Program-made: the position numbers and the translations under genes
The notes under the pieces: model-generated
Told to the model about the DNA's origin: nothing
The model's database searches: none
What the model saw: the letters and a program-made list of their open reading frames with translations, nothing else
Assembly: GCA_947034885.2 (NCBI GenBank)
Contig: OX344755.2
Span: 684,501 to 748,500 of the forward strand
Length of the DNA: 64,000 nucleotides
Direction: 5' to 3'
Source: Thuidium tamariscinum
Lineage: Eukaryota > Streptophyta > Bryopsida > Hypnales > Thuidiaceae
Shown here: positions 1 to 64,000 of the stretch, piece by piece
Numbering within the stretch: the stretch's first letter is position 1
Layout: each line of letters starts with the position of its first letter

Positions 1-716
1 TTCTTTAAAATTTGTATTTATTTTTAAATAAAAAATTTTAATTGATTTTTAAGATTTATATTGGAGTAGAAAGCTTTAAGCCATTCTATTTTGATCAATG
101 AGTAAAAAATTATGAGGAGTTTTAATTACTTTGAGGTAGTTTGTAGGTAGATATAGAACCTCCACTTTCCAAAAAAGTTTGAAATCTTTAAACCATTTGG
201 ATTGACATTTTTTAATTCTATAGATAAATTATTTACAATTCAATATTTTAAATCATTTTCTACCTCTATCTACTTATCTATCTATTTTTTTCTTATATAT
301 TGTACAATTCCAAATCATTTGAAATTTTTCAAGCATCTAGCAAACTGGCCTTAAGAAATAAATCCAAAGAGTAACCACCAATTTGAACTTTTTTCCATAC
401 AAGTGTGAGCTTATGAAGTGCAACAATCTATTTTTTTGCAAGGCCAACAAAATGATTTTTATCAATTCAAACATTTATATCTTGCAATCTACATGGATGA
501 AAATTTTAATATTTATTCTTTGTATTTATATACTGGTTTATTATAAAATCCTATAGTTATAAGTATCAAAAAATATTTTTCATCTAAAATTTGGGAGTTG
601 TATTAGAAATGGTGGTTTTCGAGCATTTTTGGCAAAAACCATTTAGAAGTTAATAGGGTGTTTTCAAATACTTCTTTTATCTTAAAATATTTTTCCACTT
701 TCAATGTCATGTTTTC
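1..716. other. AT-rich non-coding DNA with a diverged TTAA-element relic
   Basis: No credible open reading frame is seen. Positions of about 34-150 resemble, at low identity, the arm of the foldback element near 24,560-24,660: a match to the 'cattccatttggat' segment followed by 'aaaattatgaggagtttta'. This stretch is therefore probably an old relic of the same TTAA-element group. The rest is plain AT-rich sequence. Confidence 0.35.
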
Positions 717-1207
717 TTAACCCCTAACTATCCAAGGCACCAAAATTTGGTATTTGCAAAACTGTCAAGTTAAATAAAACCTAACCAAGTTGCTATTTTT
801 AGTAGTTTGTATTCTTGGAAAGTTCTTCCAGAAGTCTAGTTTTGGTGTCATAAATCCAATTTAGAAAATGAATGATAGTGATTTTTATATACAAGATTTG
901 TATAGTGGTATCCATTGCAATCTTGACTTCCTGTAGTGTGAGAGCTCTTGGAAATGAGCCTCAAATACACTAGATCTTGGATCAAAAATCACATTCGAAA
1001 TTCATTTTTTATAAAAATTACAAAGTAGTTTTTAAGAAGCCATAAATTGATTGGGGTTATACATGTTAATCCTTTAACCCTTAAAGCCTTGAGGTGCGTT
1101 TTTTGGCATTATAAATTTTTTGAGTAGCTCATTGCTTCACTATGAATGGAGTTTTTATTTTTTTCGCTGAAATGTTTACACAAGATGTGCCCAAGGAGTA
1201 GCTTTAA

Positions 1208-1901
1208 CCCCTAAGTGCTCGAGCGACCATTTTGTGGTCGCTGCCTGACTTGGTGAAGCTGCCTAACTTGAGAAAATGAGAATTTTCATACCCCATTTTT
1301 TTTTAAGATGCACTAGAGCGTTTACTATAGTTTTGAGCAAAAAAATTTTGAAAAATAATATAAAATGCTTGTGCAATTTTTTTTCAAAGGTGGAAGCTCT
1401 AGTTTTGGCTCTAAAGCATAGGAAGTTTGCATTGATGGACCAATTGGAAGTAGCCATGTGGTGTGCTGCAGATGCTGCCCCCCCTAAAAAAAAGGATACA
1501 GCCTGGAACTTCTTCTTGAAGACATAGAACCCGTTCTGACAAGACCGGGTCACTCTGACACTGACATTGTGAAAAGTTCGATACAAGAAATCTTGGGCAA
1601 GCGCAACAATGCCTGCAAAACTTGACGTAGCAGTTGGCAGTTGATAGCTCCATTCAGCTGAACGTCTCTTCTAAAGTACTCATGAACACCCAAAGAAAAT
1701 GGGGATCAATAGCCACCAACATAATTGAAAGGGAACATAATTGAAGGACTTCTTCAAGGCTAATATTCTAAAGACTTTTCAAATGTTCTACTAGGGTCCC
1801 AAGACTACACCTAGAAGTCACTGCTTTACATCTATGTGGCTTCAAAGCCATCACTAGCCTACAATATACCTAAATATGTGAGGATCAATAAAAGCAAACT
1901 A
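1208..1901. other. Left internal part of the piggyBac element
   Basis: Non-coding as far as I can tell. The first 40 bases hold a small palindrome (GCGACCATTTTGTGGTCGC, about 1223-1241), like the subterminal hairpins of many TTAA elements. Short open frames near 1276-1650 overlap one another in several frames, contain homopolymer runs and show no domain, so I do not call them genes. The region probably holds the 5' flank, promoter or leader of the interrupted piggyBac gene. Confidence 0.5.
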
Positions 1902-1909
1902 CATTTATT
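1902..1909. repeat. Left target-site duplication of the giant hAT (CATTTATT)
   Basis: CATTTATT directly precedes the CAGGGTTG terminus and is repeated exactly at 18788-18795, directly after the opposite terminus. An 8-bp duplication is the hallmark of hAT transposition. Confidence 0.95.
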
Positions 1910-1917
1910 CAGGGTTG
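1910..1917. repeat. Left terminal inverted repeat of the hAT
   Basis: CAGGGTTG is complementary to 18780-18787. Identity drops after 8 bp, but both subterminal regions continue with GACG/CGTC-rich sequence containing GTGACG. Confidence 0.9.
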
Positions 1918-1924
1918 TCTATCC

Positions 1925-2445
1925 TGACGTGACGTGGGCTTTTCCCGTCGGGATGTCATGACGCGTCAGGACGCGTCAGAGGCCGTCCCGAATGCTGACG
2001 GCGTCGTCGACAGCGCGGATGAAGTCCGTCGACAGCGCGCAGACGGCCTGTCGGCCGCCTCGACGACTGGCCGTCGCGTGGACGGACAGAGCGTCCGCGG
2101 CTTTAGGGTTTAGGCGCGACGGCCAGGCCGTCGCCTCGACAGTTTTCTGTTCAGCGGACGGTCACGGCGTCCAGAGTCCGTCCACGCAGCGGGGACGGCC
2201 AGAGCGTCCGCGGCTTGTGCACTTCGACGGGACGGCCAGGCCGTCGCCTCGACAGTTTTCCGTTCAGCGGACGGTCACGGCGTCCAGAGTCCGTCCACGC
2301 TGCGGGGACGGCCAGGCCGTCGTCTGGACAGCGGGACGTCCGCTGGACGGCCAGAGCGTCTGCGGGGACGGCCACGACGTCCCGTCCGCGGCTGTCCACA
2401 GTGCGCCAACGGACAGGCCGTCGACTGGACGACTGTTGCCAGGCC
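1925..2445. promoter_or_regulatory. GC-rich CCGTC/GACGG repeat block, left end and transposase promoter
   Basis: This is a dense cluster of GGCCGTC/GACGGCC and related pentamers in both orientations, in an otherwise AT-rich setting. It includes a direct repeat of 113 bp period (starting 2118 and 2231), each unit opening with GACGGCCAGGCCGTCG. The block sits between the left terminus and the TATA box at 2453. By analogy with subterminal motif clusters bound by Ac-type transposases, these may be transposase binding sites that also control the promoter. That role is inferred. Confidence 0.7.
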
Positions 2446-2452
2446 TTCACAG

Positions 2453-2458
2453 TATATA
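2453..2458 (+). promoter_or_regulatory. Probable TATA box of the hAT transposase gene
   Basis: TATATA lies directly downstream of the GC-rich block and about 215 bp upstream of the start codon. A start site near 2485 would be expected. Confidence 0.5.
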
Positions 2459-2588
2459 GCACAAGCCGTGTATTTGAAGGTCACTTTTCCTTGCTGATCT
2501 CTGCTCTTATGACCTGGTTGGCACACAGCCATTGCACTAGAGTGAAGTCCAAGAAGAGTGTGTGGGAGGAACACTTGCTGTGAAAGCA

Positions 2589-2646
2589 GTAAGTGTTATT
2601 TCCACATCACATCCAAACTGAATACTAACCTGTTTTGTTTGTGCAG
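2589..2646 (+). other. Possible short leader intron of the transposase gene
   Basis: A consensus donor GTAAGT at 2589 and a pyrimidine/T-rich acceptor ending GTGCAG at 2646 would remove 58 bp of leader, 26 bp before the ATG. The upstream ATG at 2509 meets a stop before the donor, so the leader looks non-coding. A similar arrangement is seen before the kinase gene. Confidence 0.4.
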
Positions 2647-2672
2647 TTTCAAGTGAAGAACCAGTGGGAGCA

Positions 2673-5600
2673 ATGGGAGGGGGGAGGACACAATGGGAAC
2701 CCTGGTACAGGCTACAAGAGGATGGGAAAGTGGAATGCAAGTTCTGCAAAACGAAGATTAGTTACCGCAAGGATCGCTTGCTTTTCCACTTGGGTTATAG
2801 ACGAAATGACACCCTCCCCGGAGTGAGAATGTGCAACAAGGCCAGTGCAGCAGTGAAGGCTATGTTTTTCAATTGTGGGGGGAATGTTCCTACGGTCTCC
2901 GAAGACGAAGAGGAACATGATGTGGAAGTGACATCACCGTCATCGAATCCAATGAGGGTGGTACGTGATCAAGAATTACCCAATGCTTCAATCTCAATTA
3001 GTGGAGGGGGAGGAAATACTTTGGGCCAAAATTCTCAAGTTCGATCATCAGAGGCGCCTGTCCCTTCTTCGACCCATAGTCGACCGCTGAGGCAATTATC
3101 CGTACAAGAAGGGATGGACACATCCAAAAAGCAAGTACTAGACAAGAAGTGGGCAAAGTTTTTCTACGAAGCAAATATCCCATTCAATGTGGTGAGACAC
3201 CCCGCTTTTGTGGATGCCGTGAAATCAACCTCCGAGTCCAGAGTTCTTTACAAACCTCCACCTTACAATGCCATACGTACGAAGCTCATGACATCAACAA
3301 AGGAGGAAGTGGCTGCACTGGTAGCGGAGAAGACAAGGGGGCCTATCCACAAGTACGGTGTCACTATATGTTCTGACGGATGGGACAATGTCAGCCATCG
3401 GCCATTGATCAATGTAATGTTGTCGTGCACGAGTGGAGAAGTATTTTTGGGATCGGTGGACACTACAGGCGAAAGCAAAGACGCTGTTTATGTGGCTAAT
3501 TGCATGATCGATTACATTGACGCGGTGGGGGGACAGAATGTGGTGCAAGTTTGTACGGACAATGCGCCAAACATGCGTTTGGCTGGTACTCAAATTACTC
3601 GCGAATTCCCTCACCTATATTTCCAAGGTTGTTCCGCGCATGCACTTGACCTTCTACTTGAAGATTGGGGCAAGCAACTTTGGGTGGTCAAAATGGTGAA
3701 GAAAGCAAAATCAATCGTGAAATTCATTCGCACGCATCACATGCCACTCGCCATTTTCCGACGACATTCTCCTAACCTCATGTTGAAGAATCCCATTGAG
3801 ACACGTTTTGCGACCATGTTCCTCATGATCGAGCGTTTGGCCGAGGTCAAGGAAGCCGTGGAATCTACAGTCCATGATCCGCAGTGGAACAAATATGTGA
3901 GGTCCTCGAACGCTGCAATACACAATAAGGCAGAAAAGGTTCGACGTAGGGTTCGAAAGGACGAGTTCTGGAGGAGGTGTCTCAACTTTGTGCATATGGT
4001 AGAGCCTGTGTTGGTGGCTCTTCGAGAGTTTGATGGAAAACATCCGGTCATGGGCAAAGCATGGATCGTGATGAAGAAGCTAGAAAAGCATGTTTTGGCT
4101 TTGAGGAATCGACCATTTTCATTGGAGGCAAATTATGCGGACCGTGCTGAATACGCGTTTTACGAACGATGGGATTTGATGAAGACTGATTTGTACTACG
4201 CAGCTGCCCTGCTCAATCCATTCCTCCTTGATGAAATTATACTAATAGACGATAACGAGGCAAAGGAGGCCATTCTTAGAGTACTACGCAAATTGGCAGT
4301 TGGAGGGTTGGGATATGCAGCCGCTTTGTTTGAGTACCAATCCTTTCGAGACCGCCGAGGCATGTTCGCTGGACTTCCCGATGTGAATACTTTGAATTTG
4401 GAGCCGCATGAATGGTGGGATCTTCTCGGAGCCGCTGCTCATACGCTTGCACCTATTGCAAGAAGGATCCTCGCACAAGTATGTTCCGCATCATCATGCG
4501 AACGCAATTGGAGCATGTATTCATTTGTCCACAGCAAGTCTCGCAACAGATTGACATCTGAGCGCGCGGAGGAATTGGTTTACATTTATACCAATTCAAG
4601 GACTCTCAGGGAAAGGGGTGCGGCGGATGCAGCACGATGGTACACTGAGAACATGTTGTCCGAAGATTCCATGACAACCGAATCAGATGGCTTGGATCGT
4701 GGTTCGGTTATGTCAGACGCTAACAACGATGACTCAGACGACAGTTCCAATGGCGATGATGATCCACCATTTCGGCCTTTGGGTGAAAGGCAAGAAAGGG
4801 GTCCCCTAATTGACGAGTCCGTATTTGACTTTGATGGCGCGAATAATGATGGAAATGACCACGGGGGAGATGAGGATGGAAATGACAACGGGGGAAATGA
4901 TGGCAGTCCGTCATGGATGCCACGTACATCGATTGCGGGGTCAAGTGGTGGAAATCAAAACGAAGGGGTTGAAGCCCCACCTTCGCCGGTTATAGGGCCG
5001 ATTGAAGAAGAAATGCGTACCTGGAGACATGAACATGTCGTTGTGGTAGAAAGACAAGGCGAAGATGAGGTCGTTGCCACAGATCCCCGAGTGGCGCGGA
5101 ACACTCGTAGCCACAGATCCCCCATTGGTGTCGAGATAGACTTTCGCACATTGCTTCGAGACACGATCGGCGTGCGACCACAAGCGCCTAGCTTGGATGA
5201 TCCACCCGTCCAAATTTCAGCACGGCCTTCATCTTCTAGAGTCCGCCCCAACCAAGAAACTCCATCAGTCGGTACACGATTGGCCGGTCTCTTCCCAACT
5301 CTAAATATGACCGAGCGAAGGAATGCACCTCCATCCTCAGAACAACCCGTTGCACCGCCTACACGCACTACTAATCGACGCCCGCGGCCATGTGAAGAAA
5401 GCCCTACCAATGAACGAGTGAGTAGAAGAACACGTAGAAGGCTAAGAAGGGAAGAAGCGGCGAGTATACCATTTCTCCGCGAAGGTCTTCTCCCTGGACC
5501 GACGGGGCCCAGTGTGGATACCGCTGGAGATGGAGTAGGAGGGCGAACAATCCGCAGATTGGCTTCTATAGTAGGTGAAGGCTCAGACAGCCCTGACAAC

Positions 5601-5807
5601 TCACCAAGCGAAGTCGGTAGGGCAACGTCCAATCATGATGATGAATCCATGGGTCCTAGTATAGGTGAAGATGGTGAAGTTCCGGGAGATAGTGATTATA
5701 GAGGGACTCGTAGAGGTCCTCCACCTGCACCTCAAGACAATCAAGCAACCACGCGAGAGGCTGCTGCAAGGAGCATGGCTCCTAATCGTACACGAGCAAG
5801 ACGTTGA
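2673..5807 (+). CDS. hAT-family transposase with long acidic/basic C-terminal extension
   Basis: This nuclear DNA transposase is expected to cut and paste the surrounding element. I chose the first ATG (2673), giving 1044 residues. Residues about 15-55 form a BED-type zinc finger (C22, C25, then a His and a Cys about 14 and 27 residues on). Residues about 195-365 match the DUF659/RNase-H-like core, with DGWDN (D235) and CTDNAP (D296). A C-terminal hAT dimerisation region follows, with SSCERNWS (E610) at about 575-645. The D-D-E triad is therefore present and no break is seen. The remaining ~390 residues are unusual: an acidic Asp/Asn/Gly tract (about 680-760), then Pro/Ser/Arg-rich sequence with a basic patch (RRTRRRLRR) that could be a nuclear signal. 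Most plant hAT transposases end soon after the dimerisation domain. GC content is higher than in the flanks. Confidence 0.93.
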   Translation: MGGGRTQWEPWYRLQEDGKVECKFCKTKISYRKDRLLFHLGYRRNDTLPGVRMCNKASAAVKAMFFNCGGNVPTVSEDEEEHDVEVTSPSSNPMRVVRDQELPNASISISGGGGNTLGQNSQVRSSEAPVPSSTHSRPLRQLSVQEGMDTSKKQVLDKKWAKFFYEANIPFNVVRHPAFVDAVKSTSESRVLYKPPPYNAIRTKLMTSTKEEVAALVAEKTRGPIHKYGVTICSDGWDNVSHRPLINVMLSCTSGEVFLGSVDTTGESKDAVYVANCMIDYIDAVGGQNVVQVCTDNAPNMRLAGTQITREFPHLYFQGCSAHALDLLLEDWGKQLWVVKMVKKAKSIVKFIRTHHMPLAIFRRHSPNLMLKNPIETRFATMFLMIERLAEVKEAVESTVHDPQWNKYVRSSNAAIHNKAEKVRRRVRKDEFWRRCLNFVHMVEPVLVALREFDGKHPVMGKAWIVMKKLEKHVLALRNRPFSLEANYADRAEYAFYERWDLMKTDLYYAAALLNPFLLDEIILIDDNEAKEAILRVLRKLAVGGLGYAAALFEYQSFRDRRGMFAGLPDVNTLNLEPHEWWDLLGAAAHTLAPIARRILAQVCSASSCERNWSMYSFVHSKSRNRLTSERAEELVYIYTNSRTLRERGAADAARWYTENMLSEDSMTTESDGLDRGSVMSDANNDDSDDSSNGDDDPPFRPLGERQERGPLIDESVFDFDGANNDGNDHGGDEDGNDNGGNDGSPSWMPRTSIAGSSGGNQNEGVEAPPSPVIGPIEEEMRTWRHEHVVVVERQGEDEVVATDPRVARNTRSHRSPIGVEIDFRTLLRDTIGVRPQAPSLDDPPVQISARPSSSRVRPNQETPSVGTRLAGLFPTLNMTERRNAPPSSEQPVAPPTRTTNRRPRPCEESPTNERVSRRTRRRLRREEAASIPFLREGLLPGPTGPSVDTAGDGVGGRTIRRLASIVGEGSDSPDNSPSEVGRATSNHDDESMGPSIGEDGEVPGDSDYRGTRRGPPPAPQDNQATTREAAARSMAPNRTRARR

Positions 5808-6188
5808 GAGCATCTAGGGAAAAAAATGTCTCCATGTCATCTTATGTAATATTGTGTAAGGCTGAATACCTTGCATGTGAAATTCGGCATTAATTATAAA
5901 TACTACACATGCTTCCTGTGCTCATGTAGGGCGCATGGGTAGAAATTTTTTATCTTCACATGTCACAAATTCTACAACGCAACAACGGATCCATTTATGG
6001 ATATTTGTCCCAAGAAATGGAAATATTTGCTTTGTCGTTTGCCATGTGTTCTATACTCTTAAATTTGGATTCATTCTTCGAAGCTGGTTACCTACATGCT
6101 TGGATATTTTGAGATCATTATGGATTTTGCCATGTACAAGAAAACAAATGTAATCTGGAATATGGAGAAAATGATTGAAAGTACTGAA
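5808..6188 (+). other. 3' flank of the hAT transposase gene
   Basis: AT-rich, with no gene seen. It should contain the transposase 3' untranslated region. Short open frames near 5935-6153 have no recognisable content. Confidence 0.5.
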
Positions 6189-7114
6189 TTAACCCCTAAA
6201 GGACCAAGAGTCCCCTCGGGGAACTTTAAGAATTAGGGCAAGTACTTGTGACTTCAATTTTTAATGAATTTTATTGAAATTTTCACATAAGATAAAAAAA
6301 CTGATTAGCTCCGTGGAAATATTCATTTTTTTTCAATTGGTGACCGGGAGCAAAAGTTATGCCATCATAAACATTATTTTTATGTTGCCGGGCAGAAAAA
6401 AAATCTACAGAAACTTCAAAATTAAAAAAATAATTTTTTTTTCTTATAGATTATATTTTTGTCTACAAGTAAAGCTTTGATTCATTCCATTTGGATTAGT
6501 AATGTGAAAGTTATGAACAATCTTGTTTTTCGGGCAATCTAAGCATCTTCTTGAAAAAATAACTTCTAGGATTCATTTGTGAATGCAATTTCCACAATTT
6601 AAAAAAAAAATTGTTGGACAAGGTTGATTTTGTTTTCTAGAACAATCTCACCATTGGGATTATTGTGTTTCAATTCCATCTATGAGATATTTGCAATTTA
6701 GTTTTTCTTTCAATCTTGGACCTACATCTACTTGACAATTTTTTAAAGAATGACAAAAAGTCTTTATTTTGTGAATTTTTTTTCCTAAGCTCTTAGCTCA
6801 ATTTCTCAATAAAATTTTTTTAATTCAACGTCTGTAGTGCAAAAAGATTACATAAATGGAGGACAAAGTCATTTGAAGTTGCAAACTAGTGTTTAAGAAA
6901 ACTTTGTTTTCCAACTTTGAATGCTCATATCTTCCTATCTATACGGTCAAACTTCATGAAATTTTCACCACATCATCTTAGTTAAGTAAAGTTCAAGATC
7001 CTATGGTTAGATTCTAAAAATTTAGTTTTTTTGTTTTTCATGGATGAATGGAACAAAAATGGCAGTTTTGAGTGGTTTTGGGTTGAAAAACGGCCGTGGT
7101 CCTTTAGGGGTTAA
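6189..7114. mobile_element. TTAA-flanked non-autonomous piggyBac-type element inside the hAT (level 5)
   Basis: TTAA at 6189-6192 and 7111-7114 flank a 918-bp insert with 14-bp perfect terminal inverted repeats, CCCCTAAAGGACCA. The inside is AT-rich and non-coding. Internal sequence around 6340-6520 (reference points 'caaaagttatgccat' and 'attccatttggatta') resembles the foldback arm near 24,450-24,640, so both belong to one group. It lies between the transposase stop and the 3' end of the kinase gene, and disrupts neither. Confidence 0.85.
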
Positions 7115-7326
7115 CATGGCATTCAGTCCAAAATTTACGAAGGGACAGAACTACTCACAAATCCACTCACCGGAATCATACTCGAATGGAACAAAAATAT
7201 TTACATATATTTATTTCAAAAAGGAGTTAGTACAAAATTTAGTGACGCAAAGTTCGTGGACTATACTGTGGTAAAAGCAAGTACTAAGGTACGTCTACGA
7301 TTACATTGCCACTAAAATACTATTCT

Positions 7327-8988
7327 CTAATCTTCATTCCTTGCTTGTTCTTGTAGAAGTGCTTGCTCCTTGCGGGCCTCGCGGTAGCAATCAACGGGTG
7401 GAGTCCAAAATAAGGGGGCGCCACTAATTCGTCCCACGGCGTATGTTACCGTGCGTCGTTGTAGTGGGTCCTCTTTGCACAATTCGCCCAATGTGGCTTG
7501 AAATGTACCAAACGCTGTATGGTCGGGAAGCATTTCCGTATTTTCGCGGTCTTTCTTCCATATCTTCTCCGCAAGCTTCCCAACAGCATATCCGTCTATA
7601 TGTATACTAACACACGGTGCCCCATCTGCACGAGTGGGGGATACCGAAGTACCCGCCTCTCCAGGAACATACATCAATTCAGGGGCCACCCACCAACGTT
7701 TCTGACGTGTAGCCCGCATTTGGCTTGCACATTGAAACTGGTACAAAGAATGGGTTTCTTCATTGATACGACTAGCCATTCCCCAATCACATAGCCCAAT
7801 CCACACTGTTCGCCCATCATCATTCGGAAAATGCAACATGATGTTTTCTGGCGTGATGTCGTTGTGGAGCACCGAAGATTGTTGCACCGCATCCACGATG
7901 CAAATTAACGCCCATGCAAGCTCGGTGCGGTTTCTACGATAAGCCAAGAGTCTTTTGGCTTCTTGCATCGTCTGTGGAGTTGCATGGTAGGCAAGCTCCC
8001 CGATCTCAGCATAATCTCGGTTTTTCTGGTCCAATGCGAACATGGCTCCCAATGTTCCTCCATTCCACCATTGAGAATAACACTCCATGGTCATGTCATT
8101 TATAGCAAAAAATTTTATGACCCCTGGATGATTACATGGACAAACCAAAGCCTCGATGGACAACTTCTCCCGCGACTTCTTCAATTGATCCACATATAGG
8201 GCTGTCTTGCCCGCCAATTCCATCATGGGGGGAATGTGCCTTGAATTTTGGAGGCTCACTTTACGCACCCTCCCGTGCCCCCCTTGTTTGTTGTGGCCTG
8301 ACAATGGAACCACCACCACTCCTCGTTCAAGAAATACCACTCCTCCCGCACCCGCTTGGCCTAGGGACAAGCTTTGGCTCTGCTGAAACCATGGGGCAGA
8401 GCGGATATTGCTGGAAGACAGCGCTCGCATTGCGTCATGCCACCAATACACCTTTTTGTGCAACAAATGCAATGCTTGTTGCTTCGGCGCTACATCTCGT
8501 TTGAAGCCCTTTACCGATGCGGCGACTTGGGCGATGTTGAAAACACAAGTTTGCACTTGTTCGTCAAGCCAACGACGGAAGTGTTCCTTTGTGCGATCTT
8601 CAAGCCACTCATCCTCGCCCATTGTTGTCCAAAACATGTGGGTGAATTTTTTTTTAATTGTCTCCACCCCTTGCAATCCACGCGAGACGTAGGTCGTATT
8701 CAATTGAGCAATCGTATATTGCTCCAAAAAATCCAATGCCACTTCCTGCACTTTCCTGGTCGCAGCCTTCCTTGGCCAGTCGTCTGTATTCGTAGTCTTG
8801 TGCCTCCGCCTACTCTTTTTTTTCTTGGCCCCTGAAGATTCTCCTCCAGCCGCACCACCGACCCCTTCTCCGGCCAATACTGCCTCTGATACGTAGTCAA
8901 TGGATTCTGGAGACTGCTCACCAACAGGATCTCCGATGCCTGAAAACCACTCATCAACCTTGCGCTTCGACGCACCTCGCCCGTTCAT
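7327..8988 (-). CDS. Protein-kinase-like cargo protein of the hAT
   Basis: A 553-residue open frame starting at an ATG (complement of 8986-8988). The C-terminal half carries the order of kinase motifs: a glycine-rich loop GGHGRV (about 235-240), a catalytic loop HNDITPEN (375-382, HND in place of HRD, with D377 and N382 kept), DWG (401-403, in place of DFG), APE (435-437) and a later DGYAVGK helix motif. I could not place the beta-3 lysine with certainty, so activity is probable rather than proven. Residues about 75-190 are helical-looking and unrecognised. KKKKSRRRHK (55-64) may be a nuclear signal. It converges on the transposase gene and shares the CCGTC-block promoter layout. Phosphorylation of the transposase, the RING protein or host factors is only inferred. 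Confidence 0.85.
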   Translation of the reverse strand: MNGRGASKRKVDEWFSGIGDPVGEQSPESIDYVSEAVLAGEGVGGAAGGESSGAKKKKSRRRHKTTNTDDWPRKAATRKVQEVALDFLEQYTIAQLNTTYVSRGLQGVETIKKKFTHMFWTTMGEDEWLEDRTKEHFRRWLDEQVQTCVFNIAQVAASVKGFKRDVAPKQQALHLLHKKVYWWHDAMRALSSSNIRSAPWFQQSQSLSLGQAGAGGVVFLERGVVVVPLSGHNKQGGHGRVRKVSLQNSRHIPPMMELAGKTALYVDQLKKSREKLSIEALVCPCNHPGVIKFFAINDMTMECYSQWWNGGTLGAMFALDQKNRDYAEIGELAYHATPQTMQEAKRLLAYRRNRTELAWALICIVDAVQQSSVLHNDITPENIMLHFPNDDGRTVWIGLCDWGMASRINEETHSLYQFQCASQMRATRQKRWWVAPELMYVPGEAGTSVSPTRADGAPCVSIHIDGYAVGKLAEKIWKKDRENTEMLPDHTAFGTFQATLGELCKEDPLQRRTVTYAVGRISGAPLFWTPPVDCYREARKEQALLQEQARNED

Positions 8989-8989
8989 T

Positions 8990-9041
8990 CTGAAAAAAAA
9001 TATGCGATGGTAAAACCAAGGAATTAGGGTTCAGTACTCAC
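8990..9041 (-). other. Possible short leader intron of the kinase gene
   Basis: On the minus strand, donor GTGAGT (9041-9036) and acceptor TTTTTTTTCAG (ending 8990) lie directly before the ATG. At 52 bp this is very short, but the polypyrimidine tract and CAG are textbook. It parallels the transposase leader. Confidence 0.4.
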
Positions 9042-9183
9042 AAATGTGAAAACTATCCCCCCTTCTTCAGCCGAGCCTCCTCGCAAGCACCCGCGCTCCC
9101 AAGCAAGGACTGCAACCAATCCAGGGCAAGAGAGCACCGTCAGAGCAGGAGAGACTCGTGCAGAGTGGGGGACCTGGCCCACC

Positions 9184-9190
9184 TTATATA
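9184..9190 (-). promoter_or_regulatory. Probable TATA box of the kinase gene
   Basis: TATATAA on the minus strand, about 195 bp upstream of the start codon and directly downstream (in gene direction) of the GC-rich block at 9192-9650. Confidence 0.5.
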
Positions 9191-9191
9191 G

Positions 9192-9650
9192 TCGTTGGCG
9201 AGCCGTCGCATGGACGGCCGATCCGTCCAAGGAACTCGAAAGCCGTCGAGGGGTGTCGGGAACTCCGAGACCGTCGAGGGGACGCACTGAAGCCGTCGAG
9301 GGGAATGTCGAGGACGATGAGGCCGTCGACGAGACGCACCCATCCGTCCCGGGAATTTCGAAGCCGTCGTGGGGACCGTCGAGGAACTGCGAGACCGTCG
9401 AGGGGACGCGCTCGCCGTCCTCAGAATTGGGAAGCCGTCGAGGGGAATGTCGAGGACGATGAGGCCGTCGACGGGACGCACCCATCCGTCCCGGGAATTT
9501 CGAAGCCGTCCAGGAAACCGTCGAGGAACTGCGAGACCGTCGACAGGACGCACAAGCTGTCCTGGGAATTCGGGGGTCCGTCGTGGAACGAGGCCGTCCA
9601 CGCGACCCCACAGGGCGTCCCGGGAATTCTGAACCATTAAGGGGATCGTC
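9192..9650. promoter_or_regulatory. GC-rich CCGTCGA repeat block at the kinase promoter
   Basis: About 450 bp of repeated GCCGTCGAGGGG, GACCGTCGAG and TCCCGGGAATTTCG units, with a direct repeat of 142 bp period (AGCCGTCGAGGGGAATGTCG at 9291 and 9433). The core CCGTC/GACGG is shared with the other three blocks, but the longer units differ. The open frames across it in several phases are compositional artefacts. I infer a role in promoter control or transposase binding. Confidence 0.65.
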
Positions 9651-11085
9651 GGGGAAGCACAGGGCGGTGAAGATGCCAGCGAAGACTTAATGGCAAGCCT
9701 CGTGCAACTGAAATTCCTCTACAAGGTAATAAGGTAACAGGCCAGAAAACGCCCATCTAAGGGCTGACACTGAATTTTGAGAAGGTCAAAAACCCAGCCT
9801 AAAGCCCTTGCCCAACCGAAGGTTTTAGGATTTAGGGTTTAGGGTTTAGGGTTTAAGTTCCTTTTTACTTTTGCGTAAATGAGGGTAAAATGTCTAGTTT
9901 AGTAATTTAATAACTTAAGAAGTGCATTATAATTTGTATTCGGTAATTGATCTTTATTTTCCTAGCGTCAATCTAATTTTGCAAATTTTGAAGTAATTAA
10001 AAGAAATAACATGAAATGATTAAACTTATTGGTTCTAGTCTAAACACATACCTCTTCGGTTGATGCGTATCCGTTCTCAGTTGTGTCGTCAAAAAGCTCT
10101 ACTTCCTCCCTTTCCATCTAATTTCATTCTCCCCCGTAAATTTAGGAAATAGGAGCTAATTTTAATAATTTAATCCGGCTTAATTAGCATTTGCTATTTG
10201 ATGGTCACACTATAACTCCTTGAGGAACTTAAATCATTTCCGTACAATGACTTTGCCTAAATCTAATTCAAGCGTACATACATCTATTTTACAAAATGGG
10301 GTCACATAAAATGCCTAATTGAATTCTTCAACCCAATTATATTGTTGTAACTTACTAGGAATCTAGGATGTTTTTTGGTATGAAAGATGTGCATATGGAT
10401 GTTTCCTACATATCTCCTCTTTGCAAATTAATGCTAATTCATCACCAATGTTTTATAATCAATTATCATGCTAAACCATGAGTTTTGAATGAAACAATTC
10501 ACCAAATACTGAATTTGACTTATGTGAAATCCACATTTGGTATGCTTGATTATATTATGCAAAATTCGTTTCAATGGCAGAATTGGATGATCCTAAACTT
10601 GTTGGTGGGTAGTGTGTAATGTACACGGCTAAAATTTTACATTGCCTTCCAGTGCTTCATCTCATATCGAGAATGGCTGAAGTGATGGACCCTAAATTTT
10701 AGAAGTTGCCCTACGGATATGTAGGGATTTAAACTTCTCAATTTTAAATTCGGGAGCCATCCGACTAGGCATGTATTTTTTAGGAAATTAGATTAGTACT
10801 ACATGTACATATTAGTATGTTACTATATTGCATAATATTCTGGTCATGTAGTCATGTACTCTACTTATGAGTTATGAAACTATGAGTTATGAAAGTATAA
10901 GTGAATGGCGAGCACTAATTAGGAGTTTAGGACGGGGGCACTGGCAAGCAAGACTCCGTTAGTGGGCACCAACCAATTTTCAGAATTCAGACTCTTCTGC
11001 GGAACCCTAAACCGCTCTAATCCTCTCTTTGCCGAAGTGTATGATAAACCCTAGAAGAAAGAGTTAGAATTCCGCAAGTGTGTTA
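9651..11085. other. AT-rich spacer inside the hAT with a short telomere-type run
   Basis: No gene is seen. Positions 9826-9856 hold about three to four TTTAGGG units, the plant telomere repeat, probably an interstitial relic. The rest is unique-looking AT-rich DNA. Confidence 0.5.
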
Positions 11086-11500
11086 ATGGTTTGAACCAAA
11101 AATACACGTCAAAGGGTTAAAAAAGTTACCCCAAAAAAATATAGAAAGGGTTTGGAAAGAAATTGTCGAGCCCTGTTCGAATAAAAAAAATGTGGAAATG
11201 GGTTGGAAAAAAATGTGTTAATGGTTCAATTAAAAAAAATAGGGAAAAGGTTTGAATCCCCAAAATGGAAGTGGTGTGAATAAAGCAAAACGTTAATGGT
11301 TTCGGGTGTTGGGCAAAAATATATAGAAGGGATTTGGACCAAAAAATGGATTAATGGATCGACTAAAAAAATATGGAAATGATTCGGTTTGGAAAAAAAT
11401 GTGGAAATGGTTTGAATAAAAAAAATGGGAATGGTTTGAATAAAAAAAATGGGAAAGGTTTGAATAAAAAAAATGGGAATGGTTTGAATAACAGACTTGG
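11086..11500. repeat. Degenerate array of GGAAATGGTTTGAATAAAAAA units
   Basis: Imperfect repeats of about 20-30 bp combine 'ggaaatggtttg', a run of A, and 'tgtggaaatgg' or 'gttaatggttcg'. It is the complement of the array at 16,890-18,140, so the two arrays lie inverted within the hAT. It carries no real coding sequence. Confidence 0.7.
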
Positions 11501-12113
11501 GGGTTCACCCCCTTTATCTTTTGGTAACCACGTGCGATAATGGGGTATTTAATGGGGGGGTATTTATGTCCTTCTCATGTTTTTTTCCCTCCCTATTAGT
11601 AGAAATAAAGCTACCGGAGTGTATTTTAGAGTACCCTATTTTCTTTTGTAAATTCTTTGAAGGACTATTTTTGAACACCCTATTTTTTTTCTACATTTCA
11701 TAATTACAAAATATTGAGAAGATCAAAAACATTGTATACAAGGAAACATGTGAGCTTCAAGGATTTTGATGAACTAAGAACATGGTGAAACGCACAGCAT
11801 ATGCTATCTATATGCCACTAAAGAGTTTGAAAATCAAAAATCAAAGCTACAACTATTTATATTTCACCATTTATAAGAAAACAAAGCACACAATAGAGAA
11901 ATTAAACTATAGTATACAATCCTAATTAATGCAATATTTAAAACCAATTTAAAGGCACAAGAGCATATTCACATTCATTTATATAATAAGGAAAACTTAG
12001 GGAATTTAATAAGCCGATTGTGTTTAAAAACACAAGTATCAGTAAGTCTGCAAATCCATTCTAACATCTAAAATGAAGAAGTTCAAGGACCTCTTGCTCT
12101 CAAATCAACTATT
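11501..12113. other. AT-rich spacer, nothing recognised
   Basis: No domain-bearing frame, RNA gene or clear repeat is seen. Confidence 0.4.
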
Positions 12114-12760
12114 ATGGTAGGAAGCTCACATGGAGGTTAATAAACTATGCAGGCTTTTTTATCTGCTTAATAGGACTATAGGAGGGTCTGAAATCTGAAT
12201 TGGAAAGCTCATTGTGAGGAAACTAATTGTGGATTATATTGAAGCATGCTAAGATTTGATTTTTACTATATGAATGGATGGTTTTAGAGTTACAATGGAT
12301 TCAATCGTAACTAAGTGTACTTATAGGTGTCTACTAATTTTATTCAAAATAAAAAATGGTTGTTAAACTACCTTCTTTCAAATGTGAAATTGTTTTGAAA
12401 TAATGATTAATTGAAGAATTCATTTCAGTTTTTGAAAGGGACACATTTAGAAACCATTTCAAACCATTTTTTACATGTTGCATTACTAGTTTATTCACCA
12501 AACCAGATTCTTTTAGAAACTGTGCATGTATAGATTTTCAAGGCTTACTGATCACAAATAGGGTCCTATGACAAATTGTGTTTGAAAATTAATAATTAAT
12601 TCAATTTTTCTTCCAAAAAATATGAAACAACTTGTATTAGATTCCTCATCTATTTCTCCTTGACTGAAAAATAAACTAAAAATATTTTCATCTAAAGACA
12701 TACACGAAAAAGGCAAATCAACTCTTAATTTAAATAAGTGCAATCTTTGCCTCCTACCAT
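12114..12760. mobile_element. ~0.65 kb inverted-repeat element, family F copy 1
   Basis: The ends are ATGGTAGGAAGCTCAC and, on the complement, ATGGTAGGAGGCAAAG. The body matches the complement of 28689-29297 closely and two more diverged copies at about 55.9-56.8 and 57.8-58.4 kb. Landmarks are the segment around 'atttctccttgactgaaaa' and the phrase 'gggtcctatg'. It is non-coding. I could not fix a target duplication, so the superfamily is open. Confidence 0.6.
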
Positions 12761-13099
12761 GCATACATGGCTAACACACTTGTCACAATCATGAATCCCA
12801 AAAAAATTTAAAAAGAAATACAAGATCTGAATGAGTCACACACTTGTCACAACCATGAATGAATCCCAAAATTTTTTAAAAAGAAATGCAAGCTGTGAAT
12901 GTTAACTCACTGAGCTCCAATAAAAATTACAGTATACAGGTACTGCATTGGCAATCTTCACCAGTTCACCCACATTAAAATTCTGCTGTCTTACAGCTTA
13001 TTGCATCTCAACTGCCTAAATGAATACCAATTACGTAATTGGATCCTGGCTGTCTAATTGGATTCCACCTGCCTAATTGAAATTCAGTATATATTGGGC
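12761..13099. repeat. Spacer with a 64-bp direct duplication
   Basis: The stretch starting 'cacacttgtcacaatcatga' near 12777 recurs near 12841 with small changes. Further on, CTGCCTAAATG and CTGCCTAATTG motifs repeat. No gene is seen. Confidence 0.45.
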
Positions 13100-13905
13100 C
13101 CACCTATTGGGCCCGTCTAGGACCTGGGCAGGCCGTCACGGGGACGGAGAGCGTCCAGAAAACCGTCCAGGAAGACGGGCCCGTCCAGGACCTGGGCAGG
13201 CCGTCACGGGGACGGAGGGCGTCCCTAAAACCGTCCAGGAAGACGGGCCTGTCCAGGACGGCCAGGGAGGACTGACCCCTCTATTGCCCCTTTTTTACCC
13301 TTGCAGAAAACCCTGGAATTTCTTTTATTTTTCACACAAATTCTTTTTTGCAAATTCTGAATTCTTATTTGGAATCAGAGACCTCGATTTAGCTAGGGGA
13401 CGTGTTGAAATCTAAAATTTAATCGGCACAAATTAGGGGGGAGTTTTTTACATTTACCCTCCGGAGGGGCAATAAGGGGTCAGTCCTCCCTGGCCGTCGA
13501 GGCCCTGAGCAGGCCGTCACGGGGACGGAGGGCGTCCAGAAAACCGTCCAGCAACACGGGCCCGTCCAGGACCTGGGCAGGCCGTCCGCAACGAATTTGG
13601 CTGCGGGCCGGAGCGTCGACCTGTCCGGGCAGGCTGTCCACAGCGGAACAGTGGCCGTCCAAGACCACGGGCAGGCCATCATGAAGAGCCATTTTTGGCC
13701 ATCGAATTTGCAATTCGGCGGAGTAATTATGGATTTTCGAACTCATGAGTGTTTTCGAACTCGTTGACAGCGCCGGACCTGTGGACGGCCTCTGTGACGT
13801 CATCCCGAAGCTGTCGACGGCCTCCCGAACCTCCGTCGACGCTCCCTGGACGCCCCAGCCGTCGATGGCCGTCCGCATCAACGGCTCCAGGTGGTGCATG
13901 GCGAT
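13100..13905. promoter_or_regulatory. GC-rich CCGTCCAG repeat blocks upstream of the RING gene
   Basis: Two GC-rich parts (13,105-13,275 and 13,480-13,900) flank a short AT-rich middle. The first has a direct repeat of 78 bp period (GACCTGGGCAGGCCGTCACG at 13121 and 13199), and a third copy of the unit lies near 13,500-13,580. The inner edges (about 13,262-13,290 and 13,467-13,492) form an inverted repeat around GGGAGGACTGACCCCT. This is followed by a TATA box at 13954. Function as transposase-bound or promoter DNA is inferred from position. Confidence 0.62.
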
Positions 13906-13953
13906 GTGATTAGACACAAATTAACACTCCTAACGAGGCTTGGTAATGGGGAG

Positions 13954-13960
13954 TATAAAT
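13954..13960 (+). promoter_or_regulatory. Probable TATA box of the RING gene
   Basis: TATAAAT lies just downstream of the GC-rich block and about 200 bp before the chosen ATG. This matches the spacing for the transposase and kinase genes. Confidence 0.5.
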
Positions 13961-14161
13961 CCCAAATTCAGCCACAATTAACCTTGCTTTCTCTCTTGAG
14001 TTGCTCTGTCCTAGCTTGAAAAAAGCTTTGCATTGCAATTCGGGAGGAAGTCAAGCATTTGGCTATTGCTTTGCCACATTCCAGTTGCCCTCACGCAACA
14101 GGAGGCAGAGCATAGTCATCTGTACATACACATCCGTGTTGTGGCATTGTGTGCAGGTACT

Positions 14162-16525
14162 ATGGCCTTAAACCCACTAGAGATGGTAATACATGTGGAG
14201 AACCCCCCTATGGCAGAGAACCAGGAGGTGGTAATTGCTGGAAATCACCCCCCAGTGGTAGAAAACCAGGAGATGGTAACCCATGAAGGTGAACCCCCAC
14301 ACAGGAAGCGTCGTGGGAACAGGAGCACTGTAGACTGGGCGACTTTCAACACTGGAGAAGTTTTGGCCGGGCACGGGTGGGAACAGGCGCTTGAGCCATG
14401 GACCCGCACCACATGTCAGAGATACGTGGACTGGGCCCACATCAACCGCCATTTTCCACGGGAGAGAAATGAGACGCAAGTGCGATCTGGCGTTGCATTG
14501 ATCAAGTATTGCGTACACCCAACGTTCAAGAAGCGGTTGACCGAGGTGGCATTGGCACTTTGGGGGACCCTCTCGAAGAAGGATGGGACCCTCGCATTGT
14601 GTCAAATGGCATATGCGGAGGTTTTTTTGGGCAAGGACGTGGATTGGAACACGTATCCGGCTAAACAACGGGGCGGCCGTTTCCCTACTAAAAGCCGTAG
14701 AATTCCACCAAATCCTGAAGTGCAATTGGAAGGCGAAGGAGTGGCTGGGGCACAAGGGGACGAAGTGGCGGCCGCGGACCCCATGGAGGTCGACAATGCA
14801 CCTCAAGGCGCCAACGAACAAAATCCGGTGGCTCCCGAATTGGAGGCGCCCATTGCCGGTCCAAGCGAGCCCATGCCACTCGCCATTCACCCAATTCCCC
14901 CGTCCATGACAATTAATGAAGTATTTGGAGCAAATGGGGAATTAGAGGCATTACGTGCATTGGTGATTAAGCTGCGTGAGGATGGTGCAGAAGCTGAGCG
15001 AAGGCACGAGATGGAGGTACAAGCCCACAACGCACGAGTGAAGGCTTTGGAGGAAACGAATGCTAAGTTACTAGCAAGTAACATTGACTTGCTTGAACGT
15101 GAACGTCGCCAAAGCACGGATGGCACTCCACCATTGGATGAGGTCGTGGAGCGGGCCACATATGGTCTAATTGAGCCAGCTGACCCATTGACGGTGCGCC
15201 GGGTGCGGCCTCATGGTATATTCCCAACACCACATTTTCGTGGTGAGAGTTCAAATGCGGCAACCCAATCAACAGATGCATTGGGCCAAGAGTTCATAAG
15301 CATTGAGCGCGTGGCATACGATGCCCTTGTGGCACGAGCGGAGCGTGTAGAGGGCGAGTGCAATGAGGCCAAGGCCAACATGGAGACTGTATCAGCAGCT
15401 TTGGAGGGACTACAGGACGAGTTGGCATTTGTAAATGCCATGAAGGATAGATTGTTGCAACAAACGTCAACTACGAGGGAGCAAAAGTTGCTTGCCATGA
15501 GCAACATGAGATTGGCATGCACTTTGGCTATGAACGAGGTCGCACAACTGCAGCGTGAAGTCAGGAGAATAGCTGCACAATTTAGAGATGGTAGCCAACG
15601 TTATTTTGGCTTGACATCGTGGGCCCGACTGGAGGATATGTTTCCAGTTACATTGCCCCAAAATCGCGATAATGCAAGCATTGATTGGGACGGGCATCCG
15701 CATCTAGACTTCCAATTCAACACCGCGAGATATCGATACGGGCCCGTGGATAGAGAAGGCAATGCCCCCTTACTGTGGCCCATAGTTCCCGAGTTTGTGA
15801 AGGATGGAACGACGTGCACGATTTGCATGGAACCGTTTGGACCCGAGGGTGGATTTTGCCTTGGAACGTGTGGACATATGTACCACCCCGGATGTCTCAT
15901 TCCGCACATGGTCACAAGAAAGCGGTGCGCACAATGCAAGGCTCCTTTGCACCGGCGGTTGTACGTCCAATTTGGGTTGGAGGATTACATGCCCCCACAC
16001 TTCGAGTTGAACGAAGAGAACTTGCCTGGCGATGAGAATAGAGGGAGTTGGGGTAATGACATGATATGGATGTGGAAGTGGGGCCATGACAGTAGACACC
16101 TCGCCGTGCGCAGCGTGCAAGACATTCCGTGGAACGATGATGCGGAGATTACGGAGGTGTGCAAGAAGCTGATTAGTGCGGGCGATCCAGGGCGGCGAGT
16201 ATTTTTTGGCCAACTTGCTGGTGGCCATTGGGACTTGGACCGACAGGAGTTCGTGCGCCAACCACATCCAGAGAATGTGGTTTTTGACTCCAGTGGAAAT
16301 CCTATCGGAATACTCCAAGACATGGATCATGAGGCACAAATGAGGTTCATCGAAGACACTACGTTCAATGAGGTGCAAATGTTGTCAACCATTTCTTCCT
16401 ACTTGCACGATCGATATGATCGGACCGTAGTGGCTACGTTGAACAGTTTGCAATCTAGAGAAGGATTGCAAGATTTTTTGAGAAATAGTATAGGCAGAGG
16501 CATTGTAGAACCAGAACAAGGTTGA
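14162..16525 (+). CDS. Coiled-coil RING-H2 protein (probable E3 ubiquitin ligase), hAT cargo
   Basis: From the first ATG the product is 787 residues. The frame is open further upstream without an ATG, and an acceptor-like GTGCAG at 14151-14156 suggests a leader intron. Residues about 50-175 form an unrecognised basic domain with several Trp residues. Coiled-coil-like heptads run at about 252-320 and 377-480. A RING-H2 finger follows: C552, C555, C570, H572, H575, C578, C589 and C592, with normal spacing (C-x2-C-x14-C-x-H-x2-H-x2-C-x10-C-x2-C). About 195 unrecognised residues follow. RING fingers of this type usually recruit E2 enzymes for ubiquitin transfer. The target is unknown; transposase, host silencing factors or the kinase are candidates by inference. 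The gene is intact and GC-richer than its surroundings. Confidence 0.88.
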   Translation: MALNPLEMVIHVENPPMAENQEVVIAGNHPPVVENQEMVTHEGEPPHRKRRGNRSTVDWATFNTGEVLAGHGWEQALEPWTRTTCQRYVDWAHINRHFPRERNETQVRSGVALIKYCVHPTFKKRLTEVALALWGTLSKKDGTLALCQMAYAEVFLGKDVDWNTYPAKQRGGRFPTKSRRIPPNPEVQLEGEGVAGAQGDEVAAADPMEVDNAPQGANEQNPVAPELEAPIAGPSEPMPLAIHPIPPSMTINEVFGANGELEALRALVIKLREDGAEAERRHEMEVQAHNARVKALEETNAKLLASNIDLLERERRQSTDGTPPLDEVVERATYGLIEPADPLTVRRVRPHGIFPTPHFRGESSNAATQSTDALGQEFISIERVAYDALVARAERVEGECNEAKANMETVSAALEGLQDELAFVNAMKDRLLQQTSTTREQKLLAMSNMRLACTLAMNEVAQLQREVRRIAAQFRDGSQRYFGLTSWARLEDMFPVTLPQNRDNASIDWDGHPHLDFQFNTARYRYGPVDREGNAPLLWPIVPEFVKDGTTCTICMEPFGPEGGFCLGTCGHMYHPGCLIPHMVTRKRCAQCKAPLHRRLYVQFGLEDYMPPHFELNEENLPGDENRGSWGNDMIWMWKWGHDSRHLAVRSVQDIPWNDDAEITEVCKKLISAGDPGRRVFFGQLAGGHWDLDRQEFVRQPHPENVVFDSSGNPIGILQDMDHEAQMRFIEDTTFNEVQMLSTISSYLHDRYDRTVVATLNSLQSREGLQDFLRNSIGRGIVEPEQG

Positions 16526-16889
16526 ATACCTTCTGGTGATGAGTTAGGCCATTAGACGGATGTATAGTATATTAGTATTGTAAATAGTATTTGGCTATGA
16601 CGACCATTTACGAGCGTTTGTTGCTCATGTTGCAAAAGTACATTTTTTGGGCAATGAAGCATTTTCATTTTTCTCGTACAACTGTATTGTTTGTTAAACA
16701 CTTAAACTGAAAACTTAACCATGAACAAATGAAAAGAATACTCAATACGTTTGCTTGAAATGTATGTGCAACAAGTTCATTTAAATCCAATGCCATACTT
16801 TCACTTAAAGTAGATTTTGTAAGTTCACTTTTAAAAATTGCCAAAATTCTATTTTTTACATATGCCACAAGTATATATGCTTTTGTTTT
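16526..16889 (+). other. 3' flank of the RING gene
   Basis: AT-rich, with no gene seen. It presumably contains the 3' untranslated region. Confidence 0.45.
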
Positions 16890-18140
16890 TGATTCCCACC
16901 ATTTCGAATTTTTTTAATCAAACCATTAACCCAAGTTTTTCCCACCGCATTTTTCCACATTTTTTTTTCCACATGTCAAACCATAACCATTTTTTTACCC
17001 TAACCCATTTCCATTTGTTAGATTCAAACCCTTTCCATATTTTAGATTGAACCCATTTCCATATTTTTATTAGTCGAACCATGAACACATTTTTTTAAAC
17101 CATTTCTATATTTTTTTGTCGTCCACATTTCAAACCATCAACGTTCTTTTTTATTCAAAGCATTCCCATTTTATTGATTCAAACTATTTCCAATTTGAGC
17201 CTTAACCATTAAGGCATTAACATTTTTTTTCCAAACCATTTCTAAATGTTTTCTATTCAACATTTCAAACCATGAAAGTTTTTTTTTTCAAACCATTTCC
17301 ATATTATTTTTAATCAAACCCTGAACACATTTTCTTTCCAACTTATTTCCATATTTTTTTTAGTCAAACCATTAACACATTTTTTTTCACGACCCTTTCT
17401 ATAAGTTTTTTTCCAACCTTTCAAACCATTGCCTTTTTTTTTATTCAACCCATTTCCATATTTTTTTTTATTCGAAGCATTTTCATATATTTTTTAGTCG
17501 AAACATGAACACATTTTTTTTCCAAATCATTTCTATATTTTTTTGTATTCAACATTTCAAATTATTAACTTTTTTTTAATTCAAAGCATTTCCTTTTTCT
17601 TTTTCTTTGATTCAAACCATTTCCATATTTTTTTAGTCGAACCATTAACCCATCTTTTTTCCAAACCATTTCTATATTTTTCTTTCTAACACCCTATACC
17701 ATTACCGTTTTTCTTTACTCAAAACTTGGCCATTTTTTTACCCTAAACCATTTCCATATTTATTCTAGTCAAACAATTAACACATTTTTTTTCCAAACCA
17801 TTTCTAAATTTGTTTTTCCAACATTTCAACCCATTTCCATATTTCTTTTAGTCAAACCCTAATCACATTTTTTTCCCAACCCATTTCCAAATTTTTTTGG
17901 TCGAGCCATTAACACATTTTTTTCCAAACCCTTTCTATATTTTTTTTTCATTCAACATTTCAAACCATTAACGTTTTTTTTATTCAAACCATTTCCATAA
18001 TTTTTTTATTCGAACAATTAACACATTTTTTTTCAAAACCAGTTTTACATTTTTTTTTATTCACAATTCCAAACCATTAATGTTATTTTCATTCAAACCA
18101 TTTCCTTTTTTTTGATTCAAACCACCAATACCTTTTTTTT
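16890..18140. repeat. Long degenerate array of CAAACCATTTCCATATTTTTT units
   Basis: About 1.25 kb made of shuffled phrases: 'aaaccatttccatatttttt', 'agtcgaaccattaacacat', 'tttttccaaaccatttct'. The spacing is about 25-65 bp and irregular. It is inverted relative to the array at 11,086-11,500. The homopolymer T runs argue against coding. It could be slippage-expanded or a degraded satellite that travels with the hAT. Confidence 0.75.
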
Positions 18141-18296
18141 AAATACAGAATATATATTATATTTAGACTATGGAAGGCCTAAAATACAAAACCATGGGAA
18201 ATTATTTTTTGAGAGATGGTTAAACCTCATAGACTAATGAGAAAATTTTGATTGCGAATATGAACTCAGACTTTTAAGTCTTACAAATAAAGAGTT

Positions 18297-18779
18297 CCAG
18301 TCCACGGAGCCCAGGCCGTCCATCCTGACCGTCGACGGCACGGCCAGGCCGTCCATCAAACCCAGGCCGTCCAACCTTCCTCTCAATCCAAGCCGTCCTT
18401 CCCAAGCGTAGACCGTACCCAGACCGTCGATCTGGAGGCGTCCGTCCAGGCCGTCCACTGGACGTCCTGTCCATCGGGGCTGTCCATACCCCGCGAGCGG
18501 GGCCGTCCCCTAAAACCGTCCACCGGATCCGGACCGTCCGCAAAACCCAGAGTGTCCATCCAAGCCGTCCAGTCAGCCAGGACCGTCCATCGGAACTGTC
18601 CACCGAGCACGTCCTTCCAGGCCGTCCACGGAGGTCGTCCGTGAGGGCGTCCACGACCGCTGTCACGATTTTTCATCCTCTGTCGCGGATTCTGTTGTGA
18701 ATTTCATCCTGACGGACGCTCGGCTCCCCGTCACGTCAGCGGACGGACATCCTGACGGACGGACATGACGCGACGGAAG
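18297..18779. promoter_or_regulatory. GC-rich CCGTCC repeat block at the right end of the hAT
   Basis: Repeated AGGCCGTCCA, GACCGTCCA and related units run almost to the right terminus. The last ~70 bp contain GACGGAC, GTCACGTCAGCG and ATGACGCGACGG motifs that mirror the left subterminal TGACGTGACG and ATGTCATGACGCG. No gene starts next to this block, which favours a transposase-binding role for at least this copy. Confidence 0.68.
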
Positions 18780-18787
18780 CAACCCTG
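18780..18787. repeat. Right terminal inverted repeat of the hAT
   Basis: CAACCCTG, the exact complement of 1910-1917. Confidence 0.9.
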
Positions 18788-18795
18788 CATTTATT
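18788..18795. repeat. Right target-site duplication of the giant hAT (CATTTATT)
   Basis: An exact copy of 1902-1909 placed directly after the right terminus. Confidence 0.95.
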
Positions 18796-19808
18796 ACAAA
18801 CATTCTTCAGTGCTAAAACTTTGACACTTCACAAACCTGTCACATGCTTCCTTGTACACATCTCATTTATATGCCGTCTTTCTTGTGCCTTCCTCCATGT
18901 GACCTTTCCACCACACACGAGACAAACAAAAAGTCTACCACAACTAAATGCACCTGGACTTTATGTGCCTTATATGTTCATGAAGGATCTACACTTGAAA
19001 TTACACTGGAACACTACCTTCATAGAAACTTTTCCTATCAATATGGACTCCACCTTTGCTCTCCCATGCTTCTCAATTCCCCCTTCTCTTGCTGCATCAA
19101 CTGAAGTCATTAGACAATAGGCATACAATGAGCATGGGGCATCAGAGACTCAAATCCAACTCTTAGTTGCATGCCTAGACAAAAGTTATCTTGCTTCTAG
19201 ATCTAAATTAGCCAAAAGTAGGGCATTGCCTAGGAATCCATCCAACAGAAACTACCGCCAGCTCTATTACCGGAATGCATCAAAGATTCTTGGGTGGGGA
19301 CCTCCTAGGCGACTTGAAGGGGACCAAAACGGATTCAGCTCTGTAGTGTATGAGCACCTCCGATGTATAGTCTTCCTTGACCATACAAACGAAGTGACCA
19401 ACCCTGCCATAGAACAGAACACCATCAAGCTGGATACAACACATCACAGTCTTCAGCAAGAGAAGGGGAAGAAGGATCTGAGCAACAACAAGTCAGCACT
19501 TGAAGTCCTGCAGCACAGTTCAAGGAGCACCAACAACCCTCCCCACGGTAACGCACACTCTCCGTCCCTCCTATTTTATTGCACTTCCAATTTTTGAGTC
19601 CAGAAATGAATTGCAATTCCGATTTGTATTCTTTTACATCTAGATTCCAGCAGACACCTAAACCACCAATAGCAATGGAACACCAAGCATGGCAATCATT
19701 CTATCTCCATCTCTGAGCATTGCTGTCTACATTAGTTATTCAGACTTGTGTCCAGACATTTTTTTTAAAACAAAGTTTGGTCCTACAATTTGAGTAGCGA
19801 TGATTTCT
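18796..19808 (+). other. piggyBac internal 5' region with possible leader exons
   Basis: No recognised domain. An open stretch at about 19,226-19,545 ends at a donor-like GGTAACGC and may be an exon of the interrupted piggyBac gene or of its upstream leader. Evidence is weak. Confidence 0.3.
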
Positions 19809-20269
19809 TAGAGACCTTCATTGTAGCTGCCAGAGACACAACGAAGGGCAACGGAATTGCAAGCAAGACATCGGAGCAACCTTTGACAAACACAGAGGTC
19901 CCCGCCTATGATGATTCAGGTATATATCGGCACTCTTCTCTCTGAACAGATTAGCATTACCATACTTTTGGCTGGGCGGGATTTACAGAGACTTCTTGTG
20001 CAGCACACGGGAATACATTCAAAGACAAACAACTCACGACAAAGAAACTACAGTGAGCTCCAAGCTTGAACCCCGTCATTGCCGACCATCAGTCAGGTAT
20101 AGTTCAAAACCCTTTTTCTTGCAAAATGTATTCATGTTCAAGTGACACTTTTGATTGACATGTATCCTACCTTCAGCAGTCAAACAAGGCACCGATGCCA
20201 AAGGAGCACGACATAAGGATGTCCACAACAGCCCGAGCAAGACAGACATGTCCACGGACAATGCCTCAG
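19809..20269 (+). other. Candidate short upstream exons of the piggyBac gene
   Basis: Three blocks of about 90-110 bp end in good donors: GATTCAG|GTATAT at about 19,919, CAGTCAG|GTATAG at about 20,096 and GCCTCAG|GTACAC at about 20,269. The later two start after CAG acceptors (ATTTACAG, CTTCAGCAG), and a final acceptor GTGTGCAG lies at 20,399. The predicted peptides are Ser/Thr/Lys-rich and unrecognised. The regular AG|GT pattern is what supports exons. Confidence 0.35.
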
Positions 20270-20408
20270 GTACACTACTACACCCTATTTTTTTGTCTTC
20301 TTCATATTCTTCTTGTCTACTTACTGGGCTCGGTTTAGGGTGTGGTTGTATTAGAGCGTACTTGAAATTAGCTTACAGCAGAAAAGAAAACGTGTGCAGG
20401 CCGAAAAT

Positions 20409-21392
20409 ATGACAAGAGGCATCTCAAAGACGATGACAACGGACGTGCAATTGTTGCCGCCTACAATCCCCCGAAGCGCAGCTCCCAATCAAGAACTGCT
20501 GGGGGCGATGCTAGTGCCGCAGGTGATGCCCCTGCTCCACACTATAAAAGCACCAACGTCGGAGCGTAGCGACTGCGACCCCCGCGGACGAGGTTCCCCT
20601 CCTGCAACACTGGAAGAGCCAATGCTACGTCACGAGGCCCCTCTCACAGGGTTTAGGGACACTTCATCATTTCCGATGCCAATGCGAGTGCCTCTATCCT
20701 GCTTGCGCAATGGAAACACTAACAATGACATAGAAGAAGATGAGGAAAGCGGCTTCACTTTAGGACTTGCAACATACTCCTACCACCACCAGGTGTCGAA
20801 GGAAGAGATGTATTTTGTTATTTTGGAAAATAAAAGTACGGTTGCTTTGAAAAAAACCGACGTGCATGAAATACTACGTGACGAAGAATTGAGTTCAGAT
20901 AACGATAGTGAAGATACAGACCGTAATGGTTGCCGTGACTCATCTTGCGAAAATGAAGACGAAAGTGGGGACTCCAACATAGACGAAGAAGACCAAAGCT
21001 GCTCCAGCGATGAGTCCTGCGACCTCGACAAATCGGGAGAAGACAACGACGATGAGAAAGAGAATTATCCAACACGCTTCGCCTCCACTGACTGCAATGT
21101 AAACCTTCCTTCACCAATGACCTTGCACAAGGGCTCCACCGTTGGTGTGGCGGCTACGCAATCACACGTACAACCACGTACAAGAGTTGCAACAAGGGAC
21201 CTTCGTCGACAAGAGCACCTTCAAAACGATGAGCCTGTAGCAGCGGAGGTGAGGGCGAGTTCGCGTGGGGGGAAAGCCACCAACGTCCGAGGAAGGAAGG
21301 CCGTTACCATCGGGCGGGAAGGGCCAGCGGCAAAGAGCGGTAGTCTAGCCGCAATGACGGGGCCAGGAGGGCGTGGCAGCGGGCGAGGCTGA
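20409..21392 (+). CDS. Acidic N-terminal part of the piggyBac transposase gene (partial exon)
   Basis: An open frame follows the acceptor at 20,399. From the ATG at 20409 it gives 327 residues. The centre is strongly acidic (runs of Glu, Asp and Ser at residues of about 155-225), as is common in the poorly conserved N-terminal region of piggyBac-type transposases. It ends in Gly/Arg-rich sequence just before the catalytic region begins in another frame at 21,482. I see no domain in it. The link to the transposase rests on position, composition and orientation. A splice or frameshift must lie between 21,393 and 21,482. Confidence 0.45.
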   Translation: MTRGISKTMTTDVQLLPPTIPRSAAPNQELLGAMLVPQVMPLLHTIKAPTSERSDCDPRGRGSPPATLEEPMLRHEAPLTGFRDTSSFPMPMRVPLSCLRNGNTNNDIEEDEESGFTLGLATYSYHHQVSKEEMYFVILENKSTVALKKTDVHEILRDEELSSDNDSEDTDRNGCRDSSCENEDESGDSNIDEEDQSCSSDESCDLDKSGEDNDDEKENYPTRFASTDCNVNLPSPMTLHKGSTVGVAATQSHVQPRTRVATRDLRRQEHLQNDEPVAAEVRASSRGGKATNVRGRKAVTIGREGPAAKSGSLAAMTGPGGRGSGRG

Positions 21393-21481
21393 GGTCGTAG
21401 TAGCTGCAGCGGCAGGGGCAACAGACGCAATTTCATTGGCCCTTAAGGGACACTTGAAATAAGAGAACAGTACGCTCCAGA

Positions 21482-23071
21482 GACTTGGAACCAGAGGTAC
21501 ATGAATTTCTCCCCCCCATCAAAAGTTTCAATGGCCCATCTCCTGGCTTGACTAAATAATGGGAGAGAGTCCCTTCTCTTCTTTAACTATTTGGGCATTT
21601 TTGGACTATTCATACATTGAGGTGGATATGCTCGGAAACAAATAGGTATGCCACTGTAAAATTAAAGAGGGTGAAGCATGGAGTTGTGAATGCTACATGC
21701 CCTTCGGATTATGAGACCTACACCTGTGGTGGTCCTAATTGGAAAGCAATGGACGTGGGTGAATTGAAGGTTTTTTTAGCAATTTCTTTATACATGGGAT
21801 TGAAGAAACTTCCCAATGTACGCATGTACTGGAAAAAGTCGGAACCCTTCCTTCATTGCCATGTGATATCTCAACTTCTTTCACGCAATAGGTTTTTGCT
21901 CCTATCCAAGTGCATTCACATTACAAATCTATCTTTGGTATGTGTGGACCGTACATCTCCAAATTATGACAAAGTCAACAAGGTGAGGTGGTTGTTGGAT
22001 GAATTGAGAGATCGTTGCAAGGAGTTATGGAATAATGGGGAGAAAATCACCATTGATGAGATAATGGTGCGGTACAAAGGTGTGTATTGCCCCGTGCGAT
22101 AATACATGCCAAACAAGCCTGAGAAATGGGGGCTCAAGATTTGGTGTCTTGCAGATTCAGTGTCCCGTTTTGTAAGCACCTTCGATGTTTATTGTGGAGC
22201 ATCTATTGAAACCGTGAGGGCCCCGAAGTCCAAAAAAGGAGAGCCAAAGATGGGTCAAAGAGTAGGAGAGGCTTTGGTTGGAGGGTTGGAGGGGAGAGGG
22301 CACATAGTTGTCATGGATAATTTTTTCTTAAGTGTGGAATTATTCCGTGATTTGGAAGAGCATGGTACATATGCCACCGGTACTCTTCAAAGCAAACGCA
22401 TAGGACTTCCAAGTTTTGTGAAGGACCAAAAAGCATTCAAGAAGGCCACACAAGGGAGTTTGGTGTGGGCAATACATGAGTCTAGAAAGATGTGTGCCGT
22501 TATGTGGATGGATAAGAAACCGGTATTGTTATTATCCACTAGTGCTTTGCCAATGGCTTTTCCATACCAAGTAGTGGAAGTCCCACGCCGAGTAGGTGGG
22601 AAAGTTCATCAAATCAAGACATCTCCGGTGCATCTAGAGTATACAACTTACATGCGTGGGGTTGATGTGGCGGATCAACTACGGGGCTCCTACTCATGCC
22701 AAGTGCGTTCGCATAAGTGGTGGCACCGCCTTTTCTACTTCCTCCTTGATACTAGTGTTGTGAACATGTGGATTCTCCACAAGGAGATTCTCAAGGGAAA
22801 GGGACATGAGAAAGAATGTTTGACCCATTTCAACTTTATAGTTGCTTTGTGCAAAGCATTGACAAAGAATTGGGGAGGCCAAAAGGCTACCATTTCACTA
22901 CTACGGGAGGACATGCCTCGAATTCATTGCCCTCAAAGAAGTCACTTGTGTCGTCGTTGCGTTGTGTGCAAGAGAAGAACAAATACTTATTGTGCATCAT
23001 GTTCATTCCAGTGGGTTTGCTACACACGAGGGTGCTACACAAAAATGCACCACCTTAGTGGTACATTTTAG
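21482..23071 (+). pseudogene. piggyBac-type transposase catalytic region, interrupted by three in-frame stops
   Basis: One reading frame matches the DDE_Tnp_1_7 type throughout. It has FNGPSPG and ETNRYA near the start, the first catalytic Asp in TIDEIM (22055-22057), the second in VMDNFF (22316-22318), GVDVADQ with two Asp (22664-22666 and 22673-22675), and a Cys-rich C-terminal finger (CRRCVVC, YCASC, CYTRGCY). TAA stops at 21557, 21584 and 22100 interrupt it. The last falls just before YMPNKPEKWG, where family members usually have an uncharged residue, and a single C-to-T change would explain it. No frameshift is seen after 21,482. As it stands, this copy should not make an active enzyme. 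Confidence 0.88.
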
Positions 23072-24417
23072 GTGAGTGGAGGAACATTATTCCATGATTA
23101 TTTGGATGTATACCACATGATATAGAATTTTATTTTGTTAGTTTTTATATAGCTTAGGCATTCCCTCTACATTTTTTGTGCTTTGTCCTTCACATTTTTA
23201 TGCGTTGTTGCTTCTAAGTTCACATAATTTTGGGTGGCAATAACATTTTGGCTTCCAATTTTTTTTTGAGGGCTTCCACTCTATCCTTATTTTTACAACA
23301 CTTTACAAAGAAATGTTGCAATAAAACTGTTGATTTAGAATATAAGTAGAGACATTATATCTACTAATAGTGACAATTTTATCTAGGTAGTGCTTTAGTT
23401 GTGCAATATTTTTTGGTAAGCAAAGTGGATTTAGACTAAATCTGAAATTCCTATATGTTACATCCTATAGGGATGCCCTACAGATCATACTAGCCTTTGA
23501 AAAGTAATAGAAGGTGACCAGAATACAAATGAAGGGGCGGCCATTTTTATTCGCAGTTTGGATTCTGCAGACCCTTGGTGGCATCAGCAGCGGCACCCAT
23601 GGTACCAGGGGCAACCACAGTACCGGCGGCTACCCCGGCAGCAGCAGTGGCAACCCCGGTAGCAGTAGCGGCAACCCCGACAGTAGCAGTGACAACTACG
23701 ACAACGACAGCAAGTAGAGTTCTTATTCTTTGCGTTTTTTTAAAACGCTGGCAGCTCCAACGGCTGTGAAGTGGGAGCGTGGGGGCCTCCTTTAGCAGTA
23801 CAGCTACAAGTAGCACACATGGCCACTTGGCAAGTAATTGGAGGGTTGATAGGGTGTAGCTTGAATTTTGTCAACCATAGTCAGATTAATTTCTCAGTGC
23901 ATCCTCTGTCTAGCTTGGCATGAGGTCCTTGCATGGCCATCGAGCTGACACATAGAAAAGGGGGCCAATATTGTGAGATTGGGTTCCCCGTCTCATTTCA
24001 ACTTCAAAATGTGACAGTCTTTGAGTGAAGTCTATTGCAAGCCCTACAAAAAATAGAAGATTGGATGTATTGTTTTGCTGAGTTTTTTTTCAATGAAGTG
24101 AACTTTATGCTTGAGATAATACCCCAGAGATGCTAGCATTTCGAACAGAATTGGAAAAGTTATAGGCCTCCAAAGCCAAGCTGCTCGAGCTTGAACTTCA
24201 AGGAAATGGGCAAAATTTGAACTTCAAACGTAAATTTCACAAGATCTATACGGTCAATTGATCTGAAAATTGGAGGGCACATAATTCATAACCGCTTATA
24301 CAAGATCCACCAGTTACAATTCCAAAAAAATAGTTTCGAATTTGTTTGGCCTACTCAGAAGAAAACGGTTGTTTTTGGACTGTTTTCAAGCCATACCCCC
24401 CCTTGGGCATTTAGGGG
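23072..24417. other. piggyBac 3' internal region with a GC-rich low-complexity patch
   Basis: Non-coding. Positions of about 23,575-23,715 consist of imperfect ~27-bp repeats of GGCAACCCCGGCAGCAG type, readable as low-complexity Ala/Thr or Ser/Gly peptides in several frames. The last ~300 bp lead into the right terminus. Confidence 0.5.
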
Positions 24418-24914
24418 TTAAGACCCAACAATTTTCGTAACTTTTGACTTTGTGGATAAAAAGTTATGGCATGATATGTCGTTTTCTTTACTCGGAGGGC
24501 AGCCTGGGCAGCTGAAAAAACTTCTTTAAAAAAACTTTTTTTTCAAAAGTGAAATTTCAAATTGATTCTTTAGGTTTTTACAAACATAAGAATCTTTGTT
24601 TCATTCCATTTGGATTAAGGAGTCAAAAGTTATGAGGAATTTTAGTTTGCGGTTAGGTATGGTTTTCAAAGATTCCATACCTAACGGCAAACTAAAATTC
24701 CTCATAGCTTTTAACTCCTTAATCCAAATGGAATGAAACAAAGCTTCTCATGTCTGTAAAAACCTAAAGAATCAATTTGAAATTTCACTTTTGAAAAAAA
24801 AGTTTTTTTAAAGAAGTTTTTTCAGCTGCCTGGGTTGCCCTCCGAGTAAAGAAAACGATATATCATGCTATAACTTCTTAACCACGAAGTCAAAAGTTAC
24901 GAAAATTATTGGGC
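24418..24914. repeat. Near-perfect 0.5 kb palindrome (core of the foldback element)
   Basis: Arms of about 245 bp pair almost throughout, with a 12-bp loop at about 24,663-24,674. The stretch runs from one TTAA to another (24418-24421 to 24911-24914). It is part of the larger foldback 1074-25041. No coding capacity. Confidence 0.88.
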
Positions 24915-25325
24915 CTTAAAGCTACTCCTTGGGCACATCTTGTGTAAGAATTTCAGCGAAAAAAATAAAAACTCCATTCATAGTGAGCTGCCTAAAAAAT
25001 TTATAATGCCAAAAAACGCACCTCAGGGCTTTAGGCGTTAACCTCATATTTTTTTGGTCACCATTGTTTTAAATTTGACTTGTGAAAAGAGGATTGAAAG
25101 TTTTTTGCAGTTTTAACACCCTCATGGTCAAACATTATAATCTTTCACTTTGTAAGTGATATTGTTGTGTTTTCTTTTCCCATGAGATCTCTAACTTGTC
25201 TAGTTTGAATTTATATGGTTGCAATTCAAAAAAAATTGATATAACTTATCAAAATGTTGGCATTTTGTTTAATTCAGAGCAAATTCCAAGACACTCAAAA
25301 CAGGCCTTGGGCATTTAGGGGTTAA

Positions 25326-27059
25326 CTAAAGGTTGTTTTGAATAAGTCAAAAAATTGCTTCCTTGATGCTAATTTTATTTAGAATGCTATGAACATGATA
25401 CAATGTCCTTCATTGATTCCAATAATATAACAATTTGGAACCCTTCTTCATTATGTTTTTCAAAATGTGATCAATGAAATTGGTTCAAAAAATACCAACA
25501 AAATTATGGACAATCATTTTGGGATGGAGGGAGTATGGAAGATGTGCGTACGGATGTTTCCTACAAACTTATGCACTTCAGAGAATGTTAATCTAAATTC
25601 AAAAACAAGAAATCTGAGGATTCTTCTTTCTCTTCAACCTCACAGTGAGTCACTAGCATCAGCATGTGTTTCCCAACGAAGCTCAGCTGACACTCAGCAA
25701 TCAAATTTTCAAAGCTTCACATTCCAGCAGCTTCTTCTTCTGAGATTCATAGCCTTTCTTCATTGAATCACTACAAAGTTGAATCCAAACCAGTGTTTTA
25801 TTTATTTATTTTAAGAGAATCTGGATTTGGGCTCCAGGTGAGAAGTAAGTGGTTGAGTTAGGCAACAGTCAAATTTACTTTTGGTGTAAAATTTGGTTCC
25901 AAGTTAGAAATTAGTGTAAGCTATATGGCTTTAAAACAAAAAAAAACAAAACATCTTCATTGACTATAGCTCTTAGATTGGTGCAAAATAGGGCAACCAT
26001 ATTTCAAAGAGTAGTGCAAAATGGGATGTACATGAATTATGAAAACTAAAACTCACAAGTTTAAGCACATGAACTACAAACTCATTCATGTACTTGGGCT
26101 TCAAAGTTCAATATCTTCCTAATTCATGTGCATGAAGTTTTGAATGGTTCTATACCAAAAATGCAACCTCAAAGATTGCAATTGGTAGGAAAAGCTAAGT
26201 AAAATTGAGAGCAAGAATATTGTAGTTTCAAAAAAAGTAACAAAAATTTAGTAATAGGATGAAGGTGCCCTTGTATATGTGGCTACAGTCTATACTTGTA
26301 TCTCCAACTTTGGTATATTTTAGGCGATTGCAGATGTAAAGTTGTCGCATCAAAATTTAGACAAGTGGTGACAAGGTGGAAAATCCTAGTAGTTATTGTC
26401 AAGGTAGTGGCTACTAGGGTGTGATTGAAAATTTACATTTGGCTTTCTTAATTTTTTTCCTCCAAATTTTTCTAAAGGCTTGGTGCGGAAGATAATATTT
26501 GGGTGCTCTTAGTCTTTTTATCGCCTAAAAAAACCTGGATTCCAAACGCGTCCATAAAGAACCCAATTGAAAGAGGATGACCTCCTACAATAGCTCATGG
26601 GTTTAGTACATGCAGTACATGATCTTTCAGGCTAGAACCTACACGCTTTGGGAGTTCTCACACATAATGTGAGACTCCAAGTGAACGCTACAGACCATGA
26701 TTTTCACTTAATCACTTAGTCAATGAGAGAGTATTCCACTAAAATCAATATATTGTTGAAGTTAATCCTTGAGAGAAAGAAAAAAAAAGTTGAAGAATGA
26801 GATTGGAAGAGAAAGGTTCTTATCCAAAATTTGTATTTCAGTAGAATTTCTCATATTAAGTAATATAGCTCTAGAATTGGCTCACGTACCCATGCTCAGA
26901 AGGAACTTCTCTGAAGTTTATATTTGCAATTTGGCCTCATACTTTATCACCTTAGAGAGGTCATTGCCTTGAAGAAGTTCACTTTAGAAAAGTTCTCTTA
27001 TATAAGGTATCTTTGCATTTTTGTATCTAAGGTAGCAGTATCTATAACCATCCAAATAA
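25326..27059. other. Intergenic AT-rich DNA, nothing recognised
   Basis: Small open frames (for example 25,467-25,766) show no domain or codon signal. No RNA gene or clear terminal repeats are seen. Confidence 0.4.
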
Positions 27060-27370
27060 GGAATTCAGCATGATAGTTGGAGGTAGTTCTTCCTAGAGAA
27101 AATATTTTTGCAGTATTAGCAAGTGAAAATAATGAATTTTGAAAAAAAAAGTTAGAACTTTTGGTTAAAGTATCAAATTTCTATGAATTTTCAAAGTAGA
27201 ACTCCCTAGGGCACCCTAAACCGCACTTTAGTAAAGTTGCCTTGATTCTCACACCAAATTCTAAGAAAATCAGAGCCCACCAACCACAATCAAGCATTGG
27301 CATGGTTTCAAGGCACTTCTGGAAACACACTAAGGTAACTCTATAGTCAGTAAATGGGTGCACTAATGTT
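27060..27370. repeat. Dispersed repeat G, copy 1
   Basis: It matches the complement of about 39,811-40,140, including the stretch around 'gggcaccctaaaccgcactt' and the phrase 'ggcatggtttcaaggcac'. It is non-coding and the ends are not resolved. Confidence 0.55.
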
Positions 27371-28477
27371 GCTACCTTAAGAACTTTTACTAAGACACCT
27401 TGTAGAAAACATGCTTAAGCTTGGATTGATTCTCTCTCCTAATCTAAATGATGAACTCTAGTAGATCTCAAAGTTATACCCAAAACAATCACAATAAAAC
27501 CTTGAAGTTAAATTTGGCTATTAAATAAAATTAATCCTTTTATTTAATTGGTGCATAAAATTTTGCTATATTTTCCTATTAAAAATATTATTTTCTCTTT
27601 ATGTTGATTTTTCCAAATTTTTTAATGAAAAATCAAATTATTGTGATTTTTTTTAGGTTAAAAATTGAGAATCATATTAAATCAACTCTAATAATCAAGA
27701 ATAATATATAATCAAGAATTAGATATTAGAATAATCAAATTTTTTTACCATAGATGAAGATTAGATTAAAAAAATTCATTTTGTAATTTGAATTTGAAGT
27801 ACACTTCATATATATATATGAGCAAAAAAACATTGTATACTATGTTACTTGGATTTTAACACATAGAGCATGCAATCGCAATAGTTTTTTCAATTTTTGG
27901 ATTTATAGTGAATTTCATTGAAAAGGTGTTTTTTTTTTTCCATTTTTCCATATTCAGTTCCATTATAATAGAATGTTGTGCCATTCTACACAGATATCAT
28001 CATTTTTTCAAAATTCACCATATTTTTCAAAATCTCAAGATGAAGTAGAAAGATTATAACTTGTCAAACTTCATTTTCTTGGTTTAAATCAAATACCAAA
28101 AATGATTCTATTGAAAGTGACTATCAAAGTTGATCAATACACTTTCACTTTTGGATTTGTCAACCTCTAGAGGTTAAATATCTTGTACACTTGCCAATAT
28201 ACCACATTCAAAGTAACTAAGTCATAGTTAAAAAATTTGGGCACCACTAAGTAGTTAGATCAATCTAAATAGGTTTGAATGTAAGGAATTGCAGTGTAAT
28301 CTGTTGTTGGCTCTCCAGTTTTGCCTTTCTCAATTCCATGGATAGAGTTTCTTAACTATGCCGGCTGTCCACATCAACTTACCTTTAATAGCTTTGTGAT
28401 TTTAATTAGGGGAAATTACAATAAAAGAAGATTATTTGGTTTTTTCATGTAGTCCAAAGTGGTAAAATTAATACCAT
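27371..28477. other. Intergenic AT-rich DNA, nothing recognised
   Basis: No gene is seen. There is a short TATATATATATG run near 27,810. Confidence 0.4.
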
Positions 28478-28680
28478 TACCACTTTAGAGGTGGTAAGGT
28501 AAACTACCCTACTATAGAATAAATGGGAGCAGACTCATTGTGGGTCAAATTGTAGTGGTGGTGCACATTCAAGTTCTTAAATGTACACCACCAGTACAAT
28601 TTGACCCACAGTAAGTCCGCTCCCATTTGATCCCTAATGCGATGGTTCACCTTAATGGTAGTGAGTTTACCACCTAGTAA
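28478..28680. repeat. ~200 bp hairpin (miniature foldback)
   Basis: The left arm, about 28,486-28,570, pairs with 28,580-28,678. The strongest pairing is around GTGGGTCAAATTGTA with TACAATTTGACCCAC, and GGTGGTGCACATT with AATGTACACCACC. The loop is about 10 bp. It is probably a miniature inverted-repeat element. An RNA hairpin is possible. Confidence 0.6.
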
Positions 28681-28688
28681 ACCCAAAT

Positions 28689-29297
28689 ATGGTAGGAGGC
28701 TCAGAAACCACTCATTTAAGAGCTGATTTGCCTTTTCCGTGTATGTCTTTAGATGGAAATATTTTTAGTTTATTTTTCAGTCAAGGAGAAATAGATGAGG
28801 AATGTAACACAAGTCGTTTCATATTTTTTTGAAGCATTATTGAATTAGATATGAATTTTCAAACACAATCTGCCATAGGACCCTATTTGTGATCAGTAGG
28901 CCTTGAAAACCCATACATGCGCACTTTCAAAAAAAATCTGGTTTGATTCAAAAACTAATAATGCAACATGTGAAAAGCACTAGAAATGGTTTCTAAATGT
29001 GTCCCTTTCAAAAACTGAAATGAATTCTTCAATTAATCATTATTTCAGATTTTTTTAACAGTTGAAAGAAGGTAGTTCAACAACCATTTTTTATTTTGAA
29101 TAAAATCAGTAAACACCTGCCCACTTAGTTAGCATTGAACCCATGTAACTCTGAAACCATCCATTCCAATAGTAAAAATCAAGTCTTAGCATGCTTCAAT
29201 ATAATTCAAAGTTCATTTTCTCACAGTGAGCTATCCATTCCAGACCCTCCTACTGGGCAAGTGCTAAAGCCTACACGGTTTATGAGCCTCCTACCAT
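28689..29297. mobile_element. ~0.61 kb inverted-repeat element, family F copy 2
   Basis: The ends are ATGGTAGGAGGCTCAGAAAC and, on the complement, ATGGTAGGAGGCTCATAAAC, a good 20-bp terminal inverted repeat. The body is the reverse of the copy inside the hAT at 12114-12760. Non-coding. Confidence 0.7.
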
Positions 29298-29640
29298 ATT
29301 CATTTCCTTGTATACTTCTGTCTAGGGCTTTTTTTTTTTGGCTTTTTGGTGCCAATTTGCACTAGAAAAAATAATCTAGCTAAAAAACACTTCAAAAAAT
29401 GTTGAAAATTTTGGATGAAATCACTAGATTACTTTGAAATTTAAAAAAATAGTAGATGAATTTGCCTAATTTTGGATGAAAACCATACTATACATCCAAG
29501 AAATGGATGAATGTTGCAATTTGGAGCATCCCTATAACATTTTATGTCGCCACTGTGGCTATTCTCCAAAAATGAAAAAAAAAAAACCCTGCTTCTGCCT
29601 GACGAAATAGCAGTGCCTTTTGAGGAAAATGTACCCTAAA

Positions 29641-30300
29641 CTTTGGACACCTATGGTTGCAGAGAAACAGTGGAAGATTACTGCGACGAAACAGACAAGC
29701 TGGTCCTTCTGCTCTCGGAGCTCATTTCGGAGGGCCTTGGATTGGAAACCTCCTTCCTGAATGACTCCTTCGCTGGGAAGTCCCAGCAAGTGTTGCAACT
29801 TGCAAGTGAACTACTCCCCTCCGTGTCTCCAGTCGGACCTGACCAGCCCAGCCCTTTTTTTCCGACACCATGGGGTCAGATTGTACCATTTCAAAATAAA
29901 CATATTTTTTTGCCAGATAAAAGTAATCTTTTTTTGCCAGAAATTTTCTAGTTCATTTTAAAATATGGATGAAGTCACCAAATTTGGATGAAAAAATGTA
30001 TGAATATGATAGAAAAGTGTTTTTAAGTCCAAAAGACAAATGCCAATGTAGAAATACAATGCTTCACCAAATTCGAAGAGATCGCCATATTGGCACTTTC
30101 TCAAAAAGCAAGAAAAAAGGGTTGGACCTGAGTACGTGACCATAGGCAGGAGGAAGCATTAATTCTGATGACAACTTGATTACGCTTTTGTTGCAAGACG
30201 CCATTATTGGGTTGCAAGTGAAGAAGGACAAAGAATGGATCCTTGTGAAGCATGTGGAGGGTTGGTTCCTTGTCAACACCAATGATCAAATCAAGGTATA
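29641..30300 (+). pseudogene. Fragment of a plant 2-oxoglutarate/Fe(II) dioxygenase gene
   Basis: Two blocks resemble the C-terminal half of this enzyme family. Block 1 (about 29,641-29,880) reads RETVEDYCDETDKL and LISEGLGLE, then shifts frame into a VNYSPPC segment like the family's NYYPPCP. Block 2 (about 30,140-30,297) reads SDDNLITLLLQD, GLQVKKDKEW and VNTNDQIK before a donor-like GTATAT. The residue where the family's first iron-binding His lies (HSD) is Asn here, the N-terminal half and the last exon are absent, and a frame break is present. I call it a relic. Confidence 0.65.
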
Positions 30301-30615
30301 TAACATTCAATAGTATGCCATGCCTCAACAATGATGATGAGGCATGTTCCACACCCAACCAATTGTTTATTGATGAAAATTGTTGAGTGTGGCATATTCA
30401 ACACCATATTGTAGAGCCAAGGCAATGCCAACCTTGCTACCGATTGTTATGTACATCATTGGAAATTTTGGGTGCATTTTTGGTGGAGTTTTAGAGTGAA
30501 CCCCCACTAGAAGAACTCAAGTCTCTTCTGGAATGATTGTACGCACTTGGTGTTAGCCAGATTATGTAGTTAAAAGGTGAGGCTGAGAGGCCACTTAACT
30601 TAAATTAAGGGAAGG

Positions 30616-30865
30616 ATGGTCAATTTCGTTAAAATGGCATGACATTCCATTAAAATGGCATGATATTCCGTTAAAATGGCACAACATTTTGTTAAAATGG
30701 CACATTTTTTTCCTCTACCACTATGCCTCTATGTCAAAATGGTGCACAAAATATGTCAAAATGACACTTGAAATTTGTCAAAGTGGCACATGGAATATAG
30801 AAAAGTGGCACTGGAATATGGAAAAATGGCACTCGGAATACCGCCATTTTAACGAAATTGACCAT
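30616..30865. mobile_element. 250-bp element with ATGGTCAATTTCGTTAAAAT ends, copy 1
   Basis: The 20+ bp terminal inverted repeats ATGGTCAATTTCGTTAAAAT are flanked by AAGG on both sides (30612-30615, 30866-30869). The inside is a string of ~22-bp units with the core AAAATGGCAC, inverted about the middle. A second copy is at 49199-49403. Confidence 0.75.
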
Positions 30866-30869
30866 AAGG

Positions 30870-31219
30870 ACAGTTACGTCCGTTCCTATGGTGGTCTAAG
30901 CATTAGAGAAAATATGGACTCTGTGGAGGGCCGTCAGACTTTGACAAACCAGTCTATTACTGCACCTATACTGCATCTCTACTAAGCTACTGAAAGGACA
31001 AAATTACTGACAAAATTGCTTTTCAGCTTGTGTGAATATCTTAAGCATCTTTCTTTTTTAATTCTAGATTTGTCAGGAAGAGATGATAGGTTCCCTCTTT
31101 CGTAGTCCACCTGGAAGCTGGAAGCTGCAACTTGAATTTTTTTGTATTTCCTTTACGATTAAATGCTCTGACAACACCGAAACTGACACGAATGTCAATA
31201 GGGGAAAAAAAATGTCGAA
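30870..31219. other. Spacer upstream of SABATH gene 1
   Basis: No gene is seen. It should hold distal promoter sequence. Confidence 0.35.
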
Positions 31220-32012
31220 ATGAAAATAAATCTTTACGATGGGTCTCTCCGGCAGCGCTTAGCGGCCCTCCGGAGAGCCCATATTTTCTCTAATGGCTGC
31301 CGCCTTTCCACTACAGCCGCAGTCACGTTTGCGGGCTGCTCTGAGTGTGCGTACTTGCTTGCGCAACAGTCATTTGCTGACAGCTTTTTCAGATTCGAAG
31401 TCAAGCAGAGATGCTGGCTTTTACAGAAATACTATAGAAAACGTGTGACAAATCGAAGCTTTAGAGGACGGCCGGTCAACGTAAATGGATTCGTGTGTGT
31501 GCGGAATCCAGTATATAAATGCATTGAGTTCTATAATTCCAACAAGCAGCAAACCGTGAGCCGGCTCAAACCAAAGCTAGCTATACCAACTCAATTGCGG
31601 CGTACGTTTATTGCAGGTACACTTCGACGATTTCTCTCCGATCCTTAGTTTGACAGGGACTGAGTCGATCATCTTTTTCTAACTCTTTCAATTTTCCTTG
31701 CATTTGGAGCAAGATGCCATATTCCTTGGTGATAACCATAATTTCCTCACTACGTACAGAGGGGCTGTGCCGTCTGTAAACGTGGTAACTGTACATCAAT
31801 GACAGGATTTCTTCCATGTGTTTCAAATGAGCCGTTCGTACGAATCTGGAATTTGCTCTTCGAAACCTCTAATCACTGATTCAGCATTAATTTTCTGGTT
31901 CTTGTTATCATGTTGAGATTTGCACGGATGAGAACACCACGGCTTCGATATAGAGGCTTAGGTAATCAGTTCTCAGCACTATCGAATTGCATTCGCATGA
32001 ACTGTTTGAGCC
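31220..32012 (+). promoter_or_regulatory. Promoter/leader region of SABATH gene 1
   Basis: It is related to the regions before SABATH genes 2 and 3. Shared pieces include 'aagtcaagcagagatgctg' (or a variant), 'ttccttggtgataa' and 'actgcacatcaatg'-like sequence. TATATAAAT at 31512-31520 is a good TATA candidate. The open frame across it is not conserved as protein in the paralogues. Confidence 0.5.
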
Positions 32013-32053
32013 ATGGATGATGCAGCAGCAGGTGGAGGCGAAGAGAAACGACG

Positions 32054-35000
32054 ATGAAGGATGCACGAGCCACAGCTGGGATGGTGGGCGGTGCAGGAGA
32101 GTTCAGCTACACCAGAAACTCATCGATGCAATCCCAATCCATAAATATCTTGAAGCCGATCTTGGAGCAAGAGATCAAGGAGCTGGAGTTATTCAAGGAT
32201 TGGAGTGGAAGCGCGATTCGTGTGGCTGATTTCGGATGCTCCGTGGGAGCGAACACTCTTGCATATGCGGAGATCTGCTACCGAAGTGTGTGCCAAGCTG
32301 CAAGGTTGAGCAGCAACGGGAGGAAGATTCCTGACGAGGTGCAGTACTTCTTCTGCGACTTGCCTTCCAATGATTTCAACACTTTGTTCCTTCAAGTGGA
32401 GGATTGGAAGAAAACGCAAGTCACGAGCATGGAGGATTTCTATGTCACGGCAGTCCCGGGATCGTTCTATAGACGCCTCTTCCCCAGGGGAAGTCTTCAT
32501 GTCGCAATCTCTACCTTCGCGATTGTATGGATGTCACAGGTAACTATACTTGCAGTTCATCGATGCCATTTTCTTAAAACTGCTGCAAACTGACTGTACG
32601 CTTATTTGTCCTAATGGTGTATGTGACACCAATTTACCAATTCTCACATTATTTCAAAATAAATCAGGTTGAAATATTACCCTAGTGTACCAATTTTTAC
32701 AAAAATAACATTAAGTTTCTGGATGATACTAATATCTCTCTTCACAAATACGACAAATGAGTATAATTTAGAAATTTAGTTCCATTTTCAAAATCATTGT
32801 CAATCACAGCACAAACAATAAGAAGCTGAATGAAATCATTGCAATAGACTTGAGTCAAGCTTTCTCATGCATTGCATGAATATATTTGCTGCATCGTCCA
32901 GGTGCCTGATGCAATATTAGACAAATCTTCACCTGCTTATAACAAGGGGAGAGTGTGGTTAGATGACAACAAGAATGTTGCAACATTCCAAGCCTTTACA
33001 GAGACCGCGAGGCAAGATCTTCATAATTTTTTGCTATCTCGAGCAGATGAAGTTGTCCCTGGTGGTTTAGTTCTCTTTTACGCTCCTGGTCGTGTGGATA
33101 GACACCATCCACAAATCCAATGGTCTAAAGAGGGAAAATTTGCAGGACCTTACAATGAAGTGTTTGAAGAAACATGGGAAGAACTTGTGATTGAGGTATT
33201 CTCTACATACTCGAGACCTCAAGTCAATTTCATAAAGGGAGCTAATTACAATTGTTTCTATTTTGAATAGAAATAAATGAATAATTTTCATAATTATATA
33301 TCCATTAGAAGAAACCTATGTCTTAGGTGACAAGCCCCAATTTCTTATGATAGATTTTTGGTGATGTCTAATCTGCACAACAAATCTATGTTTTTATGTT
33401 ATAAACTCTCCAACCTAACATCAATGGTGACACCAAAACATGGATTTGTTGCATTGTACATCGCTAAAAATCCAATCATAAAAAATTAAGGCTCATCACC
33501 TAATACCCAAGTTTCTTTTAGTGATCTTTCTATATACAATATATGAATGATGCCAATGATTGAATACTTATTTATTCTTTAAATCATATATTATTGTTTG
33601 ATGAAGGGTGATTGTTACTTAGTCCAAAGGAATGTCAATACTAATTTTTTGGCTCAAATTGATGTATACACAATGTCTAAAGTTGCATTTCTTTCCATAC
33701 AATCTTATGTGGTAGATGGCTAAAGATAGAACATTCTACAATCAATAAAGGGTGAATGCAAGAAACACTTGTACTATTTTTTGTCACAAGTTAAGTGCTC
33801 ATTTGTTTTTTGGCCATAGCTTTTGCATTTTTGCTCGAAATGACTCAAGATTTCTAGAGAAGGTACTTATGTCTATTATACACCTTACATAATTTTTTCA
33901 TAATTTTCAAAAAAAATTTAATACTAAAATAGTACTAGTGATTAAATGTCACAAATGAGAATTTGGAGGTTTTTAGTACTAAGGAGTACCTTTTTTTTTA
34001 ATGATTTTGAGATGAAATTTGGATGAAATGGTCTTTCAGTAGACTTATATCTCCACGTGAGGGATTTTGAAAAAAGTTATTTTTATGTGGTGTGGAAGTC
34101 TACAAAGTAAGGTTCTTTCTGCTTGAATTTTGAAACATATAAAATATTATTTTGGTGTTTTTTTTGGTGAATGACCATCTCCATAGAATTGTTGCAAATG
34201 GCCACTTTTTATTTTTTTGTATTTACTTATTTTTACTATATTTCCCGAATTAAAACATGAAGGTATGTATTTTCTTGAGGTTTGGCGCTTTTTAAGTTCT
34301 CCTACTTAGAGAATTTTTCTATCAATTTCCTTCGGTGAAGTCCTTCATCTTAGAAGTGTATACATTGTTCATATTTTTCAAGTAAATTTTCTAATTTTAA
34401 AGTACTCCAAAAAAAGTCGTAAGTACTATAGTAAAACGCAACAAATAGTACAGGTGTTTCTTGCATTCACCCTAAAGTCTTAACTTCAACAAATAGAAAC
34501 TAATAAGATACAATTATTTGATAAATATTATTCACTAAACTCATCCCATTTGTATAAGTCGATAATATTATGATTATAAAATGCTTCAAGAAATTTGGTC
34601 TTTGGAATAATGGTCAATAACATATAGTACAAGAGGATTTTTGGGCCCTAGAAGATTTTTCCAAGGTTGTTCCCTGAAATTGTTCTCATTGCTACAGACT
34701 AGCTGCCTACAGGTCTGAATTTTTGAATTTTGAAAACAAAATTAAAATTTTTTTCCCAAAAAACTTCAAAATGTATGAAAAAGCAAGAAAATGATTTTAA
34801 AAAATAATTTTTTTTCCAAAAATATTTAATATTTAATTAAAATGATTAATTAATTAGTATTTTTTGACGTGGCAGTCCTTGACTACAGCAACATAGAGTT
34901 CCCAACGTTCCCATTGTTTGAGAACTTGCAGTCTTCTAAATTGGCCAAAAATCCTCTTATGTTATCATTGCTTTCAATCCATGTACAATTTTCATTGGAC

Positions 35001-35462
35001 CCCACAACTTTCTACATGTTACTTGCCCAAAGGGGTCATCTAGTCCATCACATTTTAGTAACTTCCTTACTAATGTATGTAGTGGTTGCAATGCAGGGTA
35101 TAATAGAAGAAGAAAGAAGAGATACCTTCAACGTTCCAGTTTATTGTCACAGTGTGGATGATGTAAAAGTAGTTGTAGAGTCCACAAATGCTTTTGACAT
35201 AAAACGGTGTGAGATCAAACAGCAAAGCTACTTTGCACCAAATGAAGTAGAAGAGATTCTTGCTAACCCTGAGGCATATGGCCAATTCACAAAAAATTTC
35301 ACAAGAAGCGTTTTGAACTCAATCATGGTGGAGCATATTGGTGAAGAGAAGTGCCATGTGTTTTTTGAACGCTTGGAGAGAAATTCTGCTATGGCTGTGC
35401 GAAAGAAGAGGGTGTTGAGCTTACGCATAGATTGCATCTTGGTTGCTTTGATCCGTAAATAG
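32054..35462 (+). CDS. SABATH-family methyltransferase, gene 1
   Basis: An S-adenosylmethionine-dependent carboxyl (or N-) methyltransferase of the plant SABATH family, expected in the cytosol. Exons are 32054-32539, 32902-33195 and 35097-35462 (GT-AG, all phase 0), giving 381 residues, close to family length. Motifs: GEFSYTRNSSMQSQ (15-28), the SAM site DFGCSVGANT (59-68), CDLPSNDFN (101-109), PGSFYRRLFP (135-144) and a C-terminal half with GGLVLF and EERRDTFNVP. The residue before the substrate-pocket Trp (W159) is Val. The ATG at 32013, equivalent to the start of the paralogues, runs into a stop after a small indel, so translation must begin at 32054. Intron 2 is 1.9 kb because it holds two insertions. 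The substrate cannot be read from sequence. Confidence 0.85.
33750..34472 (-). mobile_element. ~0.72 kb element with GGGTGAATGCAAGAAACAC ends, copy A
   Basis: Terminal inverted repeats GGGTGAATGCAAGAAACAC with TAAA on both sides (33746-33749, 34473-34476). It lies in intron 2 of SABATH gene 1 and is inverted relative to the other four copies. Non-coding. Confidence 0.8.
34631..34958. mobile_element. ~0.33 kb element with AAGAGGATTTTTGG ends, copy 1
   Basis: The 14-bp terminal inverted repeats AAGAGGATTTTTGG enclose a region with TGACGTGGCAGTC and GAACTTGCAGTCTT. A second copy is at 50958-51313. It lies in intron 2 of SABATH gene 1, and its right part is the reason an open frame appears to run into exon 3. 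Confidence 0.65.
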
Positions 35463-35632
35463 AATTTACATTTGATCCTAAAATAGGTTTGAGGAGGATT
35501 TGACTCAAACTAGTTGCATCAATATTCATACTTCTATACTATGGTGATAGATGTGTTTTCATTGATATGTTTCATTGCTTTTGTACATGGCCATACCTAG
35601 TTAAAAAGAAATTATGAAATAGAAAAATCCCA
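35463..35632 (+). other. 3' flank of SABATH gene 1
   Basis: It is similar to the sequence after genes 2 and 3, and to the relic at 50.1 kb ('ggaggatttgactcaaacta' and variants). Confidence 0.45.
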
Positions 35633-35636
35633 ATAA

Positions 35637-36349
35637 GGGTGATCACACGAAACACCTATACTATTTGTTGCGTTTTGCAATAATACTTTTGACTATTTCT
35701 AGAGTACCATTAAATTAAAAAATTAATTTTGAATTTAAAAGAAACATGATTTATATATACACCTTTAAGACAAAGGTACCCATAGAAGGAATTGTATAGA
35801 AAAATTCTCTAAGTAGGAGAACTTGAAAAGTACCAAACCTCAAGAAAATACATACCTTCATGTTTTAATTAGGAAAAAATAGTAAAAATAAGTAAATACA
35901 AAAAATAAAAAGTGTCCATTTACAACAACTTCATGGAGATGGTCATTCACCAAAAAATCCAACAAAATAAAATTTTATATGTTTCAAAATGCAAGCAAAA
36001 AGAAGCTCACTTTGTAGACTTCGACACCACATAAAATTAACTATTTTTTAAAATCCTTCCTTGGAGAGCTAGAAGTCTACTAGAAGACCATCTCATCCAA
36101 ATTTCATCTTGAAATCATTAAAAAAAAAGGTACTCCTTGGTACTAAAAACCTCCAAATTGTCATTTGTGACATTCAATCACTAGTAATATTTTAATATCA
36201 AACTATTTTTGAAAATTATGAAAAAAATACATAAGGTGTATGATAGTAATGAGTACCTTTTCAATGAATCTTGAGTAATTTATGGTCAAAAAACAGATCA
36301 ACATAAGATGTGTGACAAAAAATAGTACAAGTATTTCGTGCAATCACCT
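35637..36349 (+). mobile_element. ~0.72 kb GGGTGA element, copy B
   Basis: The left end GGGTGATCACACGAAACACC and a slightly altered right end are flanked by ATAA (35633-35636, 36350-36353). The body matches copies C, D and E in orientation. Confidence 0.75.
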
Positions 36350-36525
36350 ATAAGACCAACTTTAATTAAGTTTCTTTTTTTATTATATTGGTCATGTTTA
36401 TCTACATGGCTAGTAGCACTTGTCTAGTAGCATTCCATGAATCATGCGCCATATATAATTTCTAAAATAATTAAGATTAGACAATTTCAATACTCTTCAT
36501 CTTGCCTCTTCTATGAAGGTATCAA

Positions 36526-36759
36526 TTAAGCCTTAAAAGATGGATTGGCGATTGTGAAATTCATTCATTTTGATGCTATGGGAATCATTGGTTTGAAAAA
36601 AATACAAAAGCACTCACTAAAAGTCAAACTATTGTAGAAGATCTCTCCTTTCCAAATGAAATTTCCTATGAAGATGAGTAGTTGCACTTTTGTCCTATAC
36701 AAAAAGATTCTTTGTCATCCATCGGATACAAAATGTCTCCCTCAACGTTTAAGGATTAA
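36526..36759. mobile_element. 234-bp TTAA-flanked miniature element (diverged)
   Basis: TTAA sits at both ends. The body matches the element at 57361-57589 (landmark 'gggaatcattggttt' and the stretch up to 'acgtttaag'). The related flank at about 50,450-50,480 runs straight through (ATCAAGGGAGTGGG) where this copy has its insert, which supports the boundaries. Confidence 0.7.
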
Positions 36760-38385
36760 GGGAGTGGGATTGTACAACTTCACTTGTTGACTAAAATAGG
36801 CATCCAGGGTACACTCACTTCAATCCTTGTTGAGGCAAGATACATACATCACTCTTGGCTAGGTGCATGTACATAGGCTTTAAGGCTTTTAGGACGCATA
36901 CTTATGAAATTTGTATGTACTTGATGACCGATGAACCATGCTAGTGGTGAATAGGTTAGAGTTTTAATCGATTGTACATTTTCCAATTGCAACTTTTGAT
37001 CTTTATGATTCAAAGGTGAAGGAAGCAAGTTGAAAGGAAAGAAGGTTATGAGTTGTGACTTGTAATAGCAATGACGAGGGGTTGCCAATGGAAATGGGGC
37101 GGTGCCAAGTTAGTGAAAAGTGAACAACTGATTATATTATAGGAACCCCCTCAAATTGGATTGAACGGCAAAGTTTATGTTTGTAGACATGTACTTGATA
37201 GCACATTGGCAATATTAAGCTGACATTTAAGTCACCATTATTTAAATGCCATGGCTATTAGATTGACATTAACTTATCATTAGTAACCTCGTGAATGGAA
37301 TGGGATCTTTTGAAATGTTCAGAGCTTGAAGTAGTCTCCTTACCAGAATTTCAAACCTAATTTCCCTAAGTGTTGAAACATGATTTTCACTCAAGTTTGA
37401 ATGTTTTTATAAATGTGGACAACACCATAGGAAGCTCATTATGGAGTGTAGCATTATAGAGAAGTGAAATTAGCATGAAGTTACTGTCCATTTTGCGGAG
37501 GTCTCAACGAAGATATCTCTTCAGTGCTTGAGTTTTCTGTATTGCCACTCTCTCTCTGTTGTGAGGCATCTTGACTGATCTTGCTTGCGGTTCTTCCACA
37601 GCTGCTACTACTGTGGATGCATTGTTGATGCAAAACAATGCTGGATGGTACACTACTGGAGCTTGCAATTGTGCTACAAGTTGTGTGGTCCTACTCAATT
37701 TGAATTTTTAGCACTTAAAAAATTCATAGTTTATTCATATGATTAAAAATGCAGTCTAAGAGAAATTCCTTTTAATTATCAACAAGATCCCACATAAAAA
37801 ATTTCAATTCGTGAAGGGGAACCATGCTAAATTGCTTATTTAACGTGCACTTACTTATTTGTAGTTTCTGCAAGTTCTCCTCCTTTGCCTTGTAGTCATT
37901 TGAGTTGTATTTGAGTTTTCTATTATCCTCACTAATATTAACCTTATTGTTCTTATGACTCCATATAAACCTTTACATGCTTCTTCCTTTAACCTCTCTC
38001 CACACAAACAACCATTTTCTGGTTTCTTCCAAGTTGCTTCAACCAAAAAGATACCTCAATACAAGATATCAACGAAACCATTAACACAGTTTGGATAAGA
38101 ACCTTTCTCTTTCAATCTCATGTATTCAACTTCTTTTTTCCTTTCTCTCTAGGATTTAACTTGGACAATCCAATGACGCACAATACTTAGACTCATTTAC
38201 TGAGTGAGAATCATGGTAGTATCTACTTAGAATCTTACATTACTTGTTGAGATGGAAATCTAAGACTCTTAATCTTCCTAATCTCCCCAAAATTGCATGC
38301 TAACTCCATGCAATTGCAATTATTGACACTAGTCGTGTTGGGTCTTACATTTGCACTTGGTAGCAATGACTTCATAAACTTACTC
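36760..38385. other. Intergenic AT-rich DNA, nothing recognised
   Basis: The small open frames in this stretch show no domain. The first ~100 bp continue the SABATH 3'-flank duplication. Confidence 0.4.
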
Positions 38386-39115
38386 TTGCCTCAACAACCA
38401 ATGAGTTTGACTTGGGCATCAATCTCTTGAAGAATGTAAACCACTCAAGTTGACAACTATAATCTAAATCTCCAAATGTTGCAATGCTCCTGGATTACAG
38501 TAGAAAGTGAACCATTCTGCACTTGAATGTATGCCAAACTTGAACACTTATTCCCTTGAAACCCTAACAATAACTTGCAGCCTGGTGAAGATTCTTCACT
38601 TGGACTAAGCTACTTGCAATTCTCACCTTTCATAATCTCCTCCGTCAAGATTATGGTTGCACGCAATAATGCTTGACAACTATAATTTCAATATCTCAAT
38701 GTTCCAGTGCTCTCGGATACTTAACAGAAAAGAAAACTTACTCTAATTCTTAAATCACTCTACATCTGTATAGAAGCCAAGTTGAGCCTTCTGTATGTGA
38801 ACCCAAATTTTAACCTAAATTCCCTTGTAATGAACAGACCCAGCAAAACACTGTCTGGGCAGAGGCTTCTTGGACCCAAACCACTTCCGAATACTCTCCC
38901 TTTGTAATTAATCTAAATGTGTAAGGGTTCCAGTGCTCCCGGATTACTCAAGAAAGCCCTAACTCTCAAGCCATCGTGCATGTGAAGAGATCAGACTGTG
39001 CCTCAAGCCCTAAGTCCCTTGTAATTCCACCAAAGCCACTTTCAACTCTCGCCGTTTGTAATCCGCACCATTCAGATTCTCAAAAGCTGCATTCAACTCT
39101 TCCGCACTCCCCATT
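38386..39115. repeat. Degenerate tandem repeat, period about 215-230 bp
   Basis: Three diverged units share 'ttccagtgctcccggatta' or close variants (about 38,473, 38,700 and 38,928), followed by 'aagaaag', a Cys/Leu-like CT-rich part and 'cccttgtaat'. The composition is higher in C on this strand than the surroundings. No long frame is open. Origin unknown; it may be an old satellite fragment or degraded coding DNA. Confidence 0.5.
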
Positions 39116-39675
39116 GTAACAAACCCCCAAAACCCCGCGACTAGCTAGTCTCCTTGGCATTGACCACCTTCGCATCCCTGAGACATGAGCGTGTGATCCC
39201 CGAATTCGATCGTCGCTTGGGACTTAGAGCGAGTTGTTGTGTTTTAATTTTGGCATCTTATTGCGGGGTCAGTCTCTGTAAAGAGTGTTTACTTAACCCT
39301 AAAAACTCAAGGCCTTTTTGGGTAGAAAGACATCATTGCTTTTGAAGTGGCATAAGGTAGCAGCATCCATAATGTCAATGCAGGAGAGTTCTCCTGTCGT
39401 GGCATGCTTCAATTGGTTAAGGAGAGGCAGGTTAAGATTGATAGTGCTCTGTGCTTGCCTTGTGCAAACCTTCAGCATGGTGGGTATGAAGTAGAGATTT
39501 CATTGGTCTAGGGATGAGAGAAATCTAGGAGAAATCTCTCCCTCTACTAACCGATATTTACTTAGTGAGTGCAAATCCACCTAACAAAATCTAAATGTAG
39601 AAGACTATTGTTGTTGTGGCATGGTTTGATTGGTTCAACAATCAAAGAAGTCAAATCGCCATTGACATTATGTCC
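39116..39675. other. Intergenic DNA, nothing recognised
   Basis: A 63-codon frame at 39,154-39,345 has no recognised content. Confidence 0.35.
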
Positions 39676-39800
39676 GGTAACTGCAAAGCAGTCCTAGTAA
39701 TCGAAAATAATCGCCGGTCAGTACCAACCTCGCCACCCCGTGGCTCGGTAGGTCCTAACCGGCGATTATTTTCGATTACAAGGTCTGCTTTGCAGTTACC
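39676..39800. repeat. 125-bp strong hairpin
   Basis: The arms are 39676-39719 and about 39758-39800: GGTAACTGCAAAGCAG pairs with CTGCTTTGCAGTTACC, and TAATCGAAAATAATCGCCGG pairs fully. The loop is about 38 bp and GC-rich. It sits at the edge of dispersed repeat G. It could be a miniature element or a small-RNA precursor. Confidence 0.75.
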
Positions 39801-39810
39801 TAGTCCATAA

Positions 39811-40140
39811 CCGTTAGTGCACCTAATTATTGATAGTAGAGTTATTTTAAAGTGTTTTCAGATGTGCCTTGAAACCATGCCACTGCTTGATTGTAGTTGG
39901 TGGGGTTTGATTTTTTAAAATTTTGGTGTGAGAATTAAGGCAACTTCACTAGAGTGTGGTTTAGGGTGCCCTAAAGAGTTCTACTTTGAAAATTCATAGA
40001 AATTTGATAAATTATCCAAAATTTCTAATTTTTTTTAAAAATTCATGATTTTCAATTGCTAATATTGCAAAAAAAAATTTAGGAGAAATTGTCTCTAACT
40101 ATGCTACAATTTCTTATTTTGACAATTATGGAAGCAACTA
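39811..40140. repeat. Dispersed repeat G, copy 2 (inverted)
   Basis: Complement of 27,060-27,370. It starts directly beside the 125-bp hairpin, so the hairpin may be an insertion at the repeat's edge. Confidence 0.55.
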
Positions 40141-40429
40141 CCTTAGATATAAGGTATAGGAATTTCAACCGTATTATCTTGAAGAGTATGCATTGTAGAT
40201 GACATTAATTAAATTTGGAGTCATTTGGTCACATAGATTACAAGGTTATAATGTTTTACTGTTGAAAAAAGATGTTGAAAATTTTCTAGAAACACATTTG
40301 GAGGTTGAACCTCCTACTAAAGTACTTTTTAGTCACATATATCTTTTGGGATTGAGATGAAATTTTAACCACACAAACTAAACTAATATACACAACTTTT
40401 TCAAACTTTTTTAGTTTGGACCAAACATT

Positions 40430-40613
40430 GTTTGAAGTAGAAATAAGCTACTAAAGTTCATTGTAATCCAAAAATGTCTAGATTTTGAACTTCAAATTGC
40501 TCCCAAACATTCAAAATAACTTGGATTGACATGAAAATTTCACTATAGTAACTATACTTCAAGGGGAACATAATCCAACAAATTTTATTTAAAAAAAATT
40601 GGATGAAGGAAAT
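40430..40613 (-). repeat. Dispersed repeat K, fragment
   Basis: It is the complement of part of 48,745-49,030 and 53,425-53,720 (landmark 'ccaaacattcaaaataactt'). It is cut on the right by element copy C. Confidence 0.5.
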
Positions 40614-40617
40614 ACAA

Positions 40618-41349
40618 GAGTTGTTGCAAGAAACACCGTGCAAAAAGCGTAGCGTTTCCAAACATAGTCTTTTTTTTCCGGGAGTACTTTAAAATTAGAA
40701 AAACAAGTTTTAACAAAAGTGAAAAACATGTTTCATGTATAAACCTTTAAGAAGAAGGTACCCTAGAAAGGAAAGGCATAGGGAAAATCTCTAAGTAGGA
40801 AATCCAGAAAAGTGCAAAATCTCATGAAAATTAGTACTTCCACATTTTTATTTGTAAAAAATAGGAAAATCAATTTTAAGAAAAACTAAAAATTGTCCAT
40901 TTGAAGAAAGTTGATTTTCATGAGATTTGACCAAAAGAACGATCTTAGAACCATCATCAATGTTCAAAAATTGCGTGCCACGGGAAAAAATTTGTATTCA
41001 TGTGGAGGACATAAAAAAATATATTTTTAGATTTTTATTTGGAATTTATAGGTTTTACACCTATGCAAATAGACCATGAAATTTTAGTCTTCAAATCATT
41101 AAATTTAGACACTGCGAATGTAATGATAACTATAAACGTAATTTTGTGACAGCTCAACGAAAATGTTTTTAAATATAAAATGATTTTTTTTTAATTTCTG
41201 AAAAATAAGGGATCTAATAAAATTCAAGTTAGGTATGTTCAATAAAAATTTCATGTTCATTGGACTTAATCTTCAAAAGTTATAGTGGAAAACAAAAAAG
41301 TGGTTCGCATTGTGACGCGAAATAGGACCGGTGTTTCTTGCAATGACCC
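40618..41349 (+). mobile_element. ~0.73 kb GGGTGA element, copy C
   Basis: The left end GAGTTGTTGCAAGAAACACC and right end complement GGGTCATTGCAAGAAACACC are flanked by ACAA (40614-40617, 41350-41353). The body is related to copies B, D and E. Confidence 0.75.
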
Positions 41350-41353
41350 ACAA

Positions 41354-42162
41354 GCCCCCAAAGTTGAAGCAATCAAATGCTGTTTGGTGAATGCAAATAA
41401 AACTTGTAAACTTTGATTGACTTTCAAAAAATTATTACATCTTGGATTGAACTGAAAATTTTACCATCCAAAATAGAAGAGAAGGTGCAAATTTTCCAAT
41501 AAGTTTTATTGAATTTCGACATTGGATGCAAAAGTTACAACACTTTGAGTTAGACTTCTAGATTCTGAGGATACTTTTGGTCCTCTCAAACATTCAGGGA
41601 TTAATCCATCGTAGTTGAAGTATTTATCAACGTATTTTTTTCTTAAAGTACTTTAATATTACACTTATAGATAGCTTAAATATCCTAAATATAGCATAAA
41701 TCTAAGGAGAGGAGTCAAACAAAATGACATTTTGATAGCAATTCAGTTACTAGTGTAAGTATTTTTTAGCCTTGTGTATGTATAAAGACTAGGGCAAAGG
41801 CAACTGAATATCAATGAATGCAAAGAGCAAAGATGGAAGCTAATCATCAATTGTAAAAGCTAGATCCATGATCATCAATTGTAGAAGCTAAGGTAAACGT
41901 ACCCATAACTGATAAAATAAGCACATTTGGATATAATCCAAGGTAGTGCAAGGCAAAGCATATATTTTTATAGATGCATTGACAAAAATAATGGAGACTG
42001 TAAAAAATATGGTTATTTTATTTCTTGAATTGAAATTACTGTAAATTTTGAAAGGCAAAAGTTGGGTTTGACCTATCACCAACATCTAGAGTGATCCAAT
42101 TTCCATCATTCAAGAATACTTTCCCACTACTTACTTCCTAAATTTATACTTACTTCACTACA
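41354..42162. other. Intergenic AT-rich DNA
   Basis: The first ~220 bp are related to 48,420-48,560 (the complement of 'catccaatgtctaaattcaa'). No gene is seen. Confidence 0.4.
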
Positions 42163-42165
42163 AGA

Positions 42166-42369
42166 GCAAGGGGTATTTTAAGTATAGTCCTAGAGATAAT
42201 ATTTTAAATTATGACCTTTTTAAGAGATTTTAAGTAAGAAATAAGTGTCTTTTTAGTAAAATTTTACTTGAAAGACATGTATTTCTTACTTAAAATCTCT
42301 TAAAAAGGTGACTATGTAAAATGTTATCTCTAGGATTATACTTAAAACACCCCTTGCTCTTTGGTAGTG
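42166..42369. mobile_element. 204-bp CACTA-type miniature element
   Basis: It starts CACTACAAGAGCAAGGGGT and ends with the complement of CACTACCAAAGAGCAAGGGG. A 3-bp duplication CTT lies on each side (42163-42165, 42370-42372). Almost the whole element folds back on itself. CACTA ends and 3-bp duplications identify the En/Spm superfamily. Non-coding. Confidence 0.82.
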
Positions 42370-42372
42370 CTT

Positions 42373-43065
42373 ATGTGTCATTAACTTATTGGTCTAAGCC
42401 TTCAAAAAATACAAAGACTCATATTCCAAAGAGAAAATGGAAATCCAATCCAATCTTGTTTGGAATAGGGTACCCTATTTATTGTTGATGGGGCGTGTGT
42501 TAGAAATGGGTACATCTACCTTAGATCCATGAGCTCTCCAATTTAAGCCTAAAAAGAAACCATGGGTCATTTGTATGGTCAACTAGTAAAGTTTTTAGGC
42601 AACAATAATTATATACTTGATTACATATTTTTCTTTTGCCCAAAGTTTTTAGACAATAGACTTTTATACATATATTTTCCAATTTGACCAAATCAACTAC
42701 CAAATCATTACTTTTTGTTCCATATTGTTCAAACTAACATGTTCAAATCAACAGCAAAAGGAAGACTTTCTTGTTGATTTTATCACTGACTTTTGTAGTA
42801 GTGTTTCCCTATTCACAATGCTACATATTTCTTGGCCTCATATAGAAGCCTATTTCTCATCTTGCAATCTCTTGGTTTATTTGTCTTCAATTGTCCTAAA
42901 CCCTTTTGCAACACCAACTTTTGTAATTTCAATCATCATTATAAATTGGCTTCTCTTTATTTTAGATTCTTAGTTTCTATTCAGCAATCATCTTTGAAAT
43001 AGAGGCCCACAATACTAAGCATCAATGTTTGATCTATGCATTTTGTCTCAATTTAATGAATATGG
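42373..43065. other. Intergenic AT-rich DNA, nothing recognised
   Basis: Related by short matches to 59,740-60,130 ('gtagtgtttccc' context, 'cattttgtc'), suggesting that this spacer is part of the SABATH duplication unit. No gene is seen. Confidence 0.4.
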
Positions 43066-43069
43066 CTTT

Positions 43070-43799
43070 GGGTGAATGCAAGAAACACATGTACTATTTG
43101 TTGCGTTTTACTACAGTACTCATGACTTTTTCTAGATTACTTTAAAATTAGAAAATTGATTTGAAAAAAATTTGAAAAATATGAATAATGTATAGAACTC
43201 TAAGATGAAGGTTTTCACTGAAGAAAATTGATAGAAAAATTCTCTAAATAGGAGAATTTAAAAAGCACCAAACCTCAAGAAAATACATACCTTCATGTTT
43301 TAATTTGGAAAAAATAGTAAAAATAAGTAAAAACAAAAAATAAAAGGTGGCCATTTGCAACAATTCTTTGGAGATGGTCATTCACCAAAAAACCCACCAA
43401 AATAATATTTTATATGTTTCAAAATTCAAGCAAAAAGAAACTCACTTTGTAGACTTCCACACCACATAAAAAAAACTTTTTTCAAAATCCCTCACGCAAA
43501 GAGATGTAAATCTACTAGAAGACCATCTCATCCAAATTTCATCTCAAAATCATAAAAAAAGGTACTCCTTAGTACTAAAAACCTCCAAATTGTCATTTGT
43601 GACATTTAATCACTAGTACTATTTTAGTATTAAACTATTTTTGAAAATTATGAAAAAATTATGTAAGATGTATAATAGACATGAGACCTTCTCTAGAAAT
43701 CTTGAGTCATTTCGAGCAAAAATGCAAAAGTAATGTCCAAAAAACAGATCAGCACTTAGCTTGTGACGGAAAACAGTACAAGTGTTTCTTGCATTCACC
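43070..43799 (+). mobile_element. ~0.73 kb GGGTGAATGCAAGAAACAC element, copy D
   Basis: Perfect terminal inverted repeats GGGTGAATGCAAGAAACAC. CTTT precedes the left end (43066-43069) and CTTT follows the right end after one extra C. The body is the reverse of copy A. Confidence 0.8.
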
Positions 43800-43804
43800 C
43801 CTTT

Positions 43805-44265
43805 ATCATTTTGTTTTTATATTAACATTAAATAGATGGTAGAATGTGGCACTCAAAATTGTTCGTAATAAAAAATTAGACAAATGTTTATTAAAAACTT
43901 CAATTGCCGTTGAATTAATTAAGACTCATTTACTTAGTCATTGGTTCAAATTTCTACTAAAATTAGATTTTGAAAATTTCAATTAAACAAAATTTTAAAT
44001 TTTTTTGAAAAAATCAAATTATTTTTAGTAAATAATCCACTAGTCATTGTTCATTGTTGTCAACTTACACACTTCCTTTATGAACCTCACACATAATTCA
44101 ATAGAAGTCCCATATGCCTTGTATTAAGAAACTTTCAAAGTACTAGTAAAAAAATGATGTGAGACAACTTGTGCACTCTAAGTGAAACAGTCTGGATGGT
44201 ATGGCACGTGTGCAAGATTTTCAAGAATGTCTTTTAAAAGAGGGTTAGATTAAAGAGGTCTCAGA
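43805..44265. other. Spacer upstream of SABATH gene 2
   Basis: It matches the spacer before gene 3 at about 60,160-60,610, so it belongs to the duplication unit. No gene is seen. Confidence 0.45.
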
Positions 44266-44440
44266 GCAACTCCACTCCAACTTCATATGGAACGAGTGAA
44301 AAGGTTCTCACAAAGTGAAGTTGTGGGGGCCAGTTGCAGTAAGCAACTCCACTCCAACTTCATAGGGAACGAGAGAAAAGGTTCTCACAAAGTGAAGTTG
44401 TGGGGGCCAGTTGCAGTAGCAACTCCACTTCCTACTGAGC
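44266..44440. repeat. 76/77-bp tandem duplication in the SABATH gene 2 promoter region
   Basis: Unit 1 is 44266-44342, unit 2 is 44343-44418, and a third partial unit starts at 44419, each beginning GCAACTCCACT. Inside is an inverted pair, CCAACTTCA and TGAAGTTG. Gene 3 has one related unit at about 60,620-60,720. Confidence 0.8.
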
Positions 44441-44808
44441 AACTACAATGCATCCATGCTGCAACACATTAAAAAACTTCCTTTGCATCAACAAAGTCGT
44501 CATGATAGAGAATTATTCCTCCATAGTCATGGAATTTGAATCGCTGCGTGAGCTTAAGCAATCACGTTTGACTTGCAGGTTGGGGTGGAGCTGCAATGAG
44601 TGTACTTGCTTGCGGAACATGCAAGCAATTGCACAGCTTTTCAAAGTCAAGCAGAGATGCTGACTTTTTCAGAAATATCTACATATAAAACGTGCGCGCA
44701 GCACCCAAATGGAAGCTTTGTGAAAGGGCCAAGATGCGATGTTCCTTGGTGATAATCATAATTTTCTCTCTGATAGAAGGCATCCCGTACTGTCCGCACG
44801 TAATCAGG
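44440..44808 (+). promoter_or_regulatory. Core promoter region of SABATH gene 2
   Basis: It is closely related to 60,720-61,150 before gene 3. TATAAAA at 44694-44700 is the TATA candidate. The leader is interrupted by the insert at 44809-45638, so the TATA box now lies nearly 1.2 kb from the start codon. Confidence 0.5.
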
Positions 44809-45638
44809 GTAACACAGGAGAGATAGGAGCCTTTACCTCCGGGAAAAAAACAGTCAAATTACCTGGTCTTTCCCTCTTCGTTCCATTCACGAGGCCTGGT
44901 AAAAATTGGACCATTCCCACTTCATGAAACGGGAAAATGATGATAGTATTACCTTGAGGAAAACTATGAAGTGAATGCCTTGAGGACAATTGTGAAGTGA
45001 ATACCTTGAGGGAAATTGTGGAGATGGAGAATTGCGGTCTGAAATCTAAAACTGCCATAGATTTTTGAAATCTATGTGTTGTAGATGTCTGAAAACTACA
45101 CTTGTCCAAGATGTTTCAAAATGCATGGTCTGAAGTCTAAATGTTTCATAGATTTTGAAAATCTACATGTGTCCTAGATGTTTGAAATATATATCTTTCT
45201 TAGATATTAGTTTTAAGTTCAAACTATGCCGTTTGAAAAATGGCATAAGGAATACTGCCATTTTAACAAACTTCACCATGGAGGGAATACCATAAGATAA
45301 ATCACCACATGAACTCCATGAAATTACTCTTGAAAGACTTGCCTCTTATACTTCATGAGAGTCTCACCAATGACAATGCTTATGGGATAATTTCTACAAC
45401 AAAGAACCACATGATAAAATCACATTTTTTTGGGAAGTATTTTAACATGTAGAAAAGTGTATATGAATTCCCCGAAGGTAAAATTTCATCCATGGGAAAG
45501 CATTCACGTATTCCCTGTTAGACCTAATTTACCACATGGCAAAATCATTTTCCCACTTACACTAAGGTGACAGGAGGGAAAGATCTTGAGGTTTCCCACT
45601 TGCTCAAGTGGGAAAGCCTCCTATCTCCCCTGTGTAAC
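44809..45638. mobile_element. ~0.83 kb inverted-repeat insertion in the SABATH gene 2 leader
   Basis: Present in gene 2 but absent at the matching point of genes 1 and 3 (before CTGCACATCA). The ends are GTAACACAGGAGAGATAGGAG-like (left) and, on the complement, GTTACACAGGGGAGATAGG. The inside holds short repeats ('ccttgag', 'aactatgaagtgaat') and a piece resembling the GGTCAATTT element near 45,240-45,285. No clean target duplication was found. Confidence 0.65.
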
Positions 45639-45878
45639 TGCACATCAAAGCCTTCCGTTCTTCCATCCGCTTCAAAAGAGCTTTTCGCGCGAATGGCTGG
45701 TATCTGCTCTTCGAACGCTCTAGCTCATTGATTCAGAAGTTTCTGGTTCTTCATATCATGTTAAGGTTTGCGTGGTCAAGAACTCCGAGACTTCGATATA
45801 GAAGCTTAATTAGTTAGCAACTTGCAGTTTCCAGCACTATCGACCGAATTGGATTAATTTGCGTGAGCTGTTTTAGCT

Positions 45879-48156
45879 ATGGGAGATGCAGCAGCAGGTG
45901 GAGACGGGGTCCATGATGATACAGCGATGGCCAGGCGTGGAGGCGAAGAGAAACCGACGAAGGTTGCACGAGCCATATCTGGGACGGCGGGTGGCGCAGG
46001 AGAGTTTAGTTACGTGAGGAACTCGTCGGTACAATCTCAATCTATAAACCTCTTGAAGCCGATCTTGGAGCAAGAGATTAAGGAGCTGGAATTCTTCAAG
46101 GACGACTGGAGTGGGGGTGCGATTCGGATGGCCGATTTCGGATGCTCCGTGGGAGCGAACGCTCTTGGATATGCGGAGATCTGTTACCGAAGTGTGAGCC
46201 AAGCTGCAAGGTTGAGCAGCAACGGGAGGAAGATTCCTGACGAGGTGCAGTACTTCTTCTGCGACTTGCCTTCCAATGATTTCAACACGCTGTTCCTTCA
46301 AGTGGAGGATTGGAAGAAAACGCAAGTCACGCACACGGAGGATTTCTATGTCTCGGCGGTCGCAGGATCATTCTACAGACGCCTCTTTCCCAAGGGAAGT
46401 CTTCACATCGCAATCTCTGTCTTCGCCGTTAACTGGATGTCACAGGTACCTTTACTTGCAGTTTATTGATACCACTTTCTTAAAAGTACTCTATTGCAGA
46501 TCGAAGAGTACGCTTATTTGTCCTTCCAGCGTGTGGCACTAATTTATCAAAGTTGCAATTTGAATTGATGTAGGTTGAAATATTACTAGACTATTGCATC
46601 AATTTCCATAAAAATGACACTAAGCTTCTAGATGATACTAATCCCCCTCTCCTTTACTAACACAACAAACAAGTATAACTGAGAAATTTAGTCCCATTGT
46701 CAAATTATTGTTGGTCTGAGCATACATGATAACAAGTTTAATGGAATCATTGCAATAGATGTGAGTACATCAAGCTTCCTGACACGTTGCACAAGTTGAA
46801 ACTAAGTTGTAGCTATTGCTTTGTTGTCTAGGTACCTGATGCAGTGTTGGACAAATCTTCACTTGCTTACAACAAGGGGAGAGTGTGCTTAGACAATAAC
46901 AAGAATGTTGCAGCATTGCAAGCCTTCACACAAACTGCAAGGCAAGATCTTCATGATTTTTTGTTGTCTCGAGCAGATGAAGTTGTTACAGGTGGTTTAG
47001 TTCTCATTTTTACTCGTAGTCGTGCAAGCGAGCGCCATCCACAGATTCAATGGCATAAGGATGGGGTGAATTGGACCATTTTCAATGAACCTGTTGAGGA
47101 GACGTGGGAAGAACTTGTCATTGAGGTATCCTCTAGGTCACTCAAGTTTATTTATTTATAAATGTAATTCATTTTCAATTGTCTCTATCCAATAAATAAA
47201 AATTCATGTATATCTTTCCATACATGATGTATTAATGATGCCAATGACTAAGCACTTGCTTATCTGATAAGTCATATATTATTGCTTAATGAAAGGACAC
47301 TCATATTTAGGCTAAATAGAAGTCAATACTAATCTATTACCTTAGACTAAAACAAATAATTTTCTTGTATTTTTTTCATATAATCTTTTGTAGTAGATGG
47401 CTAAGGTAGAACATTCTTCAATTTCCAAACATTTAACCTAAAGCAAATAGAAAAGTCCTAACAAGATACAATTTTCTAAGTACTACTATTCACCAAACGC
47501 ATTCCATTTGCATGACTTTGATATTATTATGATTTCAAGTTTCTACTGGAAATTTGTTCTTTGCAATATTGGTCACCAACATGTTATCATTGCTTTTAAG
47601 CCATTTCCAATTTCTTTCGATACCAAATTTTTTTACATGTTTTGACAATTACTTAGACCATTCTATTGAGAAAGACTTAGTGAAGAAATTCCAAGCTTAT
47701 AGAATTCTATCACATGCCCAATAGGGTGATCTAGTCCACGACATGCATTTCAATGGCTTTCTTACAATTTATGCATTGTTTACAATGTAGGGTATAATAG
47801 AAGAGGAGAGAAGAGATACCTTCAACATTCCAGCTTATTGTCACACTATGGACGACATAAAAGAAGTTGCAGATTCCACAAATGCTTTCCATGTTAAACA
47901 GTGTGAGATCAAAGAACAAAACTACTTACCGCCAAATGAAGCAGAGCAGATTCGTGCTAACCCTGAGGCATATGGCCAATTTGCAAAAAATTTCACAAGA
48001 AGCATTTTGAACTCAATCATGGTGGAGCATATTGGTGAAGAGAAATGTCACATATTTTTTGAACGCTTGGAGAAAAATGCTACTAAGGCTGTATGGGAGA
48101 AGAGGTTGCCCAATGTGCCTATGAATTGCATATTGGCTATTTTGATCCGGAAATAG
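45879..48156 (+). CDS. SABATH-family methyltransferase, gene 2
   Basis: A paralogue of genes 1 and 3. Exons are 45879-46445, 46832-47125 and 47791-48156 (GT-AG, phase 0), giving 408 residues. It has the full N-terminus MGDAAAGG, GEFSYVRNSSVQSQ (41-54), DFGCSVGANA (87-96, the usual Thr after Asn is Ala), CDLPSNDFN (128-136) and AGSFYRRLFP (162-171). The residue before the pocket Trp (W186) is Asn. No break is seen. Expression may be altered by the 0.83 kb leader insert and the 76-bp promoter repeats. Methylation of a small carboxylic acid is the likely activity; the acid is unknown. Confidence 0.88.
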
Positions 48157-48744
48157 ATTTTGGTTTGGTTTGAAAATAGGTAAAAAAGGATTTGAAACAA
48201 AACTAGTTGGATTGATGTTTGTATTTCTCTACATATTTTTCATTTTTTCAGAGATTTTTATACGTGACTCCTCAAGAACTCAAGAAATCTTGGAAATAGA
48301 CTAGATTTCCAAACAAGCTTCCAATTGAGCCACCTACTAACTGCCTTAGTGAGAACCTTTGAGATTTGATGCCACCGCAGGCTGTCTTTGAGTAAAGTAT
48401 GACATGGGCAAAGCCTCCTTAACCCCTCATCGTTGATGGGGACAAATGTGACCTCACATAGTCTAGGAGTGAAATTCAAAGTGTTGTAACTTTTGCATCC
48501 AATGTCTAAATTCAATAAGGCTTGTTGGAAAAGTTGTGTATACTAGTCTAGTTTGTATGGCAAAATTTTCAGTTCAATCCAAAATGTTTTGGAAGCTAAT
48601 CAAAATTCATAGGTTTAATTTGAATCCAACAAATTGCATTTTCATGGTTGTAACTTTTGGGGCTTGTATATTTTCGTCCAAATTTTTTTCAATAAATTTT
48701 TTGGGATTATGTTCTCCTTTAATTTTAGATATATTATGAATATT
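48157..48744 (+). other. 3' flank of SABATH gene 2
   Basis: About 48,160-48,420 matches 63,680-63,990 after gene 3, marking the duplication unit. No further gene is seen. Confidence 0.5.
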
Positions 48745-49030
48745 TTCATGTCAATTTAAGTTGTTTTGAATGTTTGGGAGAATTTCAAAGTTTAGAATGC
48801 AGACATTGTTGGATTACAATGAACTTTTGCAGCCTATTTCTTCTTTATATAATGTCCATTTCCAATAAAAAAATATTGGAAAACTTTTGTATATTAGTCT
48901 AGTTTGTGTGGTTAAATTTCATTTTAATACAAGAAGTTATGAGTGAATGAGAAGCATTTTAGTAGAGGAAGGTTCAATCATATATGTGTTTTTTGCAACT
49001 TCTTTTACAATTTTTTGACACTTCAAAACA
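48745..49030 (+). repeat. Dispersed repeat K, copy 1
   Basis: Related to 53,425-53,720 and inverted at 40,430-40,613. Landmarks are 'gttttgaatgtttgggag' and 'attgttggattacaat'. Non-coding. Confidence 0.55.
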
Positions 49031-49198
49031 ATTATAGAGACACAATGAATCAAGTGAATGATTTTTTTTCCACCAATGTATTAATAATTTGGTTTTGAAT
49101 CACTTAAAAATATAAATATGCATTTGATTTTTTCATTTGAGCAGGTTTAGAAATCAAATTTAACCTCCACATGTGTTTTTAGGAAAATTTCAGCATAT

Positions 49199-49403
49199 AT
49201 GGTCAATTTCGTTAAAATTGTAGTATTTTAAGTGCCACTTTGACAAATTTCAAGTGCCATTTTGACATATTTAATGTACCATTTTGACATAGAGGCCTAG
49301 CAGTAGAGGAAGAAAATGTGCCATTTTAACAAAATATTGTGCCATTTTAATGGAATATCATGCCATTTTATTGGAATACCGCCATTCTAACAAAATTGAC
49401 CAT
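49199..49403. mobile_element. 205-bp element with ATGGTCAATTTCGTTAAAAT ends, copy 2
   Basis: ATAT flanks both ends (49195-49198, 49404-49407). It carries the same internal GTGCCATTTT units as 30616-30865, in the opposite orientation. It is inserted in a copy of repeat K sequence. Confidence 0.75.
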
Positions 49404-49407
49404 ATAT

Positions 49408-50084
49408 ATTTTCAGCACTAAAACATTATAATCTTGCAATCTATGCGGTCGAATGACTCCAAAGCTGATTGACATCATCTACAACATGAACACTACAAGA
49501 TTGTATGATTGAGATTTTCATACCTTGGTCACATTTAGACTTATAATACTTGAAAATTAAGGATACTTTTCAACACATTTGGACCTTAGGCAATGAGGTA
49601 ATGAACTAACTCCTCAAGAAAGTTAGTTCATTACCTCAAGAAAGTTAGTTCACAAGCCATCAAAGTCACTAGACATTTCTATAAATATTTCTATATGTAT
49701 ACATGGAGGTTCATGCATTTTAATTATAGCAACACCTAATTCAAGAGTAGTACACTCTTGCACAATAACATTAAATATTTGTATAGTATCAAATGTTAGG
49801 AAATTAGTGTGGGACAATCTAATTTCAGTAACAATTAGTGTTGATTTTGAATTGTTGGAATTAGAAGACAAATGGCTCATGATAAAATACAAACATTACA
49901 GCAACAGCACATGTGAATACAGACCACACTTTCAATAAGAAGCTATATTTTCTTTGCATACAATTGTTGCTTGGAAAGATGTAGACCCCAGTCCATTCTA
50001 TGTACTAAGTTTTTATTGTCCAATGAAAGAAGCTCAAATCAAGAGGCCAAAATTTAAGGTCAATACCTGAATCTTAATGTGAAG
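49408..50084. other. Intergenic AT-rich DNA
   Basis: The first part continues repeat K (related to 53,880-54,020). There is a small inverted duplication of AAAGTTAGTTCATTACCTCA near 49,590-49,650. No gene is seen. Confidence 0.4.
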
Positions 50085-50570
50085 CCCTCATAGTTTTCTG
50101 TTTGATCCAAAAAATAAGCGGAGGAGGATTTGAGATAAACTAGCTAGTTGGATCAATATTTGTATTTTTCTACTAAAAGTTTTTTTTTAATGATGTTTTT
50201 TATTGATCTTGCACAAGGCAATACCCATTCCAAAATGAAGAGAAAATTATGAAAATTAAGGGCCCTCAAGGGGTGGGCAAATCCAATACCTAACTTTACT
50301 TAAGTTTATTTTTTCTTTTAAATATAGTTCATGGAGTTTATTTGCATGACTAGCAATACTTGTGCTATGTTGTTCTATGACACATGTGACATATTAATTC
50401 CTAAACCATTTAAGTTGGACAACTACAACATGTCTTGCCATGCCTCCTATATAGGGTCTCAATCAAGGGAGTGGGATTGCTTGGCTACACTTCTTAATTG
50501 AAAACTACATATAGGTGGTCAAGATACTCTTGAATTTTTGGGGATTTCCACATGCACTATAACTAAGGTT
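50085..50570 (+). pseudogene. Relic of a SABATH gene 3' flank
   Basis: It matches the 3' flank of gene 1 (35,465-35,630 and 36,354-36,830) but holds none of the coding exons. Elements B and the 36526-36759 miniature are both absent here, so this is an empty-site copy. It suggests a former fourth SABATH copy or a partial duplication. Confidence 0.5.
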
Positions 50571-50954
50571 ATTAATTATGCATTATTGATCTTGTTGGAT
50601 GGTCATTTATTTGACACTCCAAATAAATTTCTTTAGGATCATTAATAGAAATTTCTATAAGTTAGACAATCAATGTTGATTACTCATGGGTCCTTGTAGC
50701 TTACTAAAGAAAGGCCTATACTACCCACTCAAAAGACAAGTTACAATACCTTTTAGAAGGTAACCACTGACTACAACAACAAGAGCCAAAAGAAATGACA
50801 TTCTAATAGCACTTCACATGTTTGTGCAAGTAATTTTTAACCTTATATTTTACATGGATTGGTGCAAAGGTGGGAGGCCATCAATGACATAGAGAGCAAG
50901 ACAAATTCATTACTTGAGTGTTTTGAATTGGCTAAAACAAGAAGTTTGATTAAT
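50571..50954. other. Intergenic DNA, nothing recognised
   Basis: The start shares traces with the SABATH flank. No gene is seen. Confidence 0.35.
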
Positions 50955-50957
50955 CAT

Positions 50958-51313
50958 AAGAGGATTTCTGAGCCCCCAGGAGTCTGTTTCAGGGGTGTTC
51001 CCCGAAATTGTTCCCACTGCTGCAGACCAGCCCCCTGTTGGTCTGAATTTTTGAATTTTGAAAAAAATTAATTAATTAATTTTTTCAAAAAACTTCAGAG
51101 TGTATTAAAGAAGAAAAAAATGGTTTAAGAAAATATTTTTTTTTTCAAAAAAATATTTTAAAAATATTTAAATATTTAATTAAAATTAATAAAAAATTAT
51201 TATTTTCTGACGTGGCAGTCGCTCGACCACATCAGCATCGCGTTCCTAGAGTTCCCAATGCGTTCCTAGCGTTTGGGAACTTGCAGTCTTGTACAGCAGC
51301 TGAAAATCCTCTT
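50958..51313. mobile_element. ~0.36 kb element with AAGAGGATTT ends, copy 2
   Basis: The ends are CATAAGAGGATTT and its complement AAATCCTCTTATG (outer bases included, 50955). The body matches 34631-34958, including TGACGTGGCAGTC and GGGAACTTGCAGTCTT. Confidence 0.65.
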
Positions 51314-51689
51314 ATGTCTATATTCTTTAATGAAGAATGGATGGTTTAAGATTTTATCATCACTTGTGCTTAATATGAAAATTTCTTGATAAGTCAATAG
51401 AAACTCTAACATATAGTCAACTCTTTTTACTCAATATCAAGAATAACAAATTGTAACTTACAAAGCAAAATAATTTTCTACCTTGGGCATCAAAAAACAG
51501 TCTTCCTTTTGTTAATTTTGTTTTATATCTAAAAAGAAAATTGGATGAAAAGGACTTGAAATATGACTTTAAAGTCAACTACTATTCTTTACATGGTTAA
51601 ATGTATAAATAAATTATTGCATCAAAATGTGAATGATAGCCATCTTTATCAAAAATGGAAGAAAAATGACATTAGATGTTTTTTCTACT

Positions 51690-51785
51690 AGTTAGAAGAC
51701 TGTGAGTTCCCAACTGTAGGAACGCTGGGGAACTCTCCCATGTCTTCGATTTGACGTGGCTGAGAGACTGCCACATCATATTTAT
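51690..51785 (-). repeat. Inverted fragment of the AAGAGGATTT element
   Basis: GAAGACTGTGAGTTCCCAAC through GACTGCCACATCA is the complement of the right part of 50958-51313. Together they form an imperfect inverted pair about 0.4 kb apart. Confidence 0.5.
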
Positions 51786-51810
51786 AATAATAAAAAATAA
51801 AAATAATTTT

Positions 51811-51813
<3 letters not shown>

Positions 51814-51863
<50 letters not shown>
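51814..51863. repeat. (AT)n microsatellite
   Basis: About 24 consecutive AT dinucleotides. It is likely polymorphic. Confidence 0.95.
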
Positions 51864-51868
<5 letters not shown>

Positions 51869-53424
51869 TTATTTTGACTATTCCCAGAATTAGGAATAGG
51901 CTTGAAACAATCTTCTAATCCCTAAAAAAAACATTTAATGTTGCATACAACAATATTTAGAAATGGTCAAAGTTTCTTAATTCCCTTAGGACCAAAAATT
52001 ATTCCATACATTTAGAAGTGTGAAAATGTATTATAGAATGCAAGAACATTTAAAATGATGAATTTCTTTTAAAGTTGCAAAAAATGATTTATAGAACATA
52101 TTTATACAATTGGATTTGCTACTATGCCTATGAATGTTTAGCACTATTGTAAGTCAAAAAATGAAAGTTATGATTAAAATTAATTGTAGATTGAATAATA
52201 ATAATTTTTACAATGCATTTCCCTTTAAGTTCAAATTTGGAGTTCTCATTATGTTGATTCCTTAAGATTTTATTTTATCACTTCATTATCCAAGTTGAAT
52301 TGGTGGGTCATTTTCCAAATCAAAAGTTATTTATTTATAAAAATGAAGAATATTTGGACTCTTTGAAATATAAAATTTTCTCACAATAGGTCTTAAAAAT
52401 TTATACTTTACAAATGTTAAAGAAGTATTACAAGAATCTACAATTAAAAAATTCTAAGATGGATGAAAATTTCAAAGTTTTGCATGCATAGGGCATTTTT
52501 TTGTTCATCAACTATTCATTCTACATCCTTAAGGGATAAAAAATGACTTATTTTGTAGTGCCAAATGTCAGAAGTTCAATACTCTATGTCTAATTGTAGG
52601 GATCCAACTTTTCACCTAAAATTGTGCCAAAGTTTAATTGACGTGACCATTTTGAGTATTCCAAGGTGAAATTTGGATGAAACATAAACAAAATATACTA
52701 TGTTGCATTTAACAATATTCATGAGCTTCATGAACTATTATCCTTCAATTCCTATGTTTAATAGTTTCGTCACATACTCCTCTAGTTATTATGCTACATT
52801 TAAGTTATTTAGACAACGAATTTTAGACAAAAAATTTGGAGACTTTGAGATAATAACAACTATAGATCTCTCGATGTTTGCATTGACCTTTGGATGTTTT
52901 ATATAGATCTTCCAATAATATACATAGATCTCCCAATGTTTTGCATCATATCCTCATGACCATTTTTATTCTCTATTATTTTTATAGAACTTTCAAAAGG
53001 CCAAAAGTAATTAAATGTGGCATTAATTGTCGCCATTTATTCTAGAATTAGAAATCTTTGTAAATTTTAACAATCATTGATCATATCAACTACTTCAAAA
53101 TCCAACATACTTCTTTTTTCCATTTCAACCAATTCGCAACATGCTAACCACCATTTCTCCCCTATCATTGGGTTTAACTTCTAAATGCCCTATGGGACCA
53201 AAATCTGCACTCTTTTTTTGTTTGTGTAGTATAATTAATAGATGAATCCAAGATGCACTAACTTTTTGAAGCCATTCAAAAATAAACGGGTTCAATTTGA
53301 GTTCACTAAATTGCATTTTGATAGTTTCAACTTTAGGGGCTTGTATCTTCTTCATTTGATGTCTTTTTTTAATAAAAATGTATTGATTTATGTTCCCATT
53401 GAATTCTAATTATTGTAGTAAAAT
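51864..53424. other. Intergenic AT-rich DNA, nothing recognised
   Basis: Short open frames at 52,700-52,906 and 53,125-53,355 show no domain. Near 52,855-52,940 'tagatctc' and 'catagatctcccaatgttt' repeat locally. Confidence 0.4.
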
Positions 53425-53720
53425 TTTCATGTCAATTCAAGTTGTTTTGAATGTTTGGGAGCAATTCAAAGTTCAAAATCCAAACATTGTTGGATTACAA
53501 TAAACTTTGGCATCTTGTTTCTTCTTCATTAATTGTCTATTTTTAATTGAAAGAAATTGAAAAGTTGCACATAATAGTCTAGTTTGTATGGTTAAATTTT
53601 CATATCAATCCAAGACATAATGACTAATTGAAAAGCATTTTAGTAGATGGAGGTTCAACCATAGATTTGTCTTTTGCAACTATATTTTGACATTTCACAT
53701 TTCAAAGCCATTTTGTAGAC
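53425..53720 (+). repeat. Dispersed repeat K, copy 2
   Basis: Matches 48,745-49,030. The similarity continues less clearly to about 54,020. Confidence 0.55.
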
Positions 53721-54797
53721 ACAATGAGTCAATTGAATGATATTTTCTTTTACCAATGTGATTGTATAATGGTTTTAAATCACTTTACTTTTATTAAAAA
53801 AATCATTTGAATAGCTGCATAGAAATTAAATTTCACCACCAAATGTGTTTCCAAGAAAATTTTAGCATCCTCCTTCTACACTAAATGATTATAATCTTGC
53901 AAATTATGAGGCCAAATGACTCCAAATTTGATTTTATGCCATCTACAATATGTACACTATAAGATTGTATGGTTTAAATTTTCATACTTTAGTAACATTT
54001 AGACCTATAACACTTCAAAATAAATGACATTTTTATAAATTCACAAAGGCTTTGGTCCTTTAGCAAGTCCTTTTGTCGTTAAGGTGCAAGTGTGCAAACA
54101 TGTGAGAAATGGTCAAGATGTGGGCAATTTGCAACTCATTAAGGCATGTTGTCAATGTCTATCCTAAACAATACCTATTGAGGCCCAATATCCTTATTGA
54201 GGTCTGCAACAATCCAATTTCGAAAGTGAAATATAATAGTCAGCTCTAAAAGTGACCATTGTCTTTAAATGGATCCTAAAATTATTCACGATATCATGAA
54301 CATGATATAGTTCTACAGTGGAACTATGATTGATAGTGAAAGGGTTGAAGAAGAATAACTGTACATTCAATTGTGTTAATAATGTTTTGGGATTGTAGTC
54401 TGCATTGGTTTAAAATGAAATGTAACTCATTTTAAAAAGTTGTAATATGTGTACATTATTGTATTTAAAATCAAATACAACATGTAGAATCTAAAACCTT
54501 CAAAAATTGCCATTGGTCACTATAAGGACCTTTCCTTGTTCTTCATTGCAATTCAACGAGCTTCTTCTACATTTCTCCATCTCTCTTTACATTTCACATG
54601 TGTTTGCATTTTGTGAAACCTATAATTAGGAATAGGTACCCAAAACAAACATTTTAGAAAAATCATAGCTAATTCAATATTTTCAAAAAATGATGAAACC
54701 ACTTTGCTACATGCCACATTCATTTCTCTCTCACTCTCTCAAATATAAGCAAAAAATATTTGTGTTGACATAAGCCCATGAAAAACATAACTAGCCC
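53721..54797. other. Intergenic AT-rich DNA, nothing recognised
   Basis: Tail of repeat K, then unique-looking sequence. No gene is seen. Confidence 0.4.
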
Positions 54798-55778
54798 TTA
54801 ACCCTTGAACATCACAGGGGTCATTTTTTAGACCTTTGATTCTGGGAGACTGGATTCATCAAACCTTATAATGTTTGCATCCGTATGGTGGATTTCCTTG
54901 AAAGAAATGAGTTTAGATTGATGAGGTTGTTGGCTATAGATTTGTATGGTGAAGAATGCAATAATGGGTCATTGCAAGAAAGACCGACCGATTTATGCAG
55001 CGTTTTCCACAGTACTGCTGAAATTTTCGGGAGTACTATATAATTAGAAAAAAAAATTTTAATATAAAAAATATATTTTAGGTATATACCTCTAAGAAGA
55101 AGGTACCCTAGGAAGGAAAAATGTAGGAAAATTCTCTAAGTAGGAGAACTAGAAAAGTGCAAATTTTCATGAAAATAGCTACTTTGACATTTTAATTTGT
55201 AAGAAATAGGAAAAAGAATTTTAAGAAAAACTAAAAATTGGAAATTGGAGAGAACTTTATGATGAAGATATTTCACCAAAAAAATGATCTCAAAACCATC
55301 TCAAATGTTCAAAAGTATGCGCGCAAGGGAGGCCTGTTTGCGCATATGTAGAGGAAAGAGAATAATTATTTTAAAGATTTCCTTTGGTAGAAACATGCCT
55401 ACCTAGTATGGGAATAGGCCACAGAAATTTTAGCTTTAGATCATTAATTTTGGATGCTCCCCAGTACTAAAAACCCCTAAACCGCAAAGTGTGACAAATT
55501 AGCTTAATTGAAATTTAATTATAAAATGATTTTTGAAAATTTCTGAAAAACAAGGAATTTGATTGTTGTCATGTCAGAAATCTTTAGTCAAAATTTCAAG
55601 TTAATATGGTTCATACTTTAAAAGTTATAATCAATAACAACTCTGTCATTCAAAGTGTGACGCAAAATAGTACCGGTCTTTCTTGCAATCACCCTAATCA
55701 ATTCAAGTTCAAATTATGTGTTTTTTTTTTAATGGTCTTGTCTTCAGAGTCGTTTAGTTTGTGACGTTTAGGGGTTAA
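54798..55778. mobile_element. TTAA-flanked miniature element split by GGGTGA copy E
   Basis: TTAA at 54798-54801 with CCCTTGAACATCACA, and TTAA at 55775-55778 with complement CCCCTAAACGTCACA. Removing copy E (54966-55694 plus one TAAT) leaves about 240 bp, the same size class as 57361-57589. Non-coding. Confidence 0.62.
54966..55694 (+). mobile_element. ~0.73 kb GGGTGA element, copy E
   Basis: The ends are GGGTCATTGCAAGAAAGACC and complement GGGTGATTGCAAGAAAGACC, with TAAT on both sides (54962-54965, 55695-55698). It is nested in a TTAA-flanked element. Confidence 0.8.
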
Positions 55779-55909
55779 ATGGTCACTTTTCAAGCAAACT
55801 ACCTTACCTTAGAATTGTTTGAAGATAGGTTATTGCATTGGCAGATCAATGAAGCTTTAATTTGATGCTTGCAACCACACTTGCCTCAAGTGAACAATAA
55901 AAAATATAT

Positions 55910-56780
55910 AAGGTAAGAGGCTCAGAAACGCAAGATGTTAAATCGGTCCCATGAAGTGGCTCTAGTGGGGCAAATCTCATTTTACTAGGGTTTGATAGAG
56001 GTTTGGGGTTTACATTTTTGTTTAGTTTTTTGGTTGTATTTGATCCTCTCAAAACTAATTCGGGGGCTCTAATGCCTAATACAAACTCAAAATTTGAAAA
56101 AAAAATTTACGCAAAAAATAAAAAATTTTAGTGTTTATCCCTGTGGACTTCATGGGACTGATTTAACGTCACGCCTCAGAAACTACTCATTTAAGGGCTG
56201 GTCCACCTTTATCATGTATTTTCTTAGATGCTACTATTTTTACTCATTTTTCAGTCAATTTTTTAAAAAAAATTAAAAGAACCTAACATGAGTGGTTTCA
56301 TATTTTTTGGAGTATTTATGAATTATTTATGAATTTTCAAATGAAATCTGGTATAGGTCCCTATTTGTAATTAGTAGGCCTTTGAAACCCACACATGCTT
56401 AGTTTAAAAAAAATCTGGTTTTGTTATAAAAAGTAGCATTGCAACATGTAAGAAGTAATAGAGATGATTTCTAAATGCTATTGTTTCTAAAGCTGAAATG
56501 AATGCTTGAATCAATCATTATTTTAGATTTTTTAACATTTGTAAGAAGGAAGTTGGACTATTAATTCTTATTTTGAATAAAATTAATAGACACTTATATG
56601 CTTAGTTAGAAAAGAACCCATTGTGGCTCTTAAACCATCCATTGAAGAAGTATAAATTAAACCTTATCATGCTTTGATGTAATCAAGATATCATTTTTCC
56701 ACAATCAAATATCCATTTCACATCCTCCTATTGGACAGTTGAAAATGCATGCACTGATTATCAAGTACATTCCTTTATTA
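55910..56780 (+). mobile_element. Family F element, copy 3, split by a Mutator-like miniature
   Basis: The left end GGTAAGAGGCTCAGAAAC is interrupted at 55930. The body resumes at 56175 with CTCAGAAACTACTCATTTAAG and follows the same order as 28689-29297. The right edge is approximate. Confidence 0.5.
55930..56174. mobile_element. 245-bp Mutator-like miniature element
   Basis: A 9-bp duplication CTCAGAAAC (55921-55929 and 56175-56183) flanks terminal inverted repeats of about 28 bp, whose best part is GTTAAATCGGTCCCATGAAG against GTTAAATCAGTCCCATGAAG. A 9-bp duplication fits the Mutator (MULE) superfamily. The host sequence is family F copy 3, whose other copies lack it. Confidence 0.78.
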
Positions 56781-57360
56781 ATAGAAACTAGGCATAGTTG
56801 CAAAAAGTAGCTGCATCCACCTAAATTTCATAATATCTACTAGATTCAGAAGAGCAAATTTAAGCAATACAATTAATTTAGCTCCTCAGTTAATTATTTC
56901 AATCAATTTAGCTCCTACACTAATTTTTATGGCTAATTTAGCTCCTATTTTATTTTATACAATTAATTATCTCCTTGGTTGATTCAGAAAAAACAAATTT
57001 TAGCTCCTTACTTTAAGGTAGGTACACCCAAAAAAGCCACTTATTCATACTAAGCCTAGTTCTTGCTATTAATTAATTCAAATTTTTATGTAGTCTTGTT
57101 GGTAAGTGAAAGCATGTTCCAACGCACCAAAGAACGCAGGATTTGGATATTGTATGCAAAAGTTATTAACAGTCAAAGTCTGTTTCTAAAAGCGCCATCT
57201 ACAGTCTGTGAACATGGCTGATTTCGAAAATGTATGTGCACTGTAGATGGCACTTTTAGGAACAGGACGCTTTTGGGTATATTCACTTTAGATCCTCAAT
57301 TGAATAGTTTTTATAGTGCCTGAATTCTCAGTGGAATTTCGGTAGGTTATTGCAAGTATA
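56781..57360. other. Intergenic AT-rich DNA
   Basis: It contains repeated 'aatttagctcct' phrases near 56,870-57,005. An inverted pair, AAAGCGCCATCTACAGT and TGTAGATGGCACTTTT, lies near 57,190-57,260. No gene is seen. Confidence 0.4.
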
Positions 57361-57589
57361 TTAACCCCTAAACGACAAGCCGGTGGCCGTAGAATTGAGG
57401 AATTTTGATACCGTGGGAATCATTGGTTTAAAAAAATCTAAAAACACACGTTGGAAGTCAAAGCACTATAGAAGATCTTCCTTTTCCACCCCTAATTCCG
57501 AGGATGAATGATTGCAATTCTGTCCTACATAGAAAGATTCCCTGAAGTTCATCGACCAGAAAATGGCTTCGGCGTCGTTTAAGGGTTAA
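57361..57589. mobile_element. 229-bp TTAA-flanked miniature element
   Basis: TTAA at both ends, with terminal repeats CCCCTAAACGAC and CCCTTAAACGAC. The body matches 36526-36759. No coding capacity. Confidence 0.82.
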
Positions 57590-57769
57590 CTTACCAATAA
57601 CCAGTTCTTGAACTTGCAATGTCAAACTTTTCTTTAGATTTAGCAATTTTTAGGGTTCAAAGATGGGTTCATTCTAACTGAAGTTTGAGTCAATCTCTTG
57701 TATATGGATTATGGATTTCACCATTTAGCACAATTTGTGGTACAATGATGAAGGCAGATGTATATGGAG

Positions 57770-58415
57770 GAAGGTGTTGAGTAATTACTTGAAACTTAAA
57801 CTATAAGAGAGGGCTCTAGAACAGTGACAACATTTTCAACCATCTAATAGGAGGTTGTGAAATGGATACTTGATTGTGGAAAAATGGCCTCTTGATTATA
57901 TCAAAGCATGGTAAGATTTAATTTATACAGCTTCATTGGATGGTTTAAGAGCCACAATGGGTTCTTTCCTAACTAAGCATATAGGTGTCTATTAATTTTA
58001 TTCAAAATAAGAATTAATAGTCCAACTTCCTTCTTACGAATGTTAAAAAATCTAAAATAATGATTGATTCAAGCATTCATTTCAGCTTTAGAAACGATAG
58101 CATTTAGAAATCATCTCTATTACTTCTTACATGTTGCAACATTTGCTACTTTTTATAACAAAACCAGATTTTTTTAAAACTAAACATGTGTGGGTTTTCA
58201 AGGCCTACTAATTACAAATAGGGACCTATGCCATATTTCATTTGAAAATTTATAAGTAATTCATAAATACCCCAAAAATTATGAAACAACTTGTATTAGA
58301 TTCCTTGTTTATTATTCTTTCAGTGAAAAATGAGCAAAAAATATAACTATAAAAAAATACACAATAAAGGTGAAACAATCCTTAAATGAGCGATTTTTGA
58401 GCCTCTTATCTTACC
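57770..58415 (-). mobile_element. Family F element, copy 4
   Basis: It is related to the copy at 12114-12760 in the same orientation and inverted relative to copy 3 only 1 kb away. The right end is GAGCCTCTTATCTTACC. The left edge is approximate. Confidence 0.5.
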
Positions 58416-60160
58416 TTGAAATTTTGCATGATGCATTTGTCATTTTCAAATTCTATTTGGTTGCACACAAAAGTCTAGAGTATCATTTTTGCAAACATTT
58501 GAAGAAAAAATTATAAGTGACTGTAGGAAAAGAAACTCAATGCGTATTGATAAAAAAAATAATCCAAAAATATTTAATAATAAATTAAGTAAAATATTTG
58601 CATTTAGTTATACTTTTGAAAAATACAAGTAATAGAAAAAATAGGAAGAAAAAGAATAAAATTTCATACTAAAAAAATAAAAATATATATTTTTTCAAAA
58701 TACAAAAAATTAGGAAGAAAATGGAAAAGGTGTGTGTTTGGTATTTTTTGAAATTGAGCATTAAAAAATACCCCAAGTAGACATGATTGGAAATTGGGCC
58801 TTAAAATTGAACCTCATTGCTTTACATTAGCTAAGCTAGAACATTGAACTAGGGCAAGATTGATGGCCTATGTCTCATAAAAACACTATAAGGAAAATAG
58901 GCCCTAATCTATAGAATTTTTTTATAGAAAAGTGTCTGAAGTGACAGCCTAATGTTTGAAATGATAGTTACAATTTCTTGAAAGTTGACACTTTGTCAAT
59001 GTGGTCAATGTTGCAATGTTTGTCAAATTCTTGTTCATTTCTCAATCAACTTTGACAAACAAGGTTAATGTCTTCTTAAAAACCCAACAAGATTTTACAT
59101 ATAATTTTTATTTTAGATACAAAATCATGAAGTTATCATTTACTAACACTATGAGAAAATGTACCTCATTACAATCTTCAATGACTCATCATCAACACCT
59201 TAGCATTACTTGTCTATAGTAGAAGAAAACTTCCTCTATATATTTGGAGTGGTAGGAAGTTGATCAATCCATGTGGGATATATGAATTCTAGAAGTTGTA
59301 GGAGTTCATAATGAAGTTAAAAACTCAAAATTTTGTATTAAGACTAAGATTCTAAACCTCATTTGAGCATAATAGAATGTCTTTTTAAAAAATAAATTGA
59401 ACTTAGACTAGTTAAAATATGAATTGGAGTTTCAAGTTCAAAAATCCATTTGACATTTCAAATTGCCAATCAAAAGTTAGGGACAAATTTCAAAGAGGAA
59501 ATTTTTAAAAATATAATAAGAACTATTTCAAACACCTCTTTGAAATTCCATAACTTTTGATTGAAAACTCAAAATGTTAGAAGAATTTTTTTAGGCAAAA
59601 CTTTAATTGACTTTCTAACTAATGTTAGTTCAATTGCTTTTGAAAAAATACATTATACTATGCCTAAATGAGGTCTGAAGTCCTAGTTTTAACACAATTC
59701 CTATTTCTAACTTGATGTTTGAACCTTTAGGCTGGATTAAAATTATTATTTTTATTTGATCAAATCAACACTTTTTGTCCTATACTGTCTTAGTCAACAC
59801 ATCTTAATTAACACTTTCTTGTTCTATATTGTCCAAATCAACAAACAAAATCACCACTTTTGCGTTGATTTGGTCATTGATTTTCTAGTAGTGTTCCCCT
59901 TTCTATAATGCCATATACTTTTTGGCGGCATGTTGAAGCCTATTTCTCATAAATCTTCTAAATTCTTAGATAATTGGTCTTCACTTGCCTTAATCCTTTT
60001 GTAATACTAATTTTTATAACTTCAATCATCACTGTAGGTTGGCTTTTATTTTATTTTATTTTTCAACAACTATTTTTGAAATGAAGGCCAACACTACTAG
60101 GCATGGATGTCTCAATGTGTGCATTTTGTCCCAATTTAACAAATATTTTCTTATCCACTT
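58416..60160. other. Intergenic AT-rich DNA, nothing recognised
   Basis: No gene is seen. From about 59,740 it becomes related to 42,600-43,050 before SABATH gene 2. Confidence 0.4.
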
Positions 60161-61391
60161 GTTTTTATGTTAACATTAAACAAATGGTAGAATTTTGCAT
60201 TGTTATTGAAAAAACAATGAGCCAAATGCTTATTAAAATGGTCAATTGCCATTGAATTAGGACTAATTTATTCAATCATAGGTTCAAATTTCTACTTAAA
60301 TTAGATTTTAAGAAAATTCTAATCAATAAAACATAGTATTTTTTAAAAATTCAAATTAATTTTAATAAAAAAATCCACTAGTCACTCCTCACTGTAGTAA
60401 ACTTGCACACTTTCTTTATGAACCTGACAAGAAAATTGAATTCAATATAAACCCTCTATGTCATGTGCTAGAAAGCTTATAGTACACTTTAAGATTCAAA
60501 TAGAGTGAATGTGACATAACTTTTATGCTCCAATTAAGCTAAGTATTAAAACATTATGGATAGTATGCCAGATATTCAAGAATGTTTTTTAAGAGAGGGT
60601 CAAATCAAAGAGGTCTACGAGCAAACTCCACTCCTTCAACTTCATGAATATGGAATGTGAAAAGGTTTTCACAAACCAGAGTTGTGGGCCAGCTGTAGGC
60701 GTCAGTCTCCGCTTCCTACGGAGCAACGGCTACATCCATGCTACATCCTTGAGCAACACCTTAATAAAAGTAACTTGCTTTGGGTCAGCAAGGACGGACG
60801 TTATGGAAGGGAATGATTCCTCCCTAGTCATAGAGATGGAATCGTTGCGTGAGCTTAAGAAAATTGGCAAGTCAGTTTGGAAGCCAGTTTGGAGCACTAA
60901 GCGGCCTCCTTTTTCTACTACTAACAGCAGTCACGTTTGACTTGAAGAGCTAAGCTCCAGTGAGTGCACTTGCTTGCCGAACAAGCAACTGCACAGTTTT
61001 CCGAAGTCTAGCAGAGCTTCAGAAATATATACATATAAATTGTGCAGCACCCCAATCGAAGGTTTATAAAAGGGCCAAGATGCGATGTTCCTTGGTGATA
61101 ATCATAATTTTCTCTCTGATAGAAGGCATCCCGCGCTGTCTGTAAACAAGGTAACTGCACATCAATGGCAGGCGTTGCTTCCATGCATTAAGAATCAGCT
61201 GTTCGTACGAATCTGGAATCTGCTCTTCGAACACTCTAGCACATTGATTCGATCAGCATTTTCAGGTTCTTGATGCTACGTAAAGGTTTGCATGGGTTAG
61301 AACACCGTGACTTCGATGTAGAAGCTTAGCTAGTTTGCAGTTTGCAGCACTGTCGATCGAATTGCATTCATTTGCGTGAGCCGTTTTAGCT
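60161..61391 (+). promoter_or_regulatory. Promoter/leader region of SABATH gene 3
   Basis: It parallels the region before gene 2 but lacks the 0.83 kb insert and has one rather than two-plus 76-bp units. TATAAAT at 61034-61040 lies about 350 bp before the start codon, with 'ttccttggtgataatcata' downstream as in the paralogues. Confidence 0.5.
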
Positions 61392-63679
61392 ATGGATGAG
61401 AAGGCAGTAGCAGGTGGAGGTGAGGTTCATGGTGACACAGAGATGGCCAGCCGTGGAGGCGAAGAGAAACCGAGGAAGGTTGTACGAGCCATAGCTGGAA
61501 TGGCGGGTGGCGCAGGAGAGTTCAGCTACACCAGAAACTCATCGGTGCAATCTCAATCCATAAATACCTTGAAGCCGATCTTGGAGCAAGAGATTAAGGA
61601 GCTGGATTTCTTCAAGGACGACTGGAGGGGGAGCGCGATTCGTGTGGCTGATTTCGGATGCTCCGTGGGAGCGAATCCTCTTCGATATGCGGAGATCTGC
61701 TACCGAAGTGTGTGCCAAGCTGCAAGCTTGAGCAGCAGCAGTGGGAGGAAGATTCCTGATGAGGTGCAGTACTTCTTCTGCGACTTGCCTTCTAATGATT
61801 TCAACACTTTGTTCCTTCAAGTGGAGGACTGGAAGAAAACGCAAGTCACGAGCATGGAGGATTTCTATGTCTCGGCAGTCGCGGGATCGTTCTATAGACG
61901 CCTCTTTCCCAGAAGAAGTCTTCACGTCGCAATCTCTGTCTTCGCGCTTCACTGGATGACTCAGGTAACATTCCTTGCAGTTCGGCATCGATGCCATTTT
62001 CTTAAAACTACTCTATTGCAGAGGAGTATGCTTATTTGTCCGTCTAATGTGTGACACAAATCTATCAAAGTTGCACTATTTCGAACTGATGTAGGGTGAA
62101 ATATTGCTCTAACGTATCAATTTCCACAAAAATGACTCTAGGCTTCTAGACAATACTAATTATCCTCTCCCCTCACCAATAGGACAAATCAATGTAATTG
62201 AGAATTGTAGTTCCATTGTCAAAAAATTATTGTTGATCATGGCATACGCTATTACAAGTTCAATGGAATCATCACAATAGATGTGAATCAATTAAGCTTT
62301 CTTACACATTATGTAGAGTGGAACTAAGTTGTGGCTATTGCTTTGTTGTCCAGGTACCTGATGCAGTATTGGACAAATCTTCACCTGCTTATAACAAGGG
62401 AAGAGTGTGGTTAGACAATAACAAGAATGTTGCAGCATTGCAAGCCTTTACACAAACTGCAAGGCAAGATCTTCGTGATTTTTTGTTGGCTCGAGCAGAT
62501 GAAGTTGTTCCAGGTGGTTTAGTTCTTATTTATACTCGTAGACGTGTGAATGAGCGCCATCCACAAATTCAATGGCCTAGGGAAGGGGTGAATTGGAACA
62601 TTTACAATGAACCTCTTGAGGAGACATGGGAAGAACTGGTCATTGAGGTATCTTCTAGTTCACTCAAGTCAATTTTAAAGAAAAATGTAATTCACTTTCA
62701 ATTGTCTCTACCTCAAACAAGAAATAGGAATAATTTTTATACATATATTTCTATACACAAAGTATAAAATAATGATACCAATGACAACGCACTTACTTAT
62801 CCTCTAAATCATGTATTATTGCTTAGTGAAGGGAAAATGATACTTAGGCTAAAGGGATGTCAACACTAATCTATTACCTTAGACTAAAATTGATAATTTC
62901 CTTGTATTTTTTTTTATTGAATCTTCTATAGTAGATGACTACAATAGAACATTTTATAATTTTCAAACATTTAATCTAAAGCACATAGAGACTAACAAGA
63001 TACAATTTTCTAAACATTATTGTTCACCAAACTCATCCCATTTGCATGAATTTGATATTATTATGATTTCAAGTTTCTACAAGAGATTTGTTCTTTGGAA
63101 TAATGGTCACCAACATATTAATATCATTTCTTTTAAGCAATTTTCAATTTTCTTTTGTATATTTTGACAATTACTTAGGCTCTCCCATCGGGAAAGACTC
63201 AATGATGAGATTCCAAGCCTATAGAGTTCCGTCACGTGTTCAATAGAGTGATCTAGTTCATCATATGCATTTTAATGACTTTCTTACCAATTTATGCATT
63301 GGTTACAATGCAGGGTGTAATAGAAGAAGAGAGAAGAGATACCTTCAACATTCCACTTTGCTTTCATAGCGTGGAGGACATTAAAGAAGCTGTAGAGTCT
63401 ACAAATGCTTTCTATATTAAACGATGTGAGATCAAAGAGGAAAACTTCTTACCCCCAAATGAAGCACAACAGATTCTTGCTGACCCTGAGGCATATGGCC
63501 AATTCTTAAAAAATACCACAAGGAGTGCATTGAATGCGATCATGGTAGAGCATATTGGTGAAGAAAAATGCCACTTGTTTTTTGAAGGTGTGGAGAGAAA
63601 TGCTGCTAGGGCTGCACGAGAGAAGAGGGTGACCAACGTGCCCATGAATTGCATATTGGCTGTTTTGATCCGAAAATAG
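61392..63679 (+). CDS. SABATH-family methyltransferase, gene 3
   Basis: Exons are 61392-61964, 62354-62647 and 63314-63679 (GT-AG, phase 0), giving 410 residues. Motifs: GEFSYTRNSSVQSQ (42-55), DFGCSVGANP (88-97, Pro where Thr is usual), CDLPSNDFN (130-138), AGSFYRRLFP (164-173) and ALHWMTQVP (186 on), with H187 and W188 in the pocket positions seen in several characterised SABATH enzymes. The C-terminal half carries GGLVLIYTRRR and EERRDTFNIP. No break is seen, and of the three its promoter is the least disturbed. The substrate is unknown; a small aromatic or fatty acid carboxylate is a family-based guess. Confidence 0.9.
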
Positions 63680-64000
63680 GCTTTTGCTTGTTGTTTGGTT
63701 TGAAAACAGGTCCAACAAGGATTTGAAACAAAACTAATTGGAGTAATTGATATTTGTATTTCTCTACATAGTTTTTATTTTTTCAGTGATTTTTGTACAT
63801 GACTCTTGAGGGATTGAGGAAATCTTGGCAATGGACAAGGTTTCCAAACTGTAAGCCTTCTAATTGAGCCACCTACTGCCTTTAGTTAGTGAGAACCTCT
63901 GAGATTCTAGATTAATGCCACTGCAAGTTGTCTCTAAGTATGACCTCCAAAGCCTCCTAATGTGCCGTAGTCATAGGCCTCTACATCTTTTAATACACTA
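63680..64000 (+). other. 3' flank of SABATH gene 3
   Basis: It matches the sequence after gene 2 (48,160-48,420). The window ends here. Confidence 0.5.

Follow-up and report, generated by a model that had tools for sequence, protein, structure and literature searches.

A 16.9-kb hAT-type transposon of a young multicopy family carries a protein-kinase-like and a RING-H2-like gene beside its transposase

The window, the whole stretch of 64,000 nucleotides that was analysed, holds at positions 1910-18787 a complete hAT-type transposon of 16.9 kb with three intact genes between its ends, and this transposon belongs to a young family present in some hundred or more nearly identical copies. We favor, with somewhat better than even confidence, the reading that it is an autonomous multi-gene hAT element of which the transposase, the kinase and the RING-H2-like protein are standing parts. 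Its features, with the basis of each in brackets, are the following:

1902-1909, no strand: left copy of the target-site duplication, CATTTATT (also found once in the paralogous empty site)
1910-1917, + strand: left terminal inverted repeat, CAGGGTTG (recurs in left-end genome matches)
1970-2450, no strand: left subterminal GC-rich CCGTC/GTCC array, also upstream of the transposase gene (limits by motif density)
2453-2459, + strand: TATA-like box TATATAG, 220 bp upstream of the transposase start codon (read from the sequence)
2673-5807, + strand: hAT transposase, 1044 aa, with DUF659 and the hAT C-terminal dimerisation region (long open frame, Pfam)
7327-8988, - strand: protein-kinase-like gene, 553 aa, with HND, DWG and APE motifs (open frame, Pfam, string search)
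9184-9190, - strand: TATA-like box TATATAA, ~200 bp before the kinase ATG (read from the sequence)
9190-9650, no strand: CCGTC array preceding the kinase gene (limits by motif density)
13105-13875, no strand: CCGTC/GTCC array preceding the RING-like gene (limits by motif density)
13954-13960, + strand: TATA-like box TATAAAT, ~208 bp before the RING-like ATG (read from the sequence)
14162-16525, + strand: RING-H2-like protein, 787 aa from the ATG (open frame, Cys/His pattern, near-cut-off Pfam match)
18300-18787, no strand: right subterminal CCGTC/GTCC array, reaching the right end (sequence, right-end genome matches)
18780-18787, - strand: right terminal inverted repeat, CAGGGTTG (right-end genome matches)
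18788-18795, no strand: right copy of the target-site duplication, CATTTATT (also in the empty site)

Taken singly, the 8-mers at the boundary occur at chance level in the window (CAGGGTTG 3 times vs 1.88 expected, CATTTATT 7 times vs 8.61), so the boundary was tested by its recurrence. All genome searches covered the element's own genome, and their counts are lower bounds. SABATH-type genes, a plant-type telomere repeat and the size of this genome suggest a green plant, perhaps a moss, as host. With the left-end DNA (201 bp), the best 40 of 367 candidates were 93-100% identical, 39 of them beginning with base 1 and the remaining one with base 2; with the right-end DNA (488 bp), 38 of the best 40 of 312 candidates reached base 488 and two stopped at base 487. 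Among the matches listed, 13 pairs of left and right ends were found, spanning 15.8-17.1 kb. Another ten copies were retrieved in full and an eleventh partially; eight of the ten have both ends and 8-bp duplications that differ between copies (seven perfect, one with a mismatch), and the partly fetched copy has its left end, the right end lying outside the stretch. When joined with a single CATTTATT, the flanks of the window element matched C2:17992839-17993118 (280 of 280 bases, 98%), and the central 80 bases of this paralogous empty site, read directly, contain one CATTTATT, lack the insert and show 2 mismatches, which shows a past insertion. A chance match of the 8-mers was rejected on the basis of this recurrence and the empty site. 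These results bear out an earlier note on this DNA, which had described an 8-bp duplication, complementary ends and three long intact genes, and had proposed a search for further duplications and empty sites.

The assignment to the hAT transposons, likewise made in the earlier note, agrees with the 8-bp target-site duplication seen in the window, in 8 of 10 copies and at the empty site, and with the short terminal inverted repeats (CAGGGTTG, 8 bp, imperfect beyond), those of hAT elements being 5-27 bp long according to the part of the source available to us (PMC12506042). It agrees as well with the Pfam domains of the transposase, namely DUF659 (125.2 bits vs a cut-off of 34.7, 2.3e-36) and Dimer_Tnp_hAT (38.3 bits vs 21.4, 1.1e-9). 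The best 44 of 774 transposase candidates in the genome are 98-100% identical to the query, 34 of them without a stop. A DUF3435 tyrosine recombinase, the first gene of Starship elements, was absent from the Pfam matches of the three genes, and an Rfam search of the window gave no match.

The product of the second gene is predicted to be protein-kinase-like, as Pfam Pkinase matches residues 326-439 (35.6 bits vs a cut-off of 31.7) and a string search located GGHG at 236, AGK at 259, SIEAL at 277, HND at 375, DWG at 401 and APE at 435, strings that we take to fill the glycine loop, lysine, HxD, DxG and APE roles of eukaryotic protein kinases. The product of the third gene is a putative ubiquitin ligase. 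A pattern search found the zinc ligands C-x2-C, C-x-H-x2-H-x2-C and C-x2-C, with the Cys/His pattern starting at residue 553 when the translation is begun at 14159, and both older-subfamily RING sequences that were read retain these ligands. We call the protein RING-H2-like since its domain falls just under the curated Pfam scores (zf-RING_2 26.9 vs 27.3, zf-RING_11 25.5 vs 27). Sequence comparison with the PDB gave weak matches of the element proteins to IRE1, Hermes and RNF24, the transposase matching the Hermes transposase and the RING-like protein RNF24 (1e-4). In PHROGs, the kinase weakly matched a serine-threonine kinase and the RING-like protein had no match; a search of viral contigs for kinase relatives returned 6 pattern matches, none of which was confirmed.

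Both genes recur in the genome as near-identical copies. For the kinase, the best 78 of 634 candidates are 98-100% identical (51 without a stop, 27 with stops), and 142 of the best 150 of 557 candidates obtained with a kinase segment are 94-100% identical; for the RING gene, the best 57 of 1332 candidates are 98-100% identical, 47 of them without a stop. The genes also travel with the element: at 131 of the 150 kinase places (best 150 of 557) a RING gene follows 3-25 kb downstream, oriented as in the element, and at 115 of those 131 the distance is 7.0-8.9 kb. In a control of 100 random placements, which took the largest listed coordinate of each contig as its length, the mean number of such pairs was 0.86 and the maximum 4. 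The kinase follows the left end in all of the best 40 of 367 left-end candidates. The earlier note would have given up cargo status if the two genes sat at unrelated loci without the transposase, with this as the one element joining them, or if the two ends failed to recur as a pair; among the matches listed, this refutation fails. Whether kinase, RING and transposase genes always occur together, as that note asked, is answered in part: at least 96 of the 150 kinase places have both partners among the matches listed, but 18 of the best 150 of 721 RING places have no kinase upstream and 45 of the best 150 of 547 DUF659 places have no such kinase within 9 kb, again among the matches listed. The 45 comprise 35 places of a third group and 10 of the window-family type, and such places indicate that the kinase is not a general requirement for hAT movement.

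Of the 101 CCGTC/GACGG sites in the element, 87 lie within 2,197 bp, and all 20 occurrences of AGGCCGTC in the window fall inside the four arrays. The predicted promoters of all three genes have the same layout, a CCGTC array like those at the two ends followed by a TATA-like box 200-220 bp before the ATG, and the arrays shared by the ends and the three predicted promoters suggest one regulatory system. Binding of subterminal hexamers by the Ac transposase, described in the accessible part of PMC3260210, offers a precedent for reading the CCGTC arrays as binding sites. By eye, a possible 5'-UTR intron follows the TATATAG box of the transposase gene.

A second, older and decayed family also contains the kinase. 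Eight kinase places of this family were found, 87-100% identical to the query copy (best 150 of 551 candidates), and the query copy is 59-64% identical to the window-family kinase over 152 aa. Five of the eight have a DUF659 gene on the same strand 1.7-1.8 kb downstream of the kinase segment, and the order of the two genes differs from that of the window family. The one second-family kinase compared with that of the window is 57% identical, and this pair gave dN 0.34, dS 2.5 and a ratio of ~0.13 over 464 aligned codons, with 3 stop codons skipped, dS being near saturation and the second-family copy decayed. Because the kinase is common to a second DUF659 family and the ratio in this pair is low, it is probably not a chance passenger; that two families differing in gene order both pair it with a transposase suggests that selection has kept the partners together over a long time. 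The earlier note had called the kinase and RING genes true cargo; they do move with the element, but for the kinase that term is probably a misnomer: in view of the second family, its other gene order and the constraint in the one pair, the kinase behaves as one of the transposon's own components. The RING matches listed, which extend down to 87% identity, include none near the second family, and comparison of the RING core with two older-subfamily sequences gave dN/dS values of 0.54 and 0.82, neither of them significant.

Within the window family, copies diverge from the majority base by a mean of 0.4-0.6% (13-17 rows per gene), and C>T and G>A account for 131 of 162 changes in the transposase gene, 69 of 80 in the kinase gene and 102 of 130 in the RING gene, so that these changes look like the decay of silenced copies. 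The dN/dS values were 0.64, 0.62 and 0.80 for transposase, kinase and RING genes when changes confined to one row were counted, and 1.25, 0.72 and 0.42 for shared changes. Given this decay and these mixed values, selection is unreadable within the family, for the transposase as well.

If the element works as an autonomous unit of three genes, the CCGTC arrays could be putative transposase-binding sites that serve both for subterminal recognition and as operators, through which the transposase or a partner would couple end synapsis with the output of the three genes. Substrates of the kinase might be the transposase or a chromatin or repair factor of the host, the RING protein might direct either the transposase or a silencing factor of the host to turnover, and together these modifications would time the jumps of the element. 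We propose more tentatively, as a reading somewhat short of even, that such elements form a class of hAT transposons in which the kinase is a long-standing partner of the transposase in at least two families, the RING ligase joined later, and one motif ties all of them to the ends; such a DNA transposon would have a phosphorylation and ubiquitination circuit for its own control.

Three other accounts of the gene set were weighed. The two genes could be passive cargo, i.e. host genes whose chance capture came just ahead of a recent burst and which spread because the transposase moves whatever lies between the element's ends. Intact passengers would be expected in a family as young as this one (0.4-0.6% divergence), and the RING dN/dS that is indistinguishable from neutral and the stops already present in 27 of the best 78 of 634 kinase candidates fit it too. 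Chance capture does not predict the array, TATA box and leader shared by all three genes, with arrays that match the ends, nor does it accord with a kinase common to a second DUF659 family of other gene order, 57% identical and with dN/dS of ~0.13 in the one copy compared; we consider it unlikely as a whole, although it may apply to the RING gene taken alone. At the far end of the scale, an accidental assembly, in which two matching 8-mers merely flank a solitary transposase gene and two host genes for a kinase and a RING protein, would agree with the chance frequency of the single 8-mers in the window. It is excluded by the empty site and by the many places at which the ends, the genes and their spacing recur.

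Less probable than passive capture, to our mind, but well above chance assembly, is a role for the accessory proteins as anti-silencing factors that would keep the element expressed, their targets being chromatin or small-RNA proteins of the host and not the transposase. Host regulators are commonly disabled by means of kinases and RING ligases, and the large copy number together with the many C>T and G>A changes suggests strong methylation pressure from the host. This account overlaps with the autonomous three-gene element that we prefer, and the substrate is the sole difference between them.

Eukaryotic DNA transposons mostly carry one or two genes and leave regulation largely to the host. 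The plant elements En/Spm (TnpA, TnpD) and MuDR (mudrA, mudrB) supply a transposase and an accessory protein; like PIF/Harbinger they belong to other superfamilies than the window element, and to our knowledge the accessory proteins of the three are neither kinases nor RING proteins. PIF/Harbinger (ORF1 and TPase) resembles the window element in that transposase and accessory protein come from the element itself, as stated in the available part of PMC2836001. Ac/Ds of maize shares the 8-bp target duplication, short inverted repeats and subterminal motifs at both ends (PMC3260210, available in part). Ac differs in being 4.6 kb long with a single transcript and a transposase, compared with 16.9 kb and three genes here, and only the window element has CCGTC-type end arrays of ~0.5 kb and the same arrays at internal promoters. 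The fungal DUF659 hAT element MarorhAT-10 of Marasmius oreades likewise combines DUF659 with the hAT dimerisation region, but it is 3,396 bp long and the part of the source available to us mentions no gene beside the transposase (PMC9674265). ToxhAT/ToxTA of wheat-infecting fungi is a cargo-bearing DNA transposon of 14 kb that was formerly classed as hAT; it has a TA duplication and 74-bp inverted repeats, and its authors now place it in Tc1/mariner, according to the portion of PMC12506042 available. Pack-MULEs and other gene-capturing transposons also hold host-like coding sequence between their ends. Most Pack-MULEs measure 1-2 kb (PMC6431247, in its available part), and the window element is unlike them in its full-length genes, many copies and predicted promoters that match the ends. 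A full-text literature search, which covered few subscription papers, gave, to judge by titles and the beginnings of abstracts, no description of a hAT element with a kinase and a RING gene, and phrases such as transposon-encoded kinase led to no paper. The gene set hints that the transposon may supply regulatory enzymes of its own, and if the element does encode a kinase and a RING protein in ~100 or more young copies, self-timing by protein modification becomes directly testable. Annotators of such genomes should be aware that what looks like a kinase or RING "gene family" may in some cases belong to transposons.

The remaining two of the ten whole copies have no left end inside the fetched stretch. 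For the one on C2, truncation was rejected, as a kinase, at C2:25891337, and a left end, at C2:25897228, are present further off; the distance between its kinase and RING segments, 24.0 kb vs the usual ~8.1 kb, is consistent with an insertion of ~16 kb. In the other, on C1, a kinase lies ~45 kb from the RING gene, and this copy may have been interrupted.

The element (window 1910-18787) is a hAT transposon by every feature tested: its transposase carries DUF659 and the hAT dimerisation region (Pfam), and the element has short terminal inverted repeats and an 8-bp target-site duplication. This bears out the assignment made in the earlier note, whose coordinates, duplication and ends for the element were exact on recheck against the window sequence. 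The protein encoded by the kinase-like gene exceeds the Pfam Pkinase cut-off, and a string search found, in order, GGHG, AGK, SIEAL, HND, DWG and APE, which we take to be the usual catalytic motifs. The RING-like protein bears a C-x2-C ... C-x-H-x2-H-x2-C ... C-x2-C pattern, falls slightly below Pfam's curated cut-offs in a profile search, and has RNF24 as its best solved relative by sequence (E = 1e-4). No published hAT with a transposase, kinase and RING gene set was found in the literature searched. ToxhAT, described as a hAT, is large and cargo-bearing but, according to the excerpted text of PMC12506042, has been reassigned by its own authors to Tc1/mariner.

Taken singly, the duplication 8-mer and the terminal 8-mer each occur at chance frequency within the 64-kb window, so the boundary was tested through other copies in the host genome (G000; 363 Mb, 19 contigs, the window being C7:684501-748500). 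Among the best 40 of 367 left-end candidates, 39 begin at base 1 and one at base 2; a kinase follows at the element's spacing in all 40, and a DUF659 place lies beyond 32 among the DUF659 matches listed (best 150 of 547). At the right end (best 40 of 312 candidates), 38 are full length and two are short by one base, with a kinase 8-45 kb upstream in 39. We fetched ten copies from loci at which just one of the three genes was listed, choosing at random in each class (5 RING-only, 1 transposase-only and 4 kinase-only). Both ends, spaced 16.7-17.2 kb, are present in 8 of them, each with a distinct flanking 8-bp duplication (7 perfect, 1 with a mismatch); the left end is absent from the fetched stretch in 2. 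An eleventh, partly fetched copy shows the left end and aligns to the window over 11.4 kb at 99.2%. A search with the joined window flanks (280 bases) gave three matches, two being the window's own flanks and the third C2:17992839-17993118, which matches over the full 280 bases at 98% identity; its central 80 bases hold 2 differences and a single CATTTATT. This is an empty paralogous insertion site; the earlier note had proposed to look for further duplications and empty sites. Since this 98% paralogue is on another contig, the flanking DNA is part of a stretch that is duplicated or repeated.

Full-length protein searches retrieved the transposase at 44 places (best 44 of 774 candidates; 34 stop-free), the kinase at 78 (best 78 of 634; 51 stop-free) and the RING protein at 57 (best 57 of 1332; 47 stop-free), all at 98-100% identity. 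Cross-tabulation of these listed matches, with places merged when their implied left ends were less than 2.5 kb apart, gave at least 88 loci over 11 contigs. The transposase-kinase spacing is within 2 bp of the window's at 39/39 loci with both genes listed, and the transposase-RING spacing within 321 bp at 35/35. At least 31 loci have all three genes among the matches listed, 14 of these 31 being stop-free in every gene; same-genome copies with the three genes, a check suggested earlier, do recur.

Linkage was also apparent with shorter queries. For a 116-aa kinase segment (best 150 of 557 candidates), 142 places are whole or one residue short (94-100% identity), 2 are partial (91% and 97%) and 6 are diverged (64-68%); with a RING segment, the best 150 of 721 candidates are 87-100% identical. 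Among the matches listed, 131/150 kinase places have a RING gene 3-25 kb further downstream in the element's orientation, the distance being 7.0-8.9 kb for 115 of them and 10-24 kb for 16; 100 random placements averaged 0.86 such places and never exceeded 4. In the reverse direction a kinase is upstream of 132/150 RING places. The 19 kinase places without a listed RING include all 6 diverged kinases. A DUF659 gene (best 150 of 547) is found within 9 kb of 105/150 kinase places, 100 convergent and 5 tandem, and both RING and DUF659 are listed at 96/150. At least one of the 45 kinase places without a listed DUF659, C4:5807127, does have a transposase by full-length protein search.

CCGTC/GACGG sites concentrate in four stretches of the element:

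Stretch 1: left end, also upstream of the transposase gene
Stretch 2: upstream of the kinase gene
Stretch 3: upstream of the RING gene
Stretch 4: right end

Together (2,197 bp) these hold 87 of the element's 101 sites, a ratio that is somewhat circular because the limits were drawn by motif density; the 47,122 bp of the window outside the element have 15. The absence of AGGCCGTC elsewhere in the window, compared with 20 occurrences in the four stretches, is free of this circularity. In each gene a TATA-like box follows the CCGTC stretch, 200-220 bp ahead of the ATG. In the excerpted text of PMC3260210, the Ac transposase binds hexamers close to both ends of Ac. By analogy, the CCGTC stretches are putative binding sites at which the element's transposase would achieve synapsis and would also control all three genes. 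Past the kinase promoter array, a short plant-type telomere repeat run (TTTAGGG) lies within the element at 9820-9855. Minisatellites of ~24-26 bp in opposite orientation (11133-11494 and 16878-18140) flank the RING gene. Their strand asymmetry is extreme (a GC skew of -0.66 at 17-18 kb), and their transcripts could pair.

Diverged kinases form a second, decayed family, with at least 8 places that share 87-100% identity with the query copy across 152 aa (best 150 of 551 candidates). The 7 besides the query have stops within this segment, and the query has 3 outside it. The small contig C11 (17.5 of 363 Mb) holds 6 of the 8 and, speculatively, might be a region or a sex chromosome in which old transposons are retained. 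At 5/8 places a same-strand DUF659 place lies 1.7-1.8 kb downstream, whereas the two genes are convergent in the window's family; the other 3 have no DUF659 among the matches listed (best 150 of 547). These five DUF659 genes are the top five Pfam-profile matches among the 150 scored (of 547). One C11 kinase shows 57% identity to the window's over 467 aligned positions, its first part being in a different frame. For this single pair (3 stop codons skipped), dN is 0.34, to which post-insertion decay contributes, and dS is 2.5, near saturation, giving a ratio of ~0.13. From this ratio and the neighbouring DUF659 genes we conclude that constraint on the kinase, and its tie to DUF659 hATs, probably go back further than the present burst. 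Longer-term constraint cannot be stated for the RING gene, because its core gave dN/dS values of 0.54 and 0.82 against two older-subfamily sequences, neither significant. No RING was found near the 6 diverged kinases among the RING matches listed (87-100%), where a diverged RING would rank lower.

Copies of each of the three genes diverge from the majority base by 0.4-0.6% on average (17, 13 and 14 rows), and C>T plus G>A changes account for 131/162 in the transposase, 69/80 in the kinase and 102/130 in the RING gene. This pattern is in keeping with a recent burst after which silenced copies underwent methylation-type decay. Within-family dN/dS for the transposase, kinase and RING gene (0.64, 0.62 and 0.80 for single-row changes; 1.25, 0.72 and 0.42 for shared changes) shows selection on none of the three.

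The kinase and RING genes had been called true cargo. Both do recur with the element, and in the window's family the RING gene is one of its components; for the kinase, these sequence comparisons favour the status of a component over that of cargo. We favour a predicted role for both in controlling the transposase or a host factor acting on it. Of the 150 scored DUF659 places, 45 speak against the kinase being generally needed, having no such kinase within 9 kb among the matches listed; 10 are of the window-family type and 35 form a third group, whose profile span runs to 150 or 151 and whose open frames reach 1240 aa (C2:8290198 is one example of the group).

Just right of the element, 20394-23071 contains a PiggyBac-type transposase ORF (22106-23071; DDE_Tnp_1_7, 2.4e-40, profile covered only from position 147), with a stop immediately before it and an acidic ORF upstream. 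A long inverted repeat is visible by eye around 24680, within 24440-24920. SABATH-type methyltransferase genes occur in tandem:

32021-35462: copy 1, by visible similarity
45867-48156: copy 2, by visible similarity
61380-63679: copy 3, by Pfam Methyltransf_7
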